From positions 1 to 64,000 of the IMG/VR virus record IMGVR_UViG_3300009703_000012: a DNA stretch of 64,000 nt; one strand, given 5' to 3'. Made by a program: the position numbers and the translations under genes. The notes beneath the pieces were generated by a model, which saw only the letters and a program-made list of their open reading frames with translations, was not told the origin of the DNA and did not search any database. Source of the stretch: a virus. Position 1 is the first letter of the stretch. Each line of letters begins with the position of its first letter. Of the stretch, positions 1 through 64,000 are shown one piece after another.

Positions 1-96
1 TTCTCCAAAATTGTTTTCTGTAGCTGATATGTTTATCGGTACAAGTGAAATAATAATAAAAAAACATATCAAGCCATAATACTTGATGTTTTTCAT
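1..96 (-). CDS. Secreted protein of unknown function (partial, N-terminus only)
   Basis: The first 32 codons of a gene that runs off the left edge. The start of the protein reads as a classical signal peptide: a Lys-containing N-terminus, a hydrophobic core of about 13 residues (CFFIIISLVP) and a plausible signal peptidase I site after NISA. The ATG lies 2 nt after the stop of the upstream membrane-protein gene, so the two are probably co-translated. Nothing can be said about the mature protein. The product is expected in the periplasm or outside the cell. Confidence 0.6.
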   Translation of the reverse strand, partial: MKNIKYYGLICFFIIISLVPINISATENNFGE

Positions 97-98
97 TT

Positions 99-665
99 TT
101 ATCCTTGAAAAATTGTTTGAGGAGATCCTTCCGATTCTTCCTGTTGTTGGTCTGGTGACTCTTCTTTTGAATCCTCAGGTTTCTCTCTTGGTATTTTTGT
201 TGGTTCGTTAAATTGTGGTATATTTCGTGTTTTAAGTGATTCGTTGTCTTCCACAACAAAAAAAGAATGTAATGTTTTTTCATTTTTTACACATTCAAAT
301 GCATTATCCATAAAAAGACTTCCAATGAATTTGCTGTCAAAAACTTTTTTACGATATTCTTCTATTTTATATTTCGATCTAATTCTATCCATGACACAAA
401 AACAATGCACTAACATTTGTCTTTGAGATTCAAATCCAGGAGGAATACCAGCAAGATCAGGTTTAGACATAACTATCCATCGTAATGTTCCTTGATAACA
501 AGCATTTGTAGTATCATACAATAATTGTGTTGTCCAATTATATAATTTTATATTTGGATTAGGATCTCTAATTTCTTCTCCTTTTATTACTTTACCTATA
601 CCCATTATTGTAAAAGCAACAACTAACCAACACAAAAGAACTTGTATAAGTGCATTTTTTATCAT
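99..665 (-). CDS. Membrane-anchored or secreted protein of unknown function
   Basis: A 188-residue protein with one hydrophobic N-terminal segment (about residues 5-24), which is either an uncleaved anchor or a signal peptide. A central domain follows with cysteines at 56, 88 and 90. The tail is low-complexity and acidic/Gln/Pro-rich, from about residue 160. It follows the clamp-loader gene by 9 nt and precedes another secreted protein gene. T4 has gp62 at this position, but I see no gp62-like sequence here. I do not recognise the family. An envelope role, such as lysis control or superinfection exclusion, would fit the topology but is only a guess. Confidence 0.65.
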   Translation of the reverse strand: MIKNALIQVLLCWLVVAFTIMGIGKVIKGEEIRDPNPNIKLYNWTTQLLYDTTNACYQGTLRWIVMSKPDLAGIPPGFESQRQMLVHCFCVMDRIRSKYKIEEYRKKVFDSKFIGSLFMDNAFECVKNEKTLHSFFVVEDNESLKTRNIPQFNEPTKIPREKPEDSKEESPDQQQEESEGSPQTIFQG

Positions 666-674
666 ATTATCTCT

Positions 675-1616
675 TTAATTAAATTGACATTCTACCATTA
701 TCTCTACAAGACATGCAACTAAATTTAATTCATGATCTGCGGCAAATGCAGATTTATACTGGGAGTCTGCCAAAATTAATACTAATTGAGGTATCGATGT
801 TGTTTGTACATATTTTTCTGCAACATCATATATTTTTCTATATATTTTTTGTGGATCATTATCTAAATTATTAACAACCCATTTTCGTACCTCATTAAAT
901 TTTTTATCTTTCATATGATTCATAAGTTCAGACAAATCTATATCGGAGACTTGGGACAGAATGCCCGAATCTATGTTACCATATTTAGAATATTTTTGGA
1001 GTTCGTTTAATACTCGGCGATAATCGGGAAAGTGTTTCATCAACACTTCGGCGACCACTTTCTTATCATAATTTACTTTTTCTTGATCTAGGATTGTATA
1101 AAGTCTTTTTCCGAAATTCGATCCAACATTTAACTTCTCTTCTTTATTTATACGAAAATCAATTGTTTGACATCTAGAATGAAGAGGTTCAATAATTCGA
1201 TTAATATAATTACATGTCATTATAAATGAACAATGTTTTTCGAATTCTTCAATAAAAGACCTTAAGGCGGGCTGGGTAGATTGGGGATTTAAATAATCTG
1301 CTTCATCGAGTATAACAACTTTTCTTTTACCATCAAAACTAACAGTTGATGCATATCCTCTAATCTTAGTACGTAGAACATCAATACCAGATTCTTCAGA
1401 ACCATTTATCATAAGAAAATCACATCCCACTTCATTACAAAGTGCTTTCGCAACGGTCGTTTTACCCATACCAGGACCGCCAGAAAGAATCATATTAGGA
1501 ATACGACTTTCCGATGATATCTGTTGAAAAAGTGTTTTTATTCTATCAGGAAGTATACACTCATCGATTGTTTTAGGTCTATATTTTTCGACCCATAAAA
1601 AAGATTCTCCAAACAT
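675..1616 (-). CDS. 44: Clamp loader large subunit, gp44-like AAA+ ATPase
   Basis: A 313-residue AAA+ ATPase, close to T4 gp44 (319 residues). Walker A is GGPGMGKT at 46-53, the Walker B DEAD box is VILDEAD at 101-107, and the arginine-finger SRC motif is at 147-149. The N-terminal WVEKYRPKTIDE is typical of RFC-type loaders. In T4 this subunit works with gp62 to open the gp45 ring and load it on primer-template junctions; DNA-bound gp45 also activates gp55-dependent late transcription. The gp45 gene lies immediately upstream, 21 nt away, in the T4 order. No gp62 homologue is visible in the window. Confidence 0.95.
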   Translation of the reverse strand: MFGESFLWVEKYRPKTIDECILPDRIKTLFQQISSESRIPNMILSGGPGMGKTTVAKALCNEVGCDFLMINGSEESGIDVLRTKIRGYASTVSFDGKRKVVILDEADYLNPQSTQPALRSFIEEFEKHCSFIMTCNYINRIIEPLHSRCQTIDFRINKEEKLNVGSNFGKRLYTILDQEKVNYDKKVVAEVLMKHFPDYRRVLNELQKYSKYGNIDSGILSQVSDIDLSELMNHMKDKKFNEVRKWVVNNLDNDPQKIYRKIYDVAEKYVQTTSIPQLVLILADSQYKSAFAADHELNLVACLVEIMVECQFN

Positions 1617-1637
1617 TTATTATCCATAATATACATA

Positions 1638-2315
1638 TTAATCTTCATATATAGAATTTGCTAATTCGATAGCAACAAAATATTCTATAACATTATCAGA
1701 ACTGTTAAATTTCGACAATCCTTTACTAGACAAAGACACATTATAATTTTTGGCCATCAATTTTGTAATATTTTCAAACTTAAAAACAAATTTGAAATTT
1801 TTATCGGTTTCACCGACTACTTGTTCGGAAGAAGTTTCATTAGTTTGTGAATCCAATGCTGAAATAGTTATATCAGTACCATTACCTATAATACCTATTT
1901 CAGGAAGCGATAAAACACTAGCTTGTTTAATTGTAAAATCTAATGCATCAGAATCAAGAACAAAATTTACATCTTCAGAAGGAAGTGCAATTTCTTTTCC
2001 TTCTGGTGGTCTTACAATAAGTTCGGGATCACAAACCCAATATTTTACATTTCTTTTATTCTTCTTGTCTTCAATAACAATATACTTATCTTCAAATTCG
2101 ACTTCAGGATATTCAAATAAAGAATACGAACCGAGCATTTTTGTTATATCATATATACCGAAATTTCTTGGTATTTCTTCTACAATATTAGCTTTCGCTA
2201 AAATTGCTTTAGTAGGAGCAACTGTTCTGATTACTTTTCCTTGTTCAAAGAAAATTCCACTATTAATATTAGCAAAATTTTTCAAAACAGAAACCGTTTG
2301 ATCACTTAATTTCAT
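1638..2315 (-). CDS. 45: DNA polymerase sliding clamp, gp45-like
   Basis: A 225-residue protein, matching T4 gp45 (228). It starts MKLSDQTVSVLKNFANIN, the usual N-terminus of phage clamps, and shows the two-domain clamp pattern, with a conserved segment DPELIVRPPEGKEI near the domain boundary. The trimeric ring tethers the polymerase to DNA and also acts as the mobile activator of late transcription with gp55 and gp33. It is followed by the clamp loader. A consensus sigma-70-type promoter lies 33 nt before the start codon, so the gene should be expressed early. Confidence 0.93.
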   Translation of the reverse strand: MKLSDQTVSVLKNFANINSGIFFEQGKVIRTVAPTKAILAKANIVEEIPRNFGIYDITKMLGSYSLFEYPEVEFEDKYIVIEDKKNKRNVKYWVCDPELIVRPPEGKEIALPSEDVNFVLDSDALDFTIKQASVLSLPEIGIIGNGTDITISALDSQTNETSSEQVVGETDKNFKFVFKFENITKLMAKNYNVSLSSKGLSKFNSSDNVIEYFVAIELANSIYED

Positions 2316-2347
2316 AATTTTTCTCTATTAATTGTTTAATTATCATC

Positions 2348-2376
2348 ATTATACCATACACAGTAACATATGTCAA
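2348..2376 (-). promoter_or_regulatory. Consensus sigma-70-type promoter for the clamp and clamp-loader genes
   Basis: On the minus strand, TTGACA at 2376-2371 and TATAAT at 2353-2348 are separated by exactly 17 nt, so both hexamers are perfect. The predicted start site is about 25 nt before the gp45 start codon. The -35 box overlaps the stop codon of the upstream glycosyltransferase gene. Confidence 0.85.
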
Positions 2377-3380
2377 CGTTTCTTCTTTTTCTTCTTATCT
2401 CTTAATGCTTTTCGTCTTTCTTGCCTGTTTCCTTTTACCTTTTCAATGTCTTCAATTTTCTTTACTGCTTGTGCTTCTTCAGTAACTTTTATTCTAGCCG
2501 CCCTTAATTTTTGAGATTGTTCTTGATGACTTTTTGCAAGTGGATTTGAAGTATCTATTCTTCCAAGATCAGCCATTGAACCATCAAAAACATAAGTGCC
2601 TATATGTCCTAATTTCATCCAAGGACACAAATAGATAGGAATGTCTATATGTCTTGATAATTGACAAAATGCATAATCTTCCGATAAATATCGATCAGAT
2701 TTATTCGATGAACCCATAGGCATATATTGTTCATTATCAATGACTGTATCAAAATATGCATGAATATATCGATCACCTTTAAATTGCTCTGAACGATTAT
2801 GATCTGGTTTATAATGAAACTGAGGATATGCTTCTCTCCATTTATCAAAAACTTGTCTCTGAACCATCATAAAACCAGTTCCAATTTCTAAAACATTTAC
2901 GGGTTCATTAATTGCAAGTTCTTGCGTTCCTGCAACTGGATTAAACACAAAATCACCTACAAATTTTGATAGTTCTTCTGGATCTTTATCCGCAATTCCT
3001 GAATCTACTGCTTGCACAATTTTTTCCCAAGCAATACATTTTTTACCGTAGGGTCCACCAATAATAGGTTTATCATCATCACATAAAGCCGCAAGAGACA
3101 AAACATCCCTTGGATCAAAATGAATATCACTATCAATAAACATCAAGTGTGTAAATTCTTCCGCTCTTAAAAATTCATCGACTAAATAATTTCTTGCTCT
3201 GGTAATAAGAGATTCATTAAATATGTAAAAAAACCTACATTCTACTCCATAATTTGCACACAATGTTGCAAGATCAATGGCGGATTTTGCATACATTCCA
3301 TGACATTGACCACCATACATTGGTGTTGCTACAAATATTTTTTTCTTTCTTAATTCTTCAACTTTAATCTCAATCTGCAT
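2373..3380 (-). CDS. GT-A-type glycosyltransferase, phage family
   Basis: A 335-residue protein. The N-terminal part has the GT-A nucleotide-sugar transferase pattern: an opening strand KIFVATPMYGG near residue 14 and a metal-binding DxD in FIDSDI (D83, D85). A conserved RYLSEDYAF segment follows in the acceptor half, a pattern common in myoviral glycosyltransferases. The last 40 or so residues are a Lys/Arg-rich tail ending in a run of lysines, which could bind nucleic acid or membranes. The acceptor is unknown: phage DNA base, host lipopolysaccharide and virion protein are all possible. A TATAAATA late-type box lies about 60 nt upstream. Confidence 0.75.
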   Translation of the reverse strand: MQIEIKVEELRKKKIFVATPMYGGQCHGMYAKSAIDLATLCANYGVECRFFYIFNESLITRARNYLVDEFLRAEEFTHLMFIDSDIHFDPRDVLSLAALCDDDKPIIGGPYGKKCIAWEKIVQAVDSGIADKDPEELSKFVGDFVFNPVAGTQELAINEPVNVLEIGTGFMMVQRQVFDKWREAYPQFHYKPDHNRSEQFKGDRYIHAYFDTVIDNEQYMPMGSSNKSDRYLSEDYAFCQLSRHIDIPIYLCPWMKLGHIGTYVFDGSMADLGRIDTSNPLAKSHQEQSQKLRAARIKVTEEAQAVKKIEDIEKVKGNRQERRKALRDKKKKKKR

Positions 3381-3402
3381 TATTTCTCCACGTGAAAATG
3401 AT

Positions 3403-3442
3403 AAAAAAATAGAGGATAAGATTTTACTCTATATCCTCTATT
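3403..3442 (-). terminator. Rho-independent terminator after the CobS-like gene
   Basis: A perfect 11-bp inverted repeat (AATAGAGGATA at 3408-3418, TATCCTCTATT at 3432-3442) with a 13-nt loop. On the minus strand it is followed by a run of seven T. It stands 23 nt past the stop codon of the CobS-like gene and should end that transcript. Confidence 0.85.
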
Positions 3443-3449
3443 ATTTATA
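3442..3449 (-). promoter_or_regulatory. Late-type promoter box TATAAATA
   Basis: An exact match on the minus strand to the T4 late promoter -10 box, just past the CobS terminator and about 60 nt before the glycosyltransferase start codon. It touches the base of the terminator stem. Late expression of the glycosyltransferase would suit virion or envelope modification. Confidence 0.55.
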
Positions 3450-3465
3450 CTGTCAGATAAAACGA

Positions 3466-4656
3466 TTAAAAAGGAGTTTCTGGATCTTCTTCGGATTCAG
3501 TAGATTCAGTAATTTCAGCATCAAGTGCCGCTTCTCCTTCAGCCGCAGGATCATCGTTAGGATTAACAACTTCAGCATCAACCTTACTATACAAATCAAG
3601 GAAAGCTGATTTTGTTTCTTCATCAAAACGATTAACACACATTTGAATTGATTTCATTTTATCTTTAAAGATAGCATAAGCATTACAAATATGAACCAAT
3701 CGGCGAGTAGCAATAATTTCATCAACACCACCATCATAAAATGTTTTGCGAATAATATCCGCCCAATTTGTAAGTTTCTCAACGAATTCTGTATTTACAC
3801 AATCAAGAGAAGCAAGAACTGAATTGAGAATTTTTTTCTCAACTCCTATACTAGGATATTCTTGTTCCATAGTAATTGCAAATCTTTCAAGAAATGCTTC
3901 ATTAAGAATATTTGTTCCAATAAATCGACCATCATCAGAACCTTTTCCTTTAGTATTTGCAGTAGCAAAAATATTAAAACCACGAATAGGACGAACCCAT
4001 TGGTTTATCTTTTTAATAAAAATTCCTTTACCTTCAAGAACAGGTTGCAAACACATAATTTTATTTGATGCAAGGTCAACTTCATCAAGAAGCAAAATTG
4101 CACCACGTTTCATTGCTTGAATAACTGGACCATCTTGCCAAACAGTTTCACCATCTTTTAAAAGATAGTGACCAAGCAAATCGTCTTCATCAGTTTCAAT
4201 AGTAACGTTAACACGAAACATTTCACGATTAAGTCTTGCACAAACCTGTTCAATCATGAAAGTTTTACCATTACCAGAAAGACCAGTAACAAATGTTGGA
4301 TAAAAAATTCTTGATTTAACAATTGACTCTACATCTTTACAATGTCCAAATCTAACAAAATGAGAATCTTTATCTGGAATAAAAGATTCAGTTTGTGTTG
4401 GAAATGGAATCACTTTATTTTCTTTTTCTTCGATGTTTTCACTAGCAACAGTTTGTGCTAATGCACTTTTTACAGAACCATCAATTTGGGGGATACGATA
4501 TACACCTCTAGCAACCTTGTATGCAGTATTTTTTTGCACCCATGCAGTACTTACACCAAGTTTTCTTCCAATTGCTTTCAATTCTGGACGTGTAATTTCA
4601 TCTTCATAACCTGCTTCAATAACGGCTTCAATAAGCGATTTTTGATTAGCATTCAT
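3466..4656 (-). CDS. cobS: CobS-like MoxR-family AAA+ ATPase
   Basis: A 396-residue AAA+ ATPase of the MoxR/CobS group. An N-terminal helical region of about 60 residues looks like a small helix-turn-helix (IGRKLGVSTAWVQKNTAYKV). Walker A is GLSGNGKT at 125-132, Walker B is LLLDEVD at 188-194, and FATANTKG resembles sensor 1. The C-terminus is acidic. Homologues in marine T4-like phages are usually annotated as a cobaltochelatase subunit. Here it is encoded with a metalloprotease/von Willebrand factor A (vWA) protein, and such MoxR-vWA pairs generally act as remodelling chaperones for metal insertion or complex assembly. A true role in cobalamin synthesis is not shown. It has its own promoter, a long leader and a terminator. 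Confidence 0.8.
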   Translation of the reverse strand: MNANQKSLIEAVIEAGYEDEITRPELKAIGRKLGVSTAWVQKNTAYKVARGVYRIPQIDGSVKSALAQTVASENIEEKENKVIPFPTQTESFIPDKDSHFVRFGHCKDVESIVKSRIFYPTFVTGLSGNGKTFMIEQVCARLNREMFRVNVTIETDEDDLLGHYLLKDGETVWQDGPVIQAMKRGAILLLDEVDLASNKIMCLQPVLEGKGIFIKKINQWVRPIRGFNIFATANTKGKGSDDGRFIGTNILNEAFLERFAITMEQEYPSIGVEKKILNSVLASLDCVNTEFVEKLTNWADIIRKTFYDGGVDEIIATRRLVHICNAYAIFKDKMKSIQMCVNRFDEETKSAFLDLYSKVDAEVVNPNDDPAAEGEAALDAEITESTESEEDPETPF

Positions 4657-4812
4657 TTCACAATCTCCATAATATATAAGTTATAAAAAATAAAGAGTGA
4701 ATGTCATGGCGGCGGGGCGCTCCTTTTTTCTTACCTGTTTTTCTATTCACAGGGCAAACATTTCCATGAGCCGGGCGGTATTCACCTCATTCTTCCCTCA
4801 CTCTTCACTACT
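4657..4812 (-). promoter_or_regulatory. Long 5' leader of the CobS-like mRNA with GC-rich segments
   Basis: About 150 nt lie between the predicted start site and the CobS start codon, in a genome where genes usually abut. Two GC-rich patches (around 4707-4722 and 4769-4779) stand out from the AT-rich surroundings, and GTGAATA occurs twice on the minus strand. I found no convincing known riboswitch pattern and no cobalamin-riboswitch box. A structured regulatory leader or a small RNA is possible. Confidence 0.35.
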
Positions 4813-4841
4813 ATTATCTCAAATTTCAACAATAGTGTCAA
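4813..4841 (-). promoter_or_regulatory. Sigma-70-type promoter for the CobS-like gene
   Basis: TTGACA at 4841-4836 and GATAAT at 4818-4813 with a 17-nt spacer. The 14 nt upstream of the -35 (CCAAGAAATGTC and flank) are also found upstream of the CobT-like gene promoter. The -35 overlaps the 3' end of the preceding gene. Confidence 0.75.
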
Positions 4842-5230
4842 GACATTTCTTGGTTTTCATCCAAATTAATTACTTCTTCCCACGTTCCATCTCCTAATTG
4901 TTTTACTGTAATAGATGATTCTTTCTTATCCCATTCTTCTGGAGAAATTAAAGATAATGTATCATCTTCATATAAAAAATAATGTTTTTCTTTTACAATA
5001 CGAAATTGAATATCAACTCTTTCATGTATTCTTTTTGTTAATTGTACTCTTTCCATAATTTCGTGTGCTTGTTTTACTAAAAGATTTGCATGTTCTTGCA
5101 GTCTATTTATTTCCTTATGGGCTGAAGTTTCCATTGCTTTAAGCAATTGGGAATCTGTCAGAATCTTTTCTGTTAAGATTTTTTGTATTTCTTTATTTTT
5201 ATTGTCCCATACAGGATTATCGATTGCCAT
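4838..5230 (-). CDS. DUF2452-like small protein
   Basis: A 130-residue protein with a long central helix rich in Glu, Lys and Gln (about residues 30-70, probable coiled coil). A short beta region follows with HYFLYEDD and LSLISPEEW, which I recognise from memory as the DUF2452 pattern (helix, then YYLYE, then LSLISPEEW). The function of that family is unknown. It lies between the CobT-like and CobS-like genes, 3 nt after CobT, so it may be a third component of that module. Confidence 0.6.
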   Translation of the reverse strand: MAIDNPVWDNKNKEIQKILTEKILTDSQLLKAMETSAHKEINRLQEHANLLVKQAHEIMERVQLTKRIHERVDIQFRIVKEKHYFLYEDDTLSLISPEEWDKKESSITVKQLGDGTWEEVINLDENQEMS

Positions 5231-5233
5231 AAT

Positions 5234-7567
5234 TCATGCGACCATTTCTGCAAAACTTTTCAGAACAATTCTGTTAGTAAGTTTTTTGCCAGTGAATTTT
5301 TTAAATGCTTTAGTCAATTGACTTTTTGAAGCATCTTCAGTAACAGCAAAACCTTCATCTTCAACATTCAAATCACTACCATCTTTAATGTAATATAATT
5401 TATCATATCCGATCCAATTTGAAGCAACATATGATTTTTCTTTTTTGAATAATTTTAAAATTTCAGCAGGATTTGGAGCATTCTTTGTACCCCAGGAAAT
5501 ATCAGAACTTACCCATTTAAATCTTTTTCCTATTAAGAAAAATCCCAGAATATTGACTTTACATCGATCTTTCAAAATATTATAAAAAGTATGAGTAGAC
5601 ATTCCAGATCGGCGACCTGTAGATGTATAAGTTTTTTTACTGACAGGATCAGTATAATAAGTGTCTCTTCCTCTACTATCAAAATATTCTTTATCAAGAA
5701 CACCTTCTTTATTAGGTCTCCAAACTTGAGTATTAGTGTGAGATTCACCATCAGTAAGAAAAACTGTATTTACAATTTGTACACGATTTTTCTTTTGAAA
5801 TTCAGGAATCAATTCCAATGCTGTAATAATTGTTGCATCAAGAGGAGTTCCGCCCAATTCAAAATGATATGGAATACTGTATCTAAAACCGTACCAATTT
5901 TCAGTATCATATCTCATCTTCATTTGCATCATAATTTGCATAGCATAATTCAACTCTGAAGTTAACATTGAACTACTAAAAAGATTCATCAAAAACAAAG
6001 TAGAATTAGAAGCAATATGACCTTCTTTTTGAAAGAAAACCCTGTCCTTCTGTTTAATATCTTCTTGAATTGAAGAATCTACTGGCTGTCCATCAACCAG
6101 TGGTTGTTTAATATTACGATCAGTAAAAGCATATACTTCAAAAGGAATATTTACTTTTCTGCAAAATAAAACCAGATTCAAAAGTTGATCAATAGTACCA
6201 GGTAAATTGGAATGCATAGAACCAGACCAGTCTATGAATAAAACAAGACCGTGATTTTTTCCAGAAGCAATAGTTGCAACTTTTTTGAAAAGATTATCAT
6301 TATATTTGTAAGAATGAATTGAAGACATATCAAGTAAACCAGTTTTTGAAATGCTGGTTCTTTTATACTCATCAGCCCTCTTTTTCATTTCAAATTCTTT
6401 AACAAGATAATCTACTGTTTTTGAATTTTTTCTTTTGAAATCTTTCACCATACTTTGTGCGGCGGCAAAGAATTCATCATAACGACCGTCTTCATACTTA
6501 GAATCTGTAAAATAGTCCCGAGTCATCTTATATAATTCTTTGTGAGGAACAATTATTTCTTCCAAATTTGCTTTTGGAATTGTTACATATTCCCTAATTC
6601 GGTCAGTTTCTTGATTTAAATCTTTTGCTGATTCTTGCCATGCTTCATCAGTTATAGATTTAGGTTCATATCTTTCATCATTCGATACTCCACCCTCAAG
6701 ACCAGAAGTTATTCCACTCGCTTCTTTACCTTTATCTCCATTTTCATCTTCATTTTCTCCTTTATTTCCAGCAGAAGCAGAATCTTCTTCAGATGTTCCA
6801 GCAGAATCTTCTTCAGAAGATCCTTCTTCCTCTTCAGATTCTAAACTATCACCTCTCATACCCGACTTGGCATCTTCACGTTCTTCCTCTTCTTCCATCC
6901 ACTCAAGCGGAGAATCACCCATTACTTCAGGCTCTTCTTCAAAACTTTCAAAACCTTCACACATTGAAGAATCAAAATCAGTAAAATCTTGAAAATCTGT
7001 TTGACTTTCATTTTCTTTTGAATAATCATAAAGTCTTACAGTTATATCATAAATTTCTTCAAAAGTCTCTGCTTTATCAATTTCAGTAAGAAAAGGACTT
7101 TCTATTTCATCAAATTCAATACCCGCAGATGCACCGATTTTATAATGTAAATTAATTCTATCAATCAAATTTAATGCATTCAGATCACGATCTTTTGTTG
7201 CAAAAAAGTTCTCTGATACAAGTTGGCGATAGCCTTCAATCATCGGCTTTGAACCACCTGGATATTTTCTTTTTATCTTTTTCTCAATTCTAGCATCTTC
7301 AACAACATTAAGATAAGACTTAAATCCAGGACCCTTCTCATTCTTCTCAGAATGCAATCCTTTTAAAGGAGTCCAAAGTGCATGTCCAACTTCATGGAGA
7401 ACCATCAAATCATAAATCGAACCACTCATATACTTGAAAATTGGTAGACGAATGACCCGATTTTTAACATCAAATGATGCTGTTTGATAATTACCATGTT
7501 CTACGGTAATGTTCTCAGAAGCAAGAAGTTTTGCTAAAAGAGATTTTGTAGACTGTATTTCATTCAT
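5234..7567 (-). CDS. cobT: CobT-like metalloprotease-motif / vWA-domain protein
   Basis: A 777-residue protein. The N-terminal part carries a zinc-peptidase-like HEVGH at 58-62 and VEDARIE at 89-95, as in CobT and related VWA proteins. A very acidic Glu/Ser/Asp stretch spans roughly 205-285. The C-terminal part has a von Willebrand factor A domain with the metal-ion-dependent adhesion site DWSGS at 446-450. This layout matches the CobT partner of CobS-type ATPases, and a CobS-like gene follows nearby. The pair probably forms a chaperone/chelatase-like complex; the substrate in infected cells is unknown. It has its own sigma-70-type promoter. Confidence 0.8.
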   Translation of the reverse strand: MNEIQSTKSLLAKLLASENITVEHGNYQTASFDVKNRVIRLPIFKYMSGSIYDLMVLHEVGHALWTPLKGLHSEKNEKGPGFKSYLNVVEDARIEKKIKRKYPGGSKPMIEGYRQLVSENFFATKDRDLNALNLIDRINLHYKIGASAGIEFDEIESPFLTEIDKAETFEEIYDITVRLYDYSKENESQTDFQDFTDFDSSMCEGFESFEEEPEVMGDSPLEWMEEEEEREDAKSGMRGDSLESEEEEGSSEEDSAGTSEEDSASAGNKGENEDENGDKGKEASGITSGLEGGVSNDERYEPKSITDEAWQESAKDLNQETDRIREYVTIPKANLEEIIVPHKELYKMTRDYFTDSKYEDGRYDEFFAAAQSMVKDFKRKNSKTVDYLVKEFEMKKRADEYKRTSISKTGLLDMSSIHSYKYNDNLFKKVATIASGKNHGLVLFIDWSGSMHSNLPGTIDQLLNLVLFCRKVNIPFEVYAFTDRNIKQPLVDGQPVDSSIQEDIKQKDRVFFQKEGHIASNSTLFLMNLFSSSMLTSELNYAMQIMMQMKMRYDTENWYGFRYSIPYHFELGGTPLDATIITALELIPEFQKKNRVQIVNTVFLTDGESHTNTQVWRPNKEGVLDKEYFDSRGRDTYYTDPVSKKTYTSTGRRSGMSTHTFYNILKDRCKVNILGFFLIGKRFKWVSSDISWGTKNAPNPAEILKLFKKEKSYVASNWIGYDKLYYIKDGSDLNVEDEGFAVTEDASKSQLTKAFKKFTGKKLTNRIVLKSFAEMVA

Positions 7568-7605
7568 AAGATATCCTTTTTGATTAGTTTTTAACCTTCA
7601 CTTAT

Positions 7606-7634
7606 ATGGTATCAATATCTGGAAATACTGTCAA
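7606..7634 (-). promoter_or_regulatory. Sigma-70-type promoter for the CobT-like gene
   Basis: TTGACA at 7634-7629, a 17-nt spacer and a weak -10 TACCAT at 7611-7606. The sequence directly upstream of the -35 matches that of the CobS promoter for 20 nt with a single difference (CCAAGAAWTGTCTTGACA core), which supports a shared promoter element. Confidence 0.65.
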
Positions 7635-7646
7635 GACAATTCTTGG

Positions 7647-7859
7647 TTATTTTTGGACTAATGAATCTCTCCAGTCAAAACCTTCAGTAGGAAGAGTATG
7701 AATTCTCATATAATGTCCATCTTTGACATCCCATGTATCATCGACACATTTCGGCTTCTTTTCAAAGCAAAACCACTTATAGTCCCAGTCCATAGCGGCA
7801 TATTTCATATTATATTTTGCAAGTTTTTCTTTTACTTGTTTTTTGATATCAGCTTTCAT
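7647..7859 (-). CDS. Small hypothetical protein
   Basis: A 70-residue soluble protein rich in Lys, Asp and Trp (DWDYKWFCF, FDWRDSLV). It has no signal peptide or recognisable domain. It starts 2 nt after the cytosine methyltransferase stop codon, so it is probably read from the same transcript. I cannot assign a function. Confidence 0.6.
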   Translation of the reverse strand: MKADIKKQVKEKLAKYNMKYAAMDWDYKWFCFEKKPKCVDDTWDVKDGHYMRIHTLPTEGFDWRDSLVQK

Positions 7860-7861
7860 AA

Positions 7862-9085
7862 TTATTTTTTATTAAAGGGTTCTAGTACATTTTTGTATAT
7901 ACTATTTGCGATTTCTTTCATCATTTTTGGAGCGACCATTCTTCCTAATCTTTCTGCTTGTTGATCAAAATCACCTGTCAAAATAAAATCTTCTGGCATA
8001 CCCATAAGTCTTTTAAATTCAACAATGGTCGGTTTGCGATTTTCAGCATAATGAAAAACACCAGACAATCCTTTCTTCTGACCTTGTTGAGTCAAAGTAG
8101 GAGAAGGAAGATCGGGTGCTGGTCGAATCATATTAAAACATGATCCTTTAGGATTAAATTCACGAAATTGTTTATCTGAGGGTTTAATCGGTTTTTCTGG
8201 ATTAAATGGAAGAAAACTTAAAAATTTTTTTTGAAAAGAACCTTCGACAAACTCTGTCAGCATTTTAATTTCTTCGGGATCATTTTCAATATCTTCAAAA
8301 GCCTCTCTCATTGTAACGTGTTTAGTTACAGTTTTAGTAGGAAAAATACCACTTATATTCATAAAATTAAGACCTATCGTTTCTGCAACATCTTTTCGAA
8401 CACAAATAAAAATAGTTCTTTCTCTTCCTTGAGGTGTTCCAAAATCAGCCGCATTCATAACTTGATACGAAACTTCATAACCTATTCGTTCAAAATCATT
8501 AATAAATTCTAAAAGTTTTTTCTTAGATTCTCCAAAAGTTATTCCTTTAACATTTTCTGCTACGATAACTTTTGGTTGAATTCCCTTAGCAATTCTTATA
8601 TATTCTAAAAACAAATCTTCAATACTTTCTTGAATTTTATCTTCAGAATATTTCTTTATTCCATCTTTTTTCTTTAATTCTCCTGTCTGCACAACTTCAC
8701 CAGTTTCAAGATCAATAGAAGATTCTCTTGTATCTTCTACATAACCTTCCCATCCTTTATTTCTCTTACCTGCAAGTGAAAATGCAGAACATGGAGGAGA
8801 ACCATCAAGTAAATCTAATTCTCCAACTTTAATTCCTGCCATTTCTAAAAAATCATCTGATGTATATTTTTTAATATCATCAACTAAAACGTTTGTATCT
8901 GGAAAATTTGCTTGATATGTTGAAATTGCTTCTTCAACAAATTCATTAATTAAAAGAATATTTGCTCCAGCGAGTCTATATCCAGTAGAACTTCCTCCAC
9001 CACCAGCAAAACAACTAATAACATTAAATAGTTTTTCAGATGATTTTTCTTTAACATCTTTTACATAATATTTTTGATAACTCAT
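7862..9085 (-). CDS. C5-cytosine DNA methyltransferase
   Basis: About 407 residues, with all main motifs of m5C methyltransferases: the SAM-binding loop FAGGGGSS near 26-33, catalytic GSPPCSAFS (nucleophile in PCSAFS, 98-103), the ENV motif VIVAENVKG, QGRER in motif VIII, and EIANSIY in motif X. I place the start at the ATG that overlaps the upstream stop as ATGA; an ATG 39 nt further upstream is in frame but would overlap the previous gene deeply. No partner restriction gene is seen. The likely role is to methylate phage DNA against host restriction or to alter its regulation. A consensus promoter lies about 70 nt upstream. Confidence 0.9.
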   Translation of the reverse strand: MSYQKYYVKDVKEKSSEKLFNVISCFAGGGGSSTGYRLAGANILLINEFVEEAISTYQANFPDTNVLVDDIKKYTSDDFLEMAGIKVGELDLLDGSPPCSAFSLAGKRNKGWEGYVEDTRESSIDLETGEVVQTGELKKKDGIKKYSEDKIQESIEDLFLEYIRIAKGIQPKVIVAENVKGITFGESKKKLLEFINDFERIGYEVSYQVMNAADFGTPQGRERTIFICVRKDVAETIGLNFMNISGIFPTKTVTKHVTMREAFEDIENDPEEIKMLTEFVEGSFQKKFLSFLPFNPEKPIKPSDKQFREFNPKGSCFNMIRPAPDLPSPTLTQQGQKKGLSGVFHYAENRKPTIVEFKRLMGMPEDFILTGDFDQQAERLGRMVAPKMMKEIANSIYKNVLEPFNKK

Positions 9086-9924
9086 ACAAAAAATTCCTCT
9101 ATATTTGTAGTTGTAGTTTTCCAATCTCTGACTAAATCCATTATTCTGCTTCTATTATAGATATTAATTTCCTTATTGTCAAGCAATTTCTCAAAATAAT
9201 TTGGTATTCCTGCGGCTAACTGTAAATTCAGATGATTTCTTCTCTTTATTTCAAGCAATTCGGGAAATGCATCAAATAGCGGAGCTTTCTGATATGGTTT
9301 ATTGAAAAAATCCCAATCATACTGTATCATCCAGTCCCAGACCGTCTTATCAATGTATGGAGCAACTAAAATAGAATCTATTGATTCTGCCAACAACATT
9401 TGTTGTTTCACTCCTACAGGATTTCCTGGAATAAATTTTTGTGTAGTCTCATCTAATTTACCAAAGTAATCCCGTCTGAATTCATCCATCAATTCTTTGG
9501 TGTGTTTGAAATGTATATTTGCTTTTTTGCTCACCCCATAATAACCATCAGCGGCCCAACCAGTTAAGATATATTTCTCTTTTATATGAGGATAAACATA
9601 TAAAAAAGGAAATGTACATTCTACATGAGTTTTCTTTTTACATTCATATGTTTTAATCAAAGTAAAAAAATCATTTTCAATATTGTCAACTGGAACATCT
9701 ATAAGTTTAAAATTCCAACCAAAATGCTTACATGCTTTTTCTGCATATATGCTATCATCAGAATCTTTTCCATCAACTCTAAATGTATAGCAATTTAATT
9801 TTTTATTCAATCTATGAGCGGCCGCGGCAACTGTTAGACTATCTGTTCCTCCAGACATCAATACTGCAACTGTTTGATCAGGTGCTTCTTGATCAATAAT
9901 ATTCGTGATAATTTTATCAATCAC
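9082..9924 (-). CDS. PP-loop ATPase, asparagine-synthetase C-domain-like
   Basis: A 280-residue protein with the pyrophosphatase P-loop SGGTDS at 24-29 and a LTGWAADGYYG segment like the LSGxGxDE region of asparagine synthetases. There is no N-terminal glutaminase domain, so ammonia or another amine donor would be needed. It presumably adenylates a carboxylate or a tRNA/nucleotide substrate; the substrate is not evident. The start is GTG, overlapping the stop of a 42-codon gene by 8 nt, a coupling arrangement. A promoter for the next gene is embedded near its 3' end. Confidence 0.7.
   Translation of the reverse strand: MIDKIITNIIDQEAPDQTVAVLMSGGTDSLTVAAAAHRLNKKLNCYTFRVDGKDSDDSIYAEKACKHFGWNFKLIDVPVDNIENDFFTLIKTYECKKKTHVECTFPFLYVYPHIKEKYILTGWAADGYYGVSKKANIHFKHTKELMDEFRRDYFGKLDETTQKFIPGNPVGVKQQMLLAESIDSILVAPYIDKTVWDWMIQYDWDFFNKPYQKAPLFDAFPELLEIKRRNHLNLQLAAGIPNYFEKLLDNKEINIYNRSRIMDLVRDWKTTTTNIEEFFV
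9154..9182 (-). promoter_or_regulatory. Consensus promoter inside the PP-loop gene, ahead of the methyltransferase
   Basis: TTGACA at 9182-9177 and TATAAT at 9159-9154 with 17 nt between them, both perfect. The upstream bases (AGAAATTGC) resemble the element shared by the CobS and CobT promoters. It should give the cytosine methyltransferase its own early transcript with a leader of about 60 nt. Confidence 0.7.
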
Positions 9925-10045
9925 GAAAACCTTCGCCCTTTAAAAAATGTCCAAATCTGTGCTTAATAACAAGATAGAATAATTTTAACAAATTATCTTC
10001 AGAATAATCTCCAACATCTTCAACTAATAATTTATATTTTGCCAT
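9917..10045 (-). CDS. Very small hypothetical protein (42 residues)
   Basis: A 42-codon open frame filling the gap between peptide deformylase and the PP-loop gene. It starts with ATG after an AAGG/GGTG ribosome-binding sequence. It overlaps the deformylase stop by 14 nt, and the following GTG start overlaps its own stop by 8 nt. The translation (MAKYKLLVEDVGDY, then an amphipathic helix ending GEGFRD) looks like a real soluble protein. The dense coupling is the main support. Function unknown. Confidence 0.55.
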   Translation of the reverse strand: MAKYKLLVEDVGDYSEDNLLKLFYLVIKHRFGHFLKGEGFRD

Positions 10046-10580
10046 TTTTCACCTTCCTTAAAAATAGTTTTCTTTTCTTTCTTGCTTGTTGCATATGATA
10101 TGTACTTGTTCTATCAAAAAAAGTATAGCCATTCAAATGATCATATTCATGCAAAATAATTCTTGCAGAAAGACCAATAAAATTTCCATTATAATCTTCA
10201 CCATCTCTATCTTTCCAATTAATAGAAACACCACTAGGTCTTTTTACATTAGGAAATAAACCAAACCATGTAAGACATCCTTCTTTCATCAAAACTTCTT
10301 CTTCTGTTGCTTGTATAACTTTAGGATTAATCATAATCAAAGGCTCGCCTTCATGTAACATTGCAAATGCTCTGCAATTAATCCCTATTTGATTAGAAGA
10401 AATACCCAATCCTTCATGATGAACCATGTTTTCTAGAAGTATTTGTTCTAATTCGTGAGCATTCAATGTATGTAATACTTTTTCATCATCAAAATATGTT
10501 GTTTTATTAGAATCGAAATCAAATTCGTCTAATTTAGTTTCTATTAAAGGATGTACTCCATCTACGAGGTCTAAAATCAT
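10032..10580 (-). CDS. def: Peptide deformylase
   Basis: A 182-residue protein with the three deformylase motifs: GLGISSNQ at 57-64 (motif 1), EGCL at 100-103 with the metal-ligand Cys, and HEYDH at 144-148 with two metal-ligand His and the catalytic Glu. It removes the formyl group from nascent polypeptides. Deformylases are a known accessory gene of marine T4-like phages, where they may speed processing of phage or host proteins during infection. It overlaps the gp46 start by 1 nt and continues the gp46/gp47 transcript. Confidence 0.93.
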   Translation of the reverse strand: MILDLVDGVHPLIETKLDEFDFDSNKTTYFDDEKVLHTLNAHELEQILLENMVHHEGLGISSNQIGINCRAFAMLHEGEPLIMINPKVIQATEEEVLMKEGCLTWFGLFPNVKRPSGVSINWKDRDGEDYNGNFIGLSARIILHEYDHLNGYTFFDRTSTYHMQQARKKRKLFLRKVKNGKI

Positions 10581-12292
10581 TACACTATCCTACTAAAATT
10601 TTTAATTTTCTCAAATTTAATCATGTGTTTGAATTTATCATAAAGTATTTCTCCCTTATGACTTATCACAAACACATTTGATGCACTACCAAGAGAATGT
10701 ATTATTTTAAGAAAATCACTTGTTCCATCTTCATCAAGCGAACTGTCAAATACTTCGTCTAGTATAAGTAAATTAGTACTCATACTATTTTTCAACTTAG
10801 CAATTGCTCTCCACGTAAAAAGCAAAGCTAAATCAATACGCATCTTTTCTCCTTCACTAAAAGAAGCATAAGTAAATTCATCACGAAATCTAGATTTAAT
10901 TGTCTCATTAAAATTTTCATCAAGATTAAATGAAACATAAAAGTCCATATTTGCCAAATACTTATTAATCAATTTATTCATAATTGGAAGATATTTTTTG
11001 ACAATCAAAGTTTTAATGCCCCCATCTTTCAATAAAACACTTGCAGTATCATATATAGATTGTGTATTACTATGCTGTTCTTTTAATGTTAAAAAATCTT
11101 TTTGTTCTGATTTTATTTTTTTTAATTTTGCAGAAGCATCTGAAACATCTACATCATTTTCATTTAATTGATTTACTTCCTCATTTATTTTTTCAATATA
11201 TTGATTAATTGCAGATATCGAAACATTATGTTTTGTTACAGTACTTTGAATTTCAGTAATATTTTCTTGGGTTGTTTGCATTTCAGAAATAACGAAAAGT
11301 GATTCTTTAATATCACTCCCTATTTTACTAATTGCTTCACTTAATTCTACTTTTTTCTCTTCTTTTGAATGAATTTCGCAATTTCTATGTTCATCATCAA
11401 TTGTTTGTTTACATGTTGGACAATCTGTATTTTCATTGTAAAATTCAATTTCTTTTTCAAGTTTCTTTACATTTTTTTCAATTTCATTCTGATATAGTTC
11501 TAATTTTTGATGTTTCTTTTGTTCTTTATCAAAATCATTAACAAGTTTCTGAAGAGTTGCTATTTCTTTATCACAAGTTGCAACAAGAGAATTATATTTT
11601 TCTATTTGTTTATGAGAATCTTTAATTTTTTTTTGATTACTAGCAATTAATTGTTTATTGCTTTTTTTCATTTTCGAAATAAAATCTTCTTGTAATTCTA
11701 AAGCAGTTTCAGCTTTTGATAAATTTAATTCATTTTGATATTGTTCTTCTTTTAAATTAGAAACTTTGCTTTTCAATATAAAATTCATTGTAGAAAATAT
11801 TTGAATATCGAGCAAATCTTCAATAATAATTCTACGATCATTTGATTTGAGTTGCATAAAAGGAACAAAAGACGAACTACCAAGAACAACAATTTGAGTA
11901 AAAGATTTATAATTTAATTTAAGAATATTTTTTTCAAGATGTTCTTGATAATCTCTTACTTTTGCATCTTGATTTATTAATGCTCCATCAACTTCAATTT
12001 CAAATAGATTTGGTTTTATTCCTCTACGTACAAGATAGTGTCTATTACCAATTGAAAATTCTGTTTCAATAAGACAATTTCTATCATTAATTGAATTGAT
12101 AATTTGAGATTTATTAATATTACGAAATGCTTTTCCGAATAGACTAAAGGTAAGAGCATCTAATATTGTAGATTTACCAGACCCATTTTCTCCAACAATC
12201 AAAGTTGTTGGATTTTTGTCTAAATCAATTTCAATAAAATTTTGACCAGTGGAAAGAACGTTTTTCCATCTGATCTTATGAAAATTTATCAT
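10580..12292 (-). CDS. 46: Recombination endonuclease subunit gp46 (SbcC/Rad50-like)
   Basis: A 570-residue SMC-type ATPase, near T4 gp46 (560). Walker A is GENGSGKST at 34-42. Two long coiled-coil arms flank a zinc hook CPTC (C291, C294). The ABC signature FSEGEKMR is near 478 and Walker B LLILDEVFD near 510. With gp47 it forms the nuclease that resects DNA ends for recombination-dependent replication and helps degrade host DNA. It is in the usual order 47-46, but two very small genes are inserted between the subunits. Confidence 0.95.
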   Translation of the reverse strand: MINFHKIRWKNVLSTGQNFIEIDLDKNPTTLIVGENGSGKSTILDALTFSLFGKAFRNINKSQIINSINDRNCLIETEFSIGNRHYLVRRGIKPNLFEIEVDGALINQDAKVRDYQEHLEKNILKLNYKSFTQIVVLGSSSFVPFMQLKSNDRRIIIEDLLDIQIFSTMNFILKSKVSNLKEEQYQNELNLSKAETALELQEDFISKMKKSNKQLIASNQKKIKDSHKQIEKYNSLVATCDKEIATLQKLVNDFDKEQKKHQKLELYQNEIEKNVKKLEKEIEFYNENTDCPTCKQTIDDEHRNCEIHSKEEKKVELSEAISKIGSDIKESLFVISEMQTTQENITEIQSTVTKHNVSISAINQYIEKINEEVNQLNENDVDVSDASAKLKKIKSEQKDFLTLKEQHSNTQSIYDTASVLLKDGGIKTLIVKKYLPIMNKLINKYLANMDFYVSFNLDENFNETIKSRFRDEFTYASFSEGEKMRIDLALLFTWRAIAKLKNSMSTNLLILDEVFDSSLDEDGTSDFLKIIHSLGSASNVFVISHKGEILYDKFKHMIKFEKIKNFSRIV

Positions 12293-12461
12293 AATTTGAT
12301 TTCAATATTTCTATTATTTCTTTTTGGCAAGCCAGAATCCTAGCGTATGCTATGTCTCTGTTGTTTTGATATTTGTGTCTATATGTTTTAATATATTCTT
12401 CTTCTAAGACAGACAATTCATCAAGTTTAATTTTCAGTAAGTAATTGAGGTGATCCATCAA
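12276..12461 (-). CDS. Small helical protein between gp47 and gp46
   Basis: A 61-residue, almost entirely helical, charged protein (LDELSVLEEEYIKTYRHKY). It overlaps the preceding ribbon-helix-helix gene by 35 nt and gp46 by 17 nt. The overlaps and position suggest it is translated with the nuclease subunits. No family recognised. The long 5' overlap leaves some doubt about the exact start; the second Met codon is an alternative. Confidence 0.5.
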   Translation of the reverse strand: MMDHLNYLLKIKLDELSVLEEEYIKTYRHKYQNNRDIAYARILACQKEIIEILKSNYDKFS

Positions 12462-12618
12462 ATGCGTTATTTTTTGTTTCTTTTTTCAAAATATCAATAA
12501 TGTGAGAATTTAAAGATACATCTCTTTTATGTGCATCTAATGCTAATTTTACTATTATTTCATCTGGTAAATTTAATTCAAGTTCTCTAAGCTGAGATTT
12601 GATAGTCGATTGCTTCAT
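12427..12618 (-). CDS. Ribbon-helix-helix (Arc/MetJ-like) small DNA-binding protein
   Basis: A 63-residue protein. Residues 12-46 have the ribbon-helix-helix pattern: a short strand (LELNLPDEI), then helix 1 (VKLALDAHKRD) and helix 2 (LNSHIIDILKKE). Such proteins are dimeric DNA-binding regulators. It begins inside the 3' end of gp47, overlapping it by 32 nt, and is followed by an overlapping small helical protein, so it sits between the two nuclease subunits. It may regulate phage early genes; the operator is not evident. Confidence 0.6.
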   Translation of the reverse strand: MKQSTIKSQLRELELNLPDEIIVKLALDAHKRDVSLNSHIIDILKKETKNNAFDGSPQLLTEN

Positions 12619-13663
12619 TGTATAATGTCCTTATTAAAGTGTCAAGTTCTTTTTTATCTTTTTGTATATTTAATGTATCTATATAATTACTCAAAATTGT
12701 AAGGGTGTCTTCAGCTTCATCCACAACTGTATCATCATCTTCAAATTCAAGATCAATATTTTCTATAACTGATATATCCACTATATCAACTTTATATAAT
12801 TCATCCAACATTGTGTCAAACCAATATGGATTTTGTTTTTGTACAACTATAATTTTAACAATAGATCCTGCATATTGTTCATAATCTTTTTCTTTAATTG
12901 TTTCGAATGTTTCTTTGGTATCATCATAATAAATTTTATGAAACATATTATACGGATTTTGAATAAACTGTAATTCTCTTGTTTTAGTATCAAATATATG
13001 AAAACCTCTTGCATCTTGATAATCAGACCAAGTTATTTCATAAGGATTACCAAGATATGTAATACTTCCTTGTGTAGACTTATGATGAAAATGTCCACTA
13101 TAAACTAGATCAAATTTAGAAAACATTTCTGCAGTAAAGCCTGTATCACATATTTGTCCACGATGCATTTCAAATCCACTAATTTCAAGATGTCCCATCA
13201 TAATTTGTGCTTTAGTTTTTTTAATAGCACTTACACAGTCTGAATAATTATCAGAAGTAATCCAAGGCATCATCATTATTTTAGTACCATCAAATTCAAC
13301 TTCTCTTGGACTCGCATAAATCCAAGGTTCATATTTACCATCTGATGAAGAAAACAATTCTTCCATAGAATTTATATCATTGGTGTTTTTATAAAAAATA
13401 TCATGATTTCCGATTATAACATGAGTATCAACACCCATTTTCCATAATCGTTCTACAAAATTTTCTCTTAAATCATTAGCAGTTTTAAAATTAATATATT
13501 TTCTTCTATCAACAACATCTCCTAAATGAATACATGTCTTAATATCATGCTTTTCTAGATAGGGAAAAAAGATATTATTGTAAAATTTACTAAAATAATC
13601 GGAGAATGCAATATTATCATTTCTTGCTCCCCAATGCGTATCTGTGATTAATGCTATTTTCAT
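12587..13663 (-). CDS. 47: Recombination endonuclease subunit gp47 (SbcD/Mre11-like)
   Basis: A 358-residue calcineurin-type phosphoesterase, near T4 gp47 (339). Metal-binding motifs are in order: DTHWG (D8, H10), GDVVD at 48-52, GNHD at 85-88, then GHLEISG and GHFHHKS. It is the nuclease partner of gp46. The start codon overlaps the stop of the late sigma factor gene by 4 nt, so the transcript carries gp55, gp47, the two small genes and gp46 in that order, as in related phages. Confidence 0.95.
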   Translation of the reverse strand: MKIALITDTHWGARNDNIAFSDYFSKFYNNIFFPYLEKHDIKTCIHLGDVVDRRKYINFKTANDLRENFVERLWKMGVDTHVIIGNHDIFYKNTNDINSMEELFSSSDGKYEPWIYASPREVEFDGTKIMMMPWITSDNYSDCVSAIKKTKAQIMMGHLEISGFEMHRGQICDTGFTAEMFSKFDLVYSGHFHHKSTQGSITYLGNPYEITWSDYQDARGFHIFDTKTRELQFIQNPYNMFHKIYYDDTKETFETIKEKDYEQYAGSIVKIIVVQKQNPYWFDTMLDELYKVDIVDISVIENIDLEFEDDDTVVDEAEDTLTILSNYIDTLNIQKDKKELDTLIRTLYNEAIDYQISA

Positions 13664-14208
13664 ATACTAACTGATCCAATATTAGAAACAACGGTATCGT
13701 CTTCTTTTTTCTTTCTTTTCTTAAATCTTTTTTCTTCAAAATCTTCTATAAATTGAGATATCATATTTCTAGAATCAGCAGATCCTATTAAACTCAAATA
13801 TTCCTTATTATCATCCGAACTCGTTTCTATATGATCTTCAAGATAGGACATTCTTTCCATTTCTTTATATTTGATATATAAATTCTTCTTTTCTTTTTGT
13901 ATTCTTCTAACAAATGCCCAATAAATTATTTGAGTAAAATATGCAAAGGGATTTTTTGATTTTTCTGGATTAAAATTATTAACATATTGAAGACAATTTT
14001 CTATACCATCAGAAATCATATCATCTTTAAATGCATAATTTATAAAATTAGGTCTAAAAGAAAGTCTTTCCGCTATAAGTAAAAAACATTCTCCTATATA
14101 ATCTGGAACAGGTGGAATTTCTATATTTTTTTCCTCTGCTTTCTTAATATCTTCTTTATACACAATCATTGCATTAAGAAAATCTTCATTGTTTATATAA
14201 TTGGCCAT
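13660..14208 (-). CDS. 55: RNA polymerase sigma factor for late transcription, gp55-like
   Basis: A 182-residue protein, the same size as T4 gp55 (185). It contains the family core, a region-2-like segment around FRPNFINYAF, ISDGIENCLQYVNNF and PFAYFTQIIYWAFVRRI, which binds core polymerase and the late -10 box. It directs host RNA polymerase to TATAAATA promoters, and several such boxes are present here ahead of structural genes. A good sigma-70-type promoter with an extended -10 drives it, so the switch to late expression is under early control. Confidence 0.93.
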   Translation of the reverse strand: MANYINNEDFLNAMIVYKEDIKKAEEKNIEIPPVPDYIGECFLLIAERLSFRPNFINYAFKDDMISDGIENCLQYVNNFNPEKSKNPFAYFTQIIYWAFVRRIQKEKKNLYIKYKEMERMSYLEDHIETSSDDNKEYLSLIGSADSRNMISQFIEDFEEKRFKKRKKKEDDTVVSNIGSVSI

Positions 14209-14242
14209 AATGGCTCTCCATTAAGTTATTAATTGAACTACT

Positions 14243-14272
14243 ATGATAACATAAACATTTACTATTTGTCAA
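14243..14272 (-). promoter_or_regulatory. Sigma-70-type promoter with extended -10 for the gp55-gp47-gp46 operon
   Basis: TTGACA at 14272-14267, an 18-nt spacer, and TATCAT at 14248-14243 preceded by TGT (extended -10, TGn). It lies 35-64 nt before the gp55 start codon in a 106-bp gap that holds no gene. A GGAGAG ribosome-binding sequence precedes the ATG. Confidence 0.75.
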
Positions 14273-14314
14273 GTATAATTGATTTTATATATATTTAATC
14301 GTACGGTAAAAATG

Positions 14315-15811
14315 CTAAAATTTCTGCGGAGCGCCAATTGGTACAATTATTATTTTATATTCAAACTGCTCTTCATTATAAATCTTTATTCTTTCAACAA
14401 AATGTTTTAAAGTATAGTTCTTATAGCTTTTATAGGTAAAATCATCAGATATATCATATAATGTAGCTATTTCTTTTGATGCATTTTTTCTAAGACCTCT
14501 TCCTATACTCTGTAAATTTCTTACCCTTGACTTAGAAGGAGAAGCAAAAATAACATTATGTAAATTAGTAATATTGATACCAGTAGAAAAGGTACCGTAA
14601 CTCGCAACAATGATGGCATCTGATTCAGATTCAACGATTTTTCGAATATCTTCTCTATCGGAGGTTTCCGTCCCCCCGTATACGAAAAAGATTTTTCTTT
14701 CTTTTTTTGTCTTTTCTTTGATGAGGTCATAAATTATTCTTCCATGTTTTTCTACCATTTGAAATAATACTAAAGTATTATTGCTTAAACTTATTGCAAG
14801 ATTTCTAATGAATCTATTTCTTGCTTCATTTGAAACAATACAATTAAGTTCTTCTTTATAATTATATGATTTAACTAATTCACATAATTTTTCAGGATAT
14901 TGTAAAACTAAACACTTAATCTGAAATGGAGATAATGTTTTTTTATCTATTAAATCTTTTGTAGTTGTTACTGTATAAGTCTTTCCAAATAATCCTTCTA
15001 ATACCAATTTATGTGTTAACGTACCATCTAAAGTTCCAGTTGTTCCAAATTTATATTTCGTTTTGGTTGTCTTTTCCATTATTGATGTAAGTGATTTTGC
15101 TTTAAAAAGATGGGCCTCATCACCTAAAATAAAATCAAATTCAGCATAATAATTAATAGTCATTTTATATAAAGATTGCCAAGTAGAAATATAAATGGGT
15201 TTAGGTGATACTCGATCTTTACCTGCATAAATTTGATGAATATTTTCCGAAGCATCCCAATTATCTGTTTTAGAATAATCAGCAAAATCACTTTTCATTT
15301 GTGCGACTAAAGATGTTGTGGGAACTACTATTAATGCTTTAAAGGTTGGAAGTTTTTGTTGATAATATCTTAAAAGAAGATAAATTATGAAAGATTTGCC
15401 AGATGCTGTGGGAGAGAGAAGTAAGCACCTTTCATGATTTATAGCGTATAAAAACGTATCAATCTGATAATCTCTAGCATTAATTGTTAATGCAAGACTT
15501 TTGGCAAATCTTTCATAGTCCTCTTTATCATATTTATTTAAACTTTTAGGAAAACTTTTATACTCTATTTCATATTGTCTTTCTTTTGAAAATTTAAGTA
15601 AATGATCTAATAATCCAATATATAATTCTTTTGATCTTAAATTAAAAAGTCTAATTTTACCATCCCACATTTTATTTCTGTAAGACGGCATAAATCTATA
15701 ACCAGGAATAAAAAAAGTAAAATATTCACTTATTTCCTGTTCAATACCTGGTTCTGCTTGAACCAACATGTAGACTTCATTTTTCTTATCTATTGAAATT
15801 TTTTCTAACAT
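14315..15811 (-). CDS. uvsW: UvsW-like DNA/RNA helicase
   Basis: A 498-residue superfamily 2 helicase, near T4 UvsW (503). An N-terminal domain includes PGYRFMPSYRNKMWDGKIRLF. Walker A is PTASGKS at 134-140, the DEAH box is at 231-234, motif III is TGT at 258-260 and motif VI is QSIGRGLRK near 432. UvsW unwinds R-loops and branched DNA and moves replication from origin-dependent to recombination-dependent initiation. It is in the usual neighbourhood of UvsY and gp55. The start overlaps the preceding methyltransferase gene by 26 nt. Confidence 0.95.
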   Translation of the reverse strand: MLEKISIDKKNEVYMLVQAEPGIEQEISEYFTFFIPGYRFMPSYRNKMWDGKIRLFNLRSKELYIGLLDHLLKFSKERQYEIEYKSFPKSLNKYDKEDYERFAKSLALTINARDYQIDTFLYAINHERCLLLSPTASGKSFIIYLLLRYYQQKLPTFKALIVVPTTSLVAQMKSDFADYSKTDNWDASENIHQIYAGKDRVSPKPIYISTWQSLYKMTINYYAEFDFILGDEAHLFKAKSLTSIMEKTTKTKYKFGTTGTLDGTLTHKLVLEGLFGKTYTVTTTKDLIDKKTLSPFQIKCLVLQYPEKLCELVKSYNYKEELNCIVSNEARNRFIRNLAISLSNNTLVLFQMVEKHGRIIYDLIKEKTKKERKIFFVYGGTETSDREDIRKIVESESDAIIVASYGTFSTGINITNLHNVIFASPSKSRVRNLQSIGRGLRKNASKEIATLYDISDDFTYKSYKNYTLKHFVERIKIYNEEQFEYKIIIVPIGAPQKF

Positions 15812-16418
15812 TTCTTAACCAGACTTTTGAAGCTACCCAAACATTATCAGGTAATATCCAAACTTCATTAAAATTTTCTCCAACTGCTCTGGCAACATCG
15901 CCCCAATTATAATCATGACCCATAATTAAACCATTTTCTTTTACTATTGGCTCCCAATATTTTATATCACTTTTAACACTTTCATAACTATGATCTCCAT
16001 CTATAAAAACAAAATCAATTGATTCTTTATCAAATTGTTTTGAAGCATTAACAGAAGTATCTATAATTATTTTAAGATTTGAATATTTAAGAGACTCTTT
16101 TAACATTCTTCTTCTAATCATATTTAAAGAATCATTATCATATCTTTTTCTATTAAATTTTTGTACTTCACCTATCTTTTTTTCATATAAAGTATTTTCT
16201 TCTTGCACTTTGTATGGATCAACACCATAAATTTTTAATTTTTCATTATTTTTTGCTACTTCAAAAATATTTAAACCCTCATTAACACCAATTTCAACAC
16301 CTATTTTCCAATTAAATTGTGTGACAAAAACATTAATTACTTCCCATCTTCTCCACTGAACAGGATAAGCAAACTGGGCACCTGCTTTTATTAAATCTTT
16401 TGGATTTGGCGAATTCAT
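15786..16418 (-). CDS. Class I SAM-dependent methyltransferase (Methyltransf_24-like)
   Basis: A 210-residue protein with the SAM-binding motif I VEIGVNEG at 41-48, an acidic motif II in YGVDPY and a motif IV DFVFIDGDHSYESV near 135-149, which is typical of the Methyltransf_24 group. That group often acts on sugars or sugar-like small molecules. It directly follows a glycosyltransferase with 4-nt overlap, so the two may modify the same glycan. The target is unknown. Confidence 0.75.
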   Translation of the reverse strand: MNSPNPKDLIKAGAQFAYPVQWRRWEVINVFVTQFNWKIGVEIGVNEGLNIFEVAKNNEKLKIYGVDPYKVQEENTLYEKKIGEVQKFNRKRYDNDSLNMIRRRMLKESLKYSNLKIIIDTSVNASKQFDKESIDFVFIDGDHSYESVKSDIKYWEPIVKENGLIMGHDYNWGDVARAVGENFNEVWILPDNVWVASKVWLRNVRKNFNR

Positions 16419-17428
16419 TTTAATAGTTTAGTCCATTTTTTAATGATTTTATCAGGATCGAATTTTTTCATATCAACTGATGTTTTCTTTTTTTCAATAT
16501 CAATAGTCCAATTATAAACATCATCTATAGTTGTATCTTTTCTTATAAACATATTATTTTCGTCTGTTAATATTTCTTCCGCCGCATCTGACTCATACGT
16601 TATTACAGGTACTCCCAGTTTATTTGCTTCAAGATAAACAAGACCAAAAGTTTCTTGGGGCCTTCCTGTTCTAAAAAGACAAGCGGCATTTGATAAACTT
16701 TTTAAAACTCTTTCATAATTTAATTCTCCTAAAAAATGAATAGGATATCCGTTTTTATTGAGGTCTGCTATAAAATCTGTAAATATTTTAACATCTTTCT
16801 TTTGTCTTTGAGGAGGACAACAAACATAAAAAGGTCTTTTCATTCCTTTATCATAAAGAGCAACATAAATTGTTAATGCTTCTCTAAATCCTTTTCCAAA
16901 AGCACTCATCCAGAAAAGATAATTTGATCTCTTTTCTTTTGGCTTTTGTTTATCCATATCTTTTGGAACCATATAATGAATAGTTTGATCTCCCGCAACT
17001 TTTTTTCCTTTACCTTGAACATAGTTTTTAAGTGCATTAGATAAAAACAATCTAGGCACTTCTTCATGACAAGTTGTCCAATTATGCAACCAAATATAAG
17101 TATTGTTTCCACTATTAATCTCTAAAGGTGATAATACTGGAATATGGGGATTATACATATAATAATTTTTCCAACTATTTCCATTATATGCAATTTGATT
17201 ACAATGTATTCTCACTCTTGATTCAGCATAATGATGTCTAAACATATTTAAATGTTTCACATCATTTATTATACGATCAGTTCCATCTGTTTGAGAATGA
17301 ACTAATCCAACATTAAAATTTTCACTAGCAAGTTTTTCTGCAACAGTTACAATCTGTCTTTCAGTTCCACCCATTGCACCACCATCTTTTTCAAATAATT
17401 GAGGCGCAAAGATTAAATAATCATACAT
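16415..17428 (-). CDS. GT4-like glycosyltransferase
   Basis: About 337 residues, GT-B fold. The N-terminal segment has GGAMGGTERQI, a typical acceptor-side glycine loop. The C-terminal part has RTGRPQETFGLVYLEANKLGVPVI with the E-x7-E donor-binding pattern of family 4 transferases. I start it at the ATG forming TAATG with the UvsY stop; an ATG 27 nt upstream would read into UvsY. It probably builds a glycan on virion or host surface together with the adjacent methyltransferase. Insertion of this pair between UvsY and UvsW departs from the compact core order. Confidence 0.8.
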   Translation of the reverse strand: MYDYLIFAPQLFEKDGGAMGGTERQIVTVAEKLASENFNVGLVHSQTDGTDRIINDVKHLNMFRHHYAESRVRIHCNQIAYNGNSWKNYYMYNPHIPVLSPLEINSGNNTYIWLHNWTTCHEEVPRLFLSNALKNYVQGKGKKVAGDQTIHYMVPKDMDKQKPKEKRSNYLFWMSAFGKGFREALTIYVALYDKGMKRPFYVCCPPQRQKKDVKIFTDFIADLNKNGYPIHFLGELNYERVLKSLSNAACLFRTGRPQETFGLVYLEANKLGVPVITYESDAAEEILTDENNMFIRKDTTIDDVYNWTIDIEKKKTSVDMKKFDPDKIIKKWTKLLK

Positions 17429-17871
17429 TATGCTCCTGAAGTAAATTTTCTCCAATCAATTATACTCTTAATCAAAAAATTTCTATTGATAATCGTTTTT
17501 ATAATTGATTCTAAATAATTTATTTTTTCTTTTTGATATTCAATTTTTTCTTGCATTTCAATTATATCTTTATCTGAATTTAAAAATCTATCTATATCTA
17601 ATTTGTTTCTAGATTTAATATCTAATTCAAATGGTTCCCATCCTAATTTATCTAAACTATCTTTATCGAGTTTGCCTGTATAATAAAGCCATTTTAATTT
17701 AGACAATTCTTTCATTTTTGACTCATATTTTACAAGTCTTAATTTTTCATCTGAAAAAATTTTAAAATATTTGTTGTGAAGTTCTGGTATTCTTGTTGAT
17801 TCTACATCTAATTGTAAATCATCTAGAACACAATCACTGGTCCATAATTCTTGTATATCTTCTAATTTCAT
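17428..17871 (-). CDS. uvsY: UvsY-like recombination mediator
   Basis: A 147-residue protein (T4 UvsY has 137). The start MKLEDIQELW and the end RNFLIKSIIDWRKFTSGA closely follow the T4 pattern (MRLEDLQEE at the start, a RGFAIKHIQDMRAFEAG end). The middle is helical and charged. UvsY loads the UvsX recombinase on SSB-coated DNA. UvsX itself is not in this window. Confidence 0.9.
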   Translation of the reverse strand: MKLEDIQELWTSDCVLDDLQLDVESTRIPELHNKYFKIFSDEKLRLVKYESKMKELSKLKWLYYTGKLDKDSLDKLGWEPFELDIKSRNKLDIDRFLNSDKDIIEMQEKIEYQKEKINYLESIIKTIINRNFLIKSIIDWRKFTSGA

Positions 17872-17883
17872 TATACCTCATAA

Positions 17884-18390
17884 TTAACGTTCTCCTATAA
17901 TTCTCTCAACTTTATATGTAGTATATGCGAATGTAGCATCCGCGGCAACAACTTCTGCATCAGCAACATCCGAAGACATCTCTATATCAGTTAAATCTAC
18001 GGGAAATAAATTTGTAAATTTAGCCGCATATTGAACATTTTTGTTGCTTGTAAGGATTGTTAATAGTCCATCAGAATATACTTGCTCTGGTATGTATTGT
18101 TCTTGGGTTTCAGGAAAAGTAAGTGTTTTTATCCACTCATAAATTTCTAGCCAATTTTGTAATTCTTCATCTATTATAAATCTAACACGTAATTCATTCA
18201 TTTGAACTTTATCGCCAGCAACAGGAATATCTCTAAGGGGAGTTGTCAATAACCACTGACCCGCTGACAGTCCAGGTAAATTCGTAGATTGACAAAAAAA
18301 GTTTACATGCGGAATTTTGTCAATATTAAATTTAAAACCCGTAGGTATAAAATAATTTAAATTTTTTGGTTGTCTGCTAGATTCTGCCAT
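17884..18390 (-). CDS. Tail-tube-fold protein (gp19-family paralogue)
   Basis: A 168-residue protein whose layout mirrors gp19 tube proteins: CQSTNLPGLSAG, a strand TPLRDIPVAGDK, then a NELRVRFIIDEELQNWLEIYEWIKTL segment. It is clearly different from the main gp19 tube gene at 57932. It lies between capsid-proximal genes and UvsY, where related marine phages often carry a tail completion or baseplate gene. It may be a tube initiator or tail terminator; I cannot tell which. The start overlaps the upstream gene by 34 nt. Confidence 0.7.
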   Translation of the reverse strand: MAESSRQPKNLNYFIPTGFKFNIDKIPHVNFFCQSTNLPGLSAGQWLLTTPLRDIPVAGDKVQMNELRVRFIIDEELQNWLEIYEWIKTLTFPETQEQYIPEQVYSDGLLTILTSNKNVQYAAKFTNLFPVDLTDIEMSSDVADAEVVAADATFAYTTYKVERIIGER

Positions 18391-19040
18391 AGTTCATCTT
18401 CCGATATATTGGGTATATTTTCTAATGATTGTTTTTGTTTGATAACTCTTTTCATTATAAGATCATCATATATATTTAGTAAGTCTTTGAATCCTTCTAT
18501 GAATTCATCTGTCATATTATTAGCCGTTCCTTCTGAAGGATATCCATTAGTACCATCATACATATTATCTCTTTCACCAAATACATCAAAACCTATTAAA
18601 TATTTTATGTCTTTGGGATAATAAGTATGTGCTACTCTTATAGTTTGTATACCAGCACTTCCTCCATATATCGGACTGGGAACATGTGATATTTGACTTT
18701 TTTCTTTTATCCAAGTTACATAATGATGTCGTCTAAATCCATTAAAAATGAATTCATAACCAGTTGGATCATTCTCATATAATATAGCATCATTAGGAAT
18801 TTCCATAGAGTCTCTAACTTCTCCTGGAAGAGGATTCATATTACTAATAAGAACTTTATTATTTAAAGAATAATCAGAATCTATTACTTCATGAGTAACA
18901 TGAGGATCAATGGTTAAAAGATAATCTGGTGCAAAATCACGATACAAAGCATTGCAACCAAATGTCCATGCTTTTTCTTTAATTTTATTTAAATCCATAT
19001 GCTGTCTGGATTTCCCATTTCCTATTATAACTACTGCCAT
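18357..19040 (-). CDS. DUF115/GT42-like protein, tandem copy 2
   Basis: A 227-residue protein beginning VVIIGNGKSRQHMDLNKI, then TFGCNALYRDFAPDYLLTIDPHV. The GNGKS loop and NALYRDF-xPD-L-x-x-D pattern resemble the DUF115/MptE and Campylobacter-type sialyltransferase (GT42) fold. It also has IRVAHTYYPKDIKYLIGFDVFGERDNMYD. The neighbouring upstream gene is a clear paralogue. The likely activity is transfer of a sugar or nucleotide-sugar-like group; the substrate is unknown. Its start overlaps the end of its paralogue by 10 nt. Confidence 0.65.
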   Translation of the reverse strand: MAVVIIGNGKSRQHMDLNKIKEKAWTFGCNALYRDFAPDYLLTIDPHVTHEVIDSDYSLNNKVLISNMNPLPGEVRDSMEIPNDAILYENDPTGYEFIFNGFRRHHYVTWIKEKSQISHVPSPIYGGSAGIQTIRVAHTYYPKDIKYLIGFDVFGERDNMYDGTNGYPSEGTANNMTDEFIEGFKDLLNIYDDLIMKRVIKQKQSLENIPNISEDELWQNLADNQKI

Positions 19041-19699
19041 TTTAATTCTTCAAGAAACTGTTCTGTTGTTATATTATCAATATTTTCAATTTTTGTATTA
19101 TCATCAATAACTCTTGTCAATCTTATTCCAGGACAAAATTCTTCTTTTAACAAATAAAACAATCCAACTCTTTCATCTTCACCACAACGAAATTCTTTTT
19201 CTGCTTGTAGATGCATATCAACTTTAGGATCATCTTTATATGCATTATTATCATATTTTTCTTTATATCTTCCTTTCGTCCACAAACCAGCACCTCTTGG
19301 ATAATTACGAGTACGATCATAAATGTTTTTTCTATCACCAAACATATCAAAACCTATCATATATATCTGCTCTTCTGGATAAAAATGATAAGCTAATCTA
19401 ATACTCGTCCATCCAGAATTTACTGGATATATTTTTTTAAAAGGTACTAAAGAAACTTTATGTCCTTTAGGTACTTTTTCTAATACATTACCATATCCAT
19501 ATTCAGTTGTATAAACTTTATTTTCTTTAGAATATTCAGACTCAATTATTTCTTCAAGCATTAGTGGATCACATGTAACGAGTATATCAGGCGTAAAATC
19601 CCGATATAAAGCATTACTTCCATATATTATACCCCTTTTCTTCAAAAAATGCAAGTCTATTGCTTCTCTTGATTTACCATTACCTATGCAAAAAATCAT
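19031..19699 (-). CDS. DUF115/GT42-like protein, tandem copy 1
   Basis: A 222-residue paralogue of the following gene: MIFCIGNGKSREAIDL, YGSNALYRDFTPDILVTCDPLM and IRLAYHFYPEEQIYMIGFDMFGDRKNIYD occur in the same order. The central region differs (an extra charged loop, RGAGLWTKGRYKEKYD). Tandem duplication and divergence suggest the two act on related substrates. The function is inferred only from the nucleotide-binding-like GNGKS loop. Confidence 0.65.
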   Translation of the reverse strand: MIFCIGNGKSREAIDLHFLKKRGIIYGSNALYRDFTPDILVTCDPLMLEEIIESEYSKENKVYTTEYGYGNVLEKVPKGHKVSLVPFKKIYPVNSGWTSIRLAYHFYPEEQIYMIGFDMFGDRKNIYDRTRNYPRGAGLWTKGRYKEKYDNNAYKDDPKVDMHLQAEKEFRCGEDERVGLFYLLKEEFCPGIRLTRVIDDNTKIENIDNITTEQFLEELKWQ

Positions 19700-20226
19700 T
19701 TTTTTGTATAAATTTCATATTCTTTGTTTCTATTATCATGTGTATACGAATATACAACATGAGTTATAATATTTTCTTTTATTGTTTCAGCTATTTTATG
19801 TCTCCACCACTGTATCGGTTTCAATGTACAATGAGCATTTTCACCATTTGGTAAAATCTGGCGTGCAAGATACATTGCTATATTTAAAAAAACACATTTA
19901 TTTGATAATGTAAAAATTTCTTTTAAAGTATCGTTTATTTCTCCTTCTGGAACATGTTCTAAAACATCTGTACAAATAACACAATCAAAATTATCTCCTG
20001 GTAAACTATTCCATTTTAATATTGCAGGATCATAAAGCCCCATCTTATCAAGTCCCCATGATAAATGAATACCCTGGATATAGTGAAATGCATCTCCACA
20101 TCCATAATCTAATGCGGTTTTTGATTTTGTAGTTTTTATTAATTTTTTAATATTGTCTAAATGGGGGGTAAGAGAAATACCAGGATAGGGGGGAAGTTGT
20201 TTATATAAATCAATTTTTTCATGCAT
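19696..20226 (-). CDS. Class I SAM-dependent methyltransferase
   Basis: A 176-residue protein with motif I ALDYGCGDAFHY near 39 and a Methyltransf_11-type post-motif FDCVICTDVLEHVPEGEI near 80. The C-terminal part contains GENAHCTLKPIQWWRHKI, possibly the substrate side. It is the first gene after the major capsid terminator and overlaps the following GT42-like gene by 4 nt. It probably methylates a small molecule or glycan. The exact substrate is unknown. Confidence 0.75.
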   Translation of the reverse strand: MHEKIDLYKQLPPYPGISLTPHLDNIKKLIKTTKSKTALDYGCGDAFHYIQGIHLSWGLDKMGLYDPAILKWNSLPGDNFDCVICTDVLEHVPEGEINDTLKEIFTLSNKCVFLNIAMYLARQILPNGENAHCTLKPIQWWRHKIAETIKENIITHVVYSYTHDNRNKEYEIYTKK

Positions 20227-20241
20227 AATATCTCCAAAAAC

Positions 20242-20274
20242 AAAAAAAGGAGTAGGTTTTACCCTACTCCTTTT
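20242..20274 (-). terminator. Rho-independent terminator after the major capsid gene
   Basis: A perfect 12-bp inverted repeat (AAAAGGAGTAGG at 20245-20256 and its complement at 20263-20274) with a 6-nt loop, followed on the minus strand by TTTTTTTG. It lies 27 nt past the gp23 stop codon and should end the head-gene transcript. Confidence 0.9.
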
Positions 20275-20300
20275 ATGTATACTAAGTTTTTTAGAGAAAC

Positions 20301-21641
20301 TTACATTAAGTTAGCTACTCTTACAAGCCTGTAGTACTCATTGCTTGATGCACCAGCATTATCACCACTGATATCCGAGGATCCAGTACTTGTGATATCT
20401 GCGGCTCCAGTTGCAAAAGGATTCCTTACGAGACCGTAACGAGTCTTGAATCCAATTTTTGGCTGGAAGGTGTTTGTGTCAACCGCACGTACCATTTGTA
20501 ACGGAACGTATGGGCAGTAGAACATACCTGCATCATAAGATGAGGATCCTTTGTATCCAACTACAAAGTAGTTGACATCATTTGTTACTGCATATGGATC
20601 AACATAAACACGATAGCGACCGTTAAGTACGCCAACAAAAGTGTTTCCTGCATCATCAGGATTGAGATTATTGCTATCAAGAGCAGGAGCGTAATCAAGG
20701 ACTCCAGCCATTTGAAGTGCAGAAGCAACATCTGAAGAAGTGATAATCATATTACCTTTTCCTCTACGTGTCTTCTTCGCAATCTCGTTTGCTTCTCTCT
20801 CGATCTGGAACATGAGACCTTTAAACTTCTCAACGGACCAGCGACCATTTGAATCTGTGTCAAGATCAAAGATACCTGATTGTGTAGTGTTATTTTGGGC
20901 ACCAACTTTGGCTTCCCTGTAAATCTTACGAACAACCTCACGGTTAATTTCTGCAAGAATCTCAGCGGAAAGAATATTGCTGAGTTCTGTTTCTGCATCG
21001 AGACCATGAACCGCTTTAAGATCCTGAGCAACTTCCATTGTGTAATCTGCTCTTAAAGCTCTTGTCTTCGCAGTAACAGTAACCTTCTCGATTGAGAAAG
21101 CCATGTTATTAGGTGTTACGCCTTCGCCTACGGCAGTTGATAATCCACCCGCTACTAAAGTATGAGAAGCGTTAGCTGTTCCATCTGTATGGATATGAAG
21201 GCCTGGTGTGTTATCAGCTTGTGTTACAGCAGAGGTATTAGAAGCAAAACTTGTATCTGCTTCGTTGTAAAGGGCCTCTGGGGACTGATTCATTGTGACA
21301 TATCTTGCTCTCATAGCAAAGATAAGTCCAGTTGGACCAGTCATTGGTTGCACACCACAAACATCGTATGCAATCAAATTAGGCATTGCACGCCTGACCA
21401 GAGAAATCATAATAGGATCATATTTTGCAACTCCACCTGTGTCTGGAAATGCACCTGAAGCCTGTCCCTCTGTCAAGAAATTCTGTGAGGAAAGAACTTG
21501 ATTGTCTTCCTGCATGGACTTTTCTTGGTTCTCCAACAAAACAGTTGTTACTGCTTTACGATATGGGTCGTCTATTTTACCCAATTCTGGATGGTCAAGA
21601 ATAGGAGCCCACTTTTTTTGTAAATTTTCTGAAAGATACAT
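20301..21641 (-). CDS. 23: Major capsid protein gp23
   Basis: A 446-residue protein of the T4 gp23 family (T4 has 521). Recognisable segments are DPIMISLVRRAMPNLIAYDVCGVQPMTGPTGLIFA, EKVTVTAKTRALRADYTMEVAQDLKAVHGLDAE and NREVVRKIYREA. The C-terminal half has YFVVGYKGSSSYDAG and PFATGA. The N-terminal propeptide should be removed by gp21. A good AAGGAG ribosome-binding site precedes it and a strong terminator follows. It comes after gp21 and gp22 as in T4. Confidence 0.96.
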   Translation of the reverse strand: MYLSENLQKKWAPILDHPELGKIDDPYRKAVTTVLLENQEKSMQEDNQVLSSQNFLTEGQASGAFPDTGGVAKYDPIMISLVRRAMPNLIAYDVCGVQPMTGPTGLIFAMRARYVTMNQSPEALYNEADTSFASNTSAVTQADNTPGLHIHTDGTANASHTLVAGGLSTAVGEGVTPNNMAFSIEKVTVTAKTRALRADYTMEVAQDLKAVHGLDAETELSNILSAEILAEINREVVRKIYREAKVGAQNNTTQSGIFDLDTDSNGRWSVEKFKGLMFQIEREANEIAKKTRRGKGNMIITSSDVASALQMAGVLDYAPALDSNNLNPDDAGNTFVGVLNGRYRVYVDPYAVTNDVNYFVVGYKGSSSYDAGMFYCPYVPLQMVRAVDTNTFQPKIGFKTRYGLVRNPFATGAADITSTGSSDISGDNAGASSNEYYRLVRVANLM

Positions 21642-21660
21642 GTGTAAATCTCCTTAATTG

Positions 21661-22893
21661 TTATTTAGTAATAGTTCTAGAAATGGCTTTAGCATAATGT
21701 TGTATATGTTCAGGTGCTTGTGCCATTGCATCATCTGAAGAATTTTCGTCATTTGGTTCCATATCATCTTGTGTGTCTGTAGATCCTTCAGTTAAAACCT
21801 GTTTGTCTTCAGCGTTTTCTGTACGAAAATACTTGTCTTTAATGATCTGAAGTTTTTCAGTATAGGATTCTTCGTCTTCATACTCAATACCTTCTGCCAA
21901 TTTGACCATTTTTTCTTGATCAACTTCAGTCATTCCCTCTGAAACTGTATACAGAGCATCCATCTTTTTGTACTCTTGGAGTTCTTTGGATGAATCAATG
22001 TTTTTCTGTATCTCAGAATTTAATGAACCCTCTAAGTCTTCAACTTTGGCGAATAAGTCATCTACAAGATCAACTTTTTCGTCTGGAATATCGACATAGT
22101 GTTCAACAAATAGATTTTTAAGACCGACCATGAAATCTTCAACAATTTCTGAACGAATACCTTTATCAACTGCAAGTTCATTTTCTTGCATCCATTCTTT
22201 AACAACATAATTCATGAAATCATCTACTTTTTCAATCATAACAGTACGATTGTTTTCAATGGCTTCTTGAAGTTCTGTTTTGTATTGTTCATCAAGTTTG
22301 TCTATTCTTGTCGAGATTTCATCATTTACTCTGGCAAAAACTGCGGCTTCAAATATAGTGGCCGCTTTCTCTTTGAATTCGTCTGAAAGCTCTTCGCCTT
22401 CGATAAGTGCTTGAACATCACTTTCCAAATCAAATTCTTCTTTAGCAACTACTTCTTTTGTTTCTTTTTTATTTTCAGAAACAATTTCGTTACCTTCTTC
22501 ATCGAATTCGGTATCTTCAACTTCGTTAAGTGCGCCGAGAATTTCAGCAACTTCGTCTTTGCTCATCTCGTCCAACTTATCGTAAATCGATTTAATAAGT
22601 GACATCTTTGATGCACTTTCAGAAACTTTTCCTTTATCAGCAGGACGTTTCTTAGCAGATGGGACCCCTTTTGTGAAATCAGGTTTGGGTCCATCTGGAA
22701 CCTCATTATTCACACCCGTATCGGCCGCTTTTTCAGGAGCGGGGTGCATAGGTTCTTTATTTTTTCCAGCACCTGGAAGGGAAGCCTCATCGACTTGAAC
22801 ATCGTCTTCTTGAGTGGACTCTTCTTGAGTTTCCTCAGTCACTTCTTCACTTGTTGCTTCTTGCTCCAGAGCTTCATTTTTTTCTTCTGACAT
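21661..22893 (-). CDS. 22: Prohead scaffold/core protein, gp22-like
   Basis: A 410-residue, extremely acidic and largely helical protein lying between prohead protease and major capsid, the gp22 position. The first 100 residues are disordered and rich in Glu, Thr and Pro; the remainder is coiled-coil-like (DEISTRIDKLDEQYKTELQEA). It should form the internal core of the prohead and be cleaved by gp21 during maturation. It is longer than T4 gp22 (269), mainly through the acidic N-terminus. A TATAAATA late promoter and an AAGGAG site precede it. Confidence 0.88.
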   Translation of the reverse strand: MSEEKNEALEQEATSEEVTEETQEESTQEDDVQVDEASLPGAGKNKEPMHPAPEKAADTGVNNEVPDGPKPDFTKGVPSAKKRPADKGKVSESASKMSLIKSIYDKLDEMSKDEVAEILGALNEVEDTEFDEEGNEIVSENKKETKEVVAKEEFDLESDVQALIEGEELSDEFKEKAATIFEAAVFARVNDEISTRIDKLDEQYKTELQEAIENNRTVMIEKVDDFMNYVVKEWMQENELAVDKGIRSEIVEDFMVGLKNLFVEHYVDIPDEKVDLVDDLFAKVEDLEGSLNSEIQKNIDSSKELQEYKKMDALYTVSEGMTEVDQEKMVKLAEGIEYEDEESYTEKLQIIKDKYFRTENAEDKQVLTEGSTDTQDDMEPNDENSSDDAMAQAPEHIQHYAKAISRTITK

Positions 22894-22941
22894 GTGATAA
22901 CTCCTTAATTTTGTGAGAATATTGTCTCTGTCTCATGTTTA

Positions 22942-22949
22942 TATTTATA
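22942..22949 (-). promoter_or_regulatory. Late promoter box TATAAATA for gp22-gp23
   Basis: An exact late -10 box on the minus strand, 49 nt before the gp22 start codon and 3 nt from the gp21 stop. It should give a gp22-gp23 transcript ending at the terminator near 20250. Confidence 0.8.
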
Positions 22950-22952
22950 CAA

Positions 22953-23600
22953 TTATAGGTTTGAAAGAAAGCTATTAAATGCTTTTAACTTAACATTTTC
23001 TAGTTTTTTAGACGGCGCTTTGGTAACTTCTTTGTGAATAGCTGAAATCACCTTTTCTCTAAGAACACCTGATTCCCAAACCCATTCCTTTCCTTCCATG
23101 ATACCTTGAACAAAGGCTTCAGGAGCAGAAGGATCAGCAACTATGTCTGCGGCAGTTGCTAAATAAAAATCATCTTTTACGTATTTTACTCCGCCTTTTT
23201 CTTCTAAAGAACCCATTCCTCTAGAAGATACGCCTAATTGTGCGCCATTCTCGATAAGATTTTGCACAATTTTGCCATATGGGGTATCAATAATCTTCGC
23301 TTTACCGACAACATTATTACCATCTTCTTTTAATTCAGTAATCATGTGTGATACCCGTTCTAAATTTATACCAGGACCGTCTGGATGACCCAGTTCCCCG
23401 AATGCTCTATTTTTTCCGACATAACTTTCGTTATATCTTTTTATTTCTTTCATAAGAACTTCTTTAGGATAAATTCTTCCATTCTTATTTTTCACTTCTG
23501 CCATCATAAAGGGTCCTTGGATATATAGAGATTTTTTCCCGTCTTTTCCTTCTTCTGTAACGTACTCTATATTTTCGTTTAGTTCTGTAATTAAATGCAT
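22953..23600 (-). CDS. 21: Prohead core protease gp21
   Basis: A 215-residue serine protease of the T4 gp21 type (T4 has 212). The conserved catalytic segments are ELGHPDG (His72) and GVSSRGMGS at 123-131 with the nucleophilic Ser. NGRIYPKEVL near 40 is also typical. It cleaves core and capsid precursors during head maturation. It follows two strongly basic small proteins, probably core components, with only 3 nt between. Confidence 0.93.
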   Translation of the reverse strand: MHLITELNENIEYVTEEGKDGKKSLYIQGPFMMAEVKNKNGRIYPKEVLMKEIKRYNESYVGKNRAFGELGHPDGPGINLERVSHMITELKEDGNNVVGKAKIIDTPYGKIVQNLIENGAQLGVSSRGMGSLEEKGGVKYVKDDFYLATAADIVADPSAPEAFVQGIMEGKEWVWESGVLREKVISAIHKEVTKAPSKKLENVKLKAFNSFLSNL

Positions 23601-23603
23601 AAC

Positions 23604-24005
23604 TTAACCTTTTTGACCTGGTGTTTTTGTTCTGTTTCTTTTACGTGCTAATTCTTCTTTTCTTTTAACTTTTACTAATCTTTTAGCCATTTTTTTAATT
23701 CTTGGTAAAAATTTCTCTAATCTTGTCGCAAGCATTATTTTTTGAGCAGGAGACATTTGTGAAAGGCTTTGTCCTCTAGCAATTCTGCTTTTCATTATAT
23801 TTCTAGCCGTTCTTCTAGCCCGCTTTTGTAATACTTCTGGACTCGCAATTCTTCTCAATGCTCTTTGTTTTGCTCTCTTCAACAACTTAGACCTTCTCCT
23901 AGCCCGTTGTCCCGCTTTCAATCTTTGTTGAAGAGTAAACTTTCTTTCCTCTAGAGGAACATGCTGATATTCTGCTTCGTCTTTAAATTCTCTGAATATT
24001 TTCAT
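23604..24005 (-). CDS. Highly basic head-core or DNA-binding protein
   Basis: A 133-residue protein with a normal-looking first 25 residues and then a very Arg/Lys-rich helical body (RRRSKLLKRAKQRALRR and following repeats). The position just before gp21 is where T4 has its small core genes 67 and 68, and similar basic proteins occur here in marine T4-like phages. It could be a prohead core component or an internal DNA-condensing protein. It overlaps the upstream basic gene by 4 nt. Confidence 0.7.
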   Translation of the reverse strand: MKIFREFKDEAEYQHVPLEERKFTLQQRLKAGQRARRRSKLLKRAKQRALRRIASPEVLQKRARRTARNIMKSRIARGQSLSQMSPAQKIMLATRLEKFLPRIKKMAKRLVKVKRKEELARKRNRTKTPGQKG

Positions 24006-24310
24006 CTTTTTATATTTTTATTTAGCTTTGAAATTCCTCTAAATAATCCAGACCTTAATGTTTTTTTTCTTTTTATGTTTATTAATCTCTGTTTTATTTT
24101 TCTTTTTCTTAAAGACTGTCTTATTTTCAGATTAGTTTTAGGATTAAATTTCTTTCTTTCTTTTGCAGTCATTTTTTTAAGAATTTTCTTACCTGCAACC
24201 TTTCTATATCCCTTACCAATCAGTCCTCTATTTTTTCTAAAAATATTTCTAAATGCTTTTCGTCTACCACCAATAGTTCGAACACGACTTATTTTATGTA
24301 TTCTCTTCAT
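24002..24310 (-). CDS. Second highly basic small protein
   Basis: A 102-residue protein of which well over a third is Lys or Arg, with no acidic patches and few hydrophobic stretches. It ends 4 nt into the next basic gene. It probably binds DNA or packs against the acidic gp22 core. It is unrelated in detail to its neighbour. It might be matured by gp21, but no clear cleavage motif is evident. Confidence 0.65.
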   Translation of the reverse strand: MKRIHKISRVRTIGGRRKAFRNIFRKNRGLIGKGYRKVAGKKILKKMTAKERKKFNPKTNLKIRQSLRKRKIKQRLINIKRKKTLRSGLFRGISKLNKNIKR

Positions 24311-24318
24311 TCATGACC

Positions 24319-24567
24319 TTAGTCCGAATGTGCTACTGAAGTTGCCTGACCCGTAAAAGTTACACTCCAATCAGAATTTTTAAGAATTTTATGTATTCCT
24401 ACAGGAAGTTTAATCGTTCCTTTAGATTCCCAAGATCCACCATTTATTGCAGGTCCCTGTACTTCTACGGTTCCCGCAGTTTCTATGTTACATGCAACTG
24501 TAGTTGCTGAACCAATAGTATTATTTGCTGGATCGGTTACTAAGGCACCAAGTAGTTTATAAGCCAT
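24319..24567 (-). CDS. Small beta-rich protein, possible head decoration or tail component
   Basis: An 82-residue protein dominated by short beta-type segments and Thr/Gly/Ala (TVEVQGPAINGGSWESKG, IHKILKNSDWSVTFTG). Such small Ig-like or jelly-roll proteins are common as virion decorations. It sits in the head-gene block, 8 nt upstream of the basic gene. No family is recognised, so the virion role is inference from location and composition. Confidence 0.55.
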   Translation of the reverse strand: MAYKLLGALVTDPANNTIGSATTVACNIETAGTVEVQGPAINGGSWESKGTIKLPVGIHKILKNSDWSVTFTGQATSVAHSD

Positions 24568-24570
24568 TAA

Positions 24571-25149
24571 TTATTCTCCTCTGCTTCTAGAAAAAGAAAC
24601 CATATTCCAAAAATCTTCTTTACTTTCAAATATTTTTTTAGAAAATTCTTTCTTATTTTCGTCATTTAATTTTTTATAAGTTTCGTATAAAACCTCTGCA
24701 TCATCAGGTTCAACAATTACTTGAACATCTTTCAAATTTATTTTATGTGATTCTTGAACTTTATAAATTTGCTTGAGTAATGGAATTAAATCATCAATAT
24801 GATGAACATCTTCAATCATATCCAGATCATCATCATATTCGAATTCCTCATAAGGATTATCTTCTGAACCATGATCCATTTCATATTCAAGAAAATGCTT
24901 TACAGAACTTATATAAGAACATGCTCTTGAAATTTTATCTTGAACCCATGCTTCTAATTCTGTATGATCATCGAGCATTTCAAAAAGTTCTCTACTATAT
25001 TTGTGTAGTTTGTATAAACTTTGTTTAGCCATTCTCCCCTCAACATCATCATAATTCATTTTTCCATGAGGATGTTGATGTGGAACACCACTAAAATGCT
25101 CTTTTACTTCTTTTTTAGCCGTTGCTGATAAATCTTTAAATTTTTTCAT
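24571..25149 (-). CDS. Conserved myoviral protein of unknown function in the head module
   Basis: A 192-residue mostly helical protein. A segment around 40-90 (SLYKLHKYSRELFEMLDD, then ELEAWVQDKISRACSYI and a YISSVKHFLEYE stretch) is of a type I associate with structural blocks of marine T4-like phages, but whose role is unknown. The second half is acidic. It is the first gene after a TATAAATA box, so it is probably late-expressed with the head genes. Confidence 0.6.
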   Translation of the reverse strand: MKKFKDLSATAKKEVKEHFSGVPHQHPHGKMNYDDVEGRMAKQSLYKLHKYSRELFEMLDDHTELEAWVQDKISRACSYISSVKHFLEYEMDHGSEDNPYEEFEYDDDLDMIEDVHHIDDLIPLLKQIYKVQESHKINLKDVQVIVEPDDAEVLYETYKKLNDENKKEFSKKIFESKEDFWNMVSFSRSRGE

Positions 25150-25181
25150 AACCCTCTAAATAAATTTCGTTATCTAATTTA

Positions 25182-25189
25182 TATTTATA
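25182..25189 (-). promoter_or_regulatory. Late promoter box TATAAATA at the head-gene block
   Basis: An exact late -10 box on the minus strand, 33 nt before the start codon of the 192-residue helical protein. It lies 5 nt downstream of the stop codon of the last accessory-type gene, so it cleanly separates the accessory block from the head genes. Confidence 0.75.
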
Positions 25190-25193
25190 TGGT

Positions 25194-25877
25194 TTATGTC
25201 CTTTGTATTGTACTTTGGATCAAACCAATTAATTTATTAAAAATAAGATTATTTCCCTCTTCACTTATTCCATTTACAGATTTATTGAATGATACACTAT
25301 ATTCTTTTTCGATTTCACAAATATCTTCATCTATAATGCCCGATTTAAAAGTAAACCAACCAGGAATATGATCATTTATAACGTGTATTGTTGGTATTTT
25401 TTTTGAATAAACATATTCATCAATTAAAGATAATGCTCCATGAAATCTATTTCTATTTACATCTCTATTAAAATGTAATTTCATGAAATCTTTTATAATT
25501 GATGCATCAATAGGTTCTGTAGGTACACTAAAATTTGTAACTATGTCTTTTCTGTTTTGTTTAAAAGCATCAACATAATCTAAAAAATGTTGCCGATTAT
25601 CCCAATCATCAACTCTATCATCATTCATATAAATAAAATCTCTAGTAAAATTTGGAAAATATATAAATTGAGGAGTTGAATGAAAGATTATTGCTATATC
25701 AATTTCACTGGTCTTTTTTAAATTGTAAAGAATCCTTTCTTCTGAACATTGTGCTATCATATAATTTAATGAAGAAGCATTGAAATGATCAAGAATCAAA
25801 TCATAGAATGCTTTAGGCTTTTCTATTTGAAAAGTATTTGATCCTATTATACTAGAACCATAAAATTCTATTTTCAT
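25194..25877 (-). CDS. Hypothetical protein at the end of the accessory block
   Basis: A 227-residue soluble protein. The start KIEFYGSSIIGSN followed by alternating strands and helices (IAIIFHSTPQ, IPTIHVINDHIPGW) suggests a Rossmann-like or SGNH-hydrolase-like alpha/beta fold, with GSS in the place of the usual GDS. I would not assign an activity. It is followed by a late promoter and head genes, so it marks the downstream edge of the accessory region. Confidence 0.55.
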   Translation of the reverse strand: MKIEFYGSSIIGSNTFQIEKPKAFYDLILDHFNASSLNYMIAQCSEERILYNLKKTSEIDIAIIFHSTPQFIYFPNFTRDFIYMNDDRVDDWDNRQHFLDYVDAFKQNRKDIVTNFSVPTEPIDASIIKDFMKLHFNRDVNRNRFHGALSLIDEYVYSKKIPTIHVINDHIPGWFTFKSGIIDEDICEIEKEYSVSFNKSVNGISEEGNNLIFNKLIGLIQSTIQRT

Positions 25878-25884
25878 AAGATTA

Positions 25885-26148
25885 TTAAGTCAAATATTCA
25901 TTCATAGCAAAGTTTAATTCTTGATACCAAATTGTCAGATCACCTGGTGCATTTCCAGACATCGTTGCTGTAAATTGTGTTGTTAAATCATTTAACGCTT
26001 TTAACATATTTGCTTCTTTTTCATTTTCTGACGGTTCAGCAGTTGCAATTAAATTAATCCACTCTTGACAGCCTCCTGTATATCCACCCTGCATTGTGTC
26101 TTCAAGTTTTTTCTTCAACTCATTAGATATTTCACTAATTTTAGCCAT
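25885..26148 (-). CDS. Small hypothetical protein
   Basis: An 87-residue soluble helical protein (ISNELKKKLEDTM, EKEANMLKALNDL) with a single Cys near 27. It overlaps the preceding gene by 1 nt (stop/start TAATG type) and is 7 nt from the next. Probably translated with its neighbours. It is unrecognised. Confidence 0.5.
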   Translation of the reverse strand: MAKISEISNELKKKLEDTMQGGYTGGCQEWINLIATAEPSENEKEANMLKALNDLTTQFTATMSGNAPGDLTIWYQELNFAMNEYLT

Positions 26149-26954
26149 TATATCTCCTTTGACAATTCATATTTTTCATTTATAATATGTTCAGCAATAT
26201 CATTTATTATATTAAAAACAAGTGATCGAAATTTAAATTCATAATCAAAACGAAAATGATAAAAATTTTCACCTGGTAATGGAGCAGTCCTTAAACGTGC
26301 AGGCTTCCAATATCCTGTATTAAAACTTAATGTAATTCTATTAATTATTTGATTTATATTAAAATTCTCATCATCATTTAATTTTCTTTTTTCCCAAACA
26401 CCATTAATTGCATTTTTTAAAAGAAATGTAGAATAATTTAGTCCATTTATATTGCAAGCAGTCCATGATATATACGCATTGAGAAAATCAGACTTAACAT
26501 AGTGTCCTTCACATGAACCAAAAGTTCTAATTCCATCAAATGTATTGAGAATAGTGACCAATGGAAGAATACCTAATTCTATTTCATTCTGATTATCATC
26601 AGGCACTCCTCCACCTATAGCACCTGTAGAAGGATCTTCTGTTGGTAAAATATTTAATTCATTAAATAATGATATATTATCAGCAGAACTTTCACCTCTC
26701 CAATCATAACCAATTTCAAATTGTTTAAGAAAATCTTGAAAAGTTCTTGCTAACAATTCATATTTTATATTTGCATGTCCAGCAATTAATAAATATTCAC
26801 CTTTTCTCTTTGCTCGTTCAATAGAATCTTGATCACTACCCCCAATTTTATCTACTAATGAAACAAATAATTTATTCAAAGAATCTATTTCAATTTTTGA
26901 ATGAGGATCATGTGCAATAATATAATTATTTTTCCATGTATTAATTGTAATCAT
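26148..26954 (-). CDS. Hypothetical protein downstream of the desaturase cluster
   Basis: About 268 residues. I start it at the ATG of MITINTWKNN; a GTG 48 nt upstream is in frame but would lie inside the tRNA-like gene. The protein is alpha/beta with an early KNNYIIAHDPHSKIEID, a SFGSCEGH-like segment (TFGSCEGHYVKSDF) and a long C-terminal helix. No family recognised. A carbohydrate- or peptide-binding role cannot be judged. The tRNA-like sequence begins 21 nt upstream. Confidence 0.55.
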   Translation of the reverse strand: MITINTWKNNYIIAHDPHSKIEIDSLNKLFVSLVDKIGGSDQDSIERAKRKGEYLLIAGHANIKYELLARTFQDFLKQFEIGYDWRGESSADNISLFNELNILPTEDPSTGAIGGGVPDDNQNEIELGILPLVTILNTFDGIRTFGSCEGHYVKSDFLNAYISWTACNINGLNYSTFLLKNAINGVWEKRKLNDDENFNINQIINRITLSFNTGYWKPARLRTAPLPGENFYHFRFDYEFKFRSLVFNIINDIAEHIINEKYELSKEI

Positions 26955-26974
26955 AACATACTTTTTTTTAATTT

Positions 26975-27047
26975 TGGTCGGGGTGGCGAGATTTACACTC
27001 ACAACTTCCCAACACCCTGTTGGCCGTTTTAATTAAACTACACCCCT
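26975..27047 (-). tRNA. tRNA-Pro-like gene (anticodon GGG), possibly degenerate
   Basis: A 73-nt sequence on the minus strand that folds as a tRNA. The acceptor stem has 6 pairs (GGGGTG with CACCCC) plus an A1-G72 mismatch, the discriminator is A73 and CCA is encoded. The T arm has five pairs with loop TGTAAAT. The D arm is GTTT/AAAC with a shortened 5-nt loop lacking GG. The anticodon arm reads CAGGGTG, so the anticodon is GGG. G72, A73, G35 and G36 are proline identity elements. Odd features are A33 instead of the invariant U33, the short D loop, G55 in the T loop and the 1-72 mismatch. It may be a decaying tRNA gene or a tRNA-like integration/recombination scar. Confidence 0.6.
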
Positions 27048-27098
27048 GTCCAAAGCGGAACTTTCGTTTCCATTCTCTGGTGTTAATATATATCGAGC

Positions 27099-27863
27099 CT
27101 ATATTTTAATTAAATTGATCCATATACCATTTAAGTCAACTTGCCACCATTTATACGACTCTTTTCTTGTCGTATAATTAGATGGATCTTCATGATGATT
27201 CAAATGCCATCCTTCTCCAGCGGTTATCAATGCCACTAAATTTTTATTCTCTGGTTTTCCATTCTTATGAGTAAATGCATTAATAATACCCGAACCATGA
27301 AGTATTAAACATGTAGGAATACAAAAACCAAATATAAAAAACCAAGGACCCATGAATAACAATACAATCATAATAATAACTGTTAAAGAAAGATAATTAT
27401 CATAAAACCATTTAGCAATAGGATCTTTTGTTTCTTCTAACCAATCTTTTAAATCTTCTCTTGTAGGAGGATCTATTGTAAACACTCCCATTCCCCAAAA
27501 ACTTGTCCACACATTCCAAAATCCTTTATGTTTAGGACTATGTGGATCTAATTCCGTATCACTATATTTGTGGTGTAATTTATGTGTTCCGCTCCATATA
27601 AGAACTGGTCCTGGATTACCAAATAAAGAAAAAAAATTAAAATAATAATCATACCAAAGCGGTGCTTTAAAACTTTTATGAGTATAATACCTATGATACC
27701 CAGTAGTATATGCTGTACATCCTATCCACTGCCACCATATCAAACTTAATATCCACATCCACCATTCGCCATAAAGAATTGCGGGTATAATTGCTAAATG
27801 AGCAATTAAATTAATTAAGAAAAAATAGGGAGTTCGCTTAGATTTAATATAATAATTAATCAT
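27099..27863 (-). CDS. Membrane fatty-acid desaturase, copy 7 of the tandem array
   Basis: A 254-residue membrane desaturase of the acyl-CoA/acyl-lipid delta-9 type. Histidine boxes are HRYYTH (57-62), HKLHH (94-98) followed by SDTELDPHSP, and HLNHH (220-224), which together bind the diiron centre. Four or so hydrophobic segments surround them. It is the last gene of the array and the most divergent copy: box 3 is followed by EDPSNY rather than the ERYN pattern, and the common C-terminal NVFLIEKF tail is replaced by LNGIWINLIKI. It needs an external electron donor, which is not encoded nearby. Confidence 0.9.
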   Translation of the reverse strand: MINYYIKSKRTPYFFLINLIAHLAIIPAILYGEWWMWILSLIWWQWIGCTAYTTGYHRYYTHKSFKAPLWYDYYFNFFSLFGNPGPVLIWSGTHKLHHKYSDTELDPHSPKHKGFWNVWTSFWGMGVFTIDPPTREDLKDWLEETKDPIAKWFYDNYLSLTVIIMIVLLFMGPWFFIFGFCIPTCLILHGSGIINAFTHKNGKPENKNLVALITAGEGWHLNHHEDPSNYTTRKESYKWWQVDLNGIWINLIKI

Positions 27864-28654
27864 GCTTTAAAAAATCTTTCAATAAGAAACACATTTTTCA
27901 TATCTTGTTCATACCATCTATCTGACATTTTAAAATTATATGAAGAAGGATTATAATGATGATTGTTTTGTAATCCTCCAGAAGAAACAAGAATACAAGC
28001 AAGTATATTATTTTTTGAATTATCAGGTGTTTCAAAATTACGATATCCCCACAAATGACTCATCATATTAACAGCTATAGATCCAAACCAAAATGTTATT
28101 GCACTAGGAAGAGCAAATAAAAATACAAATATTCTCCAATCTATAGACACAGTTATTATGATTACGCATATTTGAATTAATAAATGATATCGATGTGCAA
28201 ATTTTATTGATTCATCTTTCAACAAATCTGCTACGAATCTAGGATCAAACTTTTCTATTTTTGAAAAATCCCAATATCCTCTCCAGATATGATACCATTT
28301 GCTGTGGTGGGGAGAGTGTACATCCTTTTCAGTATCAGAATGCTCATGATGATGTCTATGAACATATGACCAAGTAAGAGGACTACCAGCATAGCATAAA
28401 ATTGTACAAATTGAAAATAATTTTGGTACCCAAGGTTTCGCTTTAAATGAATTATGTGTCCAGTATCTATGGACTCCTATTTCGCCTCCAATATCTTTAA
28501 ACAAAATTATACCCACTAATGTTAAAAACAACCAATGCCATGACGAATATATTATTCCCAATACAGATATGATAGGAAAGGTATAAATCCACACATATTG
28601 TAATATACTAATTTGAAAATCTTTAACAAATAATTTATTAAGGTTATCTATCAT
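27860..28654 (-). CDS. Membrane fatty-acid desaturase, copy 6
   Basis: A 264-residue desaturase with boxes HRYWTH (62-67), HRHHH (99-103, followed by EHSDTEKDVHSP) and QNNHH (229-233). The third box has Gln in place of the first His, a change also seen in two other copies and in front-end desaturases. The C-terminal tail SDRWYEQDMKNVFLIERF is shared with the other copies. It ends in a 4-nt overlap with copy 7. Confidence 0.92.
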   Translation of the reverse strand: MIDNLNKLFVKDFQISILQYVWIYTFPIISVLGIIYSSWHWLFLTLVGIILFKDIGGEIGVHRYWTHNSFKAKPWVPKLFSICTILCYAGSPLTWSYVHRHHHEHSDTEKDVHSPHHSKWYHIWRGYWDFSKIEKFDPRFVADLLKDESIKFAHRYHLLIQICVIIITVSIDWRIFVFLFALPSAITFWFGSIAVNMMSHLWGYRNFETPDNSKNNILACILVSSGGLQNNHHYNPSSYNFKMSDRWYEQDMKNVFLIERFFKA

Positions 28655-29483
28655 GTTTTAAAAACTTTTCTATTAAAAACACATTGGGAAAATCTGTCTC
28701 ATACCATCTATTAGACATTTTATAATTATATCTTTCAGGATGTGCATGATGATTATTATGTAATGTTCCTAATCCTCCTGTTATTATATTTAACCATGGA
28801 TTATTTACCGATAGATCATCAACTGTAGTTTCATAATTTCTATAACAACCAAATAACATTACATGTCCTAAAAAATGTGCTAACATTCCAGACCAAAAAG
28901 TTATAACACAAGGTAATGCTATAAAAAATATTAACAAACGAATATCGATTATTGATAAAATTACAATGGGAGAAAGTGCTATTAACCAATAATATTCATG
29001 ATTGAATCTTGCTACTTTATTTTTAAATAATTTTTTACAAAATTTATTTTCACTTTTTCTAAAAATATTCCAATCTTTACGTTCTTCCTGTTGAAGTTCT
29101 CCTAAAGTTTGAGTTATAATTCTAAAAACATCTTTAACATTCTTAATGTTATGAGGAGAAATTGGATCTTTTTCAGTATCAGATGTAGCATGATGCCATC
29201 TATGACCTATAGCATATGCTATATTACTTCCTCCATACGAAAATGCATATCCAATCATCATAAGCCATTCTGCCCAAGGTTTTGCTTCAAAACTCCTATG
29301 ACAAAAATATCGATGATTTCCTATTTCTGTACCGATATGTCGTAATAATATAACACCAATAAAAGATAACCATAACCAATGTAAAGAAAAAGTTATTAAT
29401 CCATATACAGTTAATATATGAAATAACGTATGAATAATAGAAATCATAATAACTGCAAACCTATTTGCTGTAAATTTGAACAT
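28644..29483 (-). CDS. Membrane fatty-acid desaturase, copy 5
   Basis: A 279-residue desaturase. Boxes are HRYFCH (57-62), HRWHH (94-98, with SDTEKDPISP following) and HNNHH (242-246, with AHPERYN). Compared with the shorter copies it has an insertion of about 25 charged residues after box 2 (around ELQQEERKDWNIFRKSENKF), on the cytosolic side, that may shape substrate or partner binding. The start codon lies 1 nt after copy 4. Confidence 0.92.
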   Translation of the reverse strand: MFKFTANRFAVIMISIIHTLFHILTVYGLITFSLHWLWLSFIGVILLRHIGTEIGNHRYFCHRSFEAKPWAEWLMMIGYAFSYGGSNIAYAIGHRWHHATSDTEKDPISPHNIKNVKDVFRIITQTLGELQQEERKDWNIFRKSENKFCKKLFKNKVARFNHEYYWLIALSPIVILSIIDIRLLIFFIALPCVITFWSGMLAHFLGHVMLFGCYRNYETTVDDLSVNNPWLNIITGGLGTLHNNHHAHPERYNYKMSNRWYETDFPNVFLIEKFLKHDR

Positions 29484-29484
29484 G

Positions 29485-30345
29485 TTAAACCTTTAAAAAT
29501 TTTTCTATTAAAAATACATTCAAAAAATCTGTTTCATGCCATTTATCATTCATTTTAAAATTATAGGCTCTTGAATTATGATGGTGATTATTTTGTAGTC
29601 CCATTCCCCCAGTAAATATATTTAACCATAGAGTATTAACTGAACGTTCCTTGTTACCCCACTCATCAGTTTCGAAATTTTTATAACTTCCAATAGTAGA
29701 AATATGTCCAAAAAAATTTAGTAGAGCCAAAGACCAAAAATTAATTACACATGGTATTGCTATAAGAAAGATTAATAAACGAATATCAATTATTGGTAAA
29801 ATTATAATTGGAAGAGATACAATCAACCAATAATAATTATGAGTAAATCTCGCTGGTTTATTCTTCATTAATTCCATAAAACCCCTCTTTTCATGAAACC
29901 ATTCCATGTATCTTTTCATTCTCATTTTATCAATTTCATCGTTATATAATTTTTCATATGCGAATACTGCAGGAAAAACAACTCTAACAAAATCTTTAAA
30001 TTTTTTTATATAATGTGGAGATTGTATATCATGTTTACTATCAGAAAATCTATGATGATAACTGTGTCCAGGACACCATGCTAACATACTACCTCCATAA
30101 TTCCATACAAATAAAATAGACATAAGCCACTGTGCCCACGGATTTGCTTTAAAACTTTGATGAGTATAATACCTGTGAGCGCCTATTTCAGTTCCTATAT
30201 GTCGAATTAAAATGGTTCCTATTAATGTTAACCACAACCAATGTAAAGAAAAAGTTATTATTCCATATACTAATAAAACATGAAAAGATAAATGAATCAT
30301 CATCCCAATAATAATTGCATTTCGTGTCATCTCATATTTAAACAT
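29485..30345 (-). CDS. Membrane fatty-acid desaturase, copy 4
   Basis: A 286-residue desaturase, the longest copy. Boxes are HRYYTH (57-62), HSYHH (94-98, then RFSDSKHDIQSP) and QNNHH (251-255). It carries a cytosolic insertion of about 30 residues after box 2, rich in Met, Arg and Lys (DEIDKMRMKRYMEWFHEKR). I use the ATG just after the upstream stop; a GTG two codons earlier is the alternative. The variations in box 2 (HSYHH, SDSKHD, IQSP) set it apart from copies 2 and 3. Confidence 0.92.
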   Translation of the reverse strand: MFKYEMTRNAIIIGMMIHLSFHVLLVYGIITFSLHWLWLTLIGTILIRHIGTEIGAHRYYTHQSFKANPWAQWLMSILFVWNYGGSMLAWCPGHSYHHRFSDSKHDIQSPHYIKKFKDFVRVVFPAVFAYEKLYNDEIDKMRMKRYMEWFHEKRGFMELMKNKPARFTHNYYWLIVSLPIIILPIIDIRLLIFLIAIPCVINFWSLALLNFFGHISTIGSYKNFETDEWGNKERSVNTLWLNIFTGGMGLQNNHHHNSRAYNFKMNDKWHETDFLNVFLIEKFLKV

Positions 30346-30347
30346 TA

Positions 30348-31118
30348 TCACGCCTTTAAAAACTTTTCTATTAGAAAAACGTTCAAAAAATCTGTCTCAT
30401 ACCATCTATTAGACATTTTAAAATTATATCTTTCAGGATGTGCATGATGATTATTCTGCAGACCTTCTCCTAAAGTTAGTATATTCACCCATGTAGAATT
30501 TCGACTTTTATCGTTTGTATCATCAAAATTTCTATATCCATATAAATGCCCTATAGAATTTACCAGCCCCCCAGAATGAAGTGCAAATGCACTTGGAATA
30601 GCAAATAGAAAAACAGATATTCTCCAATCTATCAATGCAAATAAAATTAATGGTGTAGTTACTATAATTAAATAATTTCTATGTAAAAATTGTAAAAATT
30701 TATCTTCTATTAAATCTTGATACAATTTAACATCTAACACTTCAACTCGCCAGTTAGTAAAATAAACATCTATGAAACTCATGTGATGTGGTGAATGGGG
30801 ATCCAATTTAGTGTCTGATTTTTGATGATGTAGTCTATGAAAAGGAATCCAAGCATAGTGTGTTCCTCCATATGCAAAAAGTCCACAAATGGCCATTAAT
30901 TTTTTAGCCCAAGGTTTTGCTTTAAAACTTTTATGTGCAAAATATCGATGGGCGCCAATTTCTACACCAATATGTCTGAAAAAAATAATGCCCACTAAAG
31001 ACAACCACAGCCAATGCCATGATGAATATAACAATCCAACAACAGTTAATATATGAAATAAAATTTGAAATCCAAAATATGCCATCCAGGTATTATTATA
31101 TTTTGAAATGATTTTCAT
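30348..31118 (-). CDS. Membrane fatty-acid desaturase, copy 3
   Basis: A 256-residue desaturase with boxes HRYFAH (57-62), HRLHH (94-98, then QKSDTKLDPHSP) and QNNHH (221-225, then AHPERYN). It is very like copy 2 in the FQILFHI membrane start, the LQFLHRNYLIIVTTPLI segment and the VNILTLGEGL stretch, so these two are the most recent duplication. It overlaps copy 2 by 4 nt. Confidence 0.93.
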   Translation of the reverse strand: MKIISKYNNTWMAYFGFQILFHILTVVGLLYSSWHWLWLSLVGIIFFRHIGVEIGAHRYFAHKSFKAKPWAKKLMAICGLFAYGGTHYAWIPFHRLHHQKSDTKLDPHSPHHMSFIDVYFTNWRVEVLDVKLYQDLIEDKFLQFLHRNYLIIVTTPLILFALIDWRISVFLFAIPSAFALHSGGLVNSIGHLYGYRNFDDTNDKSRNSTWVNILTLGEGLQNNHHAHPERYNFKMSNRWYETDFLNVFLIEKFLKA

Positions 31119-31909
31119 TTTTTCTCCATTAATAATTTTTCGATTAAAAAAACATTTAAATCATCTCTTTCATACCATTTATTTGTCATTTTATAATTAT
31201 ATCTTTCAGGATATGCATGATGATTATTATGTAATCCTGATCCTAAAGTTAATATGTTCACCCATGTAGAATTTTGACTTTTATCAGTTGTTTCAAAATT
31301 TCTATATCCATATAAATGACCTATAGTATTTCCCAATCCCGCAGAATGAAATGTAATTACAACTGGAATAGCAAATAGAAAAACAGGTATTCTCCAATCT
31401 ATTAATGCTGTTATAATCAATGGTATAGTTACTATAATTAAATAATTTCTATGTAAAAATTGTAAAACGGGATCTTTAATTAAATCTGCAAAATATGATT
31501 TATCCACGGGTTCACGATAATACTGGTTCGCACTAGGAAAATACACATTTACAAAATTTAAAAAATGGGGAGAATGAGGATCATCAATTGTATCTGATTT
31601 TTGATGATGTAATCTATGAATTGGAATAAAAGAATATGGCGATCCTTGATATAAAAAAAGTCCACATATAATCATTAATTTTTGAGCCCAAGGTTTTGCT
31701 TCAAAACTTCTATGAGCATAATATCTATGGGCGCCTATTTCACCCCCTATATGTCGAAATAATATTACTCCAATAAGACTTAACCATAACCAATGCCAAG
31801 AACTATAGACAATTCCTAATGCCGCTACAATATGAAATAATATTTGAAATCCTAAATGAGTATGCCAAGTACTACTATATTTTAAAAAATTTTTCAATAA
31901 TCCAGCCAC
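31115..31909 (-). CDS. Membrane fatty-acid desaturase, copy 2
   Basis: A 264-residue desaturase. Boxes are HRYYAH (61-66), HRLHH (98-102, with QKSDTIDDPHSP) and HNNHH (227-231, with AYPERYNYK). It is a near twin of copy 3, but box 3 begins with His rather than Gln. Its 5' end overlaps the end of copy 1 by 35 nt; no later Met fits the membrane start, so I keep the upstream ATG. Confidence 0.92.
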   Translation of the reverse strand: MAGLLKNFLKYSSTWHTHLGFQILFHIVAALGIVYSSWHWLWLSLIGVILFRHIGGEIGAHRYYAHRSFEAKPWAQKLMIICGLFLYQGSPYSFIPIHRLHHQKSDTIDDPHSPHFLNFVNVYFPSANQYYREPVDKSYFADLIKDPVLQFLHRNYLIIVTIPLIITALIDWRIPVFLFAIPVVITFHSAGLGNTIGHLYGYRNFETTDKSQNSTWVNILTLGSGLHNNHHAYPERYNYKMTNKWYERDDLNVFLIEKLLMEKK

Positions 31910-32633
31910 AAGGATCCCTTTCGTTATCTGTTACTTTTTCATTATATCTTTCAGGATAAGCGTGATGATTATTATGTAAGCCCCCTCCCCATATTAAAAA
32001 ATTAATCCACGTATTATTTCTACTATTATCATCAGTATCAAAATTACGATATCCCCATTTATGAGAAATAGTATTTATTAATAAAGTTGATCCATGAAAG
32101 GTTATTACAGAAGGAATACAAACTAAAAATACAAGTAATCTCCAGTCTAACAAATATAATATTCCAAACATCAATATTATCATATAAAAATAATATTTGT
32201 GTATGTTTTTAACTAATGGATCTTTCAATAAATCCATATACTCTTTTGGATTAGGAGATATAGGATTCCACAAAGTCAACCAGCACTTCCACCATGGTAT
32301 TATATTTGGAGAATGGGGTTCTTCTGGCTTATCTGCATTCATATGATGATATCTATGCAATATAGCCCAAGTCATAGGTGAACCATTACAATTTATTAAT
32401 CCCATAATTTGCAATATAAAATTTCTTATGGGTCCAGTTTTAAAAGATCGGTGAGAAAGATATCTATGAGTTCCTATTTCTCCACCCAACTTACTCAATA
32501 AAAGTCCAATAAACAGTACAATAAACAAATAATATGATGATTCTGTTATAGCATAATAAATTCCTATTATCATTAGAACATGATTCATTAATATTAAAAA
32601 CCATACTTTATATTTGTACGATACCTTTGTCAT
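31875..32633 (-). CDS. Membrane fatty-acid desaturase, copy 1 (first of seven)
   Basis: A 252-residue desaturase, first in the transcribed order. Boxes are HRYLSH (56-61), HRYHH (93-97, with MNADKPEEPHSP) and HNNHH (220-224, with AYPERYN). The usual SDTxxD after box 2 is replaced by ADKPEE, which may alter the active-site lining. The end shows a shortened tail (DPCGWIIEKFFKI). It overlaps the upstream oxygenase gene by 26 nt. Confidence 0.92.
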   Translation of the reverse strand: MTKVSYKYKVWFLILMNHVLMIIGIYYAITESSYYLFIVLFIGLLLSKLGGEIGTHRYLSHRSFKTGPIRNFILQIMGLINCNGSPMTWAILHRYHHMNADKPEEPHSPNIIPWWKCWLTLWNPISPNPKEYMDLLKDPLVKNIHKYYFYMIILMFGILYLLDWRLLVFLVCIPSVITFHGSTLLINTISHKWGYRNFDTDDNSRNNTWINFLIWGGGLHNNHHAYPERYNEKVTDNERDPCGWIIEKFFKI

Positions 32634-33333
32634 GATAATATGTTACTCCTGTATGAGCCATTTGTATTCTTTTTTTATTCCAAGTAGCATGATCAATTCC
32701 TTTAATAGTATGATTACCAGCATCCATAAACATAATCATACTGTGTCTTTCTTTTTTTGTTTTATTCGTTATTCTATGCGGAGTAGATTTTAATTTATTA
32801 TCTGACCAAATCTGCATAAAATCACCTATATTCACAATCAAAAAATCATCACTAGGATGATTTATTGTTCTCCATTTATCATCATAAAATATTTCATATT
32901 CTTCTACAGGATCACAAACATGAACAAGTGTTAAAGTACCAAAATCACAATGTTCTCCTACTCTTATTGATCCTTTCTGATCTTTATAATATTTAACCAA
33001 TCTCAAAGCATTATCAGAATCAGCATGTTTCATTGCAATAGAATTTGGAGGAACATTTAAAAATTCTTCAATAACATATAAAATTTCACATCCCACTTTT
33101 AAAAATCTTTGTTTAATATTATCACAATTTTTTAATATAATTTTTCTATACCCCTCTTCAGTTTCTTCTAATTCGTTTAATTGTATTTTAAGTTTTTCTT
33201 TAAAAGAAAGTAAACCTTCTTTCATATCTATGAAGGGATGATTAATTACTAAAAATCCCGAATCAATAAAACTAGAAATAATATTTTTATTATTCCATTC
33301 AGAAGGGATTGTATAGTCTAAGGTTTTTATCAC
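32608..33333 (-). CDS. 2-oxoglutarate/Fe(II) oxygenase, isopenicillin-N-synthase-like
   Basis: A 241-residue jelly-roll oxygenase. The iron triad is visible: EHCD gives H128 and D130, and TPHRI gives H186. The co-substrate R-x-S motif is R196-H-S198. The HxD is followed by FGTLTLVH, the typical IPNS/plant 2OG-oxygenase pattern. It is shorter than usual (about 300), missing most of the N-terminal subdomain. It starts with GTG in a GTGA overlap with the AcpS stop. Placed between carrier-protein genes and desaturases, it may hydroxylate, desaturate or cyclise the acyl intermediate. Confidence 0.82.
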   Translation of the reverse strand: MIKTLDYTIPSEWNNKNIISSFIDSGFLVINHPFIDMKEGLLSFKEKLKIQLNELEETEEGYRKIILKNCDNIKQRFLKVGCEILYVIEEFLNVPPNSIAMKHADSDNALRLVKYYKDQKGSIRVGEHCDFGTLTLVHVCDPVEEYEIFYDDKWRTINHPSDDFLIVNIGDFMQIWSDNKLKSTPHRITNKTKKERHSMIMFMDAGNHTIKGIDHATWNKKRIQMAHTGVTYYHDKGIVQI

Positions 33334-33758
33334 AAAGGATTAACTCCTGTAATAACTATTGCGACCACATAATCTTTTGTATCAGATAAAGAAAGTCTAA
33401 TATCTTGTCGTTTCAAATTCCAATCTTTGGGTTCCATAACACAATGAACAACAGGAAATCTTGCTCCTCTAGCTTTTAAATGTGTATAACTAACATCGAG
33501 TCTCAAATATGGAGATGCAATTGCTTTTGAAAATGCTTCTTTAACACACCAACATTTTGTTAAATATTTTGCAGTTATGGGATTTGGTGCATTTTTCTTT
33601 TCTATATCTGTTAATATTTTATTAACAAATTTATCACCCCATTTATCATATATTTTTTGAATGGGTTCTATTGTTTGTAAATCTATACCCAAGCCATTTT
33701 CTATTGTCATCGACAAAATTCTATTACGAATATCGTGTTTATCTTTTCCCCAAATCAT
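33330..33758 (-). CDS. acpS: Holo-ACP synthase, AcpS-type phosphopantetheinyl transferase
   Basis: A 142-residue protein of AcpS size. GLGIDLQTIEPI carries the metal-binding Asp (D26), and KCWCVKEAFSKAI carries the Lys/Glu pair (K73, E74) that completes the Mg-CoA site. SLSDTKDYVVAIVI matches the C-terminal strand. The spacing from Asp to Glu (48) is that of bacterial AcpS. It should transfer 4'-phosphopantetheine from CoA to Ser41 of the ACP encoded three genes upstream. A phage bringing both ACP and its activating enzyme suggests the ACP is poorly served by the host enzyme. Confidence 0.9.
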   Translation of the reverse strand: MIWGKDKHDIRNRILSMTIENGLGIDLQTIEPIQKIYDKWGDKFVNKILTDIEKKNAPNPITAKYLTKCWCVKEAFSKAIASPYLRLDVSYTHLKARGARFPVVHCVMEPKDWNLKRQDIRLSLSDTKDYVVAIVITGVNPL

Positions 33759-34783
33759 ATTTTTTCTAATAATATAACATCAACCTGAAAACCTGGCCCA
33801 TAAGAAATCATAACTGTTTTGCCATCTTTATCAAAATCATGCTGTAAAGTTTTTATTACTGAAGTTGCAGACATATTTCCAAAATTTCGAAATAATTCAA
33901 AAGATGAATCCAAAGCACCTTCAGGTAAATTAAGCCCCTTTACAGTATTTTCTAAAACAATTTTTCCTCCTGGATGACATATCCAATTATTAATAGTATG
34001 ACCTTCAATAAATTCTTTAATTTTATCATTAAATGCCGCAGATGCTTTTGGTATTTCTTGCAATTTAGTTGATTCTACATGATATAATAATCCTTCACTT
34101 AATCCTTGAAGAGTAATATAATCTTCTGTATCTGGTAAAACATATGACACATGTTTATGTAATTTCCATCCTGGTGCATCATTATAATTATCTCCTGCAA
34201 TTAAAATAGCACTAATTCCATCACCAAATATTACAGATCCAAAAACAGTTGTTAATGTAGCATGTTCAGGACACAAATTCATTGAACATAAATCGTTAGT
34301 CATTGCTATAACTAACTTGTCTGGATTACCTTTTAAATATTCATTTGCTATTCCTAAAATATGAGTGCCTCCATTACATGCTAGACCAAACATGGGTATT
34401 TTAATCATTGATTCTGGAAAATTAAATTCTTTTAATATTGTATGGGGAATCGTAGGAATACCAACACCTGTCATAGTAGTTGATGTTAACATACAAACAT
34501 CTTGTGGATTAAATTCCAATTCCTTTACACATTCTAATGATAATTTTATAGCAACTTCATTAAATGTTTTATTTTTTTGAGTAAACGTTTGAGATTTTTC
34601 TCTCATCTCCTCTCGATTATAACAAGCATATCGAGTTTCAACACCCGTTAATGGAAGATATCTATCAAAAACTCTACCCGAATATCCTTTTTCTTCCCAC
34701 CATAATTTTAATTCTGCGGCAAAATCTTTATTATGATGTTCATTTTCAGGATGTCTAGTTGCTATTTGTAACACCTTGCTCAT
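33755..34783 (-). CDS. Type III polyketide synthase-like (chalcone/stilbene synthase family) condensing enzyme
   Basis: A 342-residue thiolase-fold enzyme. The catalytic triad is complete: Cys136 in MFGLACNGG, His270 in ICHPGGK and Asn303 in FGNMSA. The 33-residue His-Asn spacing and the PGF/GPG end (YGPGFQVDVILLE) match the chalcone synthase family rather than FabH. FGDGISAILI near 186 is the family's FGDGAAA segment. It would extend an acyl starter with malonyl units, giving alkylpyrone, resorcinol or beta-keto products, or carry out a single condensation. Known members accept fatty acyl-CoA, which fits the desaturases downstream. Both ends are coupled by ATGA overlaps. Confidence 0.85.
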   Translation of the reverse strand: MSKVLQIATRHPENEHHNKDFAAELKLWWEEKGYSGRVFDRYLPLTGVETRYACYNREEMREKSQTFTQKNKTFNEVAIKLSLECVKELEFNPQDVCMLTSTTMTGVGIPTIPHTILKEFNFPESMIKIPMFGLACNGGTHILGIANEYLKGNPDKLVIAMTNDLCSMNLCPEHATLTTVFGSVIFGDGISAILIAGDNYNDAPGWKLHKHVSYVLPDTEDYITLQGLSEGLLYHVESTKLQEIPKASAAFNDKIKEFIEGHTINNWICHPGGKIVLENTVKGLNLPEGALDSSFELFRNFGNMSATSVIKTLQHDFDKDGKTVMISYGPGFQVDVILLEKI

Positions 34784-35397
34784 TTTGCCTCCAATGTCAT
34801 TTCTCTTACTCTTCCACTATGATTTAACATAAAGTCTATAGCATCTATACATTCATCTGTACTCAACATTGTTCCAGTTGTTTGCTTAACAGGATCAACA
34901 TCATATAAACGACTTACTACAGTACTTATTCTTGTTGTTCTAGGTGTTTCTACCCAACCAAGTCTTAAATTAGAAACTTTACATCCATGTTTTTTTGCTA
35001 CTTTTTCATGACAGTCTAAATTCATTTTATCAAGAGAAATTTTTCCTACTGAATATCTACTATGACCAATAGGCCATCCATCAGTATCTTTTTCCTGTGC
35101 AATTGAACTTATAGACACAATATGTTTATCGGGTTTATCTGCCCAAACTGAAAAAGAATATAATAATGCATTCGTTTGAGTCCACCATCTCAGATCACTA
35201 TATGCATTATTGATAAAAATATCTGCTTCAGGATCAAACCAATCTTTAATGTCTTGAATATCATGTTGATTATATCTTCTACTGTGACCTTCAACTTCTA
35301 TTACATCTTTATATTTTTGAATATATTTTCCATCATAATATTCAAAAAGTGCTTTTCCTAAACCAGAACTCACACCTGTTATCATCATTTTTTTCAT
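34780..35397 (-). CDS. Short-chain dehydrogenase/reductase
   Basis: A 205-residue Rossmann oxidoreductase. The nucleotide-binding TGVSSGLG is at 7-14, the NNA motif at 63-65, the catalytic Ser in SISSIA near 97, and Tyr115-x3-Lys119 in YSVGK. It is about 40 residues shorter than typical SDRs, with a compact region after the glycine loop. In this setting it may reduce a beta-keto group formed by the condensing enzyme. It overlaps the condensing-enzyme gene by 4 nt. Confidence 0.88.
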   Translation of the reverse strand: MKKMMITGVSSGLGKALFEYYDGKYIQKYKDVIEVEGHSRRYNQHDIQDIKDWFDPEADIFINNAYSDLRWWTQTNALLYSFSVWADKPDKHIVSISSIAQEKDTDGWPIGHSRYSVGKISLDKMNLDCHEKVAKKHGCKVSNLRLGWVETPRTTRISTVVSRLYDVDPVKQTTGTMLSTDECIDAIDFMLNHSGRVREMTLEAK

Positions 35398-35398
35398 T

Positions 35399-36523
35399 TT
35401 ACCTCACTAGATCATTGTTTTTCCATTCTCTTTTGGGGAATTTTGGTTGAATATATTTTTTAAAAACCATATTCTGTTCAGCTATAGATTTAACACCAAG
35501 AGTTTCCTGTATGTCTTTTCTCATTTCTTCAAATTGTGTTTTATAAGGCTCTTGGGAATAATAATTATATCCATCAGGAATTAACTGAGCATAATCACAT
35601 GGTTCTCGATAAGCCACTCGTTCAATGGGGGATCCTTGTCTATTATGCAAAGTAATACAATTATCAAAAAGTAATATATCATTATTTCTTTCATACTTGT
35701 GATGATAAGTATATTCATCTACAAATAATTCTTTGTCTAAATCATCTAAAAATTTAGTTCTCTCTACTGTACCAGGAGAATAATGCAGACCTTTTATTCC
35801 TCCAGGGGTTGTAATAACCAGTGGAAGTTCAATCGGTTCAAACGTTTGATTCCAACGAAATGAATCATCTTGATCTTTATTTAATTCAGGAGCAGTTTCA
35901 TAATTTTGATATTTAAAAATAACAGTCATATCATCTAATTCTCTTTTAAAAGAATCTCTTTGCTTTTCGTACCAAGTTGCAGAACAAACAAATCCTGTTG
36001 AAGACCCCACCATTCCTTTTATGCCCATGAGTGCAACACCAGGAGTAAAGCAAAGCGAACCCGCTTCATTAGAATGCCAGCCCAATTCTCCTTCAGCAAA
36101 CATTCCCATACTTCTCCCATTCTCTTTCATACCAGTTATACGAATTAAATGAGAATCAGCAGGAACCTCTTCTTCTGTAAAATTATCCCCTGCCGCAATA
36201 TACCACGTTAAATTTTCTGCATGTCGGCGATCTTCTTCTTCTAAAAGATCACGTTTGAATAATGTATATAAATTAGATATTCCTAATTTTTTTTCATATT
36301 TTTTCTTAATACGATATCCATCTATAACATATGGGGCGCCCCATAAATACATCTTACGTTCAAATTCAGATGGTTGAATATCTACATTTCTAATAATTGT
36401 AACTAAATCTGTAAGATGTTCTTTTCCTAATTGCATCCAATCATTATCAGACATTTCTGCTAATGATACATCATCTATAAATACACCATAGTCACCAAGT
36501 CCTGATATTTTACTTTTTCTCAT
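35399..36523 (-). CDS. TauD/TfdA-like Fe(II)/2-oxoglutarate dioxygenase
   Basis: A 374-residue protein with the TauD-type fold pattern: an early LVTIIRNVDI strand, the metal motif GWHSNEAGS (His150), the distal His in FDNCITLHNRQG (His293) and the arginine region RVAYREP (around 302-306). The usual HxD is HSN, with Glu153 next to it, so either the Asp position has changed or Glu serves as ligand. It is about 90 residues longer than TauD. It starts within the end of the ACP gene (14-nt overlap), which points to direct coupling. A likely task is hydroxylation or desaturation of an ACP-bound substrate. Confidence 0.8.
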   Translation of the reverse strand: MRKSKISGLGDYGVFIDDVSLAEMSDNDWMQLGKEHLTDLVTIIRNVDIQPSEFERKMYLWGAPYVIDGYRIKKKYEKKLGISNLYTLFKRDLLEEEDRRHAENLTWYIAAGDNFTEEEVPADSHLIRITGMKENGRSMGMFAEGELGWHSNEAGSLCFTPGVALMGIKGMVGSSTGFVCSATWYEKQRDSFKRELDDMTVIFKYQNYETAPELNKDQDDSFRWNQTFEPIELPLVITTPGGIKGLHYSPGTVERTKFLDDLDKELFVDEYTYHHKYERNNDILLFDNCITLHNRQGSPIERVAYREPCDYAQLIPDGYNYYSQEPYKTQFEEMRKDIQETLGVKSIAEQNMVFKKYIQPKFPKREWKNNDLVR

Positions 36524-36893
36524 ATTGGCTCATTTCATAAACCCCTGTACCTGCTTCTTTATCTTTCTTTAGTTGTTCTAATAATCTGTTTCTAGCTTTT
36601 TCATCATCGCCTGCTTCTTTTTCAAGTTCTTTAATTTTAGCTCCTTGTTTTATTTTTACTTCAACTAAATCATAAAGATCCCTTACAGTAGTTGCTTTTT
36701 GAAATTCTTCAGCATCTAACATAATATCAAATTCATCTTCAATAAGAATCATAGTCTCTAAAATATGAATTGAATCAATATCAAGATCCTGTGCTATATT
36801 TTTTTCTGGTGTAATTTCTGGGAAGGAAAGGCCCATGCCTGCTTCATCAAAAGCGTCTTTACACTTTTGTTCAATTTCTTCTCTAGTAACCAT
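36510..36893 (-). CDS. Acyl carrier protein with a charged C-terminal extension
   Basis: About 127 residues from the ATG of MVTREEIEQ, chosen because GAGGAA stands 5 nt upstream and it avoids overlap with the previous gene. The carrier domain spans about 1-82: DLDIDSIHILETMILIEDEF has the attachment Ser41 in a DSI motif (DSL is usual), followed by the acidic recognition helix. Residues 83-127 are a Lys/Glu-rich helix not found in ordinary ACPs, possibly a docking tail. Activated by the AcpS encoded nearby, it should carry the growing or desaturating acyl chain. Confidence 0.9.
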   Translation of the reverse strand: MVTREEIEQKCKDAFDEAGMGLSFPEITPEKNIAQDLDIDSIHILETMILIEDEFDIMLDAEEFQKATTVRDLYDLVEVKIKQGAKIKELEKEAGDDEKARNRLLEQLKKDKEAGTGVYEMSQYEKK

Positions 36894-36909
36894 TATATTC
36901 CTCAATATA

Positions 36910-37893
36910 TTATTGTGCCATATCAAACTCTAGCATTTCACATGCGGCTTCAAAATTTTCATTTGTTTTATCGTCTGGACGACTTACATATGCTTCTCTA
37001 ACATATGCTAATAAATCTGTCAATTGAGATGTATTGAGATTTGAAATGGCAGTAGTGTTTTCGGTATCAATTTCATCAAATATTTTTGATGGTTCAGAAT
37101 ATCTCAAATGAACATTACTTAACTTGATAATATATATGAACTTAGAATAAGTAGAACTTATAAGTTTATTATGTAATGATATACAATTTGATGGCAACCA
37201 ACTTAAACTAGAAATTTGAGAATCATTTGGTCCAGCTATATTACCATCAGGAGTTTGAGCAGTTTCAGTTGTATACCAAGTTTTTCCTTTTTCATCAATT
37301 GCATTAATTAAAATTTTCATTGCGATTTCCCATCTCATATCACTATTAAACCATGATATATCTTTAGAATCCATATAGTCAAGAGGTAATACTGGTGCAT
37401 CATCTACAATAAATGGATCACCACTAACATCAGATCCTCTTTGATATGCAAAATATAAAACTCTATCAGTCCATTGATCTTCGGTTACTGCAGTTTTTAA
37501 ATAATATTCTTTATTTGTTTTTAATATATTTAAAATTTGATCATATTTATCGGATTCGCTTCCATTAGCAAGGTCAGTAATCTTGGAATCATTCTGAGAA
37601 GCCTCCCAATCAGGGCTACCTAAATCTTCATAAAATCCCAATTCTTCTCCTTTAGATCGTTCTTCATTCGTTGTTGATACATATGGTCTCTGACAAGCAA
37701 AGCCCGAAACTCGATCAAGCCATTCGTTTTCTGTAGTTCCATTTTCTAAATAATATTGTTTATTTAATTTTAATAAATCTAAAATTTGATCAAATTTATC
37801 AGGCTCACTTCCATTAGCAAGTGAAACAATTTCGTTATCACATTTTACAGTTTTCCATGTTGAATTTCCAGGTATATCATTGAATGCCATCAT
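36910..37893 (-). CDS. Hypothetical protein with two internal repeats
   Basis: A 327-residue soluble protein. Residues near 20-70 and 105-155 are an obvious duplication: LANGSEPDKFDQILDLLK and LANGSESDKYDQILNILK, followed by NK(Q/E)YYL and then (E/D)xxWxDRVxxFAxQR in both. The second half (DSKDISWFNSDMRWEIAMKILI and on) is helical and unlike the repeats. No family recognised. It lies directly before the ACP gene in the operon, so it may be a scaffold, docking or substrate protein for the pathway. Confidence 0.6.
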   Translation of the reverse strand: MMAFNDIPGNSTWKTVKCDNEIVSLANGSEPDKFDQILDLLKLNKQYYLENGTTENEWLDRVSGFACQRPYVSTTNEERSKGEELGFYEDLGSPDWEASQNDSKITDLANGSESDKYDQILNILKTNKEYYLKTAVTEDQWTDRVLYFAYQRGSDVSGDPFIVDDAPVLPLDYMDSKDISWFNSDMRWEIAMKILINAIDEKGKTWYTTETAQTPDGNIAGPNDSQISSLSWLPSNCISLHNKLISSTYSKFIYIIKLSNVHLRYSEPSKIFDEIDTENTTAISNLNTSQLTDLLAYVREAYVSRPDDKTNENFEAACEMLEFDMAQ

Positions 37894-38144
37894 TTGTCCG
37901 CTAAGTCGTTATATTTATCTCTCATTCTTTGCCAAAGAATTAAGCCCGTTGTTGAAAATTCTATATGATCTGCTAATAATTCCACATTTTTATATGAATC
38001 AAGAGAAACATCAAATCTTGATTTTGTAGAATCTAATAAATCAACTATACGAGAATATTTATTTGAAATATTACTTTCTTCTAATTTTTTTATCTTAGTA
38101 AGAACTGCAATAATATTAATAGAGGATAAATTAACTACTGTCAT
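37890..38144 (-). CDS. Small hypothetical helical protein
   Basis: About 84 residues from ATG (a GTG seven codons upstream is the alternative, deeper inside the previous gene). It is helical throughout, KIKKLEESNISNKYSRIVDLLDSTKSRFDV. Its end couples to the repeat-protein gene through ATGA. Its composition and size resemble those of the repeat unit in its neighbour, but I cannot show homology. Function unknown. Confidence 0.5.
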   Translation of the reverse strand: MTVVNLSSINIIAVLTKIKKLEESNISNKYSRIVDLLDSTKSRFDVSLDSYKNVELLADHIEFSTTGLILWQRMRDKYNDLADK

Positions 38145-38862
38145 TTTCAAGTCCAGTTGGTTCACCAGGCATAATAACAGGTTGACTAGGATCTAACGCA
38201 AATTGCTTGTTTTCTTCATTTAAAGGAGTTTCTTGCTGTACATCATTTTGAGGAGCTTGTTGCTGTGATTGTTGTGGTTTTGGTCTAGGAGAAACTCCAA
38301 TACCCAATTCTGTATCAATAAAGCCTGTAACCTCATCCATTGCCTCATCAAGAGATTTAGTATCTTGTTCTTTTCTTTCTTTATCAATAAATTTAATATA
38401 TTCTTTTGGATTTCCTTCTGCTTTAATCAAAGTCTCTTTACATTGATTATCACAGTATTTGTGAAATTCAGAAGCAAATTGACAATTACAAAGCATTCCT
38501 TTTACATATTCTATTTCATTACCATCTTTGTCTGTAGTTACAGGATTAGATTCATGATTATCCATCATTTCTAATTCCTTTAATGTTTCATCTACTAATC
38601 CCTGTACCTTATTTTCTTGCTCTATATCTTTCTGAAAATTTTGAGGAACGGTTCCTGGAGGAGAAGCCCCACTTACTCTTATTTGATTGTTCGCTCCACT
38701 AGACTCTCCTTTAGCATCTGCTGACAACATACCTAAACCCAAGTCAATTGCTTTTAATAATACATGACCTATATGGCGTGTTTTTTCATTATCTAATAAT
38801 GGAACTAATGCTTGTATTGCTTCATTAGCGTGTTTTTTAATCAATTCATGTTCTTCAGCCAT
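38131..38862 (-). CDS. Hypothetical protein with a Cys-rich centre
   Basis: About 243 residues from MAEEHELIKK, with an AGGAG site 6 nt upstream; an earlier in-frame ATG lies within the radical SAM gene. A helical start (20-50) is followed by a disordered stretch, then a short Cys-rich segment CNCQFASEFHKYCDNQC near 130-146 that could bind a metal or be a modification target. A Gln/Pro-rich, disordered C-terminus follows. It stands directly after the third radical SAM protein, so a role as its partner is possible. Confidence 0.55.
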   Translation of the reverse strand: MAEEHELIKKHANEAIQALVPLLDNEKTRHIGHVLLKAIDLGLGMLSADAKGESSGANNQIRVSGASPPGTVPQNFQKDIEQENKVQGLVDETLKELEMMDNHESNPVTTDKDGNEIEYVKGMLCNCQFASEFHKYCDNQCKETLIKAEGNPKEYIKFIDKERKEQDTKSLDEAMDEVTGFIDTELGIGVSPRPKPQQSQQQAPQNDVQQETPLNEENKQFALDPSQPVIMPGEPTGLENDSS

Positions 38863-38870
38863 AATATCTC

Positions 38871-40247
38871 CTAACAAGAAAGACTTTTTCCGTCTTCCGC
38901 AAATTTTGTTTCTTGTAAATGTTCTGTTCCAGATCCTTGACCAAAGGTATCAACTATACCTAAACGATCAAACATTGTTTTTGGTAACCCAGCTTTAGGT
39001 AATTCTCTTTCTATTTCGGGATCTGCATCTGGAAAATCAAAGAACTCTTCTCCAACTCTTACATTCACATTTTGAATTCTAGCAAGACCTTGTTGACTAT
39101 AATAAAATCTATGATCTTTCTTTTCTCCACATGAATTACACATATCACAAAATAAACTACACACAGGATAATTTATTAAATTTCTTCTCCATTTTTCTCT
39201 AAGCCAATCAATTTGTTCTTTTAATAACCATTTAATTTTTGCTTCATCTTCTGGCGTTTCGCCTTCTGCACACTTATTATCTAAAGATGTTACAACTCTA
39301 TCTGGTCCATATGTCGTTGCTATATGAAACATATCTTTTGCAAAACACATTACATTTGATCTATGAATAGTATATCTACATCTCCACCGTATTTGATCTT
39401 CACGGGATTTGTCTTTATTGTATTCCATAATATTACCAAAACATTTTAATACATCAAGAGTTGAATCTTTCCCAGAATAATAAACTCTATCTTGACTTCC
39501 AACTCCATCAAAACTAATATCAAAAGAAACTCTTTGTTTTATTTCAGGATGCTCTTCTAAATATGCGGTCACTTTTTTAAAAAAAGCAGGCTTACTTAAT
39601 AATATACCATTTGATGTTATATTAAAATGACAATTATGTTTTGATTTATAAGCATAATCCATTAAAAATCTACAATTCTCCCATTCCATCAAAGGTTCAC
39701 CACCAAAAATACAATAAAGAGTTTGTTCATCAGGTCTATCTGATTCCATAATATTATCGATAAGATTGGCTATTAAAGGAGGTTCGGGTAAATGTTTAGG
39801 TCTTCCTTCTAAATGCTGATAGCAATAATTACAATCTAAATTACATTGACTTGTCATATAAAATAAATGAATTGCACCACCATGTGCAACTCTTGTTTTT
39901 TCATTTTCTCCATGTGTAAAATGTCTATCATAAATTTCACTAACAGTTGCTTCTTCAGTTTTTATTTTTCCCTGTTTTAAATCTTCAATACGATGTCGAT
40001 GTCTATCTGTTGAAACAGATTCAAAATTTTCTTTTACTACTTCATTTAATTTTCTATTCGAAATTTCTCTAATTTTTGAATCTGGATTTTTTGCAAGACT
40101 CTGTTCCTGAATAGTTGCCAATTCATGAATCTTATGGGTTGTATATGGTTTGCATATACTCTCTCCATCATTCAATCCTCTTTCATAATCAATAATATCA
40201 TCCAATTTACTAAATTCTGGACAAATTTTATCTGAACGGGATCTCAT
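38871..40247 (-). CDS. Radical SAM protein 3, divergent C-terminus
   Basis: A 458-residue protein. The radical SAM cluster motif is CNLDCNYC (C135, C139, C142), followed by IFGGEPLMEW (SAM-binding GGE) and FDISFDG. About 125 residues precede the core, a possible peptide-recognition domain. The C-terminal part has CSLFCDMCNSC near 366-378, a compact cysteine set that could hold an auxiliary iron-sulfur cluster, and the final residue is Cys. It differs from the other two radical SAM proteins in both ends, so it probably does a different step. It is encoded by ATGA coupling with the small gene before it. Confidence 0.88.
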   Translation of the reverse strand: MRSRSDKICPEFSKLDDIIDYERGLNDGESICKPYTTHKIHELATIQEQSLAKNPDSKIREISNRKLNEVVKENFESVSTDRHRHRIEDLKQGKIKTEEATVSEIYDRHFTHGENEKTRVAHGGAIHLFYMTSQCNLDCNYCYQHLEGRPKHLPEPPLIANLIDNIMESDRPDEQTLYCIFGGEPLMEWENCRFLMDYAYKSKHNCHFNITSNGILLSKPAFFKKVTAYLEEHPEIKQRVSFDISFDGVGSQDRVYYSGKDSTLDVLKCFGNIMEYNKDKSREDQIRWRCRYTIHRSNVMCFAKDMFHIATTYGPDRVVTSLDNKCAEGETPEDEAKIKWLLKEQIDWLREKWRRNLINYPVCSLFCDMCNSCGEKKDHRFYYSQQGLARIQNVNVRVGEEFFDFPDADPEIERELPKAGLPKTMFDRLGIVDTFGQGSGTEHLQETKFAEDGKSLSC

Positions 40248-40507
40248 TTTTTTCTTTCCTTATATTTTTTAATTATGTAGGACATATTTCTCATTAATCC
40301 TGCAAAATCTAAATTATATTTAAATAATGGCTCATGACCTATTCCCTCTTCTCCGGATTCATATTCGAAACTTCTCTTGAGTAAATTTTTATCTCTAGCT
40401 TGAACTTTATCAGGAGTTTCTTCATCTTGCAATTGTTTTATTATTGCATTGATATCACCTTCACGGGCCGCCTTTTCTGAAATTTCTTTTCGTTCATCTT
40501 TATTCAT
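40244..40507 (-). CDS. Small hypothetical protein between radical SAM genes
   Basis: An 87-residue charged, helical protein (ERKEISEKAAREGDINAIIKQLQDEE) with a conserved-looking FKYNLDFAGLMRNMSYIIKKYKERKK end. It overlaps both neighbours by a few nt or less. The size would suit a RiPP-recognition-type or helper protein, but it does not show the RRE winged-helix pattern. Function unknown. Confidence 0.5.
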   Translation of the reverse strand: MNKDERKEISEKAAREGDINAIIKQLQDEETPDKVQARDKNLLKRSFEYESGEEGIGHEPLFKYNLDFAGLMRNMSYIIKKYKERKK

Positions 40508-41175
40508 TATGGCTCCGTAATAAGTGGTGCGGTTGGAAATGTATCATACACTTTTTTATATCTATAGAACTTTTCTAACCACTCTTTTCTCTGTTCATCT
40601 GTTGCTCTATCTACAAGATGCCAAACATTTCTATTTGCAGATATCCATTCTTCAGCACTTATATTTTTACCTGCGACAATTTCAGGATCATCACCATAAA
40701 ATTGTTCAAATATTATACAACCTTGTTCAACCGGACTAAGTAATTCCCAACTTAAAGTGCCTTCTTCTTCGTATGTAGATTTATTTAAGTCCCCCGTTAA
40801 TTCTTTAGTATCTTTAAAATCTATTACATTATTATGTAAATTCTTTGGAAGACTTGACATATAATCATATCTCAAATCTTGTGAATATAGAATTTTATCT
40901 ATTACATTTCTAAACATTTTTCTATTTAATTGTTTTTTAGATACTATAATTACATATTCATTTTTTCTTATTGCTCCACCCTCTATAGTTCTATATAAAA
41001 CTTCATTCATCACATCAACATTAATTTTTTGATCATAATCTAAAACAACCATTGTAGTATCTTTATGTTGATATACTGTTAAATCTTTTTTATCTAATAA
41101 TTGACCAGGAATATATTTTGGTGGTCCATCTCCTTGGTTAACTCTTGGATCTATTACAGGTTTATCAAATATCAT
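40507..41175 (-). CDS. Hypothetical protein between radical SAM genes
   Basis: A 222-residue soluble protein. Its first half is alpha/beta (DTTMVVLDYDQKINVDVMNEVLYRTI, NEYVIIVSKKQLNRKMF). The second has a helical segment with DPEIVAGKNISAEEWISANRNVWHLV. It is translationally coupled to the second radical SAM gene (4-nt overlap) and to the next small gene. No recognised family. It may be a partner or substrate-handling protein for the adjacent enzymes. Confidence 0.5.
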   Translation of the reverse strand: MIFDKPVIDPRVNQGDGPPKYIPGQLLDKKDLTVYQHKDTTMVVLDYDQKINVDVMNEVLYRTIEGGAIRKNEYVIIVSKKQLNRKMFRNVIDKILYSQDLRYDYMSSLPKNLHNNVIDFKDTKELTGDLNKSTYEEEGTLSWELLSPVEQGCIIFEQFYGDDPEIVAGKNISAEEWISANRNVWHLVDRATDEQRKEWLEKFYRYKKVYDTFPTAPLITEP

Positions 41176-42398
41176 GCTGGTAATGATTCCACAAATGATT
41201 GATGTTCACTATGTTTCATCTGTGAAACTTCTAGCATAGAAAATAAATCTTTCTTTTCCTCTATTTCAAAAGGAGTATAAAAGTCTCCTCGACCCTTAAA
41301 TAATTTTCCAATATAATCTTGAAATGTTGGAAAATCTTTACACTCTTCAACAATTCTTATTGCTTCATCATAGTACATATGAAATAATTCACAAATAGAA
41401 TCTACAGGTGTATTTCCATTTCTTATCTGCGAATATGTACAACCTGCATTACATACTTTATATAGATCACACCCCTTACATTTATTATATGTTTTAGGAT
41501 TAAAAATATGTTGAAAATATGAAAAATTATATTCATCTCCTTTCATAGGTAAAACTTTTTTAGATCCAAATCTAGCACATGGATAAAATTCTCCTTCTAC
41601 TGACATAACTGAACCGCTCACTCCTGCAAAACATCCAAATGGTCTCTTGTTTTTAGTAATACCCAATAACATATCTTGTAATGGTAAATTAAACATTCCA
41701 TTAACTGCTAAAATTCCTTTAGAAAGATATTCTATTTGTTTATCTGCTAATCTTCTAACCTCTCTTCTAAAATGTTGTAAATCATCAATAGACCAAATAT
41801 CATCTCTTACAATAGAAAAATCTGGACAAGGAATTCCAAAATCAACTAAAAATTCAAAATTTTCTGTCATTGCATCAACATTAGCAGGAAAAATCATCAC
41901 TTTACATGTCTTACTATATTTTGTCAGTCTTCTAATCAAATGCTGTTTTTCATTATACATTTCAAACACACTTGAATATCCTTTATTTTCTCCCATATTT
42001 TTAATTACAGGTCTAGACTCATTTGAAGATATTCCATCAAAACTCCAACTTATTCCTACTCGATTTTCTTCTAACCAATCAGCAATCTCATCATTTATTA
42101 ATGTCATATTTGAAATAATTGATAATGCATGAAGTCTATCAGAATGTTCGCCTCCTCTTAATTTTTTTGTAGCGTGTTTAATTAATGGCATATTTAAAAG
42201 AGGTTCACCACCAAAAAATGTTAAATGAAATCTTCCTCTAGCATCAGCCTTTGATCTATCTACTAACTTTATAAATTCAGGCCATGCTTTATCAAACACT
42301 TCAGGTGTCATAAATTTGTCTTGATTTGCAACATAACAATATGGACAACCAAGATTACATTTTTCTGTTACTGACACTTCTAAATGATATTCAGGCAT
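41172..42398 (-). CDS. Radical SAM/SPASM protein 2, peptide-maturase-like
   Basis: A 408-residue protein. The cluster motif CNLGCPYC (C14, C18, C21) sits at the very N-terminus, followed by LTFFGGEPLLNMP. The SPASM-like region has C256, then C274 in EFYPCARFG, CKGC (C307, C310), VCNAGC (C316, C320) and C336, the set that binds auxiliary 4Fe-4S clusters in anaerobic sulfatase maturases and RiPP-modifying enzymes such as PqqE or sactisynthases. There is no obvious N-terminal recognition domain. Together with the Cys-rich heptad protein encoded two genes upstream, it is a candidate thioether-forming or epimerising maturase. Confidence 0.92.
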   Translation of the reverse strand: MPEYHLEVSVTEKCNLGCPYCYVANQDKFMTPEVFDKAWPEFIKLVDRSKADARGRFHLTFFGGEPLLNMPLIKHATKKLRGGEHSDRLHALSIISNMTLINDEIADWLEENRVGISWSFDGISSNESRPVIKNMGENKGYSSVFEMYNEKQHLIRRLTKYSKTCKVMIFPANVDAMTENFEFLVDFGIPCPDFSIVRDDIWSIDDLQHFRREVRRLADKQIEYLSKGILAVNGMFNLPLQDMLLGITKNKRPFGCFAGVSGSVMSVEGEFYPCARFGSKKVLPMKGDEYNFSYFQHIFNPKTYNKCKGCDLYKVCNAGCTYSQIRNGNTPVDSICELFHMYYDEAIRIVEECKDFPTFQDYIGKLFKGRGDFYTPFEIEEKKDLFSMLEVSQMKHSEHQSFVESLPA

Positions 42399-42606
42399 AT
42401 TGTAATTCCTTCCAAGGATCTCTACCAGATTGTTTTCTTTGTTGCTCAGTTAATTGATCTTTAAATTTCATATGAAAATTAATTTTAATAGGTTCTTCTT
42501 GACAATTACCAAATTCCACTCTATCTTCCCCACTATAAATTTTACTACAAGTTGTACATCCATCAGAAAGTGCTATTGGGCACTTTTTAGGATCACCTAT
42601 TATCAT
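42391..42606 (-). CDS. Small Cys-containing protein between radical SAM genes
   Basis: A 71-residue protein with four cysteines (C9, C17, C20, C35) arranged as CPIALSDGCTTC then GNC, a possible iron-sulfur or zinc site, followed by a charged helical end (MKFKDQLTEQQRKQ). It is coupled to radical SAM 1 by ATGA and overlaps radical SAM 2 by 8 nt. It could be a small ferredoxin-like helper, a second precursor peptide or a chaperone; the sequence does not decide this. Confidence 0.55.
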   Translation of the reverse strand: MIIGDPKKCPIALSDGCTTCSKIYSGEDRVEFGNCQEEPIKINFHMKFKDQLTEQQRKQSGRDPWKELQYA

Positions 42607-43889
42607 AATTGATGTCCTGTTAATTGTCTATATGCTTTAGATACGGGTTCTAAGGTTTTCCATACAGTACATAATTGATGATTTGCAGTATGATCTTGCC
42701 ATTTTTCACCTACTGTTTTTTCTGGATATTTTGTATCTGATGCATCAAAAGATCCCGCTGGACATTTTAAACAAAAATCTGCAGTACAACTATTACATGC
42801 TAAGGTACCATCTGTTCTAAAATCATTTAAATATGATTGATATGTCGCAGTTGTTTCATCAACAAGTTTTTGTAAAGTATTAGATTTAATATCTCCTCTA
42901 TGATGATCTTCCCTTTGTCGATACATACAACCATGACATGGGTAAGTTTTACCATCAAGATCCAATGATAGATAATTTATTCCTGCTGAACAATTTTGTT
43001 TTTCTCTCTTAAACCATCTAAAAGATTGTGCTAATTCTATTTTATTCTCCATGCTATATTTGACAATTTTCATTAAATTCACTCTTAAATCTTTCATGTG
43101 TTGTGCAAATTCTTCTTCTGGAACTGCGCCATCAGGTCTATCTGGATCCACACTATGGGTATCAGGAGTAGGTCCATAATGTTCTCCTCGATCATGATGC
43201 CACTTCCAAACTTCAAAAAGATATTTAAAATTTCGTGATGAGATAGTAGGTTTCATTCCTACAGAAAATCCATCTTTTTTCAACTCATCATATATTTTAA
43301 GAACAGATGCCGATAATTTTTTACTTTCGCCTTTTTTTGTTCTTCTTTCTTTTGTATTAATAGGCTCACCATCAAAAGAAATTTGTATATGTAATCTATC
43401 TTGCCAAGGATAATCAATTCTCTTACCAAGCATATCTCTAATACCTTTAAGTTGTTTTTTATATTTTTTCAGATAAGTACCATTTGTATAATACATGAAA
43501 TTAACTTTTTTATCATCTTTCAATAATTTCATACAAGTACTTGTAAAATGAAAATTGGCAAAAGGTTCTCCTCCCCACCAATAAACATTTACATCTTTAT
43601 ATTTGTTATAATCTAAGGTTCTTACTGCTTCAACTACTTGCACAGGAGTCATTTCTGTGGGCTCTTGAAAAGCAGAAGAAAGACCACAAGATTCTCCTTC
43701 TGAACAGTAAGTACAAGCAAGATTACATTCACTTGTTACGTTTACATCGAAATTAAAACTCTGCATTGGATTAAAGCCAGGCATTCCTCCATTATTCTTC
43801 TGTTGCTGTTGTGGAGGAGACCACCCTGTACTTGGTGGTGTATACATTTGATTTGGAGCTACAGTTTCTAAGTTGTGTGATTGAGTCAT
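42603..43889 (-). CDS. Radical SAM/SPASM protein 1, next to the Cys-repeat protein
   Basis: A 428-residue protein with a Gln/Pro-rich N-terminus (about 45 residues), then the radical SAM cluster motif CNLACTYC (C55, C59, C62) and VYWWGGEPF. The SPASM-like region has NCSAG (C300), YPCHGC (C318, C321), CNSCTADFCLKC near 367-378 and a last Cys near 409, enough for two auxiliary clusters. It starts 9 nt after the Cys-repeat protein gene, so that protein is the natural substrate candidate. Possible reactions include Cys thioether formation, beta-hydrogen abstraction or epimerisation; the sequence alone cannot tell. Confidence 0.92.
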   Translation of the reverse strand: MTQSHNLETVAPNQMYTPPSTGWSPPQQQQKNNGGMPGFNPMQSFNFDVNVTSECNLACTYCSEGESCGLSSAFQEPTEMTPVQVVEAVRTLDYNKYKDVNVYWWGGEPFANFHFTSTCMKLLKDDKKVNFMYYTNGTYLKKYKKQLKGIRDMLGKRIDYPWQDRLHIQISFDGEPINTKERRTKKGESKKLSASVLKIYDELKKDGFSVGMKPTISSRNFKYLFEVWKWHHDRGEHYGPTPDTHSVDPDRPDGAVPEEEFAQHMKDLRVNLMKIVKYSMENKIELAQSFRWFKREKQNCSAGINYLSLDLDGKTYPCHGCMYRQREDHHRGDIKSNTLQKLVDETTATYQSYLNDFRTDGTLACNSCTADFCLKCPAGSFDASDTKYPEKTVGEKWQDHTANHQLCTVWKTLEPVSKAYRQLTGHQL

Positions 43890-43898
43890 ATTATTTCT

Positions 43899-44492
43899 CT
43901 ATTTTGGACCGAAGTTACAGTTACACGGACAGAAGTTACAATTACAAGGGCAAAAGTTACAGTTGCAAGGACAGAAATTACAGTTACAAGGACAGAAATT
44001 ACAGTTACATGGACAAAAATTGCAATTACATGGGCAAAAGTTACAATTACACGGACAAAAATTACAGTTACAAGGACAAAAGTCACAATTACATGGGCAG
44101 AAATCACAGTTACAAGGACAAAAGTCACAATTACATGGACAGAAATTACAATTGCATACGCATAAAACTTTCCATTCATCAAGATTAGATTCTAACGTTT
44201 CAATTTGAGATGCTAAAATTAGATCACCTGCAGAAACAGTTGGTTGAATTGGTACACCTGTTGTTGGTGTAGTTCCTCCTAAATTATATTCAACTGCGAG
44301 TTGTATTTCATCAAATATTGATGCGGCGATTGGATCGGCATAAGGATCCCAAGTTTCATTAGTTATGGATCTTCTAGTCAATTCATCATTGATAGAAGTT
44401 CTCATTGTATTAATATCAGACTGCTCAACTAAATCATTTAATTGAGAAGCAAGATTAGTCAAATTTGTAGGACATGCTAAGGGTCCAGCCAT
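43899..44492 (-). CDS. Cys-rich heptad-repeat protein, candidate RiPP precursor
   Basis: A 197-residue protein in two parts. Residues 1-110 form an ordinary, mostly helical, leader-like region with a single Cys near 7. Residues 111-197 are CVCNC, eleven copies of the heptad (N/D)FCPCNC, then NFGPK. The first unit has Asn, the next three have Asp and the last seven have Asn. Thus 36 of the last 87 residues are Cys. Units differ at synonymous sites. It is followed 9 nt later by a radical SAM/SPASM gene, which makes it a strong RiPP precursor candidate. Alternatives are a metallothionein-like metal store or a disulfide-rich virion fibre. Confidence 0.85.
   Translation of the reverse strand: MAGPLACPTNLTNLASQLNDLVEQSDINTMRTSINDELTRRSITNETWDPYADPIAASIFDEIQLAVEYNLGGTTPTTGVPIQPTVSAGDLILASQIETLESNLDEWKVLCVCNCNFCPCNCDFCPCNCDFCPCNCDFCPCNCNFCPCNCNFCPCNCNFCPCNCNFCPCNCNFCPCNCNFCPCNCNFCPCNCNFGPK
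43917..44147 (-). repeat. Eleven in-frame 21-nt repeats encoding (N/D)FCPCNC
   Basis: Exactly 231 nt, eleven contiguous 21-nt units with no spacers. All amino-acid positions are invariant except Asn/Asp at the first. Codons for Cys, Asn, Phe and Pro vary freely between units (three different Pro codons, both Cys codons), so the array is kept by selection on the protein rather than by recent slippage. Confidence 0.95.
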
Positions 44493-44499
44493 ATAATTC

Positions 44500-44880
44500 C
44501 TAAGATTTCAATCGTACATGCACAGGAGTTGTATTTGACACTTCTGTATATGAAATATTATTATTGTCTAATATAGTTATTACATCATGATATATTGAAT
44601 TATTAAATTCAAAATGCCAATAATGTGCTTCGCCCCATTGTCCTCCGCAAGATACATATTTGGGAATCGAATAATTATTACTCGTAAGAGTTAAATCTAA
44701 TTTATGTGAATTATCCGATTTGGGTTCTACCCAACCAGTCAAATGATCAGAAAATATTCTAATATGATCAAAAAAAGTCATATCAGGAACAGGTTCAATA
44801 TCACTTGTAATAACAAACGCATTATTTGCTACACTTAAATTTACTATTATTTCTAGTTTATTTTCAGGATCTAAGGGCAT
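44500..44880 (-). CDS. Hypothetical protein before the Cys-repeat gene
   Basis: About 127 residues starting MPLDPENKLEIIV (an ATG 24 nt upstream is in frame but deeper in the previous gene). Beta-rich at the start (IIVNLSVANNAFVIT) with FDHIRIFSDHLTGW and a C-terminal YWHFEFNNSIYHDVITIL. It ends 7 nt before the Cys-repeat gene. No family recognised. It may belong with the peptide system or be a small virion protein. Confidence 0.55.
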   Translation of the reverse strand: MPLDPENKLEIIVNLSVANNAFVITSDIEPVPDMTFFDHIRIFSDHLTGWVEPKSDNSHKLDLTLTSNNYSIPKYVSCGGQWGEAHYWHFEFNNSIYHDVITILDNNNISYTEVSNTTPVHVRLKS

Positions 44881-45455
44881 ATTCCATCCCAAAAATCTCT
44901 CCACACAATTTCATCATTATTATCTCCTAAATTGTTAGGCCTACAATACATACCATTTATATGTATTGTTGGATTATAATGAATCTTTGTCCACCATAAT
45001 AATCTAGGTTCAAATTCATTATCATATTTATATCCATCCCAAGTAAATGAACTACCTGTCATATTATCAATAAAATAACCATTGCCTAAATGAACACATG
45101 CATTAATTTGAGTTCCTAATTTTTTAAGTAATCTAGAATTCTCACCATGAAGATATAATGCACTAGATCCACGCATAGATTCAGTTAAATCATTTGCACT
45201 TGTAAAAGGAATTATTTCTGATCCTGTCAAATTAATTATATCGTGCTTTAATGATCTCATATCAACATATTTTTCCCCAACAGAAAAGTCTAATTTTTCA
45301 GTTAAATTATTATCTGGAAATAATTGCATAGAAACTTCACCTAGAAACATACCAGCTCCTATAGCATTTGCTGAAATATTCGGAGAATACAATGTTCTTT
45401 CAATTGTTTTTACCCAAGCCTTTTTAAAAACACGCATTCTTTCAGTTTGAGTCAT
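44871..45455 (-). CDS. Hypothetical protein
   Basis: A 194-residue soluble alpha/beta protein, with VKTIERTLYSPNISANAIGAGMFLGE near the start and ACVHLGNGYFIDNMTGSSFTWDGY later. No recognised motif. It overlaps both neighbours by a few nt. The position after the fibre genes leaves it open whether it is a fibre-related chaperone or part of the downstream pathway. Confidence 0.5.
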   Translation of the reverse strand: MTQTERMRVFKKAWVKTIERTLYSPNISANAIGAGMFLGEVSMQLFPDNNLTEKLDFSVGEKYVDMRSLKHDIINLTGSEIIPFTSANDLTESMRGSSALYLHGENSRLLKKLGTQINACVHLGNGYFIDNMTGSSFTWDGYKYDNEFEPRLLWWTKIHYNPTIHINGMYCRPNNLGDNNDEIVWRDFWDGICP

Positions 45456-45994
45456 AATGATATTCCTTTATTCGCACAATAATTATGAATTGAACTCAAT
45501 AATTCAGATAAAATCTTCCATTTATGATTAAGTAAAAAATCAGGATTTTTATTATTTTCTGTAACCCAATTTAAAGTTTCTTGATCTTCAGGCACGGGAT
45601 AATCATTATACAATTTTTTTATATAAGTTTCGAATGTGTCTTCTCCATATTTAACAGATAATGATTCAAAATCATTTAATATTCTTCCTCTAACAAAAAC
45701 GCTTGGATGAACAAAATCTGGACCTGGTTCACTAAATTCTTTTATTAAATTTTCTCTTTCTGGATCATCATCTTCTATACCTTGTGAAGTTATCACTCTA
45801 TATGCTTTATAGTGTTCATTAGTAACTACTGAAGACCAAAGTTCAATAAACATTAAATCTTCATCTTGTTCGCTTTCAAAATCTAAATCAGACCACCATG
45901 GTGAATCTGAAATTTTTCTATAACAGGCTCCTCTTTCTTCATTAAAAAGAGCATCTACATTTTTTGCATGTTCACCCTGTTGTTCACTAGACAT
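45452..45994 (-). CDS. Hypothetical acidic protein, first gene after the fibres
   Basis: A 180-residue acidic helical protein with several Trp/Asp clusters (DSPWWSDLDFESEQDEDLMFIELW). The gap to the fibre gene is 17 nt with a purine-rich ribosome-binding sequence and no promoter box, so it is probably read on the fibre transcript. Function unknown. It is the upstream boundary of the accessory block as I define it. Confidence 0.5.
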   Translation of the reverse strand: MSSEQQGEHAKNVDALFNEERGACYRKISDSPWWSDLDFESEQDEDLMFIELWSSVVTNEHYKAYRVITSQGIEDDDPERENLIKEFSEPGPDFVHPSVFVRGRILNDFESLSVKYGEDTFETYIKKLYNDYPVPEDQETLNWVTENNKNPDFLLNHKWKILSELLSSIHNYCANKGISL

Positions 45995-46011
45995 ATTGCT
46001 TTCTTTCTATA

Positions 46012-49000
46012 TCATACTTTTACTTCTACAAAATCACCATTACTATTAGTTAATGCTATTCCAATTAAATCATGTTTGTGTGGTTCATATTCATATTTAG
46101 TTATAACTTTTCCAGTTCCATCTTTATAAGCTATAATAAAATCTCCTTTATTACATCCTCCCTCAATCTTAACTAATATTCTTCCTTTCAAACAAATAAA
46201 AAGCATAAATTCATTTTCTCTTTGTATCATACCATCATTCATTCTCAATCCAGGTTTATCTGAAACAACACCAGCATAAGGCATGTCAACTTGATATAAT
46301 GTGACCTCTTTTGTTCCTCCTACTGCTAAAACAGTTCCTGGTTCATATATTTTATCTGATTCATATCTCTCGGCCAAGTCAGACCAGTTTGCTGAAGTTG
46401 CTCTTCCGTTAAATGTAACTGCATACATGTCATTATAAACCATTGTTGCTGAACCAACATCACTCGTATTATTTGCAGAAGGAAGAATATCTACTGTAGT
46501 TAAAGTCCCCCCTACTGTAGTTGCTCCATCAAGTCCAGATGTTCCATGTACTTTAAGATTAGCTAATCCAGTTGCACCACTTGAAGAGTAAATTGGAAAA
46601 TTCATGGCTATCTGAGTTGGAGTTGTAACATCATCTACAAGAAATCCAGAATACGCTCCAAGAGTAGATGATGTTGCATAATATTGAATTTGACCAGCAC
46701 CTCCTGCTGGAAGACTTCCAGAAACACCAGAAGTCCCTGCAGATCCAGCACTTCCTGCAGATCCAGATGAAGCATAAGTTAGTCCAGAAGTACCAGATGT
46801 TCCAGAAGATCCTTCTCCGTGTGTGAGACCAGCATATCCTGCTTGAGTAGTGGGAAAAATTATTTTTACAGTATTAGAATCAATATATTGAGTAGATTCT
46901 GGTATAATAACATTATAATTACCATCAACAACTTCGATATTTAAAGGTCTAGTATTTAAACCATGAGTTATCAACCAGACAAGTGCGGCTGAAGATTGAG
47001 TATGAATGTAAGCACCGCCAGCATTTCCATCAGTTCCATCTGTTCCAGATGTTCCAGCACTCCCTGCACTTCCTGCAGAACCAGAACTTCCTGCAGAACC
47101 AGACGATCCAGCACTTCCTGCAGAGCCAGCACTTCCTGTACTTCCTGCAGATCCAGATGATCCAGCACTTCCTGCAGAGCCAGCAGAACCAGAACTTCCT
47201 GCAGAACCAGACGATCCAGCAGTTCCAGTTTCTCCAGAAGAACCCGATGAACCAGATGAAGCATAAGTTAAACCAGACGATCCTGCAGAGCCAGCAGAAC
47301 CAGAACTTCCTGCAGAACCAGACGATCCAGCACTTCCAGCACTTCCAGCAGAGCCAGCACTCCCTGCAGAACCAGCACTTCCAGCAGAACCAGACGATCC
47401 AGATGAACCCGCAGAGCCAGTAGTTCCTGCAGTTCCAGAAGAACCAGATGAAGCATAAGTCAATCCAGATGAACCAGAAGTTCCAGACGATCCTTCACCA
47501 AAAGTAAGTGCCGCATATCCTGCTTGAGTAGTGGGAAAAATAACTTTTACAGTATTAGAATCAATAAATTGAATTGATTCTGGAATAATTATATTAAAAT
47601 TAGTATCAGTAATTTCTACATTTAGAGGTCTAATATTTAAAGCGTGACTTATTAACCAAACAAGTGCAGGTGTAGATTGAGTATGAAGAAAAGATCCGCC
47701 ATCACGACCAGATGATCCAGCACTTCCTGCAGAGCCAGCACTTCCAGCACTTCCAGCAGTACCTGCACTTCCTGCACTTCCTGCAGAACCCGCACTTCCT
47801 GCAGAGCCAGATGAGCCAGCACTTCCAGAACTTCCTGCAGAGCCAGCGGATCCAGCACTTCCTGCAGAGCCAGCAGATCCAGCACTTCCAGCAGAACCCG
47901 CAGAGCCAGCAGATCCAGAACTACCAGACGATCCAGAAGTTCCTGAGGTACCAACATCACCAGTTCTTGCAACTGTAAAAAGTATATCAGCATCATCAGC
48001 AAAAAATGCGTCTTGTCCACCAATCTTTGTAACTTCTATTTCTTGATAATCTCCTGCATTCGTAAGATCACCAACTGTAAACATTACATATTGACCAGCA
48101 TCAAATAGTGCGGCCAATCTTATATGACCTTTAATTGCTGAAGATGATGCATCAACTTGATCTAGAAAACTTTCAGTATCGGCACCATTTGAATCTGTTT
48201 CACTTATAGAAAGTCTATTAACTGTAGAGAAATCAGTTGGTGCAGATCCAGTATCAATACCTACTTCAAGTCTTCCAGAACCAGGATCACTTGCTGATCC
48301 TGTAAATGAAGTATCTTCAAAAACATATTGAAAAGATGCACCACCAAAGTTTCCATCTTGTCCAGACGATCCAGAAGTTCCTGAAGATCCAGAAGTTCCT
48401 GAAGATCCAGAAGTTCCAGACGATCCTTCACCAAAAGTTATTGCGGCAAATCCTGCTTGAGCAATGGGAAAAATTATTTTTACAGTATTAGAATCAACAT
48501 ATTGAGTGGATTCTGGTACAATAACATTATAATTAGTATCAACAACTTCTATATTTACAGGTCGAGTTCCTAAATTATAAGGTATTAACCAAACAATTGC
48601 AGGTGTAGATTGTGTATGAATGTAAGATCCACCATCACGACCGGATGATCCAGCACTCCCTGCAGAGCCAGCGGATCCAGCACTTCCTGTAGAGCCAGCA
48701 CTTCCTGCACTTCCAGCACTTCCTGAAGAACCAGCAGAACCAGATGAACCAGCACTTCCAGCACTTCCTGCAGAGCCAGCGGATCCAGCAGAACCAGCAC
48801 TTCCCGCAGAGCCAGATGATCCTGCAGAACCAGCACTTCCTGAAGAACCAGATGTTCCAGAAGTTCCAGTAGTTCCTGACGAACCAGATGATCCTGCAGA
48901 ACCAGCACTTCCCGCAGAGCCAGATGAACCAGATGAAGCATAAGTGTATCCAGAAGAGCCCGCAGAACCAGCAGAGCCAGCACTTCCTGCAGAGCCAGCA

Positions 49001-50742
49001 CTTCCTGCACTTCCAGCACTTCCAGCACTTCCTGCAGAGCCAGATGAACCAGCACTTCCTGCAGAGCCAGCGGATCCAGATGAGCCAGCGGAACCAGCAG
49101 ATCCAGCACTTCCTGAAGAACCAGCACTCCCAGATGATCCAGAAGTACCAGATGATCCAGATGAAGCATAAGTCAATCCAGACGAACCAGATGATCCAGA
49201 CGATCCTTCACCAAAAGTTACCGCCGCATATCCTGCTTGAGTAGTAGGAAATACTATTTTTACATTATTTGAATCAATATATTGAATAGATTCTGGATAA
49301 ATTACATTATAATTATCATCAACAACTTCTATATTTACAGGCCTAGTATTTAAATTATAAGGTATAAACCAGACAAGTGAAGCTGAAGATTGAGTATGAA
49401 TATAAGATCCGCCATCTTGTCCAGAAGATCCAGCACTTCCTGCAGAACCCGCAGAGCCAGCACTTCCTGCAGATCCAGATGAACCAGCAGATCCAGCACT
49501 ACCTGCAGTTCCGTGTGTTCCTCCTGCCCCCGAAGAACCAGCACTTCCTGCAGAGCCAGCACTTCCAGCAGAACCAGCACTTCCAGCACTACCCGCACTT
49601 CCCGCAGAGCCAGCGGATCCAGATGAGCCAGCACTTCCCGCAGAGCCAGATGATCCTGCAGAACCAGCACTTCCTGAAGAACCAGATGTTCCAGAAGTTC
49701 CAGCATCACCAGTTCTTGCAAATGTAACAATTATGTCTTCATCATCATCAAATAATGCAGTTTGTCCTCCTATTTTCGAAACTTCTATTTCTTGAAAACC
49801 CGAATCATTAGTAACATCCGAGATAGTAAACATTACATACGTACTTGTATCAAATTTTTTCGATATTCTTACATGTCCTTTAATTGCGGATGTTGCACCA
49901 TCAACTTGATCTAGAAAACTTTCAGTTGATGTACCATTTACATCAGCTTCACTCATAGAAATTCTATCAACTGTAGAAAAATCTGTAGGTGCAGATCCAG
50001 TATCAATTCCTACTACAAGTTTACCAGAACCTGGATCACTTGCGGCGCCTGTAAATGTTGTATTTTCAAAATCATATTCAAAAGATTGACCACCAAAATT
50101 TCCATCTTGTCCAGATGTTCCTGCAGTTCCAGAAGTTCCAGTAGTTCCAGAAGTTCCTGCAGAACCAGAAGAACCAGCACTCCCAGAACTTCCTGCACTT
50201 CCCGCAGAGCCAGATGATCCTGCAGAGCCAGCACTTCCTGTAGAACCAGTAGATCCAGATGATCCAGCAGTTCCACCCATTCCCGAAGAACCAGAAGTTC
50301 CTGCAGAACCAGAAGTTCCAGAAGAACCCTGTCCATAAGTTATGGCGGCATATCCTGCTTGTGAAGAAGTAAATACTATTTTTACATTATTTCCATCAAT
50401 AAATTGAATAGATTCTGGTATAATAACATTATAATTATCATCAACAACTTCTATATTTACTGGTCTAGTTCCTAAACCATGAGTTATCAACCAGACAAGT
50501 GAAGCTGAAGATTGAGTATGAACAAAAGAACTACCATCTTGTCCAGAAGATCCAGCACTCCCTGCAGAACCCGCAGAGCCAGAGCTTCCAGATGAAGCAT
50601 ATGTCAATCCAGACGATCCTGCAGAACCAGCAGAACCTGCAGATCCAGCACTCCCCGCAGATCCAGCAGAGCCAGCGGAACCAGAAGTTGTTTTCTCTTT
50701 TAAACTATAATCTGCGTATTCGCCTTTAAGAAATAGTGCCAT
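46012..50742 (-). CDS. Giant Gly-Ser-Ala repeat tail fibre protein 2
   Basis: A 1576-residue fibre protein. Long GSAGSAG/GSSG/GTSG tracts, periodic in three like collagen (Gly at every third residue) and silk-like in composition, link folded modules. Module A (about 70 residues, starting [11 protein letters not shown], with VWLI, RPxNIEVVD and PESxQ) occurs five times; module B (about 130 residues, starting GNFGGxSFEYDF and ending [12 protein letters not shown]) occurs twice. The C-terminal 130 residues ([21 protein letters not shown] and [14 protein letters not shown]) resemble the shaft-terminal or chaperone domain of cyanophage fibres. It probably forms a trimeric receptor-binding fibre. 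Confidence 0.85.
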
Positions 50743-50745
50743 TAA

Positions 50746-51066
50746 TTAAATACTCGTATAGCTAATTACTACTGAAACTTTATCTACTGTATCAGCGATT
50801 GCTTGAATAGTATCGCTTGCTCCCATTAAAATTCTTTCACTTCCAAAAGCAAAAGTATCAGTTGCATTTATTGTTAATTCTTTCATTATCATGTGTTCAT
50901 CTCCCAATGTGTCACCATTAGGAACAATCCAACATGTTACATCAATAGCAGAAGAATCTGTATTACAAAAAAATATTGTTGTAACTGCAGACTCTCCTGA
51001 TGAAGTATAAACTGTAGTGGCTGTTGCACTATTTGTATTTGCTATTAAATTTGTTTCGATAGACAT
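50746..51066 (-). CDS. Small beta-rich tail protein between the two fibres
   Basis: A 106-residue protein with short beta strands and Thr/Ala/Ser-rich loops (TVYTSSGESAVTTIFFCNTD, ITVTCW-like strand, GDEHMIMKELTI). It lies 3 nt after one fibre gene and 1 nt before the other, so it is probably a virion component, such as a fibre connector or tip. There is no N-terminal signal peptide. Not otherwise recognised. Confidence 0.6.
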   Translation of the reverse strand: MSIETNLIANTNSATATTVYTSSGESAVTTIFFCNTDSSAIDVTCWIVPNGDTLGDEHMIMKELTINATDTFAFGSERILMGASDTIQAIADTVDKVSVVISYTSI

Positions 51067-51067
51067 A

Positions 51068-54000
51068 TTAGAATATTAATCCATAAGTTATTGCTTTTTT
51101 GCGTGAAACCAATTCATCGGGATCATCAGTTCCTTGTTTAAAATATATTCCTGTTCCTCCTGCTCCCGAAGAACTTGAAAAAACTGCAGATTGACCTGCA
51201 GTCAAAGTAGGTTTATTTCCTGAAACATCATCTCTTTGAGACATTTGAATATAACCAGTTGTTCCACTTGTACCCACCAAAAAAGTTTTACCAGTTACAT
51301 TTAATTCATTTCCATCAAATGTTAAATTTGTTTCTCCATCACCAGATTCAGTATCAGCATTAATAGAAATTAAACGATCTTCTGCAGAATTATTTAGATT
51401 TAAAAATCCAGAGGATCCTGCAGTTCCTGCAGAGCCAGACGATCCAGCACTTCCCGAACTTCCTGCACTTCCTGAAGAACCAGTAGTTCCAGAAGTTCCT
51501 GCAGAGCCAGATGATCCAGCACTTCCTGCAGAACCAGCAGAAGCAGAAGTTCCTGCAGTTCCTGAAGTTCCAGCAGTTCCAGATGTTCCAGCATCACCAG
51601 TTCTTGCAAATGTAACAACTATATCTTCATCATCGGAAAATAATGCAGTTTGTCCTCCGATCTTTGAAACTTCTATTTCTTGAAAATCTGTATTATTAGT
51701 AACATCTGAAATTGTAAATATTACATATTGATCACTATTAAATCTTTTATGAATTCTTACATGACCTTTAATTGCAGATGTTGCACCATCAACTTGATCT
51801 AGAAAACTCTCAGTTGATGTACCATTTACATCTAATTCGCTTATAGAAATTCTGTTAACTGTAGAGAAATCAGTTGGTGCAGATCCAGTATCAATACCTA
51901 CTTCAAGTTTACCAGAACCTGGATCGCTTGATGCACCTGTAAATGTTGTATTTTCAAAATCATATTCAAAAGATGCTCCTCCAAAATTACCATCTAGTCC
52001 AGAAGTTCCTGCAGTTCCAGAAGTTCCTGCGGATCCAGCACTTCCTGCAGAACCAGAAGAGCCAGCACTTCCTGCACTTCCAGCACTTCCAGCACTTCCT
52101 GCAGAGCCAGATGAACCAGCACTTCCTGCAGAGCCAGCACTTCCCGAACTTCCTGCACTTCCAGCAGAACCAGCAGATCCAGCACTTCCAGCAGAGCCAG
52201 CACTTCCTGCAGAACCAGACGATCCAGAAGAAGCATAAGTTATTCCAGATGATCCTGCAGTTCCAGAAGTACCAGAAGTTGATTCTCCAAACGTTACTGT
52301 AGCCCATCCTGCTATTGCAGTAGGAAATACTATTTTTATATTATTTGAATCCGTAAATTGAATAGATTCTGGATAAATTACATTATAATCATCATCACAA
52401 ACTTGAACATTTATAACTCTTTTTGTTAAAGTATGATTTATTAACCAAACAGATGCCGCTGAAGATTGTTCATGAGTAAAAGAACCCCCATCACGACCAG
52501 ACGATCCTGCAGTTCCAGAACTTCCTGCACTTCCTGCAGAGCCAGCACTTCCAGAAGAAGCATAAGTTAATCCAGATGATCCAGATGTTCCAGATGTTCC
52601 AGCATCACCAGTTCTTGCAAATGTAACAACTATGTCTTCATCATTAGCAAAAAATGCATTTTCACCACCAACTTTTGTAACTTCTATTTCTTGAAAATCT
52701 GTATTATTAGTAACATAATGAATGGTAAACATTGCATATTGGTCAGAATATGTTTTTCGATGAATTCTTACATGACCTTTAATTGCAGATGTTGCTGTTT
52801 GAACTTGACTTAAAAAACTTTCAGTTGATGTTCCATTTACATCAGTTTCGCTTATAGAAATTCTGTTAACTGTAGAAAAATCAGTAGGTGTAGAACCTCC
52901 CTCTAATAAAAGATCCGACTCTGTTTCTAAAATAAAACTTCCAGTATCATCCTCTAAAGTAATAGATCCATTATCGAATCCTACGTTAAGTTTACCCGCA
53001 CCAGGATCACTTGTAGCTCCTACAAATGCTGTATTTGAAAAATCATATTCAAAAGCCGCTCCTCCAAAAACACCATCACGACCAGATGATCCAGCACTTC
53101 CCGAACTTCCTGTAGAGCCAGCACTTCCAGCACTTCCTGCAGAGCCAGATGAACCAGCAGATCCAGATGATCCTGCAGAGCCAGATGAACCAGCAGATCC
53201 AGATGATCCTGCAGAGCCAGCACTTCCAGCAGAGCCAGCACTTCCTGCAGAGCCAGATGAACCAGAAGATCCAGAAGTACCAGAAGATCCAGAGCTTCCT
53301 GCAGATCCAGATGAACCAGCACTCCCTGCAGAACCAGCGGAACCAGCAGATCCAGCACTTCCCGAACTTCCTGCAGAGCCAGACGATCCAGCACTTCCCG
53401 AACTTCCTGCACTTCCAGCAGAACCAGCAGATCCAGCACTTCCAGCAGAGCCAGCACTTCCTGCAGAACCAGACGATCCAGAAGAAGCATAAGTCCATCC
53501 AGATGATCCAGCACTACCTGCACTTCCTGCAGAACCAGACGATCCAGACGATCCTGCAGAACCAGCAGAACCAGCAGATCCTGCAGAACCAGACGATCCA
53601 GAAGTTCCAGAAGAACCAGAAGTTCCAGAAGAGCCTTCTCCAAAAGTTAATGCACACCAACCCGCTACTGCAGATGTAAAAACTAATTTAACAGTACGTG
53701 AGTCTGTAAATCTAATCGATTCTGGATAAATTACATCATAATCAGTATTTACAACTGTAGTATTTAAAGGTCTAACACCTAGATGATGATTTATTAACCA
53801 AACGGATGCCGCTGACTCTTGATTATGAATATAAGAACCACCATCTTGTCCAGAAGATCCAGCACTACCTGCAGAACCTGCAGAACCAGTACTTCCAGCA
53901 GAGCCAGAAGTTCCAGTAGTTCCAGAAGTTCCATGACTTCCTGTTCCTCCAGATGATCCAGATGAAGCAAATGTCAATCCAGACGATCCAGCAGATCCAG

Positions 54001-56107
54001 AAGAAGCATATGTCAATCCAGAAGATCCAGCGGATCCAGATGAACCAGCAGAACCAGCAGTTCCTGCAGAACCCGCACTCCCTGCAGAGCCAGCACTTCC
54101 AGCAGAACCAGCGGATCCAGCACTACCCGCAGATCCAGATGAACCAGCAGATCCAGAAGTTCCAGAATCACCAGTTCTTGCAAATGTTGCAACAAGTTCA
54201 GTTGCGTTTTGAAAATCAGTTAATGAGGAATCTAAATATGTAACTTTTACATAATACCATGAAGGATTTACAGTATCAAATTCATTGATACCATATAACA
54301 TAAATTCATCTGGATCATCTTTATCATAAATTCGTAAATGTCCTTTAGGATCACTAAAAGCAACATCATTAATTGTTTGTAAAAAACTATCAATTATTGT
54401 TCCGTCTTGATCAGTATCACTTATTCTTAATCTATTAGCTTGATCAGGAGTTGTAAAAGTACCAGAAGTTAGAGTAAATGCTATTTTCCCTGTTCCTGGA
54501 TCATCCGTACCTTGTGTAGTATTGTAACGATATGAAAATGAAGCTCCTCCAAAACCACCATCTATACCAGATGATCCAGCAGTTCCAGAAGTTCCACTTG
54601 TACCAGCAGTTCCAGAAGTTCCAGAACTTCCTGCAGAACCAGACGATCCAGAAGATCCAGAAGTTCCATCTTCTCCAGATGAACCAGACGATCCCGAAGT
54701 TCCATCTTCTCCAGATGAACCAGACGATCCAGCACTTCCCGAACTTCCTGCAGAGCCAGATGTTCCTCCAGTTCCTTGAGGTCCTGTATCTCCTTCAGTT
54801 CCATCTGATCCAGATGTTCCTGATGTCCCATCTGTTCCCGAAGAACCAGAACTTCCATGCGTTCCAGTAGTTCCTGACGAACCAGAAGTTCCTCCTTCTC
54901 CCGTATCTCCTTGTTCACCATCTACTCCAGATGTTCCAGATGTTCCAGAAGAACCAGATGATCCAGAAGAAGCATCACGACCAGACGATCCCGAACTTCC
55001 TGCACTTCCAGCACTTCCCGAACTTCCTGCAGAACCAGTAGATCCAGCACTTCCTGCAGAGCCAGCAGAACCAGAAGAAGCATATGTTAATCCAGATGTT
55101 CCTGAAGTACCAGAAGAGGCTTCACCAAAAGTGATTGAAGCAAATCCTGCTTGAGAGGAAGGCCAGATTATTTTTACAGTATTGGAATCAATAAATTGAA
55201 CAGATTCAGGATAAATTACATTGTAATCACTATCTACTACTAATATGTTTATTGGTCTAGTATTTAAATTATGATTTATTAACCAAACAGGTTGGGCTGA
55301 AGATTGAATATGAATATAAGAACCGCCATCACGACCAGATGTTCCTGCAGTTCCAGAAGATCCAGATGAAGCATATGTTAAACCAGATGATCCAGAAGTT
55401 CCTGTAGACCCAGATGAGCCAGACGAACCAGCAGATCCAGATGATCCTGCAGAGCCAGAAGTACCATGACTTCCTGTTCCTCCAGAACTTCCTGCAGAGC
55501 CAGAAGTACCATGAGTGCCTAAAAACGTTCCATCAACTCCAGAAGATCCAGAAGTACCATGAGTTTCGCCAGATGAACCCGCAGATCCAGAAGTTCCATG
55601 TGTTCCGTGTATTCCAGAAGCTCCTCCTCCACCGCCGCCTTCACCCCAACCGCTTCCTCCTGCTACTTTTTGTGCAGTTTGGGTTGCTTTTGAACTAACT
55701 TCTTTAACAACTTTTTTGATGCCTTCTATTTCAATTTCAAGTCTAGTTACTTCAGCATCATCACCAGGATCGCCCTTTTCTCCCTCGGGTCCCTCGGGTC
55801 CAGTTTCTCCCTGCTCTCCCTGAGGTCCTTGAACACCTTGAGGCCCAATTCTCCCGTCTTCCCCTCGTTCACCAACGGGACCAATCTCTCCTTGCTCTCC
55901 CTTTTCACCTTTTTCGCCCTTGGAACCTTCTGTACCTTTGATTTCAAGAACTCTGACTTTTTCACCAGTTACAGGATCTAAAATTTCTTTTATGCCTACA
56001 ACAAGTTCTTCTTTAGTCTTTTTAAGTGTTTTTTTAGTATAAGCAAGAGCAGTAGCTAAAACTTTACTTAAATCTAAGTCTTGTGGTTCTTTTTGATCGT
56101 CTTTCAT
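51068..56107 (-). CDS. Giant collagen-like tail fibre protein 1
   Basis: A 1679-residue fibre protein. The first 50 residues are helical. Residues 60-120 form a genuine collagen-type segment with GEKGEKGEQGEIGP and GPQGVQGPQGEQG. A helical coiled-coil stretch follows, then long (GSA/GSS/GTS)n tracts with intervening modules: module A three times (DGGSY/FxHxQ, IYPESxxF) and module B three times (GGASFxY, RISxxDxNGTxxxSFL, [10 protein letters not shown]). The end (residues about 1570-1679) is a separate, non-repetitive domain. It probably attaches to the baseplate through its N-terminus, with host-binding near the C-terminus. Confidence 0.85.
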   Translation of the reverse strand: MKDDQKEPQDLDLSKVLATALAYTKKTLKKTKEELVVGIKEILDPVTGEKVRVLEIKGTEGSKGEKGEKGEQGEIGPVGERGEDGRIGPQGVQGPQGEQGETGPEGPEGEKGDPGDDAEVTRLEIEIEGIKKVVKEVSSKATQTAQKVAGGSGWGEGGGGGGASGIHGTHGTSGSAGSSGETHGTSGSSGVDGTFLGTHGTSGSAGSSGGTGSHGTSGSAGSSGSAGSSGSSGSTGTSGSSGLTYASSGSSGTAGTSGRDGGSYIHIQSSAQPVWLINHNLNTRPINILVVDSDYNVIYPESVQFIDSNTVKIIWPSSQAGFASITFGEASSGTSGTSGLTYASSGSAGSAGSAGSTGSAGSSGSAGSAGSSGSSGRDASSGSSGSSGTSGTSGVDGEQGDTGEGGTSGSSGTTGTHGSSGSSGTDGTSGTSGSDGTEGDTGPQGTGGTSGSAGSSGSAGSSGSSGEDGTSGSSGSSGEDGTSGSSGSSGSAGSSGTSGTAGTSGTSGTAGSSGIDGGFGGASFSYRYNTTQGTDDPGTGKIAFTLTSGTFTTPDQANRLRISDTDQDGTIIDSFLQTINDVAFSDPKGHLRIYDKDDPDEFMLYGINEFDTVNPSWYYVKVTYLDSSLTDFQNATELVATFARTGDSGTSGSAGSSGSAGSAGSAGSAGSAGSAGSAGSAGTAGSAGSSGSAGSSGLTYASSGSAGSSGLTFASSGSSGGTGSHGTSGTTGTSGSAGSTGSAGSAGSAGSSGQDGGSYIHNQESAASVWLINHHLGVRPLNTTVVNTDYDVIYPESIRFTDSRTVKLVFTSAVAGWCALTFGEGSSGTSGSSGTSGSSGSAGSAGSAGSAGSSGSSGSAGSAGSAGSSGWTYASSGSSGSAGSAGSAGSAGSAGSAGSAGSSGSAGSSGSAGSSGSAGSAGSAGSAGSAGSSGSAGSSGSSGTSGSSGSSGSAGSAGSAGSAGSAGSSGSAGSSGSAGSSGSAGSSGSAGSAGSAGSTGSSGSAGSSGRDGVFGGAAFEYDFSNTAFVGATSDPGAGKLNVGFDNGSITLEDDTGSFILETESDLLLEGGSTPTDFSTVNRISISETDVNGTSTESFLSQVQTATSAIKGHVRIHRKTYSDQYAMFTIHYVTNNTDFQEIEVTKVGGENAFFANDEDIVVTFARTGDAGTSGTSGSSGLTYASSGSAGSAGSAGSSGTAGSSGRDGGSFTHEQSSAASVWLINHTLTKRVINVQVCDDDYNVIYPESIQFTDSNNIKIVFPTAIAGWATVTFGESTSGTSGTAGSSGITYASSGSSGSAGSAGSAGSAGSAGSAGSAGSSGSAGSAGSAGSSGSAGSAGSAGSAGSAGSSGSAGSAGSAGTSGTAGTSGLDGNFGGASFEYDFENTTFTGASSDPGSGKLEVGIDTGSAPTDFSTVNRISISELDVNGTSTESFLDQVDGATSAIKGHVRIHKRFNSDQYVIFTISDVTNNTDFQEIEVSKIGGQTALFSDDEDIVVTFARTGDAGTSGTAGTSGTAGTSASAGSAGSAGSSGSAGTSGTTGSSGSAGSSGSAGSSGSAGTAGSSGFLNLNNSAEDRLISINADTESGDGETNLTFDGNELNVTGKTFLVGTSGTTGYIQMSQRDDVSGNKPTLTAGQSAVFSSSSGAGGTGIYFKQGTDDPDELVSRKKAITYGLIF

Positions 56108-56140
56108 TTATGTCTCTGCACCTAAATCTTCACCAGAATC

Positions 56141-56148
56141 AATTTATA
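56141..56148 (-). promoter_or_regulatory. Late-type promoter box TATAAATT for the fibre genes
   Basis: One mismatch from TATAAATA, 34 nt before the first fibre start codon and directly after the portal gene. It is the only late-type box I see before the fibres and the downstream accessory block, which may therefore share a long late transcript. Confidence 0.5.
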
Positions 56149-56153
56149 AATTT

Positions 56154-57836
56154 TTAACTTACAAATTTTTCATCATCTTCTAAAACAGAAAAAAGAATAT
56201 CATTTACTTTATCTTTAATCTCATTTTCTTTCTTCGCAACTTCAAATTTCTCCTCAATTTTTTTATCAATATCTTCATTGATATATTGTTTATTGTCCGT
56301 ATTTACTTCTACGGAATTAAATTGCATTTCTTCTTCTCCCGAAAATCTGGGATCATCTAATTCTTTTTGCATTTGCTCATCATTAGATTTAACTTCATCA
56401 TCAGTCATCATCAAAATATGCTTTCTTATATACTCATGTGACCAATATTTTCCAGCATAATCTTGTAAATCTCTTAAAATGTTTAATCTATCTTGAAGAA
56501 GTTCATTATGCTTTATTTCTGCAAAATGACTATCGTTTTCAAATTCATAAAATATTTCATTCTTAACATTTTTCCAATCTTCTCTAGACATTATGCCTTT
56601 GAGTGTTAATTGTCTTTCCATAATCTCATCAAACATTAAACTAAATCTACTTTGGAGTTTATTAACAAACCGTGTAAATTTAACTTCATCCCTTGAAATT
56701 TCTGTAGCACGGCCAATTGTATAATTTGCTTCTGATTCAAGTCTTGAAATAGGAACACCTAGTGATTTGTAAAGTTTTTTCTGAAAATATAATACATCTT
56801 CAATATCTCCAAGATTTGAACCACCAGGTAGGGTAGAAATTTCTGTTCCTCTTCCACCTTCTCTTCTTGGCATCCAATAATCTTCAAGCATTGACATATG
56901 TTTTCTATCATCTCTAACTTCACCGGTGTTTGCATCATATACAAGTTTATTTTTGTATCGTGTCATTAAATCACGCATGTATTGTTCTGCTTTTAATTTT
57001 GGTAAATTACCAACATCAACATAAAAAATTCTTCTTTCTGGAGCCCGTGAAATACGATAAATTACCAGAGAATCTTCTATCATTCTTAATTGATTTAATG
57101 GTTTGATTGCTTTGTGTAGGTAGGATAAAACTAATGAACGTGTAGCATTCATTAGTCCTGAATGTGTATATACAATCGAATCGGGAGATATCTTTAAACC
57201 ACTGGCGGCACTTGTAAAAGCAGTTCCGATTACTTGTCCTTGTGATTGATAAATTCCCTTTTGATTATAAACATAATATTCTAAAACCGTGGTTTTTGTT
57301 TTACCATCGGGTTGTTTTTCTTTTTTCTTTTCTCGTATTTTCTTTATTTTTCTGGGATCTAAGATTCTTAATTCATGAATACCCTTTTCTAAGTTATTCT
57401 CATCAACAATAACATGATAATAAACTCTACCATCAATATACCATCTCTTAAAAACATCAGATCCTAAATTTTGTAAATCTAAAAGTTTACTTATTGATTT
57501 GAATTCTAGTCTTAGTTTGTCTCTAATGGGTTCAGAAACATTTAAATTATCTACGTTAATTCTTACAACGGGTTTGTCTTTTGATGATACAATTGCTTCA
57601 TTAACAATGTCATCAATAGCGTTCTCTACTTCTGCTTGAAGACCCATATCACGATATCTGTTTATCAATTCAGACTCGCTTTTTATAGCACCTTCTGTGT
57701 CAACATATGTTCCATAAACACCACCTGATGCTACGGACAATGCTCCATCTTCATATTCTGCTTCCGCAAAAGTTTGAACCTTTACGTTCTTTTGTTCTTT
57801 TTTTCCGATTGAAAAACCGAATAGTTCAATAGGCAT
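56154..57836 (-). CDS. 20: Portal protein gp20
   Basis: A 560-residue portal protein (T4 has 524). Recognisable parts are INRYRDMGLQAEVENAIDDIVNEAIV, an LRLEFKSISKLLDLQNLG stretch, DPRKIKKIRE, and DVGNLPKLKAEQYMRDLMTRYKNKLVYDANTGEV, which is the strongly conserved gp20 segment. EDYWMPRREGGRGTEISTLPGG is also diagnostic. It forms the dodecameric DNA entry channel of the head. In T4 the head genes 67, 68, 21, 22 and 23 follow directly; here the fibres and a 20-kb accessory block intervene. Confidence 0.96.
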   Translation of the reverse strand: MPIELFGFSIGKKEQKNVKVQTFAEAEYEDGALSVASGGVYGTYVDTEGAIKSESELINRYRDMGLQAEVENAIDDIVNEAIVSSKDKPVVRINVDNLNVSEPIRDKLRLEFKSISKLLDLQNLGSDVFKRWYIDGRVYYHVIVDENNLEKGIHELRILDPRKIKKIREKKKEKQPDGKTKTTVLEYYVYNQKGIYQSQGQVIGTAFTSAASGLKISPDSIVYTHSGLMNATRSLVLSYLHKAIKPLNQLRMIEDSLVIYRISRAPERRIFYVDVGNLPKLKAEQYMRDLMTRYKNKLVYDANTGEVRDDRKHMSMLEDYWMPRREGGRGTEISTLPGGSNLGDIEDVLYFQKKLYKSLGVPISRLESEANYTIGRATEISRDEVKFTRFVNKLQSRFSLMFDEIMERQLTLKGIMSREDWKNVKNEIFYEFENDSHFAEIKHNELLQDRLNILRDLQDYAGKYWSHEYIRKHILMMTDDEVKSNDEQMQKELDDPRFSGEEEMQFNSVEVNTDNKQYINEDIDKKIEEKFEVAKKENEIKDKVNDILFSVLEDDEKFVS

Positions 57837-57850
57837 GTAATTTCCTGAAT

Positions 57851-57902
57851 GCGAGTTAAATAATTATAATAGTACTGTACTAATTTATATTTATTCACTC
57901 GC
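57851..57902 (-). promoter_or_regulatory. Inverted repeat in the portal gene leader, with late-type box
   Basis: Between gp19 and gp20, arms GCGAGTTAAATAA (57851-57863) and TTATTCACTCGC (57891-57902) can pair with one internal bulge, and a nested palindrome TAGTACTGTACTA lies between them. There is no U-run, so it is not a standard terminator. A TATAAATT box (57882-57889) lies inside the structure. It may shield the late box, or stabilise or regulate the portal mRNA. Confidence 0.4.
57882..57889 (-). promoter_or_regulatory. Late-type promoter box TATAAATT for the portal gene
   Basis: One mismatch from TATAAATA, 46 nt before the gp20 start codon. It overlaps the inverted repeat of the leader. 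An AGGAAATT ribosome-binding sequence precedes the ATG. Confidence 0.5.
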
Positions 57903-57931
57903 AAAATCAGAAAATTATGTTTTTTGAGGTA

Positions 57932-58513
57932 TTAGCCACCTGTGTTTGTTTCAATATCTGGCGCTACTGTTCCCGTACCAGCACTCATACCACCTGCATG
58001 ACGAGTCCAATAATCATATGAAAAAGTTACAGTATATTCTTCAACAGTATCATTATCACCCCAATCCAGAGTAATTTCTGAAAGATCAGTTGGAAATAGG
58101 CTTACAAACCTATATCTTGCAGTGGCAGAACCGTTTTTAGAAAACTGTTTAACTTCTGCAGTACTGACATAAGATGAGGATGATTGTCCTGCGCCTCTAA
58201 TATTGTCTGAATGATTGTTTATTTGATTCATCCAAAATTCAAATTGTGATCTTGCCGCAAAATTTTCATCATTAATAACAGTCACAGTCCATTCTGGAAA
58301 AGTTCTATTTCCTGCCATTTTAACTTCTCTACCAAAATAAGGCACTATAACTGTTCCAATTGTAGCACCGGGTATTGAAGTCGCTTTAGCAAACATATTT
58401 AATTCACCTCCATCAAAGATATTAGCTTGTGAAGCAATCGTGACTTGAAATAAATTGGGCCTTTGCCCATCATAATACATTGCATGTCTAAAATTTGCTA
58501 TATTGAAAGCCAT
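57932..58513 (-). CDS. 19: Tail tube protein gp19
   Basis: A 193-residue protein (T4 has 163) with the gp19 signature: ATSIPGATIGTVIVPYFGREVKMAGNRTFPEWTVTVINDE, then FEFWMNQINNHSDN and later YDYWTRHAGGMSAG. It stacks to form the inner tail tube through which DNA passes. The order sheath-tube-portal is as in T4. A paralogue is encoded at 17884. Confidence 0.94.
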   Translation of the reverse strand: MAFNIANFRHAMYYDGQRPNLFQVTIASQANIFDGGELNMFAKATSIPGATIGTVIVPYFGREVKMAGNRTFPEWTVTVINDENFAARSQFEFWMNQINNHSDNIRGAGQSSSSYVSTAEVKQFSKNGSATARYRFVSLFPTDLSEITLDWGDNDTVEEYTVTFSYDYWTRHAGGMSAGTGTVAPDIETNTGG

Positions 58514-58524
58514 TTCTTTTCTCC

Positions 58525-60840
58525 TTAAACTGCGTTAACCACTTCAGAGAATTCTACTCCAGAAGCCACGGCAACAAAGTTTAATCCTATAAAGTTAATA
58601 GATTTAGTGGGTTTAATGAAAATATCTCCTCTAAACTCATTTCTATTTATAACAGCAGGCGTATTATTTGTTCCATCACATACTACTTGAAACGCTTCTA
58701 TACCTCTTGATGATTGAACATCTCTTAAAAAAGGCTCTATTATAGAAATAAAATTTAATCGTGTAAATTCATCGTTAAATTCAAATAACAAATTTTCAGC
58801 CGCATTTGCTATAGCTTTTTCTAGAATAATAAAAAGTCTACGTACATTAATTCTATCAAAAGATGATGGTCTTGCTAATAATGTTTTATCACCAAATAGG
58901 ATTTTTCCTTTTCCAGGAAATGATGCTATTGGATTAATACCATTTATATACAAATCATCTCTTTCAGCATTATTCGGAATATATGCTATAAATTCTGCAC
59001 CTTTTATATTTCCTCTTGTAAATCCCGCAGGAGAAACATAAGGATTAACATTATCTGCTTGGGCACAAATTCCAGCAATATCGCCATTCATTGGAACCCA
59101 TCTATAAATAGAATTATACCTGTCAAACAAGTATTTGTAACTTCCATCCATAACAGCATAACTTGTGCTTGGTAATGCATTCCTTCTAGCAACTGCGTTT
59201 GTTACTTCGCTTCCTTCTTTGTTTACAACATCTGCTTCTTCAGGAGAAACAAATACAACACAATCTTTTCTAGTTTCTGCTATTTCATTAATCAAATATG
59301 TGCATAAAGTATTTGATGCTTCTCCCGAAATTATTAAAGAAACATCTATTTTTGCAGGATCTTTGAAATAACTATAAGCATTAATTTCATCTGAAGCTGA
59401 AGAACTATATCCATCAACTCCTCCTGAAAGACTGGCTGTCATAATTCCATTTGAGCCTGCTCCACTAAAAGATCCAGCAAATCTAGCACTAAGATTTCCT
59501 TGAGTAAGAGTATTACCCCAATCAAGAGTAATTTTATTAGATCCTGCATCTGTAGGAGCATCTCCCATTGCATCATGATCTGTCCATCTAACCCATTTAG
59601 AACTATTGTTTATTGCTTCTTTATAATACACAGATTGTCCAGTAGATCCTGTAGCACCATTTGCTACTGATACTTTTGGATGTGCTTCAAGAACTTGTCT
59701 ATTTGAAGTAGATTTTGCTCCTCTTTTATCTTTTGCTCCTAAAATATCGCCATCTTCATCTACTACTATAACGTGAATTTCATCTCCAACATCTCCTGAT
59801 CCAGTTTTATTATAAGCAAAAGGACTTGTAAGAGGTGGTTGTGCAAAAGAATCTGCATATTCCCATTGTCTTTTCCAAGTACTCTGTGTAGTTATTGCTC
59901 TATCATAAGCGGATACCATAGTCATGGATGTTGTATTTCCAACAGATTGCACTCTTCGTTGTACTTCAACACCAGTATCATCATTGCATATAATAATATC
60001 TCCAACATGAATTTGTCGAGAAAAATTAGTATCTGTTCCTGTAATTACCTGAGAACCTGCAGTTGCACTAAGAGAACCTTGCATATTAGTTGCTGGTTCT
60101 TTAAAAGCTGATCTCTTTTTTCTTACAAATGATACACCTGATCCACCAATTAATCCTGTAGTTTCAGCACCACCAGTAGCTTGTGCAATTGTTGCCACAG
60201 TATTAGAAGTAATTGCAGTTACTATTCCTACATTACTGTTTGAACCACCTTCTACAACAACATCTCCAACTCTTAATTCTGTATCAAATAATGTACTTGT
60301 TCCTGTAATACCTGCTCCAGTATCACTATTTGCAAATGTACCAGTAAGTGCAATATCTGTATTACTTGCTAGTTTAACAGTACCATCACTCTCACTAACT
60401 ATTGTATTTGCTCTGTCTGCAATACATATAGACACTTTCATTGAATTTCCAAGTACTCCTGGATATTTTGCTGTAAAACTTGTTCCTGCAGTTGTTGTGG
60501 ACATGTATGTATTTTGATATTCACTATCGTTTCGAATCAACATTGCAGTACCACCAGATACTGCATTTTTAGCAGTTGATGTACTAGCCGCCCTAACAAT
60601 TCTTAGTTTATTTGAATAACTCAAAAAACTTGCGGCACTAAAAAATGTTTTATATGTATTTCCGTTTGGTTTACCGAATACTGAAACCAGCTCATCTTCT
60701 GAAGTAACTAATGTTGCCTCCTCCAAGGGACCCCATGTTAAATTACCAGCTATAGCACCATCTGAAATAGAAGGAATGGATACTCTAGTGGTTAAGTCGA
60801 TTTCTGCTACGGCTACTCCTGGACTAACTTGAAAGGCCAT
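58525..60840 (-). CDS. 18: Contractile tail sheath protein gp18
   Basis: A 771-residue sheath protein (T4 has 659). The start FQVSPGVAVAEIDLTTRV and the end FEYxD-type C-terminal core (GIEAFQVVCDGTNNTPAVINRNEFRGDIFIKPTKSINFIGLNFVAVASG) are typical. The extra length is in the outer, variable domains (about 150-450). Contraction drives tube penetration. An exact TATAAATA late box lies about 50 nt upstream. Confidence 0.95.
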   Translation of the reverse strand: MAFQVSPGVAVAEIDLTTRVSIPSISDGAIAGNLTWGPLEEATLVTSEDELVSVFGKPNGNTYKTFFSAASFLSYSNKLRIVRAASTSTAKNAVSGGTAMLIRNDSEYQNTYMSTTTAGTSFTAKYPGVLGNSMKVSICIADRANTIVSESDGTVKLASNTDIALTGTFANSDTGAGITGTSTLFDTELRVGDVVVEGGSNSNVGIVTAITSNTVATIAQATGGAETTGLIGGSGVSFVRKKRSAFKEPATNMQGSLSATAGSQVITGTDTNFSRQIHVGDIIICNDDTGVEVQRRVQSVGNTTSMTMVSAYDRAITTQSTWKRQWEYADSFAQPPLTSPFAYNKTGSGDVGDEIHVIVVDEDGDILGAKDKRGAKSTSNRQVLEAHPKVSVANGATGSTGQSVYYKEAINNSSKWVRWTDHDAMGDAPTDAGSNKITLDWGNTLTQGNLSARFAGSFSGAGSNGIMTASLSGGVDGYSSSASDEINAYSYFKDPAKIDVSLIISGEASNTLCTYLINEIAETRKDCVVFVSPEEADVVNKEGSEVTNAVARRNALPSTSYAVMDGSYKYLFDRYNSIYRWVPMNGDIAGICAQADNVNPYVSPAGFTRGNIKGAEFIAYIPNNAERDDLYINGINPIASFPGKGKILFGDKTLLARPSSFDRINVRRLFIILEKAIANAAENLLFEFNDEFTRLNFISIIEPFLRDVQSSRGIEAFQVVCDGTNNTPAVINRNEFRGDIFIKPTKSINFIGLNFVAVASGVEFSEVVNAV

Positions 60841-60886
60841 ATTATCTCTCCCTAAAATATTTTGAATAAATCTTTTGCTTCCAATA

Positions 60887-60894
60887 TATTTATA
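60887..60894 (-). promoter_or_regulatory. Late promoter box TATAAATA for gp18
   Basis: An exact late -10 box on the minus strand, 47 nt before the sheath start codon, with a GGGAGAG ribosome-binding sequence after it. It should drive gp18, gp19 and perhaps gp20. Confidence 0.8.
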
Positions 60895-60931
60895 TTTTAG
60901 CTGATTTTGGAGATGTTTTTATTTATTGTAA

Positions 60932-60939
60932 TATAAATA
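60932..60939 (+). promoter_or_regulatory. Late-type box TATAAATA reading into the HNH gene
   Basis: An exact match on the plus strand only 5 nt before the HNH start codon, so initiation at the usual distance would give a transcript with almost no leader. Together with the minus-strand box 38 nt away it makes a divergent late promoter pair. Confidence 0.5.
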
Positions 60940-60944
60940 ATAAG

Positions 60945-61367
60945 ATGAAGAAGGCTATTGAAAGATTTGAAGATAAAATTTTAAAAACAAATGATTGTTG
61001 GTTCTGGACTGCAAGCAAAACAAAACAGGGATATGGTATGTTTTCATATGATGGACAATCAATTCCTGCTCATAGATTTGCATATATTGCTTATAAGGGA
61101 TCTATTGAACGAAATAAAATAGTTCATCAATCATGCAACAATACATATTGTGTAAAACCAGAACATTTGTATTTAACTACAAAAAGTGAAACGAGAAATA
61201 AATTTTATGAATTGAGAATTAATCCTGAAATGATATTCAATGAATCTATAAGATATTTACAAAAATTAAAAAATTTAAGACCAGATTTAAAACACGATAT
61301 AAACAAATTAATTGATCAAATAAAAGAACCTAAAAATATTCATCGTATTAATGTAGATAATCCGTAG
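60945..61367 (+). CDS. HNH homing endonuclease-like protein
   Basis: A 140-residue HNH_3-type nuclease, the only convincing plus-strand gene. The pattern GYGMFSYDGQSIPAHRFAY leads to KIVHQSCNNTYCVKPEHLYL, which supplies the HNH residues and two structural cysteines, followed by KSETRNK. It is a free-standing gene lying between sheath and terminase, converging on the latter with a 20-nt overlap of coding ends. It is a typical mobile intergenic endonuclease; the likely target is the same gp17-gp18 junction in related phages lacking it. Confidence 0.88.
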   Translation: MKKAIERFEDKILKTNDCWFWTASKTKQGYGMFSYDGQSIPAHRFAYIAYKGSIERNKIVHQSCNNTYCVKPEHLYLTTKSETRNKFYELRINPEMIFNESIRYLQKLKNLRPDLKHDINKLIDQIKEPKNIHRINVDNP

Positions 61368-62991
61368 AATATTTTTTATCTACTACCCATTTTTCACCAC
61401 CCATATTTACTGTTTCTGGTTCATAAGAATCTCTTCCATCATTTATATAACCAAAAGGTATCAATTGTGCTTCTGCTTCTTCTAGTTGTTCTTTAAACAT
61501 TTTTTCACGTAAATCTAAATCTGTAATTTCTGTAAAATATTTTTGATTTACTAACCAACCAAACAAAATTAAAGTTGTCATCAAGTCATCATGATATCCT
61601 TCATCTGCTTCATAACTTGATCCTTTAGCAATATATGTCGTCATTTCAGTAATAGTGTCTAAATCCCAAACAAGTAATTTATCCCCTTCTATCAAATCTT
61701 TACAACTAGAACACCCTTTTCTTTTAACTTCTTTTGTAGTTCTAATTCCTAATTGCGAACCTTTTCCGAATCCGCCCCCTAAAGTTTGACCCGATCTTCC
61801 CATAACACTTGTTTGAAAAATATTAGGATATTCTAAATCGTGATGTAAAATATCTGCTACTTGACCACCAATATCATTTATTTCAACTAAAATATATGCA
61901 GAATTATAATATCTACTCACATTATCAACAACATTTGGTAATAATATAGGAGAAATGTTTTCATCTCTATATTTTGCAACTTGTTCATATGGAAATTGAG
62001 AAACATCTATAATTGAAAATGCAGAATAATCTTGGCCTCTTCCTCTTGCAACATCAACTATACACACATATGAATGTTTAGGATCTGGTTCAACATATAC
62101 ATCTAAACTATCTCTCTTTGAAATAGGTGGTTTATAAGGCATTTGTCTCAATTTAGAAGGAGAAATTAATGTATTTTGTGAACCAATAAAATCACATTCA
62201 TATTCTTGAGCAAATTGCAATTCACTCGTATTTTTTATTGTTTCTTCTTTCCATTTTTGATCTCTTCCAGGTGTTTGAGACCAATGAACTTCAATGGGAA
62301 TATAATTGCTTCTTTTCTCTTCAGCATCGACCCACATCTTATAAAACATGTTCAATCCTTTTGGAGTTGAAACAATAAAAACTTTAGTGGTGACACCAGA
62401 AGAAATTGTAGGATATACAGAAGTGAAAAAATCTTCTGCTAAACTTGGTGGATCAATATGTGCAAACTCATCCATAAAAATAATATTAAAAGACGATCCA
62501 CGAACCGCTGAAGAAGAAGTTGAAGCAGATATAACTTTACTACCATTTTCTAATTCAATATTACCTCTATTCCAAACAACTACGCCTTGTTGCAACCATT
62601 TTGGTAAATGCTCATATGCAGTTTTTAATCTCTGAAGGATCTCTCTTGAAGTAGACCCTTTATTTGCTAATATAGCAATATTAGCTTGTTCATTAAAAAG
62701 AGCAAAATGTAATAAATAAGCAACAATTGTTGTTGATTTTCCAGTTTGTCGAGGCATCTTACAAATAACAAAACGATTATTATGAAATGTTTCAACCATC
62801 TCTTCTTGATAATCATACAAATCAAAAGGCATTAAACCATGATCAACATGAACGATTTTCATATACTGTTTTGCAAAATGTACAGGATCATTAGAGCATC
62901 TAATATATTCTTCTATAGTCTCTTTATCATACTCTACTGGTTGATATGCCCCTTTAAGAAGAGGATTTCCTGCGTAAGTATCTTTAGCCAT
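61348..62991 (-). CDS. 17: Terminase large subunit gp17
   Basis: A 547-residue terminase (T4 has 610). Walker A is PRQTGKST in an RQxGKST context near 94, Walker B is IFMDEFAHI and the coupling motif STPKG follows. The nuclease domain opens with VCIVDVARGRGQDYSAF (first catalytic Asp), has ILVEINDIGG and a late DDLMTTLILF. It packages DNA by headful cleavage. The small subunit gp16 is not seen in the window. Its last 20 nt are shared with the convergent HNH gene. Confidence 0.96.
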   Translation of the reverse strand: MAKDTYAGNPLLKGAYQPVEYDKETIEEYIRCSNDPVHFAKQYMKIVHVDHGLMPFDLYDYQEEMVETFHNNRFVICKMPRQTGKSTTIVAYLLHFALFNEQANIAILANKGSTSREILQRLKTAYEHLPKWLQQGVVVWNRGNIELENGSKVISASTSSSAVRGSSFNIIFMDEFAHIDPPSLAEDFFTSVYPTISSGVTTKVFIVSTPKGLNMFYKMWVDAEEKRSNYIPIEVHWSQTPGRDQKWKEETIKNTSELQFAQEYECDFIGSQNTLISPSKLRQMPYKPPISKRDSLDVYVEPDPKHSYVCIVDVARGRGQDYSAFSIIDVSQFPYEQVAKYRDENISPILLPNVVDNVSRYYNSAYILVEINDIGGQVADILHHDLEYPNIFQTSVMGRSGQTLGGGFGKGSQLGIRTTKEVKRKGCSSCKDLIEGDKLLVWDLDTITEMTTYIAKGSSYEADEGYHDDLMTTLILFGWLVNQKYFTEITDLDLREKMFKEQLEEAEAQLIPFGYINDGRDSYEPETVNMGGEKWVVDKKYSTDYLH

Positions 62992-64000
62992 TATTTTAAC
63001 TCGTAATTTACTAAACCTTGTTTTGCGGTAAAATCTGTAGCGCCTGACATTGATCCTAATATTTTTAATGTAGCAGATTTGGGAGAAACCATTCTTATAT
63101 CAATAATACCTTTTCTCCATTTAGATTTATTTAAATTTGCTTGATAAAAATCTTTACCACCGATTATTTCGTGAACATATTTTCTTGATAACCTATCATT
63201 ATTTAATACACTCGCCACAGAATAATTAAAAAAAGAAGTAATTGTAAAGGGATAATTATTTCTTATTGTTTGTATAACTTGTTCTCTTCCATCGAAAGTT
63301 TTTCTCTTTATAAAATAATCTTCTATTGCTACTATTACATCATCAATTTCTTGATTTTCTTTTGGAGAAAGAGTCTGATTCATTGCGACTTTTCGAATAC
63401 TTTCATAAATAGAATGATTTGTATTTTGTACAATTGATTTTTTTATTTTTAATACTGTTCTTAATCCAACTTCAAATGTTATATTTTTTGAATATTTAAA
63501 TCTACTTGCTCCTACTTGTTCTGATGTATATCCCATATTAGATGCAACTCGACACATTTTTTTAAAAAAACAATCTCTATAACCAGTATAATATTTCATT
63601 CCATAAGGAAGAACATTCGACATAAATGATGCGGCGGAGCCCTTATCATATTTACTCGATATGCTAACAGTAGTTGTATCAAATATCAAACTACTATCAA
63701 CAAGTTTAAATGCAGGATCAGTCGGTATACTAAAAGATTTCAAATTAATTCCAAACATATCAGAAGGAGTACAAGTATCTGATAACTGATTTTTAAATGC
63801 TAATATTCCTATTAAAATCTCACCAAAATAAACACCTAGTTCATCAATATGACTATCATCAATACCATTCAGATCAATTTCAGATAAATCATCTTTATCT
63901 AAATATGTTTTTATTTTTTCTATAAGATAATCATTATTACTAATTTTATTATCTAAACCCCAAACAATACTTTTTTTTAAATCTTCATAAGTATTAAATA
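62991..64000 (-). CDS. Unidentified phage structural/neck-region protein (partial, 5' end beyond the window)
   Basis: The reading frame is open from the right edge of the window to the stop at 62991, so the visible part is about 335 residues; the Met at 63758 is internal, because the frame upstream (NDYLIEKIKTYLDKDD and GVYFGEILIGILAFKN) continues without interruption. The visible part has an SIPTDPAFKLVDSSLIFD segment and a helical charged C-terminal half. It shares a 1-nt overlap with gp17. I do not recognise it; position suggests a neck, head-completion or packaging-associated protein. Confidence 0.6.
   Translation of the reverse strand, partial: FNTYEDLKKSIVWGLDNKISNNDYLIEKIKTYLDKDDLSEIDLNGIDDSHIDELGVYFGEILIGILAFKNQLSDTCTPSDMFGINLKSFSIPTDPAFKLVDSSLIFDTTTVSISSKYDKGSAASFMSNVLPYGMKYYTGYRDCFFKKMCRVASNMGYTSEQVGASRFKYSKNITFEVGLRTVLKIKKSIVQNTNHSIYESIRKVAMNQTLSPKENQEIDDVIVAIEDYFIKRKTFDGREQVIQTIRNNYPFTITSFFNYSVASVLNNDRLSRKYVHEIIGGKDFYQANLNKSKWRKGIIDIRMVSPKSATLKILGSMSGATDFTAKQGLVNYELK

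Follow-up and report, generated by a model that had tools for sequence, protein, structure and literature searches.

The window is a 64,000 nt stretch of an environmental virus contig, a 76.9 kb fragment of a T4-like phage. Positions 27099–36926 of the minus strand consist of a single translationally coupled run of 13 genes, in which neighboring genes overlap by 4–35 bp or are separated by 1 bp gaps. The run contains genes for an ACP, a TauD-like protein, an SDR, a type III PKS, an AcpS, an IPNS-like 2OG oxygenase and seven SCD1-type desaturases. All reading frames are intact, without stops, and every open reading frame named in a first-pass annotation of this DNA is present in its place on the minus strand. 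Genes for gp23, portal, sheath and terminase are found on the same contig; the acyl cassette is borne by a real phage. From the 5′ end of the run the features are as follows.

36510..36926, minus: ACP (PF00550, 31.5 bits; DSI phosphopantetheine site)
35399..36523, minus: TauD/TfdA-like dioxygenase homologue (PF02668, 42.7 bits; phrog_24590, 2e-63)
34780..35397, minus: SDR, putative ketoreductase (TGVSSGLG and YSVGK motifs; weak PF00106)
33755..34783, minus: type III PKS, condensing enzyme (PF00195, 33.0 bits; PF02797, 41.9 bits; triad)
33330..33758, minus: AcpS-type 4′-phosphopantetheinyl transferase (PF01648, 43.3 bits; conserved D, E, K)
32608..33333, minus: 2OG-Fe(II) oxygenase, IPNS-like (PF03171, 62.2 bits; H128xD130...H186...R196xS)
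31875..32633, minus: membrane desaturase, type B (PF00487; His boxes)
31115..31909, minus: membrane desaturase, type C copy (PF00487; His boxes; model matches SCD1)
30348..31118, minus: membrane desaturase, type C, nearest to the one type C gene that relatives have (PF00487; His boxes, third box QNNHH; tree)
29485..30351, minus: membrane desaturase, divergent type-C-like copy (PF00487; His boxes, third box QNNHH)
28644..29483, minus: membrane desaturase, divergent type-C-like copy (NCBIfam DesA family, 57.6 bits, under cut-off; His boxes)
27860..28654, minus: membrane desaturase, divergent type C copy (PF00487; third box QNNHH)
27099..27863, minus: membrane desaturase, type A (PF00487, 36.4 bits; His boxes)

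The adjacent open reading frame at 36910–37893 could be assigned to no known family and is not a clear member of the acyl set. On the other side, 25194–25877 looked SGNH-like by eye but was dropped without a convincing family match. Matches to the late-promoter sequence TATAAATA number 11 against 12 expected by chance, and none is on the minus strand within 27–38 kb.

Sequence motifs of the cassette enzymes

The ACP displays the D-S-L/I serine attachment site as DSI and is 66–69% identical to the copies in related contigs L008 and L009. It carries a Lys/Glu-rich C-terminal extension that the relatives lack. An ATG at 36893 is the more likely start, over a TTG. The AcpS sequence shows an ACPS domain with the Asp, Glu and Lys residues all present.

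Both PKS domain scores exceed their Pfam cut-offs of 27 bits, and the Pfam scores of the ACP, AcpS, IPNS-like and TauD-like proteins likewise exceed theirs. The triad Cys136-His270-Asn303 aligns with that of Pks11, an alpha-pyrone type III PKS and the best solved relative, and is invariant among orthologues, which are 72% identical in related IMG/VR contigs. The NCBIfam DpgA model gives 77.5 bits (cut-off 425) and plasmid matches reach at most 28% identity. A profile scan of genome contigs showed no close bacterial relative, but the profile patterns are virus-biased and this absence is therefore weak evidence; the only match, from Cyclobacterium (19%), was judged irrelevant. An AlphaFold model built on an alignment of five near-identical sequences (pLDDT 40, pTM 0.45) was set aside and gives no pocket evidence. 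The phage PKS has its family and catalytic triad in common with bacterial type III PKS pathways (DpgA, Pks11, alkylpyrone/resorcinol synthases), but differs in its low similarity to them, in the dedicated ACP and AcpS genes that adjoin it and in that no close bacterial relative was found. The usual starters of type III PKSs are CoA thioesters, and for this reason the link between the phage PKS and the ACP is drawn from gene order.

The SDR is 67% identical to the copies of relatives. The assignment rests on the TGxxSGxG and YxxxK motifs, since the PF00106 score (E-value = 0.0018) is under the Pfam cut-off; no solved structure matched the SDR profile.

The set had been annotated as having complete active-site motifs, with two Fe(II)/2-oxoglutarate oxygenases. 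The first statement holds for most of the cassette enzymes but not for the TauD-like protein, and the second holds for both family matches (PF03171 and PF02668) and for the motif of the IPNS-like oxygenase, in which HxD...H and RxS are both present. The TauD-like protein has H150-S-N-E (WHSNE) where HxD/E is expected, together with a distal H293, and does not display the HxD/E...H iron triad. Its cyanophage relative P-HM2 also shows HSN-E at the HxD position. The TauD-like protein may not work as a canonical oxygenase.

The HX4H, HXXHH and [HQ]XXHH boxes are present in all seven desaturases, and six of the seven pass the PF00487 cut-off. The desaturase at 28644..29483 has HFLGH as its mid motif, not NxxxH, with no PF00487 match reported. 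One of the seven (31115..31909) was modeled over 31118–31909, and SCD1 entries are its sole matches at an E-value of 0.001 or better. Type A orthologues are found in L008, L009 and L021. The first-pass count of seven diiron desaturases is correct for genes with His boxes, but these genes sort into three conserved types, the remainder being additional type-C-like copies; the desaturase tree is small and places 28644..29483 and 29485..30351 with uncertainty.

Relatives and analogous modules

Five related virus contigs carry the cassette. Related IMG/VR contigs share the ACP, SDR, PKS, AcpS, TauD-like protein and the three desaturase types, and two further lineages are found beyond the relatives with the 72% identical PKS. 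The order ACP-SDR-PKS-AcpS is kept in the related contigs that span the block. Values of dN/dS against orthologues are 0.009–0.39, i.e. purifying selection. With these values and no stops, the cassette genes are not the inactivated remnants that would have spoken against a functional reading.

Between the window and relative G003, gp21, gp23 and UvsW are 96–98% identical and the cassette genes 52–77%. Between G002 and G003, the same backbone genes show 83–93% and the cassette genes 85–99.5%. The cassette genes agree with one another, and the TauD-like gene follows the same transfer pattern, but they conflict with the backbone genes on phage relationships. Because backbone and cassette give opposite relationships, the cassette moves as a unit, separately from the neighboring radical-SAM/Cys-repeat genes. 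The gene set, already read as coherent in the first-pass annotation, is thus supported by sequence comparison as one selected, co-transferred acyl cassette.

Condensing enzyme, ACP, AcpS and desaturase sets recur in other viruses, as a search of viral genomes for the gene set shows. Unrelated viruses, including phages of 355–365 kb, carry analogous modules in which KAS replaces the type III PKS, and the two were never found together on one of the records examined. KAS-type modules contain ACP, AcpS and desaturases and sometimes FabZ, SDR or Rieske genes. KAS, ACP, AcpS and desaturase genes are clustered in IMG/VR records G014, G044 and G046 and are also present on G034. These modules resemble the cassette in their condensing enzyme, ACP, AcpS and desaturases, but differ in having KAS instead of the type III PKS; several also contain FabZ and a gene like AsnB, and some contain a Rieske gene. 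No FabZ dehydratase is seen in the cassette. Desaturase-ACP-AcpS modules are found in G022, G030 and G036. A scan for the AcpS catalytic motif gave 20 viral contigs. In 12 of these, both an ACP and a desaturase lie no more than 8 kb away; roughly half of the 12 are records that had already gone into building the query. Desaturase matches in "Acinetobacter phage MD-2021a" were rejected, as the neighbors (trp, btuB, baeRS) look chromosomal.

Predicted pathway and alternative explanations

Bacterial polyyne/alkyne clusters consist of jamABC with two desaturases, a thioesterase and rubredoxin, the defining gene being the fatty acyl-AMP ligase (PMC8406139). By family only, the cassette agrees with a polyyne definition of an ACP plus three desaturases: like those clusters it has an ACP with at least three membrane desaturases, and its relatives have exactly three types. 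It differs in being virus-borne and in adding the type III PKS, SDR, AcpS and oxygenases. In contigs G000–G005, which are fragments, there is no PF00501 match for the ligase (JamA) and no PF00301 match for rubredoxin, and for want of these two genes the proposed likeness to polyyne clusters is not supported. Plant-type ferredoxin was not found on the contig fragment either. The genes seen thus account for neither acyl loading nor electron supply, a point against the pathway proposed below. The ligase and an electron-donor gene are missing from the fragment, as the first-pass annotation had noted, but its conclusion that the host must supply the functions goes too far for a fragment, as the phage may encode them elsewhere.

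We consider it probable, though well short of assured, that the cassette is a phage-exchangeable pathway by which an unsaturated, oxidized acyl chain or short polyketide is made on the phage's own carrier protein. We infer the product, the carrier-bound substrate, every reaction and the order in which the reactions occur. The phage AcpS would prime the phage ACP, and an acyl chain, probably one made by the host's fatty-acid synthesis, would then be loaded. The type III PKS would then condense this chain with a malonyl unit and the SDR would reduce the keto group. Several unsaturations could be introduced by the SCD1-like membrane desaturases, and hydroxylation could follow by the 2OG oxygenase (and by a Rieske oxygenase in relatives). 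As to purpose, our guess is a specialized lipid that acts inside the infected cell or leaves it.

A less likely explanation is that these are loose auxiliary genes which remodel host membrane lipids, the desaturases altering the acyl chains of phospholipids to serve fluidity or the production of phage, with the ACP and AcpS simply boosting host fatty-acid synthesis. Lone desaturases do occur in phages, e.g. Pelagibacter phage Mosig, those of Lake Baikal Nitrospirota viruses were read as lipid-modulating (PMC7678222), and those of the cassette match SCD/DesA-family lipid/CoA desaturases. However, membrane remodeling has no need of a type III PKS, of oxygenases or of a dedicated ACP accompanied by its AcpS. 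At least three different desaturases also seem more than fluidity would call for, and inheritance and exchange involve the whole set as a single block.

Attachment of the acyl product to the cell envelope or virion (LPS or tail fibers) as a decoration is rather improbable. The island is flanked by fiber genes and gp21, in a region that resembles those for host recognition, and adjoins giant repeat fiber-like open reading frames at 46012–56107; similar modules lie beside fiber-like structural genes in G022, G030 and G036, and pelagimyophage host-recognition clusters contain LPS genes (PMC7029224). But such regions are general insertion sites, which makes position weak evidence, and no acyltransferase or glycosyltransferase was identified in the island. 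A lipidated peptide made jointly with the neighboring radical-SAM/Cys-repeat genes is very improbable: the two gene sets are adjacent in the window and in L007, L008 and L010, but the radical-SAM genes have an exchange pattern unlike that of the acyl cassette, and L009 has the whole acyl core with no Cys-repeat open reading frame found, although L009 starts at a contig end and the frame could be cut off.

The phage-exchangeable pathway has partial precedent. Single lipid genes are already known in phages; freshwater pelagimyophages carry fabF, a stearoyl-CoA desaturase and a 2OG oxygenase (PMC7029224), and Streptomyces phage ZL12 has an annotated type III PKS. The statement that no full pathway is known from a phage agrees with the open-access literature, where partial coverage gave no report of such a gene set, but needs to be qualified by these examples. 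They have in common with the cassette a condensing enzyme and/or desaturase in a virus, whereas the cassette is an exchangeable block of many genes that includes an ACP, an AcpS and a type III PKS of its own. That one co-transferred block holds a carrier, the enzyme that activates it, a condensing enzyme and several desaturases suggests that viruses can specify a dedicated lipid-like product. More tentatively, diverse environmental viruses, from T4-like to 365-kb phages, might carry self-contained mobile acyl/polyketide clusters for lipids or small molecules that the virus itself specifies. Its small size makes the cassette amenable to experimental testing, and AcpS beside desaturases provides a handle for finding further such modules.

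Gene content of the acyl cassette

The linear IMG/VR record is 76,873 bases long, and the window is its bases 1–64000. T4-like phages match the capsid and core DNA of this contig at ~73% identity, the best being Methylophilales phage Melnitz and Pelagibacter phages Mosig and HTVC008M. The contig encodes a terminase, sheath, tube, portal, gp21 and gp23; apart from terminase and gp23, these structural genes are assigned by reading and by T4 gene order. Genomes of the related phages are 141–147 kb, thus the contig is a fragment and gene absences are provisional. Elsewhere, three open reading frames, named by reading the sequence, resemble a DNA cytosine methyltransferase (7862–9124), an asparagine-synthase-like ATP-pyrophosphatase (9082–9924) and a peptide deformylase (10032–10580). 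Two giant fibre-like open reading frames (1576 and 1679 aa) with Gly-Ser-rich (GSAGSAG) repeats lie at 46012–56107.

The cassette consists of 13 minus-strand open reading frames spanning 27099–36926, with neighbors overlapping by 4–35 bp or separated by 1 bp. The families are ACP, TauD-like, SDR, type III PKS, AcpS, an IPNS-like 2OG oxygenase and seven desaturases. The first-pass annotation had named the desaturases, ACP, AcpS, PKS and SDR, and family matches or motifs bear this out, the SDR at motif level. It had also described the active-site motifs as complete. This holds for the PKS, where C136/H270/N303 align with Pks11, a solved type III PKS, and for the three histidine boxes present in all seven desaturases; the third box carries Q in three of these, and in one HFLGH replaces NxxxH. 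It does not hold for the TauD-like protein (35399–36523): WHSNE occupies the HxD/E position without exception across the relatives, and also in Prochlorococcus phage P-HM2, so that the protein may lack canonical oxygenase chemistry. For one desaturase, a predicted structure with pLDDT 80.6 has no matches at E ≤ 0.001 other than SCD1 entries.

The sequences show the gene content, the intact frames, the motifs and the selection, and their comparison supports joint transfer; from these genes we infer the reactions, their order, the substrate and the product. In line with the first pass, which saw no acyl-AMP ligase or electron-donor gene, acyl loading and electron supply are unaccounted for on this 76,873-base fragment. 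A pair of related proteins sharing a CEGH motif is found at 26148–27002, beside the desaturases, and at L008:3977–4798, beside radical-SAM genes of a related contig.

Related contigs, selection and exchange

Scans of viral_contigs with PKS, AcpS and SDR recovered loci L007, L008, L010, L009 and L017. L007, L008 and L010 are one 21-kb sequence, identical to one base, in three records; L017 begins within the PKS. The order ACP-SDR-PKS-AcpS-desaturase is common to L008 and L009. In the window, the TauD-like gene separates ACP from SDR, and AcpS is followed by the 2OG gene. L008 and L009 each carry a Rieske oxygenase and three desaturases (conserved types A, B and C); the window has one type A, one type B and several C-like copies, with low tree support for placing those at 28647 and 29488. 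L021 is a contig end bearing a C-type and an A-type desaturase. Among INPHARED records there were no matches to SDR, AcpS or ACP, and the sole PKS match was Streptomyces phage ZL12 (22%).

Selection on the cassette genes is seen in pairwise NG86 dN/dS values of 0.009–0.39. Synonymous divergence of the window pairs is high (0.6–1.5), and the L008-L009 values (0.009–0.32) are therefore the better guide.

Backbone identities between the window and virus record G003 are 97% (gp23), 98% (gp21) and 96% (UvsW), and between G002 and G003 are 90%, 93% and 83% (UvsW over 119 residues only). Cassette identity is 52–77% for window-G003 versus 85–99.5% for G002-G003. Radical-SAM gene identity is 62–70% for window-G002 versus 28–60% for window-G003. 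The simplest reading of these sequence comparisons, with three lineages as basis, is that the acyl cassette was exchanged as one unit, independently of the backbone and of the radical-SAM block. The latter (38871–44492) has three radical-SAM genes adjoining a Cys-rich open reading frame of tandem CNCNFCP repeats and resembles a peptide-modification set. It is also present in L008, and its exchange history differs from that of the cassette.

Known systems and analogous viral modules

Polyyne clusters have seven common genes, among them acyl-AMP ligase, thioesterase and rubredoxin (PMC8406139). The first-pass comparison with these clusters did not carry over to gene content: acyl-AMP ligase and rubredoxin were searched for and not found on the contig, a fragment, and the cassette is therefore not filed as a polyyne cluster. 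Its chemistry may resemble the polyyne type. The nearest published viral precedent located is that of pelagimyophages, which carry fabF, a desaturase and a 2OG oxygenase (PMC7029224). A search covering part of the open-access literature gave no description of a phage type III PKS/ACP/AcpS/desaturase cassette.

Analogous modules were sought in 49 virus records selected for carrying desaturases, so that shared desaturase presence is by selection. Type III PKS is found in six (G000–G005) and a condensing enzyme (KAS) in seven (G009, G011, G014, G034, G038, G044, G046), never on one record (0/49). AcpS is present in 13 of the 49 and ACP in 17. G044, a 364-kb contig that encodes a terminase, clusters a desaturase, AcpS, Rieske, an AsnB-like gene, FabZ, ACP and KAS. 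In G022 (355 kb, terminase present) a desaturase-ACP-desaturase-AcpS run adjoins a fibre-like gene. The IMG/VR record G034 (loci L064/L105, L109, L110) shows ~11 desaturase candidates, KAS, ACP, AcpS, Rieske, rubredoxin and sugar-nucleotide genes; a terminase search of it gave zero matches.

A motif-based AcpS scan gave 20 contigs, of which 12 carry ACP as well as a desaturase within 8 kb; the scan itself is independent of desaturases, but its query alignment was built from desaturase-linked AcpS genes. Among contigs outside the query, five have desaturase and ACP (L126, L127, L128, L131, L139), one a desaturase only and eight neither. The source record of L131 has a KAS identical to that of G044, and the L126/L127 layout matches L125, thus these contigs are not all independent. 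Desaturase matches in L100 (CAKLQH020000002.1), labelled 'Acinetobacter phage MD-2021a', were set aside, as the trp, btuB and baeRS genes of this record make it look like a chromosomal contig.

A conserved protein of ~180 aa, with zero Pfam matches for the one member searched, adjoins AcpS/desaturase modules of other viruses at L102:4612–5151, L103:13564–14106 and L104:5667–6209. The protein has the same position at L106:12058–12609, L107:9682–10221 and L108:8069–8611.

Follow-up and report, generated by a model that had tools for sequence, protein, structure and literature searches.

A marine phage operon appears to encode its own protein-modification system, in which three radical SAM enzymes would cross-link a cysteine-repeat protein that we propose to be a tail-fibre-like component of the virion; we put the probability of this reading at roughly two in three. 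The operon lies in the window, by which we mean the whole 64,000-nucleotide stretch analysed (positions 1 to 64,000 of IMG/VR record IMGVR_UViG_3300009703_000012), and all genes given coordinates below are on its minus strand.

A cysteine-repeat protein encoded beside three radical SAM enzymes

The proposed substrate is a 197-amino-acid protein (43899..44492). As the first-pass annotation had counted, its last 87 residues (111-197) contain 36 cysteines and eleven [ND]FCPCNC units; the whole protein has 37 cysteines. Across 20,000 codon shuffles of the ORF, the largest unit count was 1. CxCxC-N-[YF] describes the unit better, and its grammar is strict: cysteine spacings run 2,2,(3-5), and insertions are confined to the linker after the aromatic residue. 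Units share 81% nucleotide identity on average (range 67-95%) and differ synonymously, with two to three codons in each of the Cys, Pro, Asn and Phe columns, so the repeat has been kept as protein and not merely as DNA. Ahead of the array, which runs as CxCxC-N/D-F repeats to the C-terminus, lies an N-terminal part (about residues 1-108) that is predicted to be helical. The repeat and an E-x-x-RR motif are conserved in a 23-row alignment (A12). AlphaFold modelled the window protein poorly (pLDDT 36.9), and that model was not used.

The profile of phrog_26958, the family of gp140 from Campylobacter phage CP220, matches residues 88-158 of the 197 (1.7e-19, subject to a low-complexity caveat); a profile comparison of the N-terminal part with gp140 was not significant. 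Whole-protein tblastn against phages gave no match, which means little because low-complexity masking applies, and the link to CP220 came from PHROGs and annotated 21-bp repeats rather than from tblastn. The P-type heptad pattern had 0 matches in 84,980 cellular genomes, Y/T-type patterns lying outside that scan. Aligning the leader against viral contigs yielded matches in six contigs only, all found before.

On Pfam score and motif, rSAM1 (42603..43889, 428 aa), rSAM2 (41172..42398, 408 aa) and rSAM3 (38871..40247, 458 aa) are members of the radical SAM superfamily: each has an intact CxxxCxxC and exceeds the PF04055 cut-off of 29.5 bits (51.7, 51.0 and 32.2 bits, respectively). They had been described as two SPASM proteins and one divergent protein, and the cysteines agree with this. 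The seven-cysteine C-terminal SPASM pattern is present in rSAM1 and rSAM2 (in rSAM2, in full, as C256, C274, C307, C310, C316, C320 and C336) and absent in rSAM3, whose C-terminal cysteines form a four-Cys CxxxCxxCxxC motif alone (363-373); on these patterns, the SPASM label would fit the first two enzymes and not the third. In Pfam terms the assignment is less clean, with rSAM1 alone scoring, at 21.4 bits against a PF13186 (SPASM) cut-off of 21.5 and rSAM2 giving no match in a Pfam SPASM search.

Compared with characterized families, all three look like peptide or protein maturases. The best solved structure for rSAM1 and rSAM2 is 5wgg, which we take to be the thioether-forming maturase CteB. 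QhpD (TIGR03906), the quinohemoprotein amine dehydrogenase maturase, is the second-best model for rSAM2 at 96.4 bits, far below its cut-off of 453. QhpD installs thioethers in a subunit that remains part of a larger protein; it is bacterial and acts as one maturase, whereas the phage system has three. The ranthipeptide maturase PapB (NF047865), whose substrate is a Cys repeat like the one proposed here, heads the NCBIfam matches of each enzyme (77.5, 142.5 and 53.6 bits for rSAM1, rSAM2 and rSAM3), all far below its cut-off of 340. The published PapB linkage joins Cys to Asp/Glu, whereas the array in the window protein has N/D, Y/F and T/P around its cysteines. In a tree, each enzyme falls in its own clade (r1, r2 and r3 for rSAM1, rSAM2 and rSAM3), every clade holding marine, Campylobacter and other members. 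Alignment of rSAM2 to cellular genomes, a search that detects close relatives only, returned no relative.

These genes are tightly packed, as had been reported: rSAM1 starts 9 nt after the repeat gene and subsequent genes overlap by 1-8 nt. Between and beyond the enzymes lie further genes. The small Cys-containing orf71 (42391..42606) had no match among Pfam, NCBIfam and PHROGs models and shares 51% identity over 57 aa with the gene in the same place on contig L003. Next come orf222 (40507..41175), of the same family as o284 (26148..27002), its paralogue, and orf87 (40244..40507), a small protein that other phages also keep in the interval from rSAM2 to rSAM3; its HMM matches in freshwater-type operons reach E 2e-6 to 6e-21 in rows outside the model. 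Downstream of rSAM3, orf243 (38131..38862) carries a conserved CNCQ...YCDNQC motif and is 49% identical over 179 aa to a protein of contig L004, to which orf327 (36910..37893) also has a match at 34% identity. The o243 and o124 families occupy the same place in operons, with no detectable relatedness. The first-pass annotation had bounded the system at 38871-44492; the genes there are confirmed, but the operon continues nearly gapless to about 25194, with one 96-nt gap (27003-27098), and is 19 kb long in the marine branch. Counts of the T4 late-promoter word TATAAATA were uninformative (11 found against 11.95 expected).

The repeat and the enzyme trio co-occur across phages

The same repeat is present in 39 further IMG/VR contigs from 26 lineages, and 37 of the 39 encode a radical SAM protein (PF04055). 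The case named beforehand as telling against a RiPP-type system, a repeat protein without any radical SAM gene, was seen in the remaining two, which belong to one lineage and are short (22.7 and 16.1 kb), ending 872 and 1,579 nt past the repeat gene. Thirty of the 39 contigs were searched with the enzyme models, the nine left out being near-copies or Firehammervirus. Strong matches numbered 26 for rSAM2, 25 for rSAM1 and 26 for rSAM3, with all three in 24, among 30 records that include CP220, itself in the models. Among 13 other T4-like contigs (15 for rSAM2), six of the 13 being shorter than 13 kb, there were no strong trio matches.

In every one of the 26 records tabulated, no more than 1.4 kb separates the repeat gene from a trio member, and in 24 the distance is 600 bp or less. 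This table covers 26 of the 39 contigs, after removal of ten near-copies or Firehammervirus (L054, L055, L057, L061, L064, L066, L076, L079, L081 and L088) and of three contigs lacking a strong trio (L056, L065 and L067). On L065 and L067 the repeat gene is followed by an orf222-like gene, not rSAM1, and L056 (G018) has 8 radical SAM genes, none strongly of the trio. Partial trios also occur: G045 has a strong rSAM3 match only, G033 a weak rSAM1 and G040 a weak rSAM3.

Eleven Campylobacter phages encode the repeat protein together with the full trio. Searching 50,697 phage records for the CP220 repeat protein returned 15 records representing 11 phages, and the same 11 carry close homologues of all three enzymes. 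CP220 gp140 has the same CxCxC-N-Y array, with enzyme homologues gp136, gp023 and gp099. It differs from the system in the window in that the repeat is internal to a longer Cys-rich protein (534 aa) in a tail-gene region, the enzyme genes are scattered over the genome, and lipid genes were not seen in the three stretches viewed. Co-occurrence across contigs and Campylobacter phages, together with the separate enzyme clades, makes it very likely that the trio and the Cys repeat are an enzyme-substrate pair.

In its passages on these genes, the CP220 paper notes separately a 21-bp repeat in CPT_0180 and 11 radical SAM proteins, which it takes as metabolic (Timms et al. 2010, PMC2853527); from the annotated repeats, we infer that CPT_0180 is gp140. 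CPT_0180 is not among the gel bands identified in that paper's figure legend (Timms et al. 2010, PMC2853527). Within the portions of the literature available to us, we found no published link between repeat and radical SAM enzymes. The earlier statement that no such system was known in a T4-like phage was too narrow, as public records have shown it in T4-like Campylobacter phages since 2010.

Features suggesting a possible tail-fibre-like protein

In five of ten related repeat proteins tested, a Peptidase_S74 domain (PF13884), as in phage tail fibre proteins, directly follows the array; other relatives end at CNCNY(S) without it, and a Pfam scan found none in the window protein. We know of no Cys array described as part of Peptidase_S74 fibre proteins. 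S74 domains are not limited to fibres, as their PHROG matches include head and DNA-ejection proteins. Only a helix pattern and, apart from Met1, three invariant positions (E, R and R; alignment A12) tie the N-terminal part of the window protein to the S74-bearing relatives. The N-terminal domain of one relative is predicted to be folded (pLDDT above 90); fold searches with this model gave no match at E 0.001 or better and no virion protein, and VIA-align gave one match (Z 4.1).

Gene neighbourhood points the same way. Tail-fibre-type genes adjoin repeat operons, and upstream of the window's repeat gene is a collagen-like protein (46012..50742) whose C-terminal domain recurs in the annotated CP220 tail fibre (E 1e-10) and is also encoded next to further repeat operons.

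Lipid and polyketide genes in the marine operon

Beyond orf327, the marine operon continues with an acyl carrier protein (36510..36893; PF00550, DSI serine, DSI at residue 40), a TauD-family 2OG oxygenase (35399..36523; PF02668, with HSN replacing HxD/E) and a short-chain dehydrogenase-like gene (34780..35397; PF00106 at 18.2 bits, under the cut-off of 26.6). The next gene (33755..34783) is classed from its sequence as a type III polyketide synthase, having Chal_sti_synt domains (PF02797 and PF00195 above cut-offs) and the Cys-His-Asn residues C136/H270/N303; it scores 77.5 bits against the DpgA model (NF042429), whose cut-off is 425. The only other phage with a polyketide synthase match is Streptomyces phage ZL12 (two records), whose type III enzyme is 22% identical to the window's. 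A 4'-phosphopantetheinyl transferase (PPTase; 33330..33758; PF01648) and a 2OG-Fe(II) oxygenase (32608..33333; PF03171, HCD present) precede seven tandem membrane fatty-acid-desaturase-like genes with His boxes (27099..32633). PF00487 exceeds its cut-off in five of these by protein scan, a genome search adds 27183-27764, and the gene at 28644-29483 was assigned by 53% identity to its neighbour.

Discussion

In our preferred reading, three dedicated radical SAM enzymes, assisted by the small conserved protein orf87, would act on a single substrate, the Cys-repeat protein. That substrate would be a tail-fibre-like virion protein with a folded N-terminal domain and a C-terminal CxCxC-N-[YF] array. 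The enzymes would most likely bond cysteine sulphurs to nearby side chains. The resulting thioethers, within the CxCxC strands or beside them, would make the array a stiff rod or cap, proof against reduction, at the fibre's mature C-terminal end. Where an S74 chaperone/autoprotease follows the array, as it does in many relatives, it would be cut away just beyond it.

Radical SAM/SPASM enzymes adjoining a Cys-rich repeat had suggested a sactipeptide/ranthipeptide-type RiPP pathway, and part of this stands: a Cys-rich candidate substrate is encoded beside maturase-like enzymes, an arrangement characteristic of such pathways. Their likeness to PapB and 5wgg, along with natural-product-like genes in the same marine operon, would also suit a secreted product, with the N-terminal 108 residues serving as leader and the array cleaved away, modified and then released, as a signal or a toxin that could for instance exclude other phages. 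We consider this improbable, and the natural-product part of the claim is not supported, given the S74 domain after the array in half of the relatives tested, the array's internal position in the 534-aa Campylobacter protein and the N-terminal part of one relative, predicted as a folded domain and not a short leader; moreover, no exporter or maturation peptidase (leader removal) family was seen among the tested operon proteins, several of which lack any family match. Thirty-six cysteines in CxCxC order could instead bind metals or Fe-S clusters or staple a rod through disulphides, the radical SAM enzymes having other substrates and merely travelling along. Some repeat phages do encode numerous further radical SAM genes (7-16 in the seven contigs of 190-214 kb), yet one phage after another has the same three enzyme clades beside the repeat, and the Firehammervirus set is complete although its genes are scattered, which makes this alternative quite unlikely.

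A separate question, arising within the cross-linking reading and not competing with it, is what the lipid genes are for. As the carrier protein, PPTase, polyketide synthase, oxygenases and desaturases share the operon, the marine fibre protein may carry, or travel with, an unusual acyl or polyketide product. There is close to an even chance that the peptide and lipid/polyketide modules are unrelated and simply share a transcript, the latter altering host lipids during infection. Trio and repeat do occur elsewhere without adjoining lipid genes (two operons examined in full); against this, both modules stand in one run in two distinct marine viruses, and a third related virus (G007) keeps the run from rSAM2 onward. 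The fullest version of our proposal we offer only tentatively: a fibre tip covalently cross-linked in phages of several hosts, with one radical SAM enzyme per Cys of each CxCxC strand, and coupled in the marine branch to a carrier-protein, type III polyketide synthase and desaturase pathway that would yield a hybrid lipid-RiPP appendage or product.

Radical SAM genes that had no explanation in some phage genomes gain a concrete candidate substrate, and the cultured Campylobacter phages bring the core claim within reach of proteomics. If the claim is true, the combination of this system with a carrier protein, a PPTase, a polyketide synthase and seven desaturases in a single phage operon would be a striking case of viral natural-product biosynthesis, and the strict CxCxC-N-Y array with its three dedicated enzymes would make a new cross-linking toolkit. 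Fibre-tip cross-linking by a phage's own radical SAM trio would, to our knowledge, be a new form of virion protein maturation, in which radical chemistry makes the virus particle harder; we know of no other case of radical SAM enzymes in that role.

A repeat gene heads a 26-gene operon

The 197-residue Cys-rich repeat protein (43899-44492, minus strand) bears eleven [ND]FCPCNC units, and its last 87 residues hold 36 of its 37 cysteines. The first radical SAM gene, rSAM1 (42603-43889), starts 9 nt downstream; in both respects we agree with the first-pass annotation. Because the units of the gene differ synonymously, the protein repeat is what selection maintains. The candidate RiPP system had been placed at 38871-44492, which does hold the repeat gene, rSAM1, rSAM2 (41172-42398) and rSAM3 (38871-40247), but the operon is longer, running on the minus strand from 44492 to about 25194. 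It comprises 26 genes with gaps of at most 16 nt (sole exception, 96 nt), at 29.9% G+C versus 33.4% in the remaining window. The stretch past rSAM3 opens with three genes of unknown function and one for an acyl carrier protein (ACP), followed by a TauD-type oxygenase and an SDR-like gene scoring under the Pfam cut-off. A type III polyketide synthase and a PPTase come next, then a 2OG oxygenase gene and a run of seven desaturase-like genes.

The repeat and the enzyme trio co-occur across phages

In a PHROGs search, the repeat matched phrog_26958. Its counterpart in Campylobacter phage CP220, gp140, is a 534-residue hypothetical protein with six annotated 21-nt repeats, and contains CLCDCNYCTCDCNYCTC. 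We found gp140 in 15 records representing 11 phages (IBB_35 is one phage spread over several contig records), and these are the same 11 that hold homologues of rSAM1 (25% identity), rSAM2 (34%) and rSAM3 (27%). Two Campylobacter phage records, HE815464 (CP21_105) and OP654737, annotate the repeat protein as an N-acetylneuraminate pyruvate lyase, probably wrongly.

Scanning for the Y/T form of the repeat yielded 41 contigs, 39 of them new. An N-terminal part bearing an E-x-x-RR motif is common to many of the encoded proteins; the array comes after it, and an S74 domain is often present as well. PF04055 was found in 37 of the 39 new contigs, which collapse into 26 lineages (repeat protein, 90% identity), 25 with a radical SAM gene. 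Across 30 records, strong profile matches (E below 1e-60 for rSAM2, 1e-48 for rSAM1 and 1e-27 for rSAM3) were obtained for rSAM2 in 26, rSAM1 in 25, rSAM3 in 26 and all three in 24. Control contigs with T4-like genes, retrieved for a different gene (n = 13, 6 of them under 13 kb; 15 for rSAM2), gave no strong trio match (best E 2e-6). In 24 of 26 tabulated records, 8-583 bp separate the repeat gene from a trio member; in the other two the distance is 1.1-1.3 kb. The enzyme tree splits into r1 (97/85), r2 (core of 22 rows, 100/100) and r3 (97/86), with a few weak paralogues outside.

Contigs L063, L070 and L069 carry four, three and two tandem repeat-protein paralogues, whose middle parts differ as if diversified. 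L071 combines the longest array (25-28 units) with five divergent radical SAM genes, and may therefore carry a separate variant of the system.

Array anatomy, predicted cross-linking and proposed virion location

Among 39 non-redundant proteins, Cys spacings were 2 (608 times), 3 (209), 4 (56) and 5 (3), ordered 2, 2, then 3-5; of the 329 CxC segments, 302 contain a Cys triplet. The repeat unit is thus C-[TP]-C-[ND]-C-N-[YF], with insertions confined to the linker past the aromatic residue. That position is Y or F in 256 of 261 units, preceded by N in 247. Every other Cys would lie on the same face of a strand. In S74-bearing members, the array runs into S74 through CTCNCNY-SD-x-RLK. S74 domains self-cleave at their own start, so the mature C-terminus of these members would be the array; several other members terminate plainly at CNCNY or CNCNYS.

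We infer that the trio would cross-link this array; one enzyme for each Cys of the triplet is a speculative division of labour. The small gene orf87, kept between rSAM2 and rSAM3, may partner the enzymes in substrate handling. PapB, the nearest family model for the trio, is reported to form a thioether. The next-ranked family model for rSAM2 is QhpD and the nearest PDB entry for rSAM1 and rSAM2 is 5wgg, both of them thioether formers.

We argue from gene context that the repeat protein would reside in the virion, because of the S74 fusion, the tail-fibre-type neighbours and the position of CP220 gp140 among tail genes. The C-terminal domain of the neighbour genes recurs in CP220 gp103, an annotated tail fibre (E 1e-10), and one neighbour has a sub-threshold Peptidase_G2 match. 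The IBB_35 study reports 38 identified virion proteins. At 46012-50742, the window encodes a collagen-like protein with long GSA/GSS arrays; its C-terminal domain is common to other phages' proteins, one annotated as a tail fibre.

The operon is a variable insert with a lipid/polyketide extension

The heptad pattern matched six contigs in IMG/VR: L001, L004 and L005, one virus, all with the same repeat protein; L003; and L002 and L006, whose assemblies stop either within the Cys repeat gene or close to where it ends. Given these breaks, the repeat family is probably under-counted in assemblies. In all four contigs that continue past the repeat, rSAM1 directly follows. L004 retains the entire set. 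Its repeat gene is followed by rSAM1, rSAM2, two further genes, rSAM3 and another three; an Asp/Asn-hydroxylase-like oxygenase gene then precedes those for ACP, SDR, polyketide synthase and PPTase, and in the end part come three desaturases with a 2OG oxygenase among them, an orf222-family gene, TauD and a Rieske oxygenase.

For comparison we used the window's capsid-type protein (20301-21641), called gp23 from gene order. Virus G007 (L034/L048), with a 97% identical capsid-type protein, has a diverged version of the operon, its contig beginning in an oxygenase and rSAM2. In L033 (78% identical), no cluster matches were found at the corresponding place, where tail-fibre-like-looking proteins sit instead. 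The operon is therefore a variable insert, with fibre genes on one side and head genes on the other.

A three-gene block (134, 194 and 180 residues) upstream of the repeat gene in the window (44500-45994) lies at the far cluster end in L004 and L028, a block movement. The uncharacterised orf222 family has members at both operon ends (40507-41175 and 26148-27002, the latter weakly matching phrog_21654), and also in L004, L065 and L067. The desaturase-like tandem (27099-32633) numbers seven in the window versus three in L004, a lineage-specific expansion.

The window's ACP has a DSI serine, its type III polyketide synthase Cys-His-Asn and its desaturases His boxes; with the PPTase and 2OG oxygenases they make up a coherent acyl/polyketide pathway, as predicted from sequence, which extends the operon in this marine branch. 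The TauD-family oxygenase (35399-36523) has HSN at residue 150, where the family norm is HxD/E, and might be inactive or catalytically unusual; L016 also has H-S-N.

The enzyme families of the parts, and radical SAM protein maturation as a kind, are already known. What is new is a conserved trio-plus-substrate set in phages, the Cys array and its probable fibre role.
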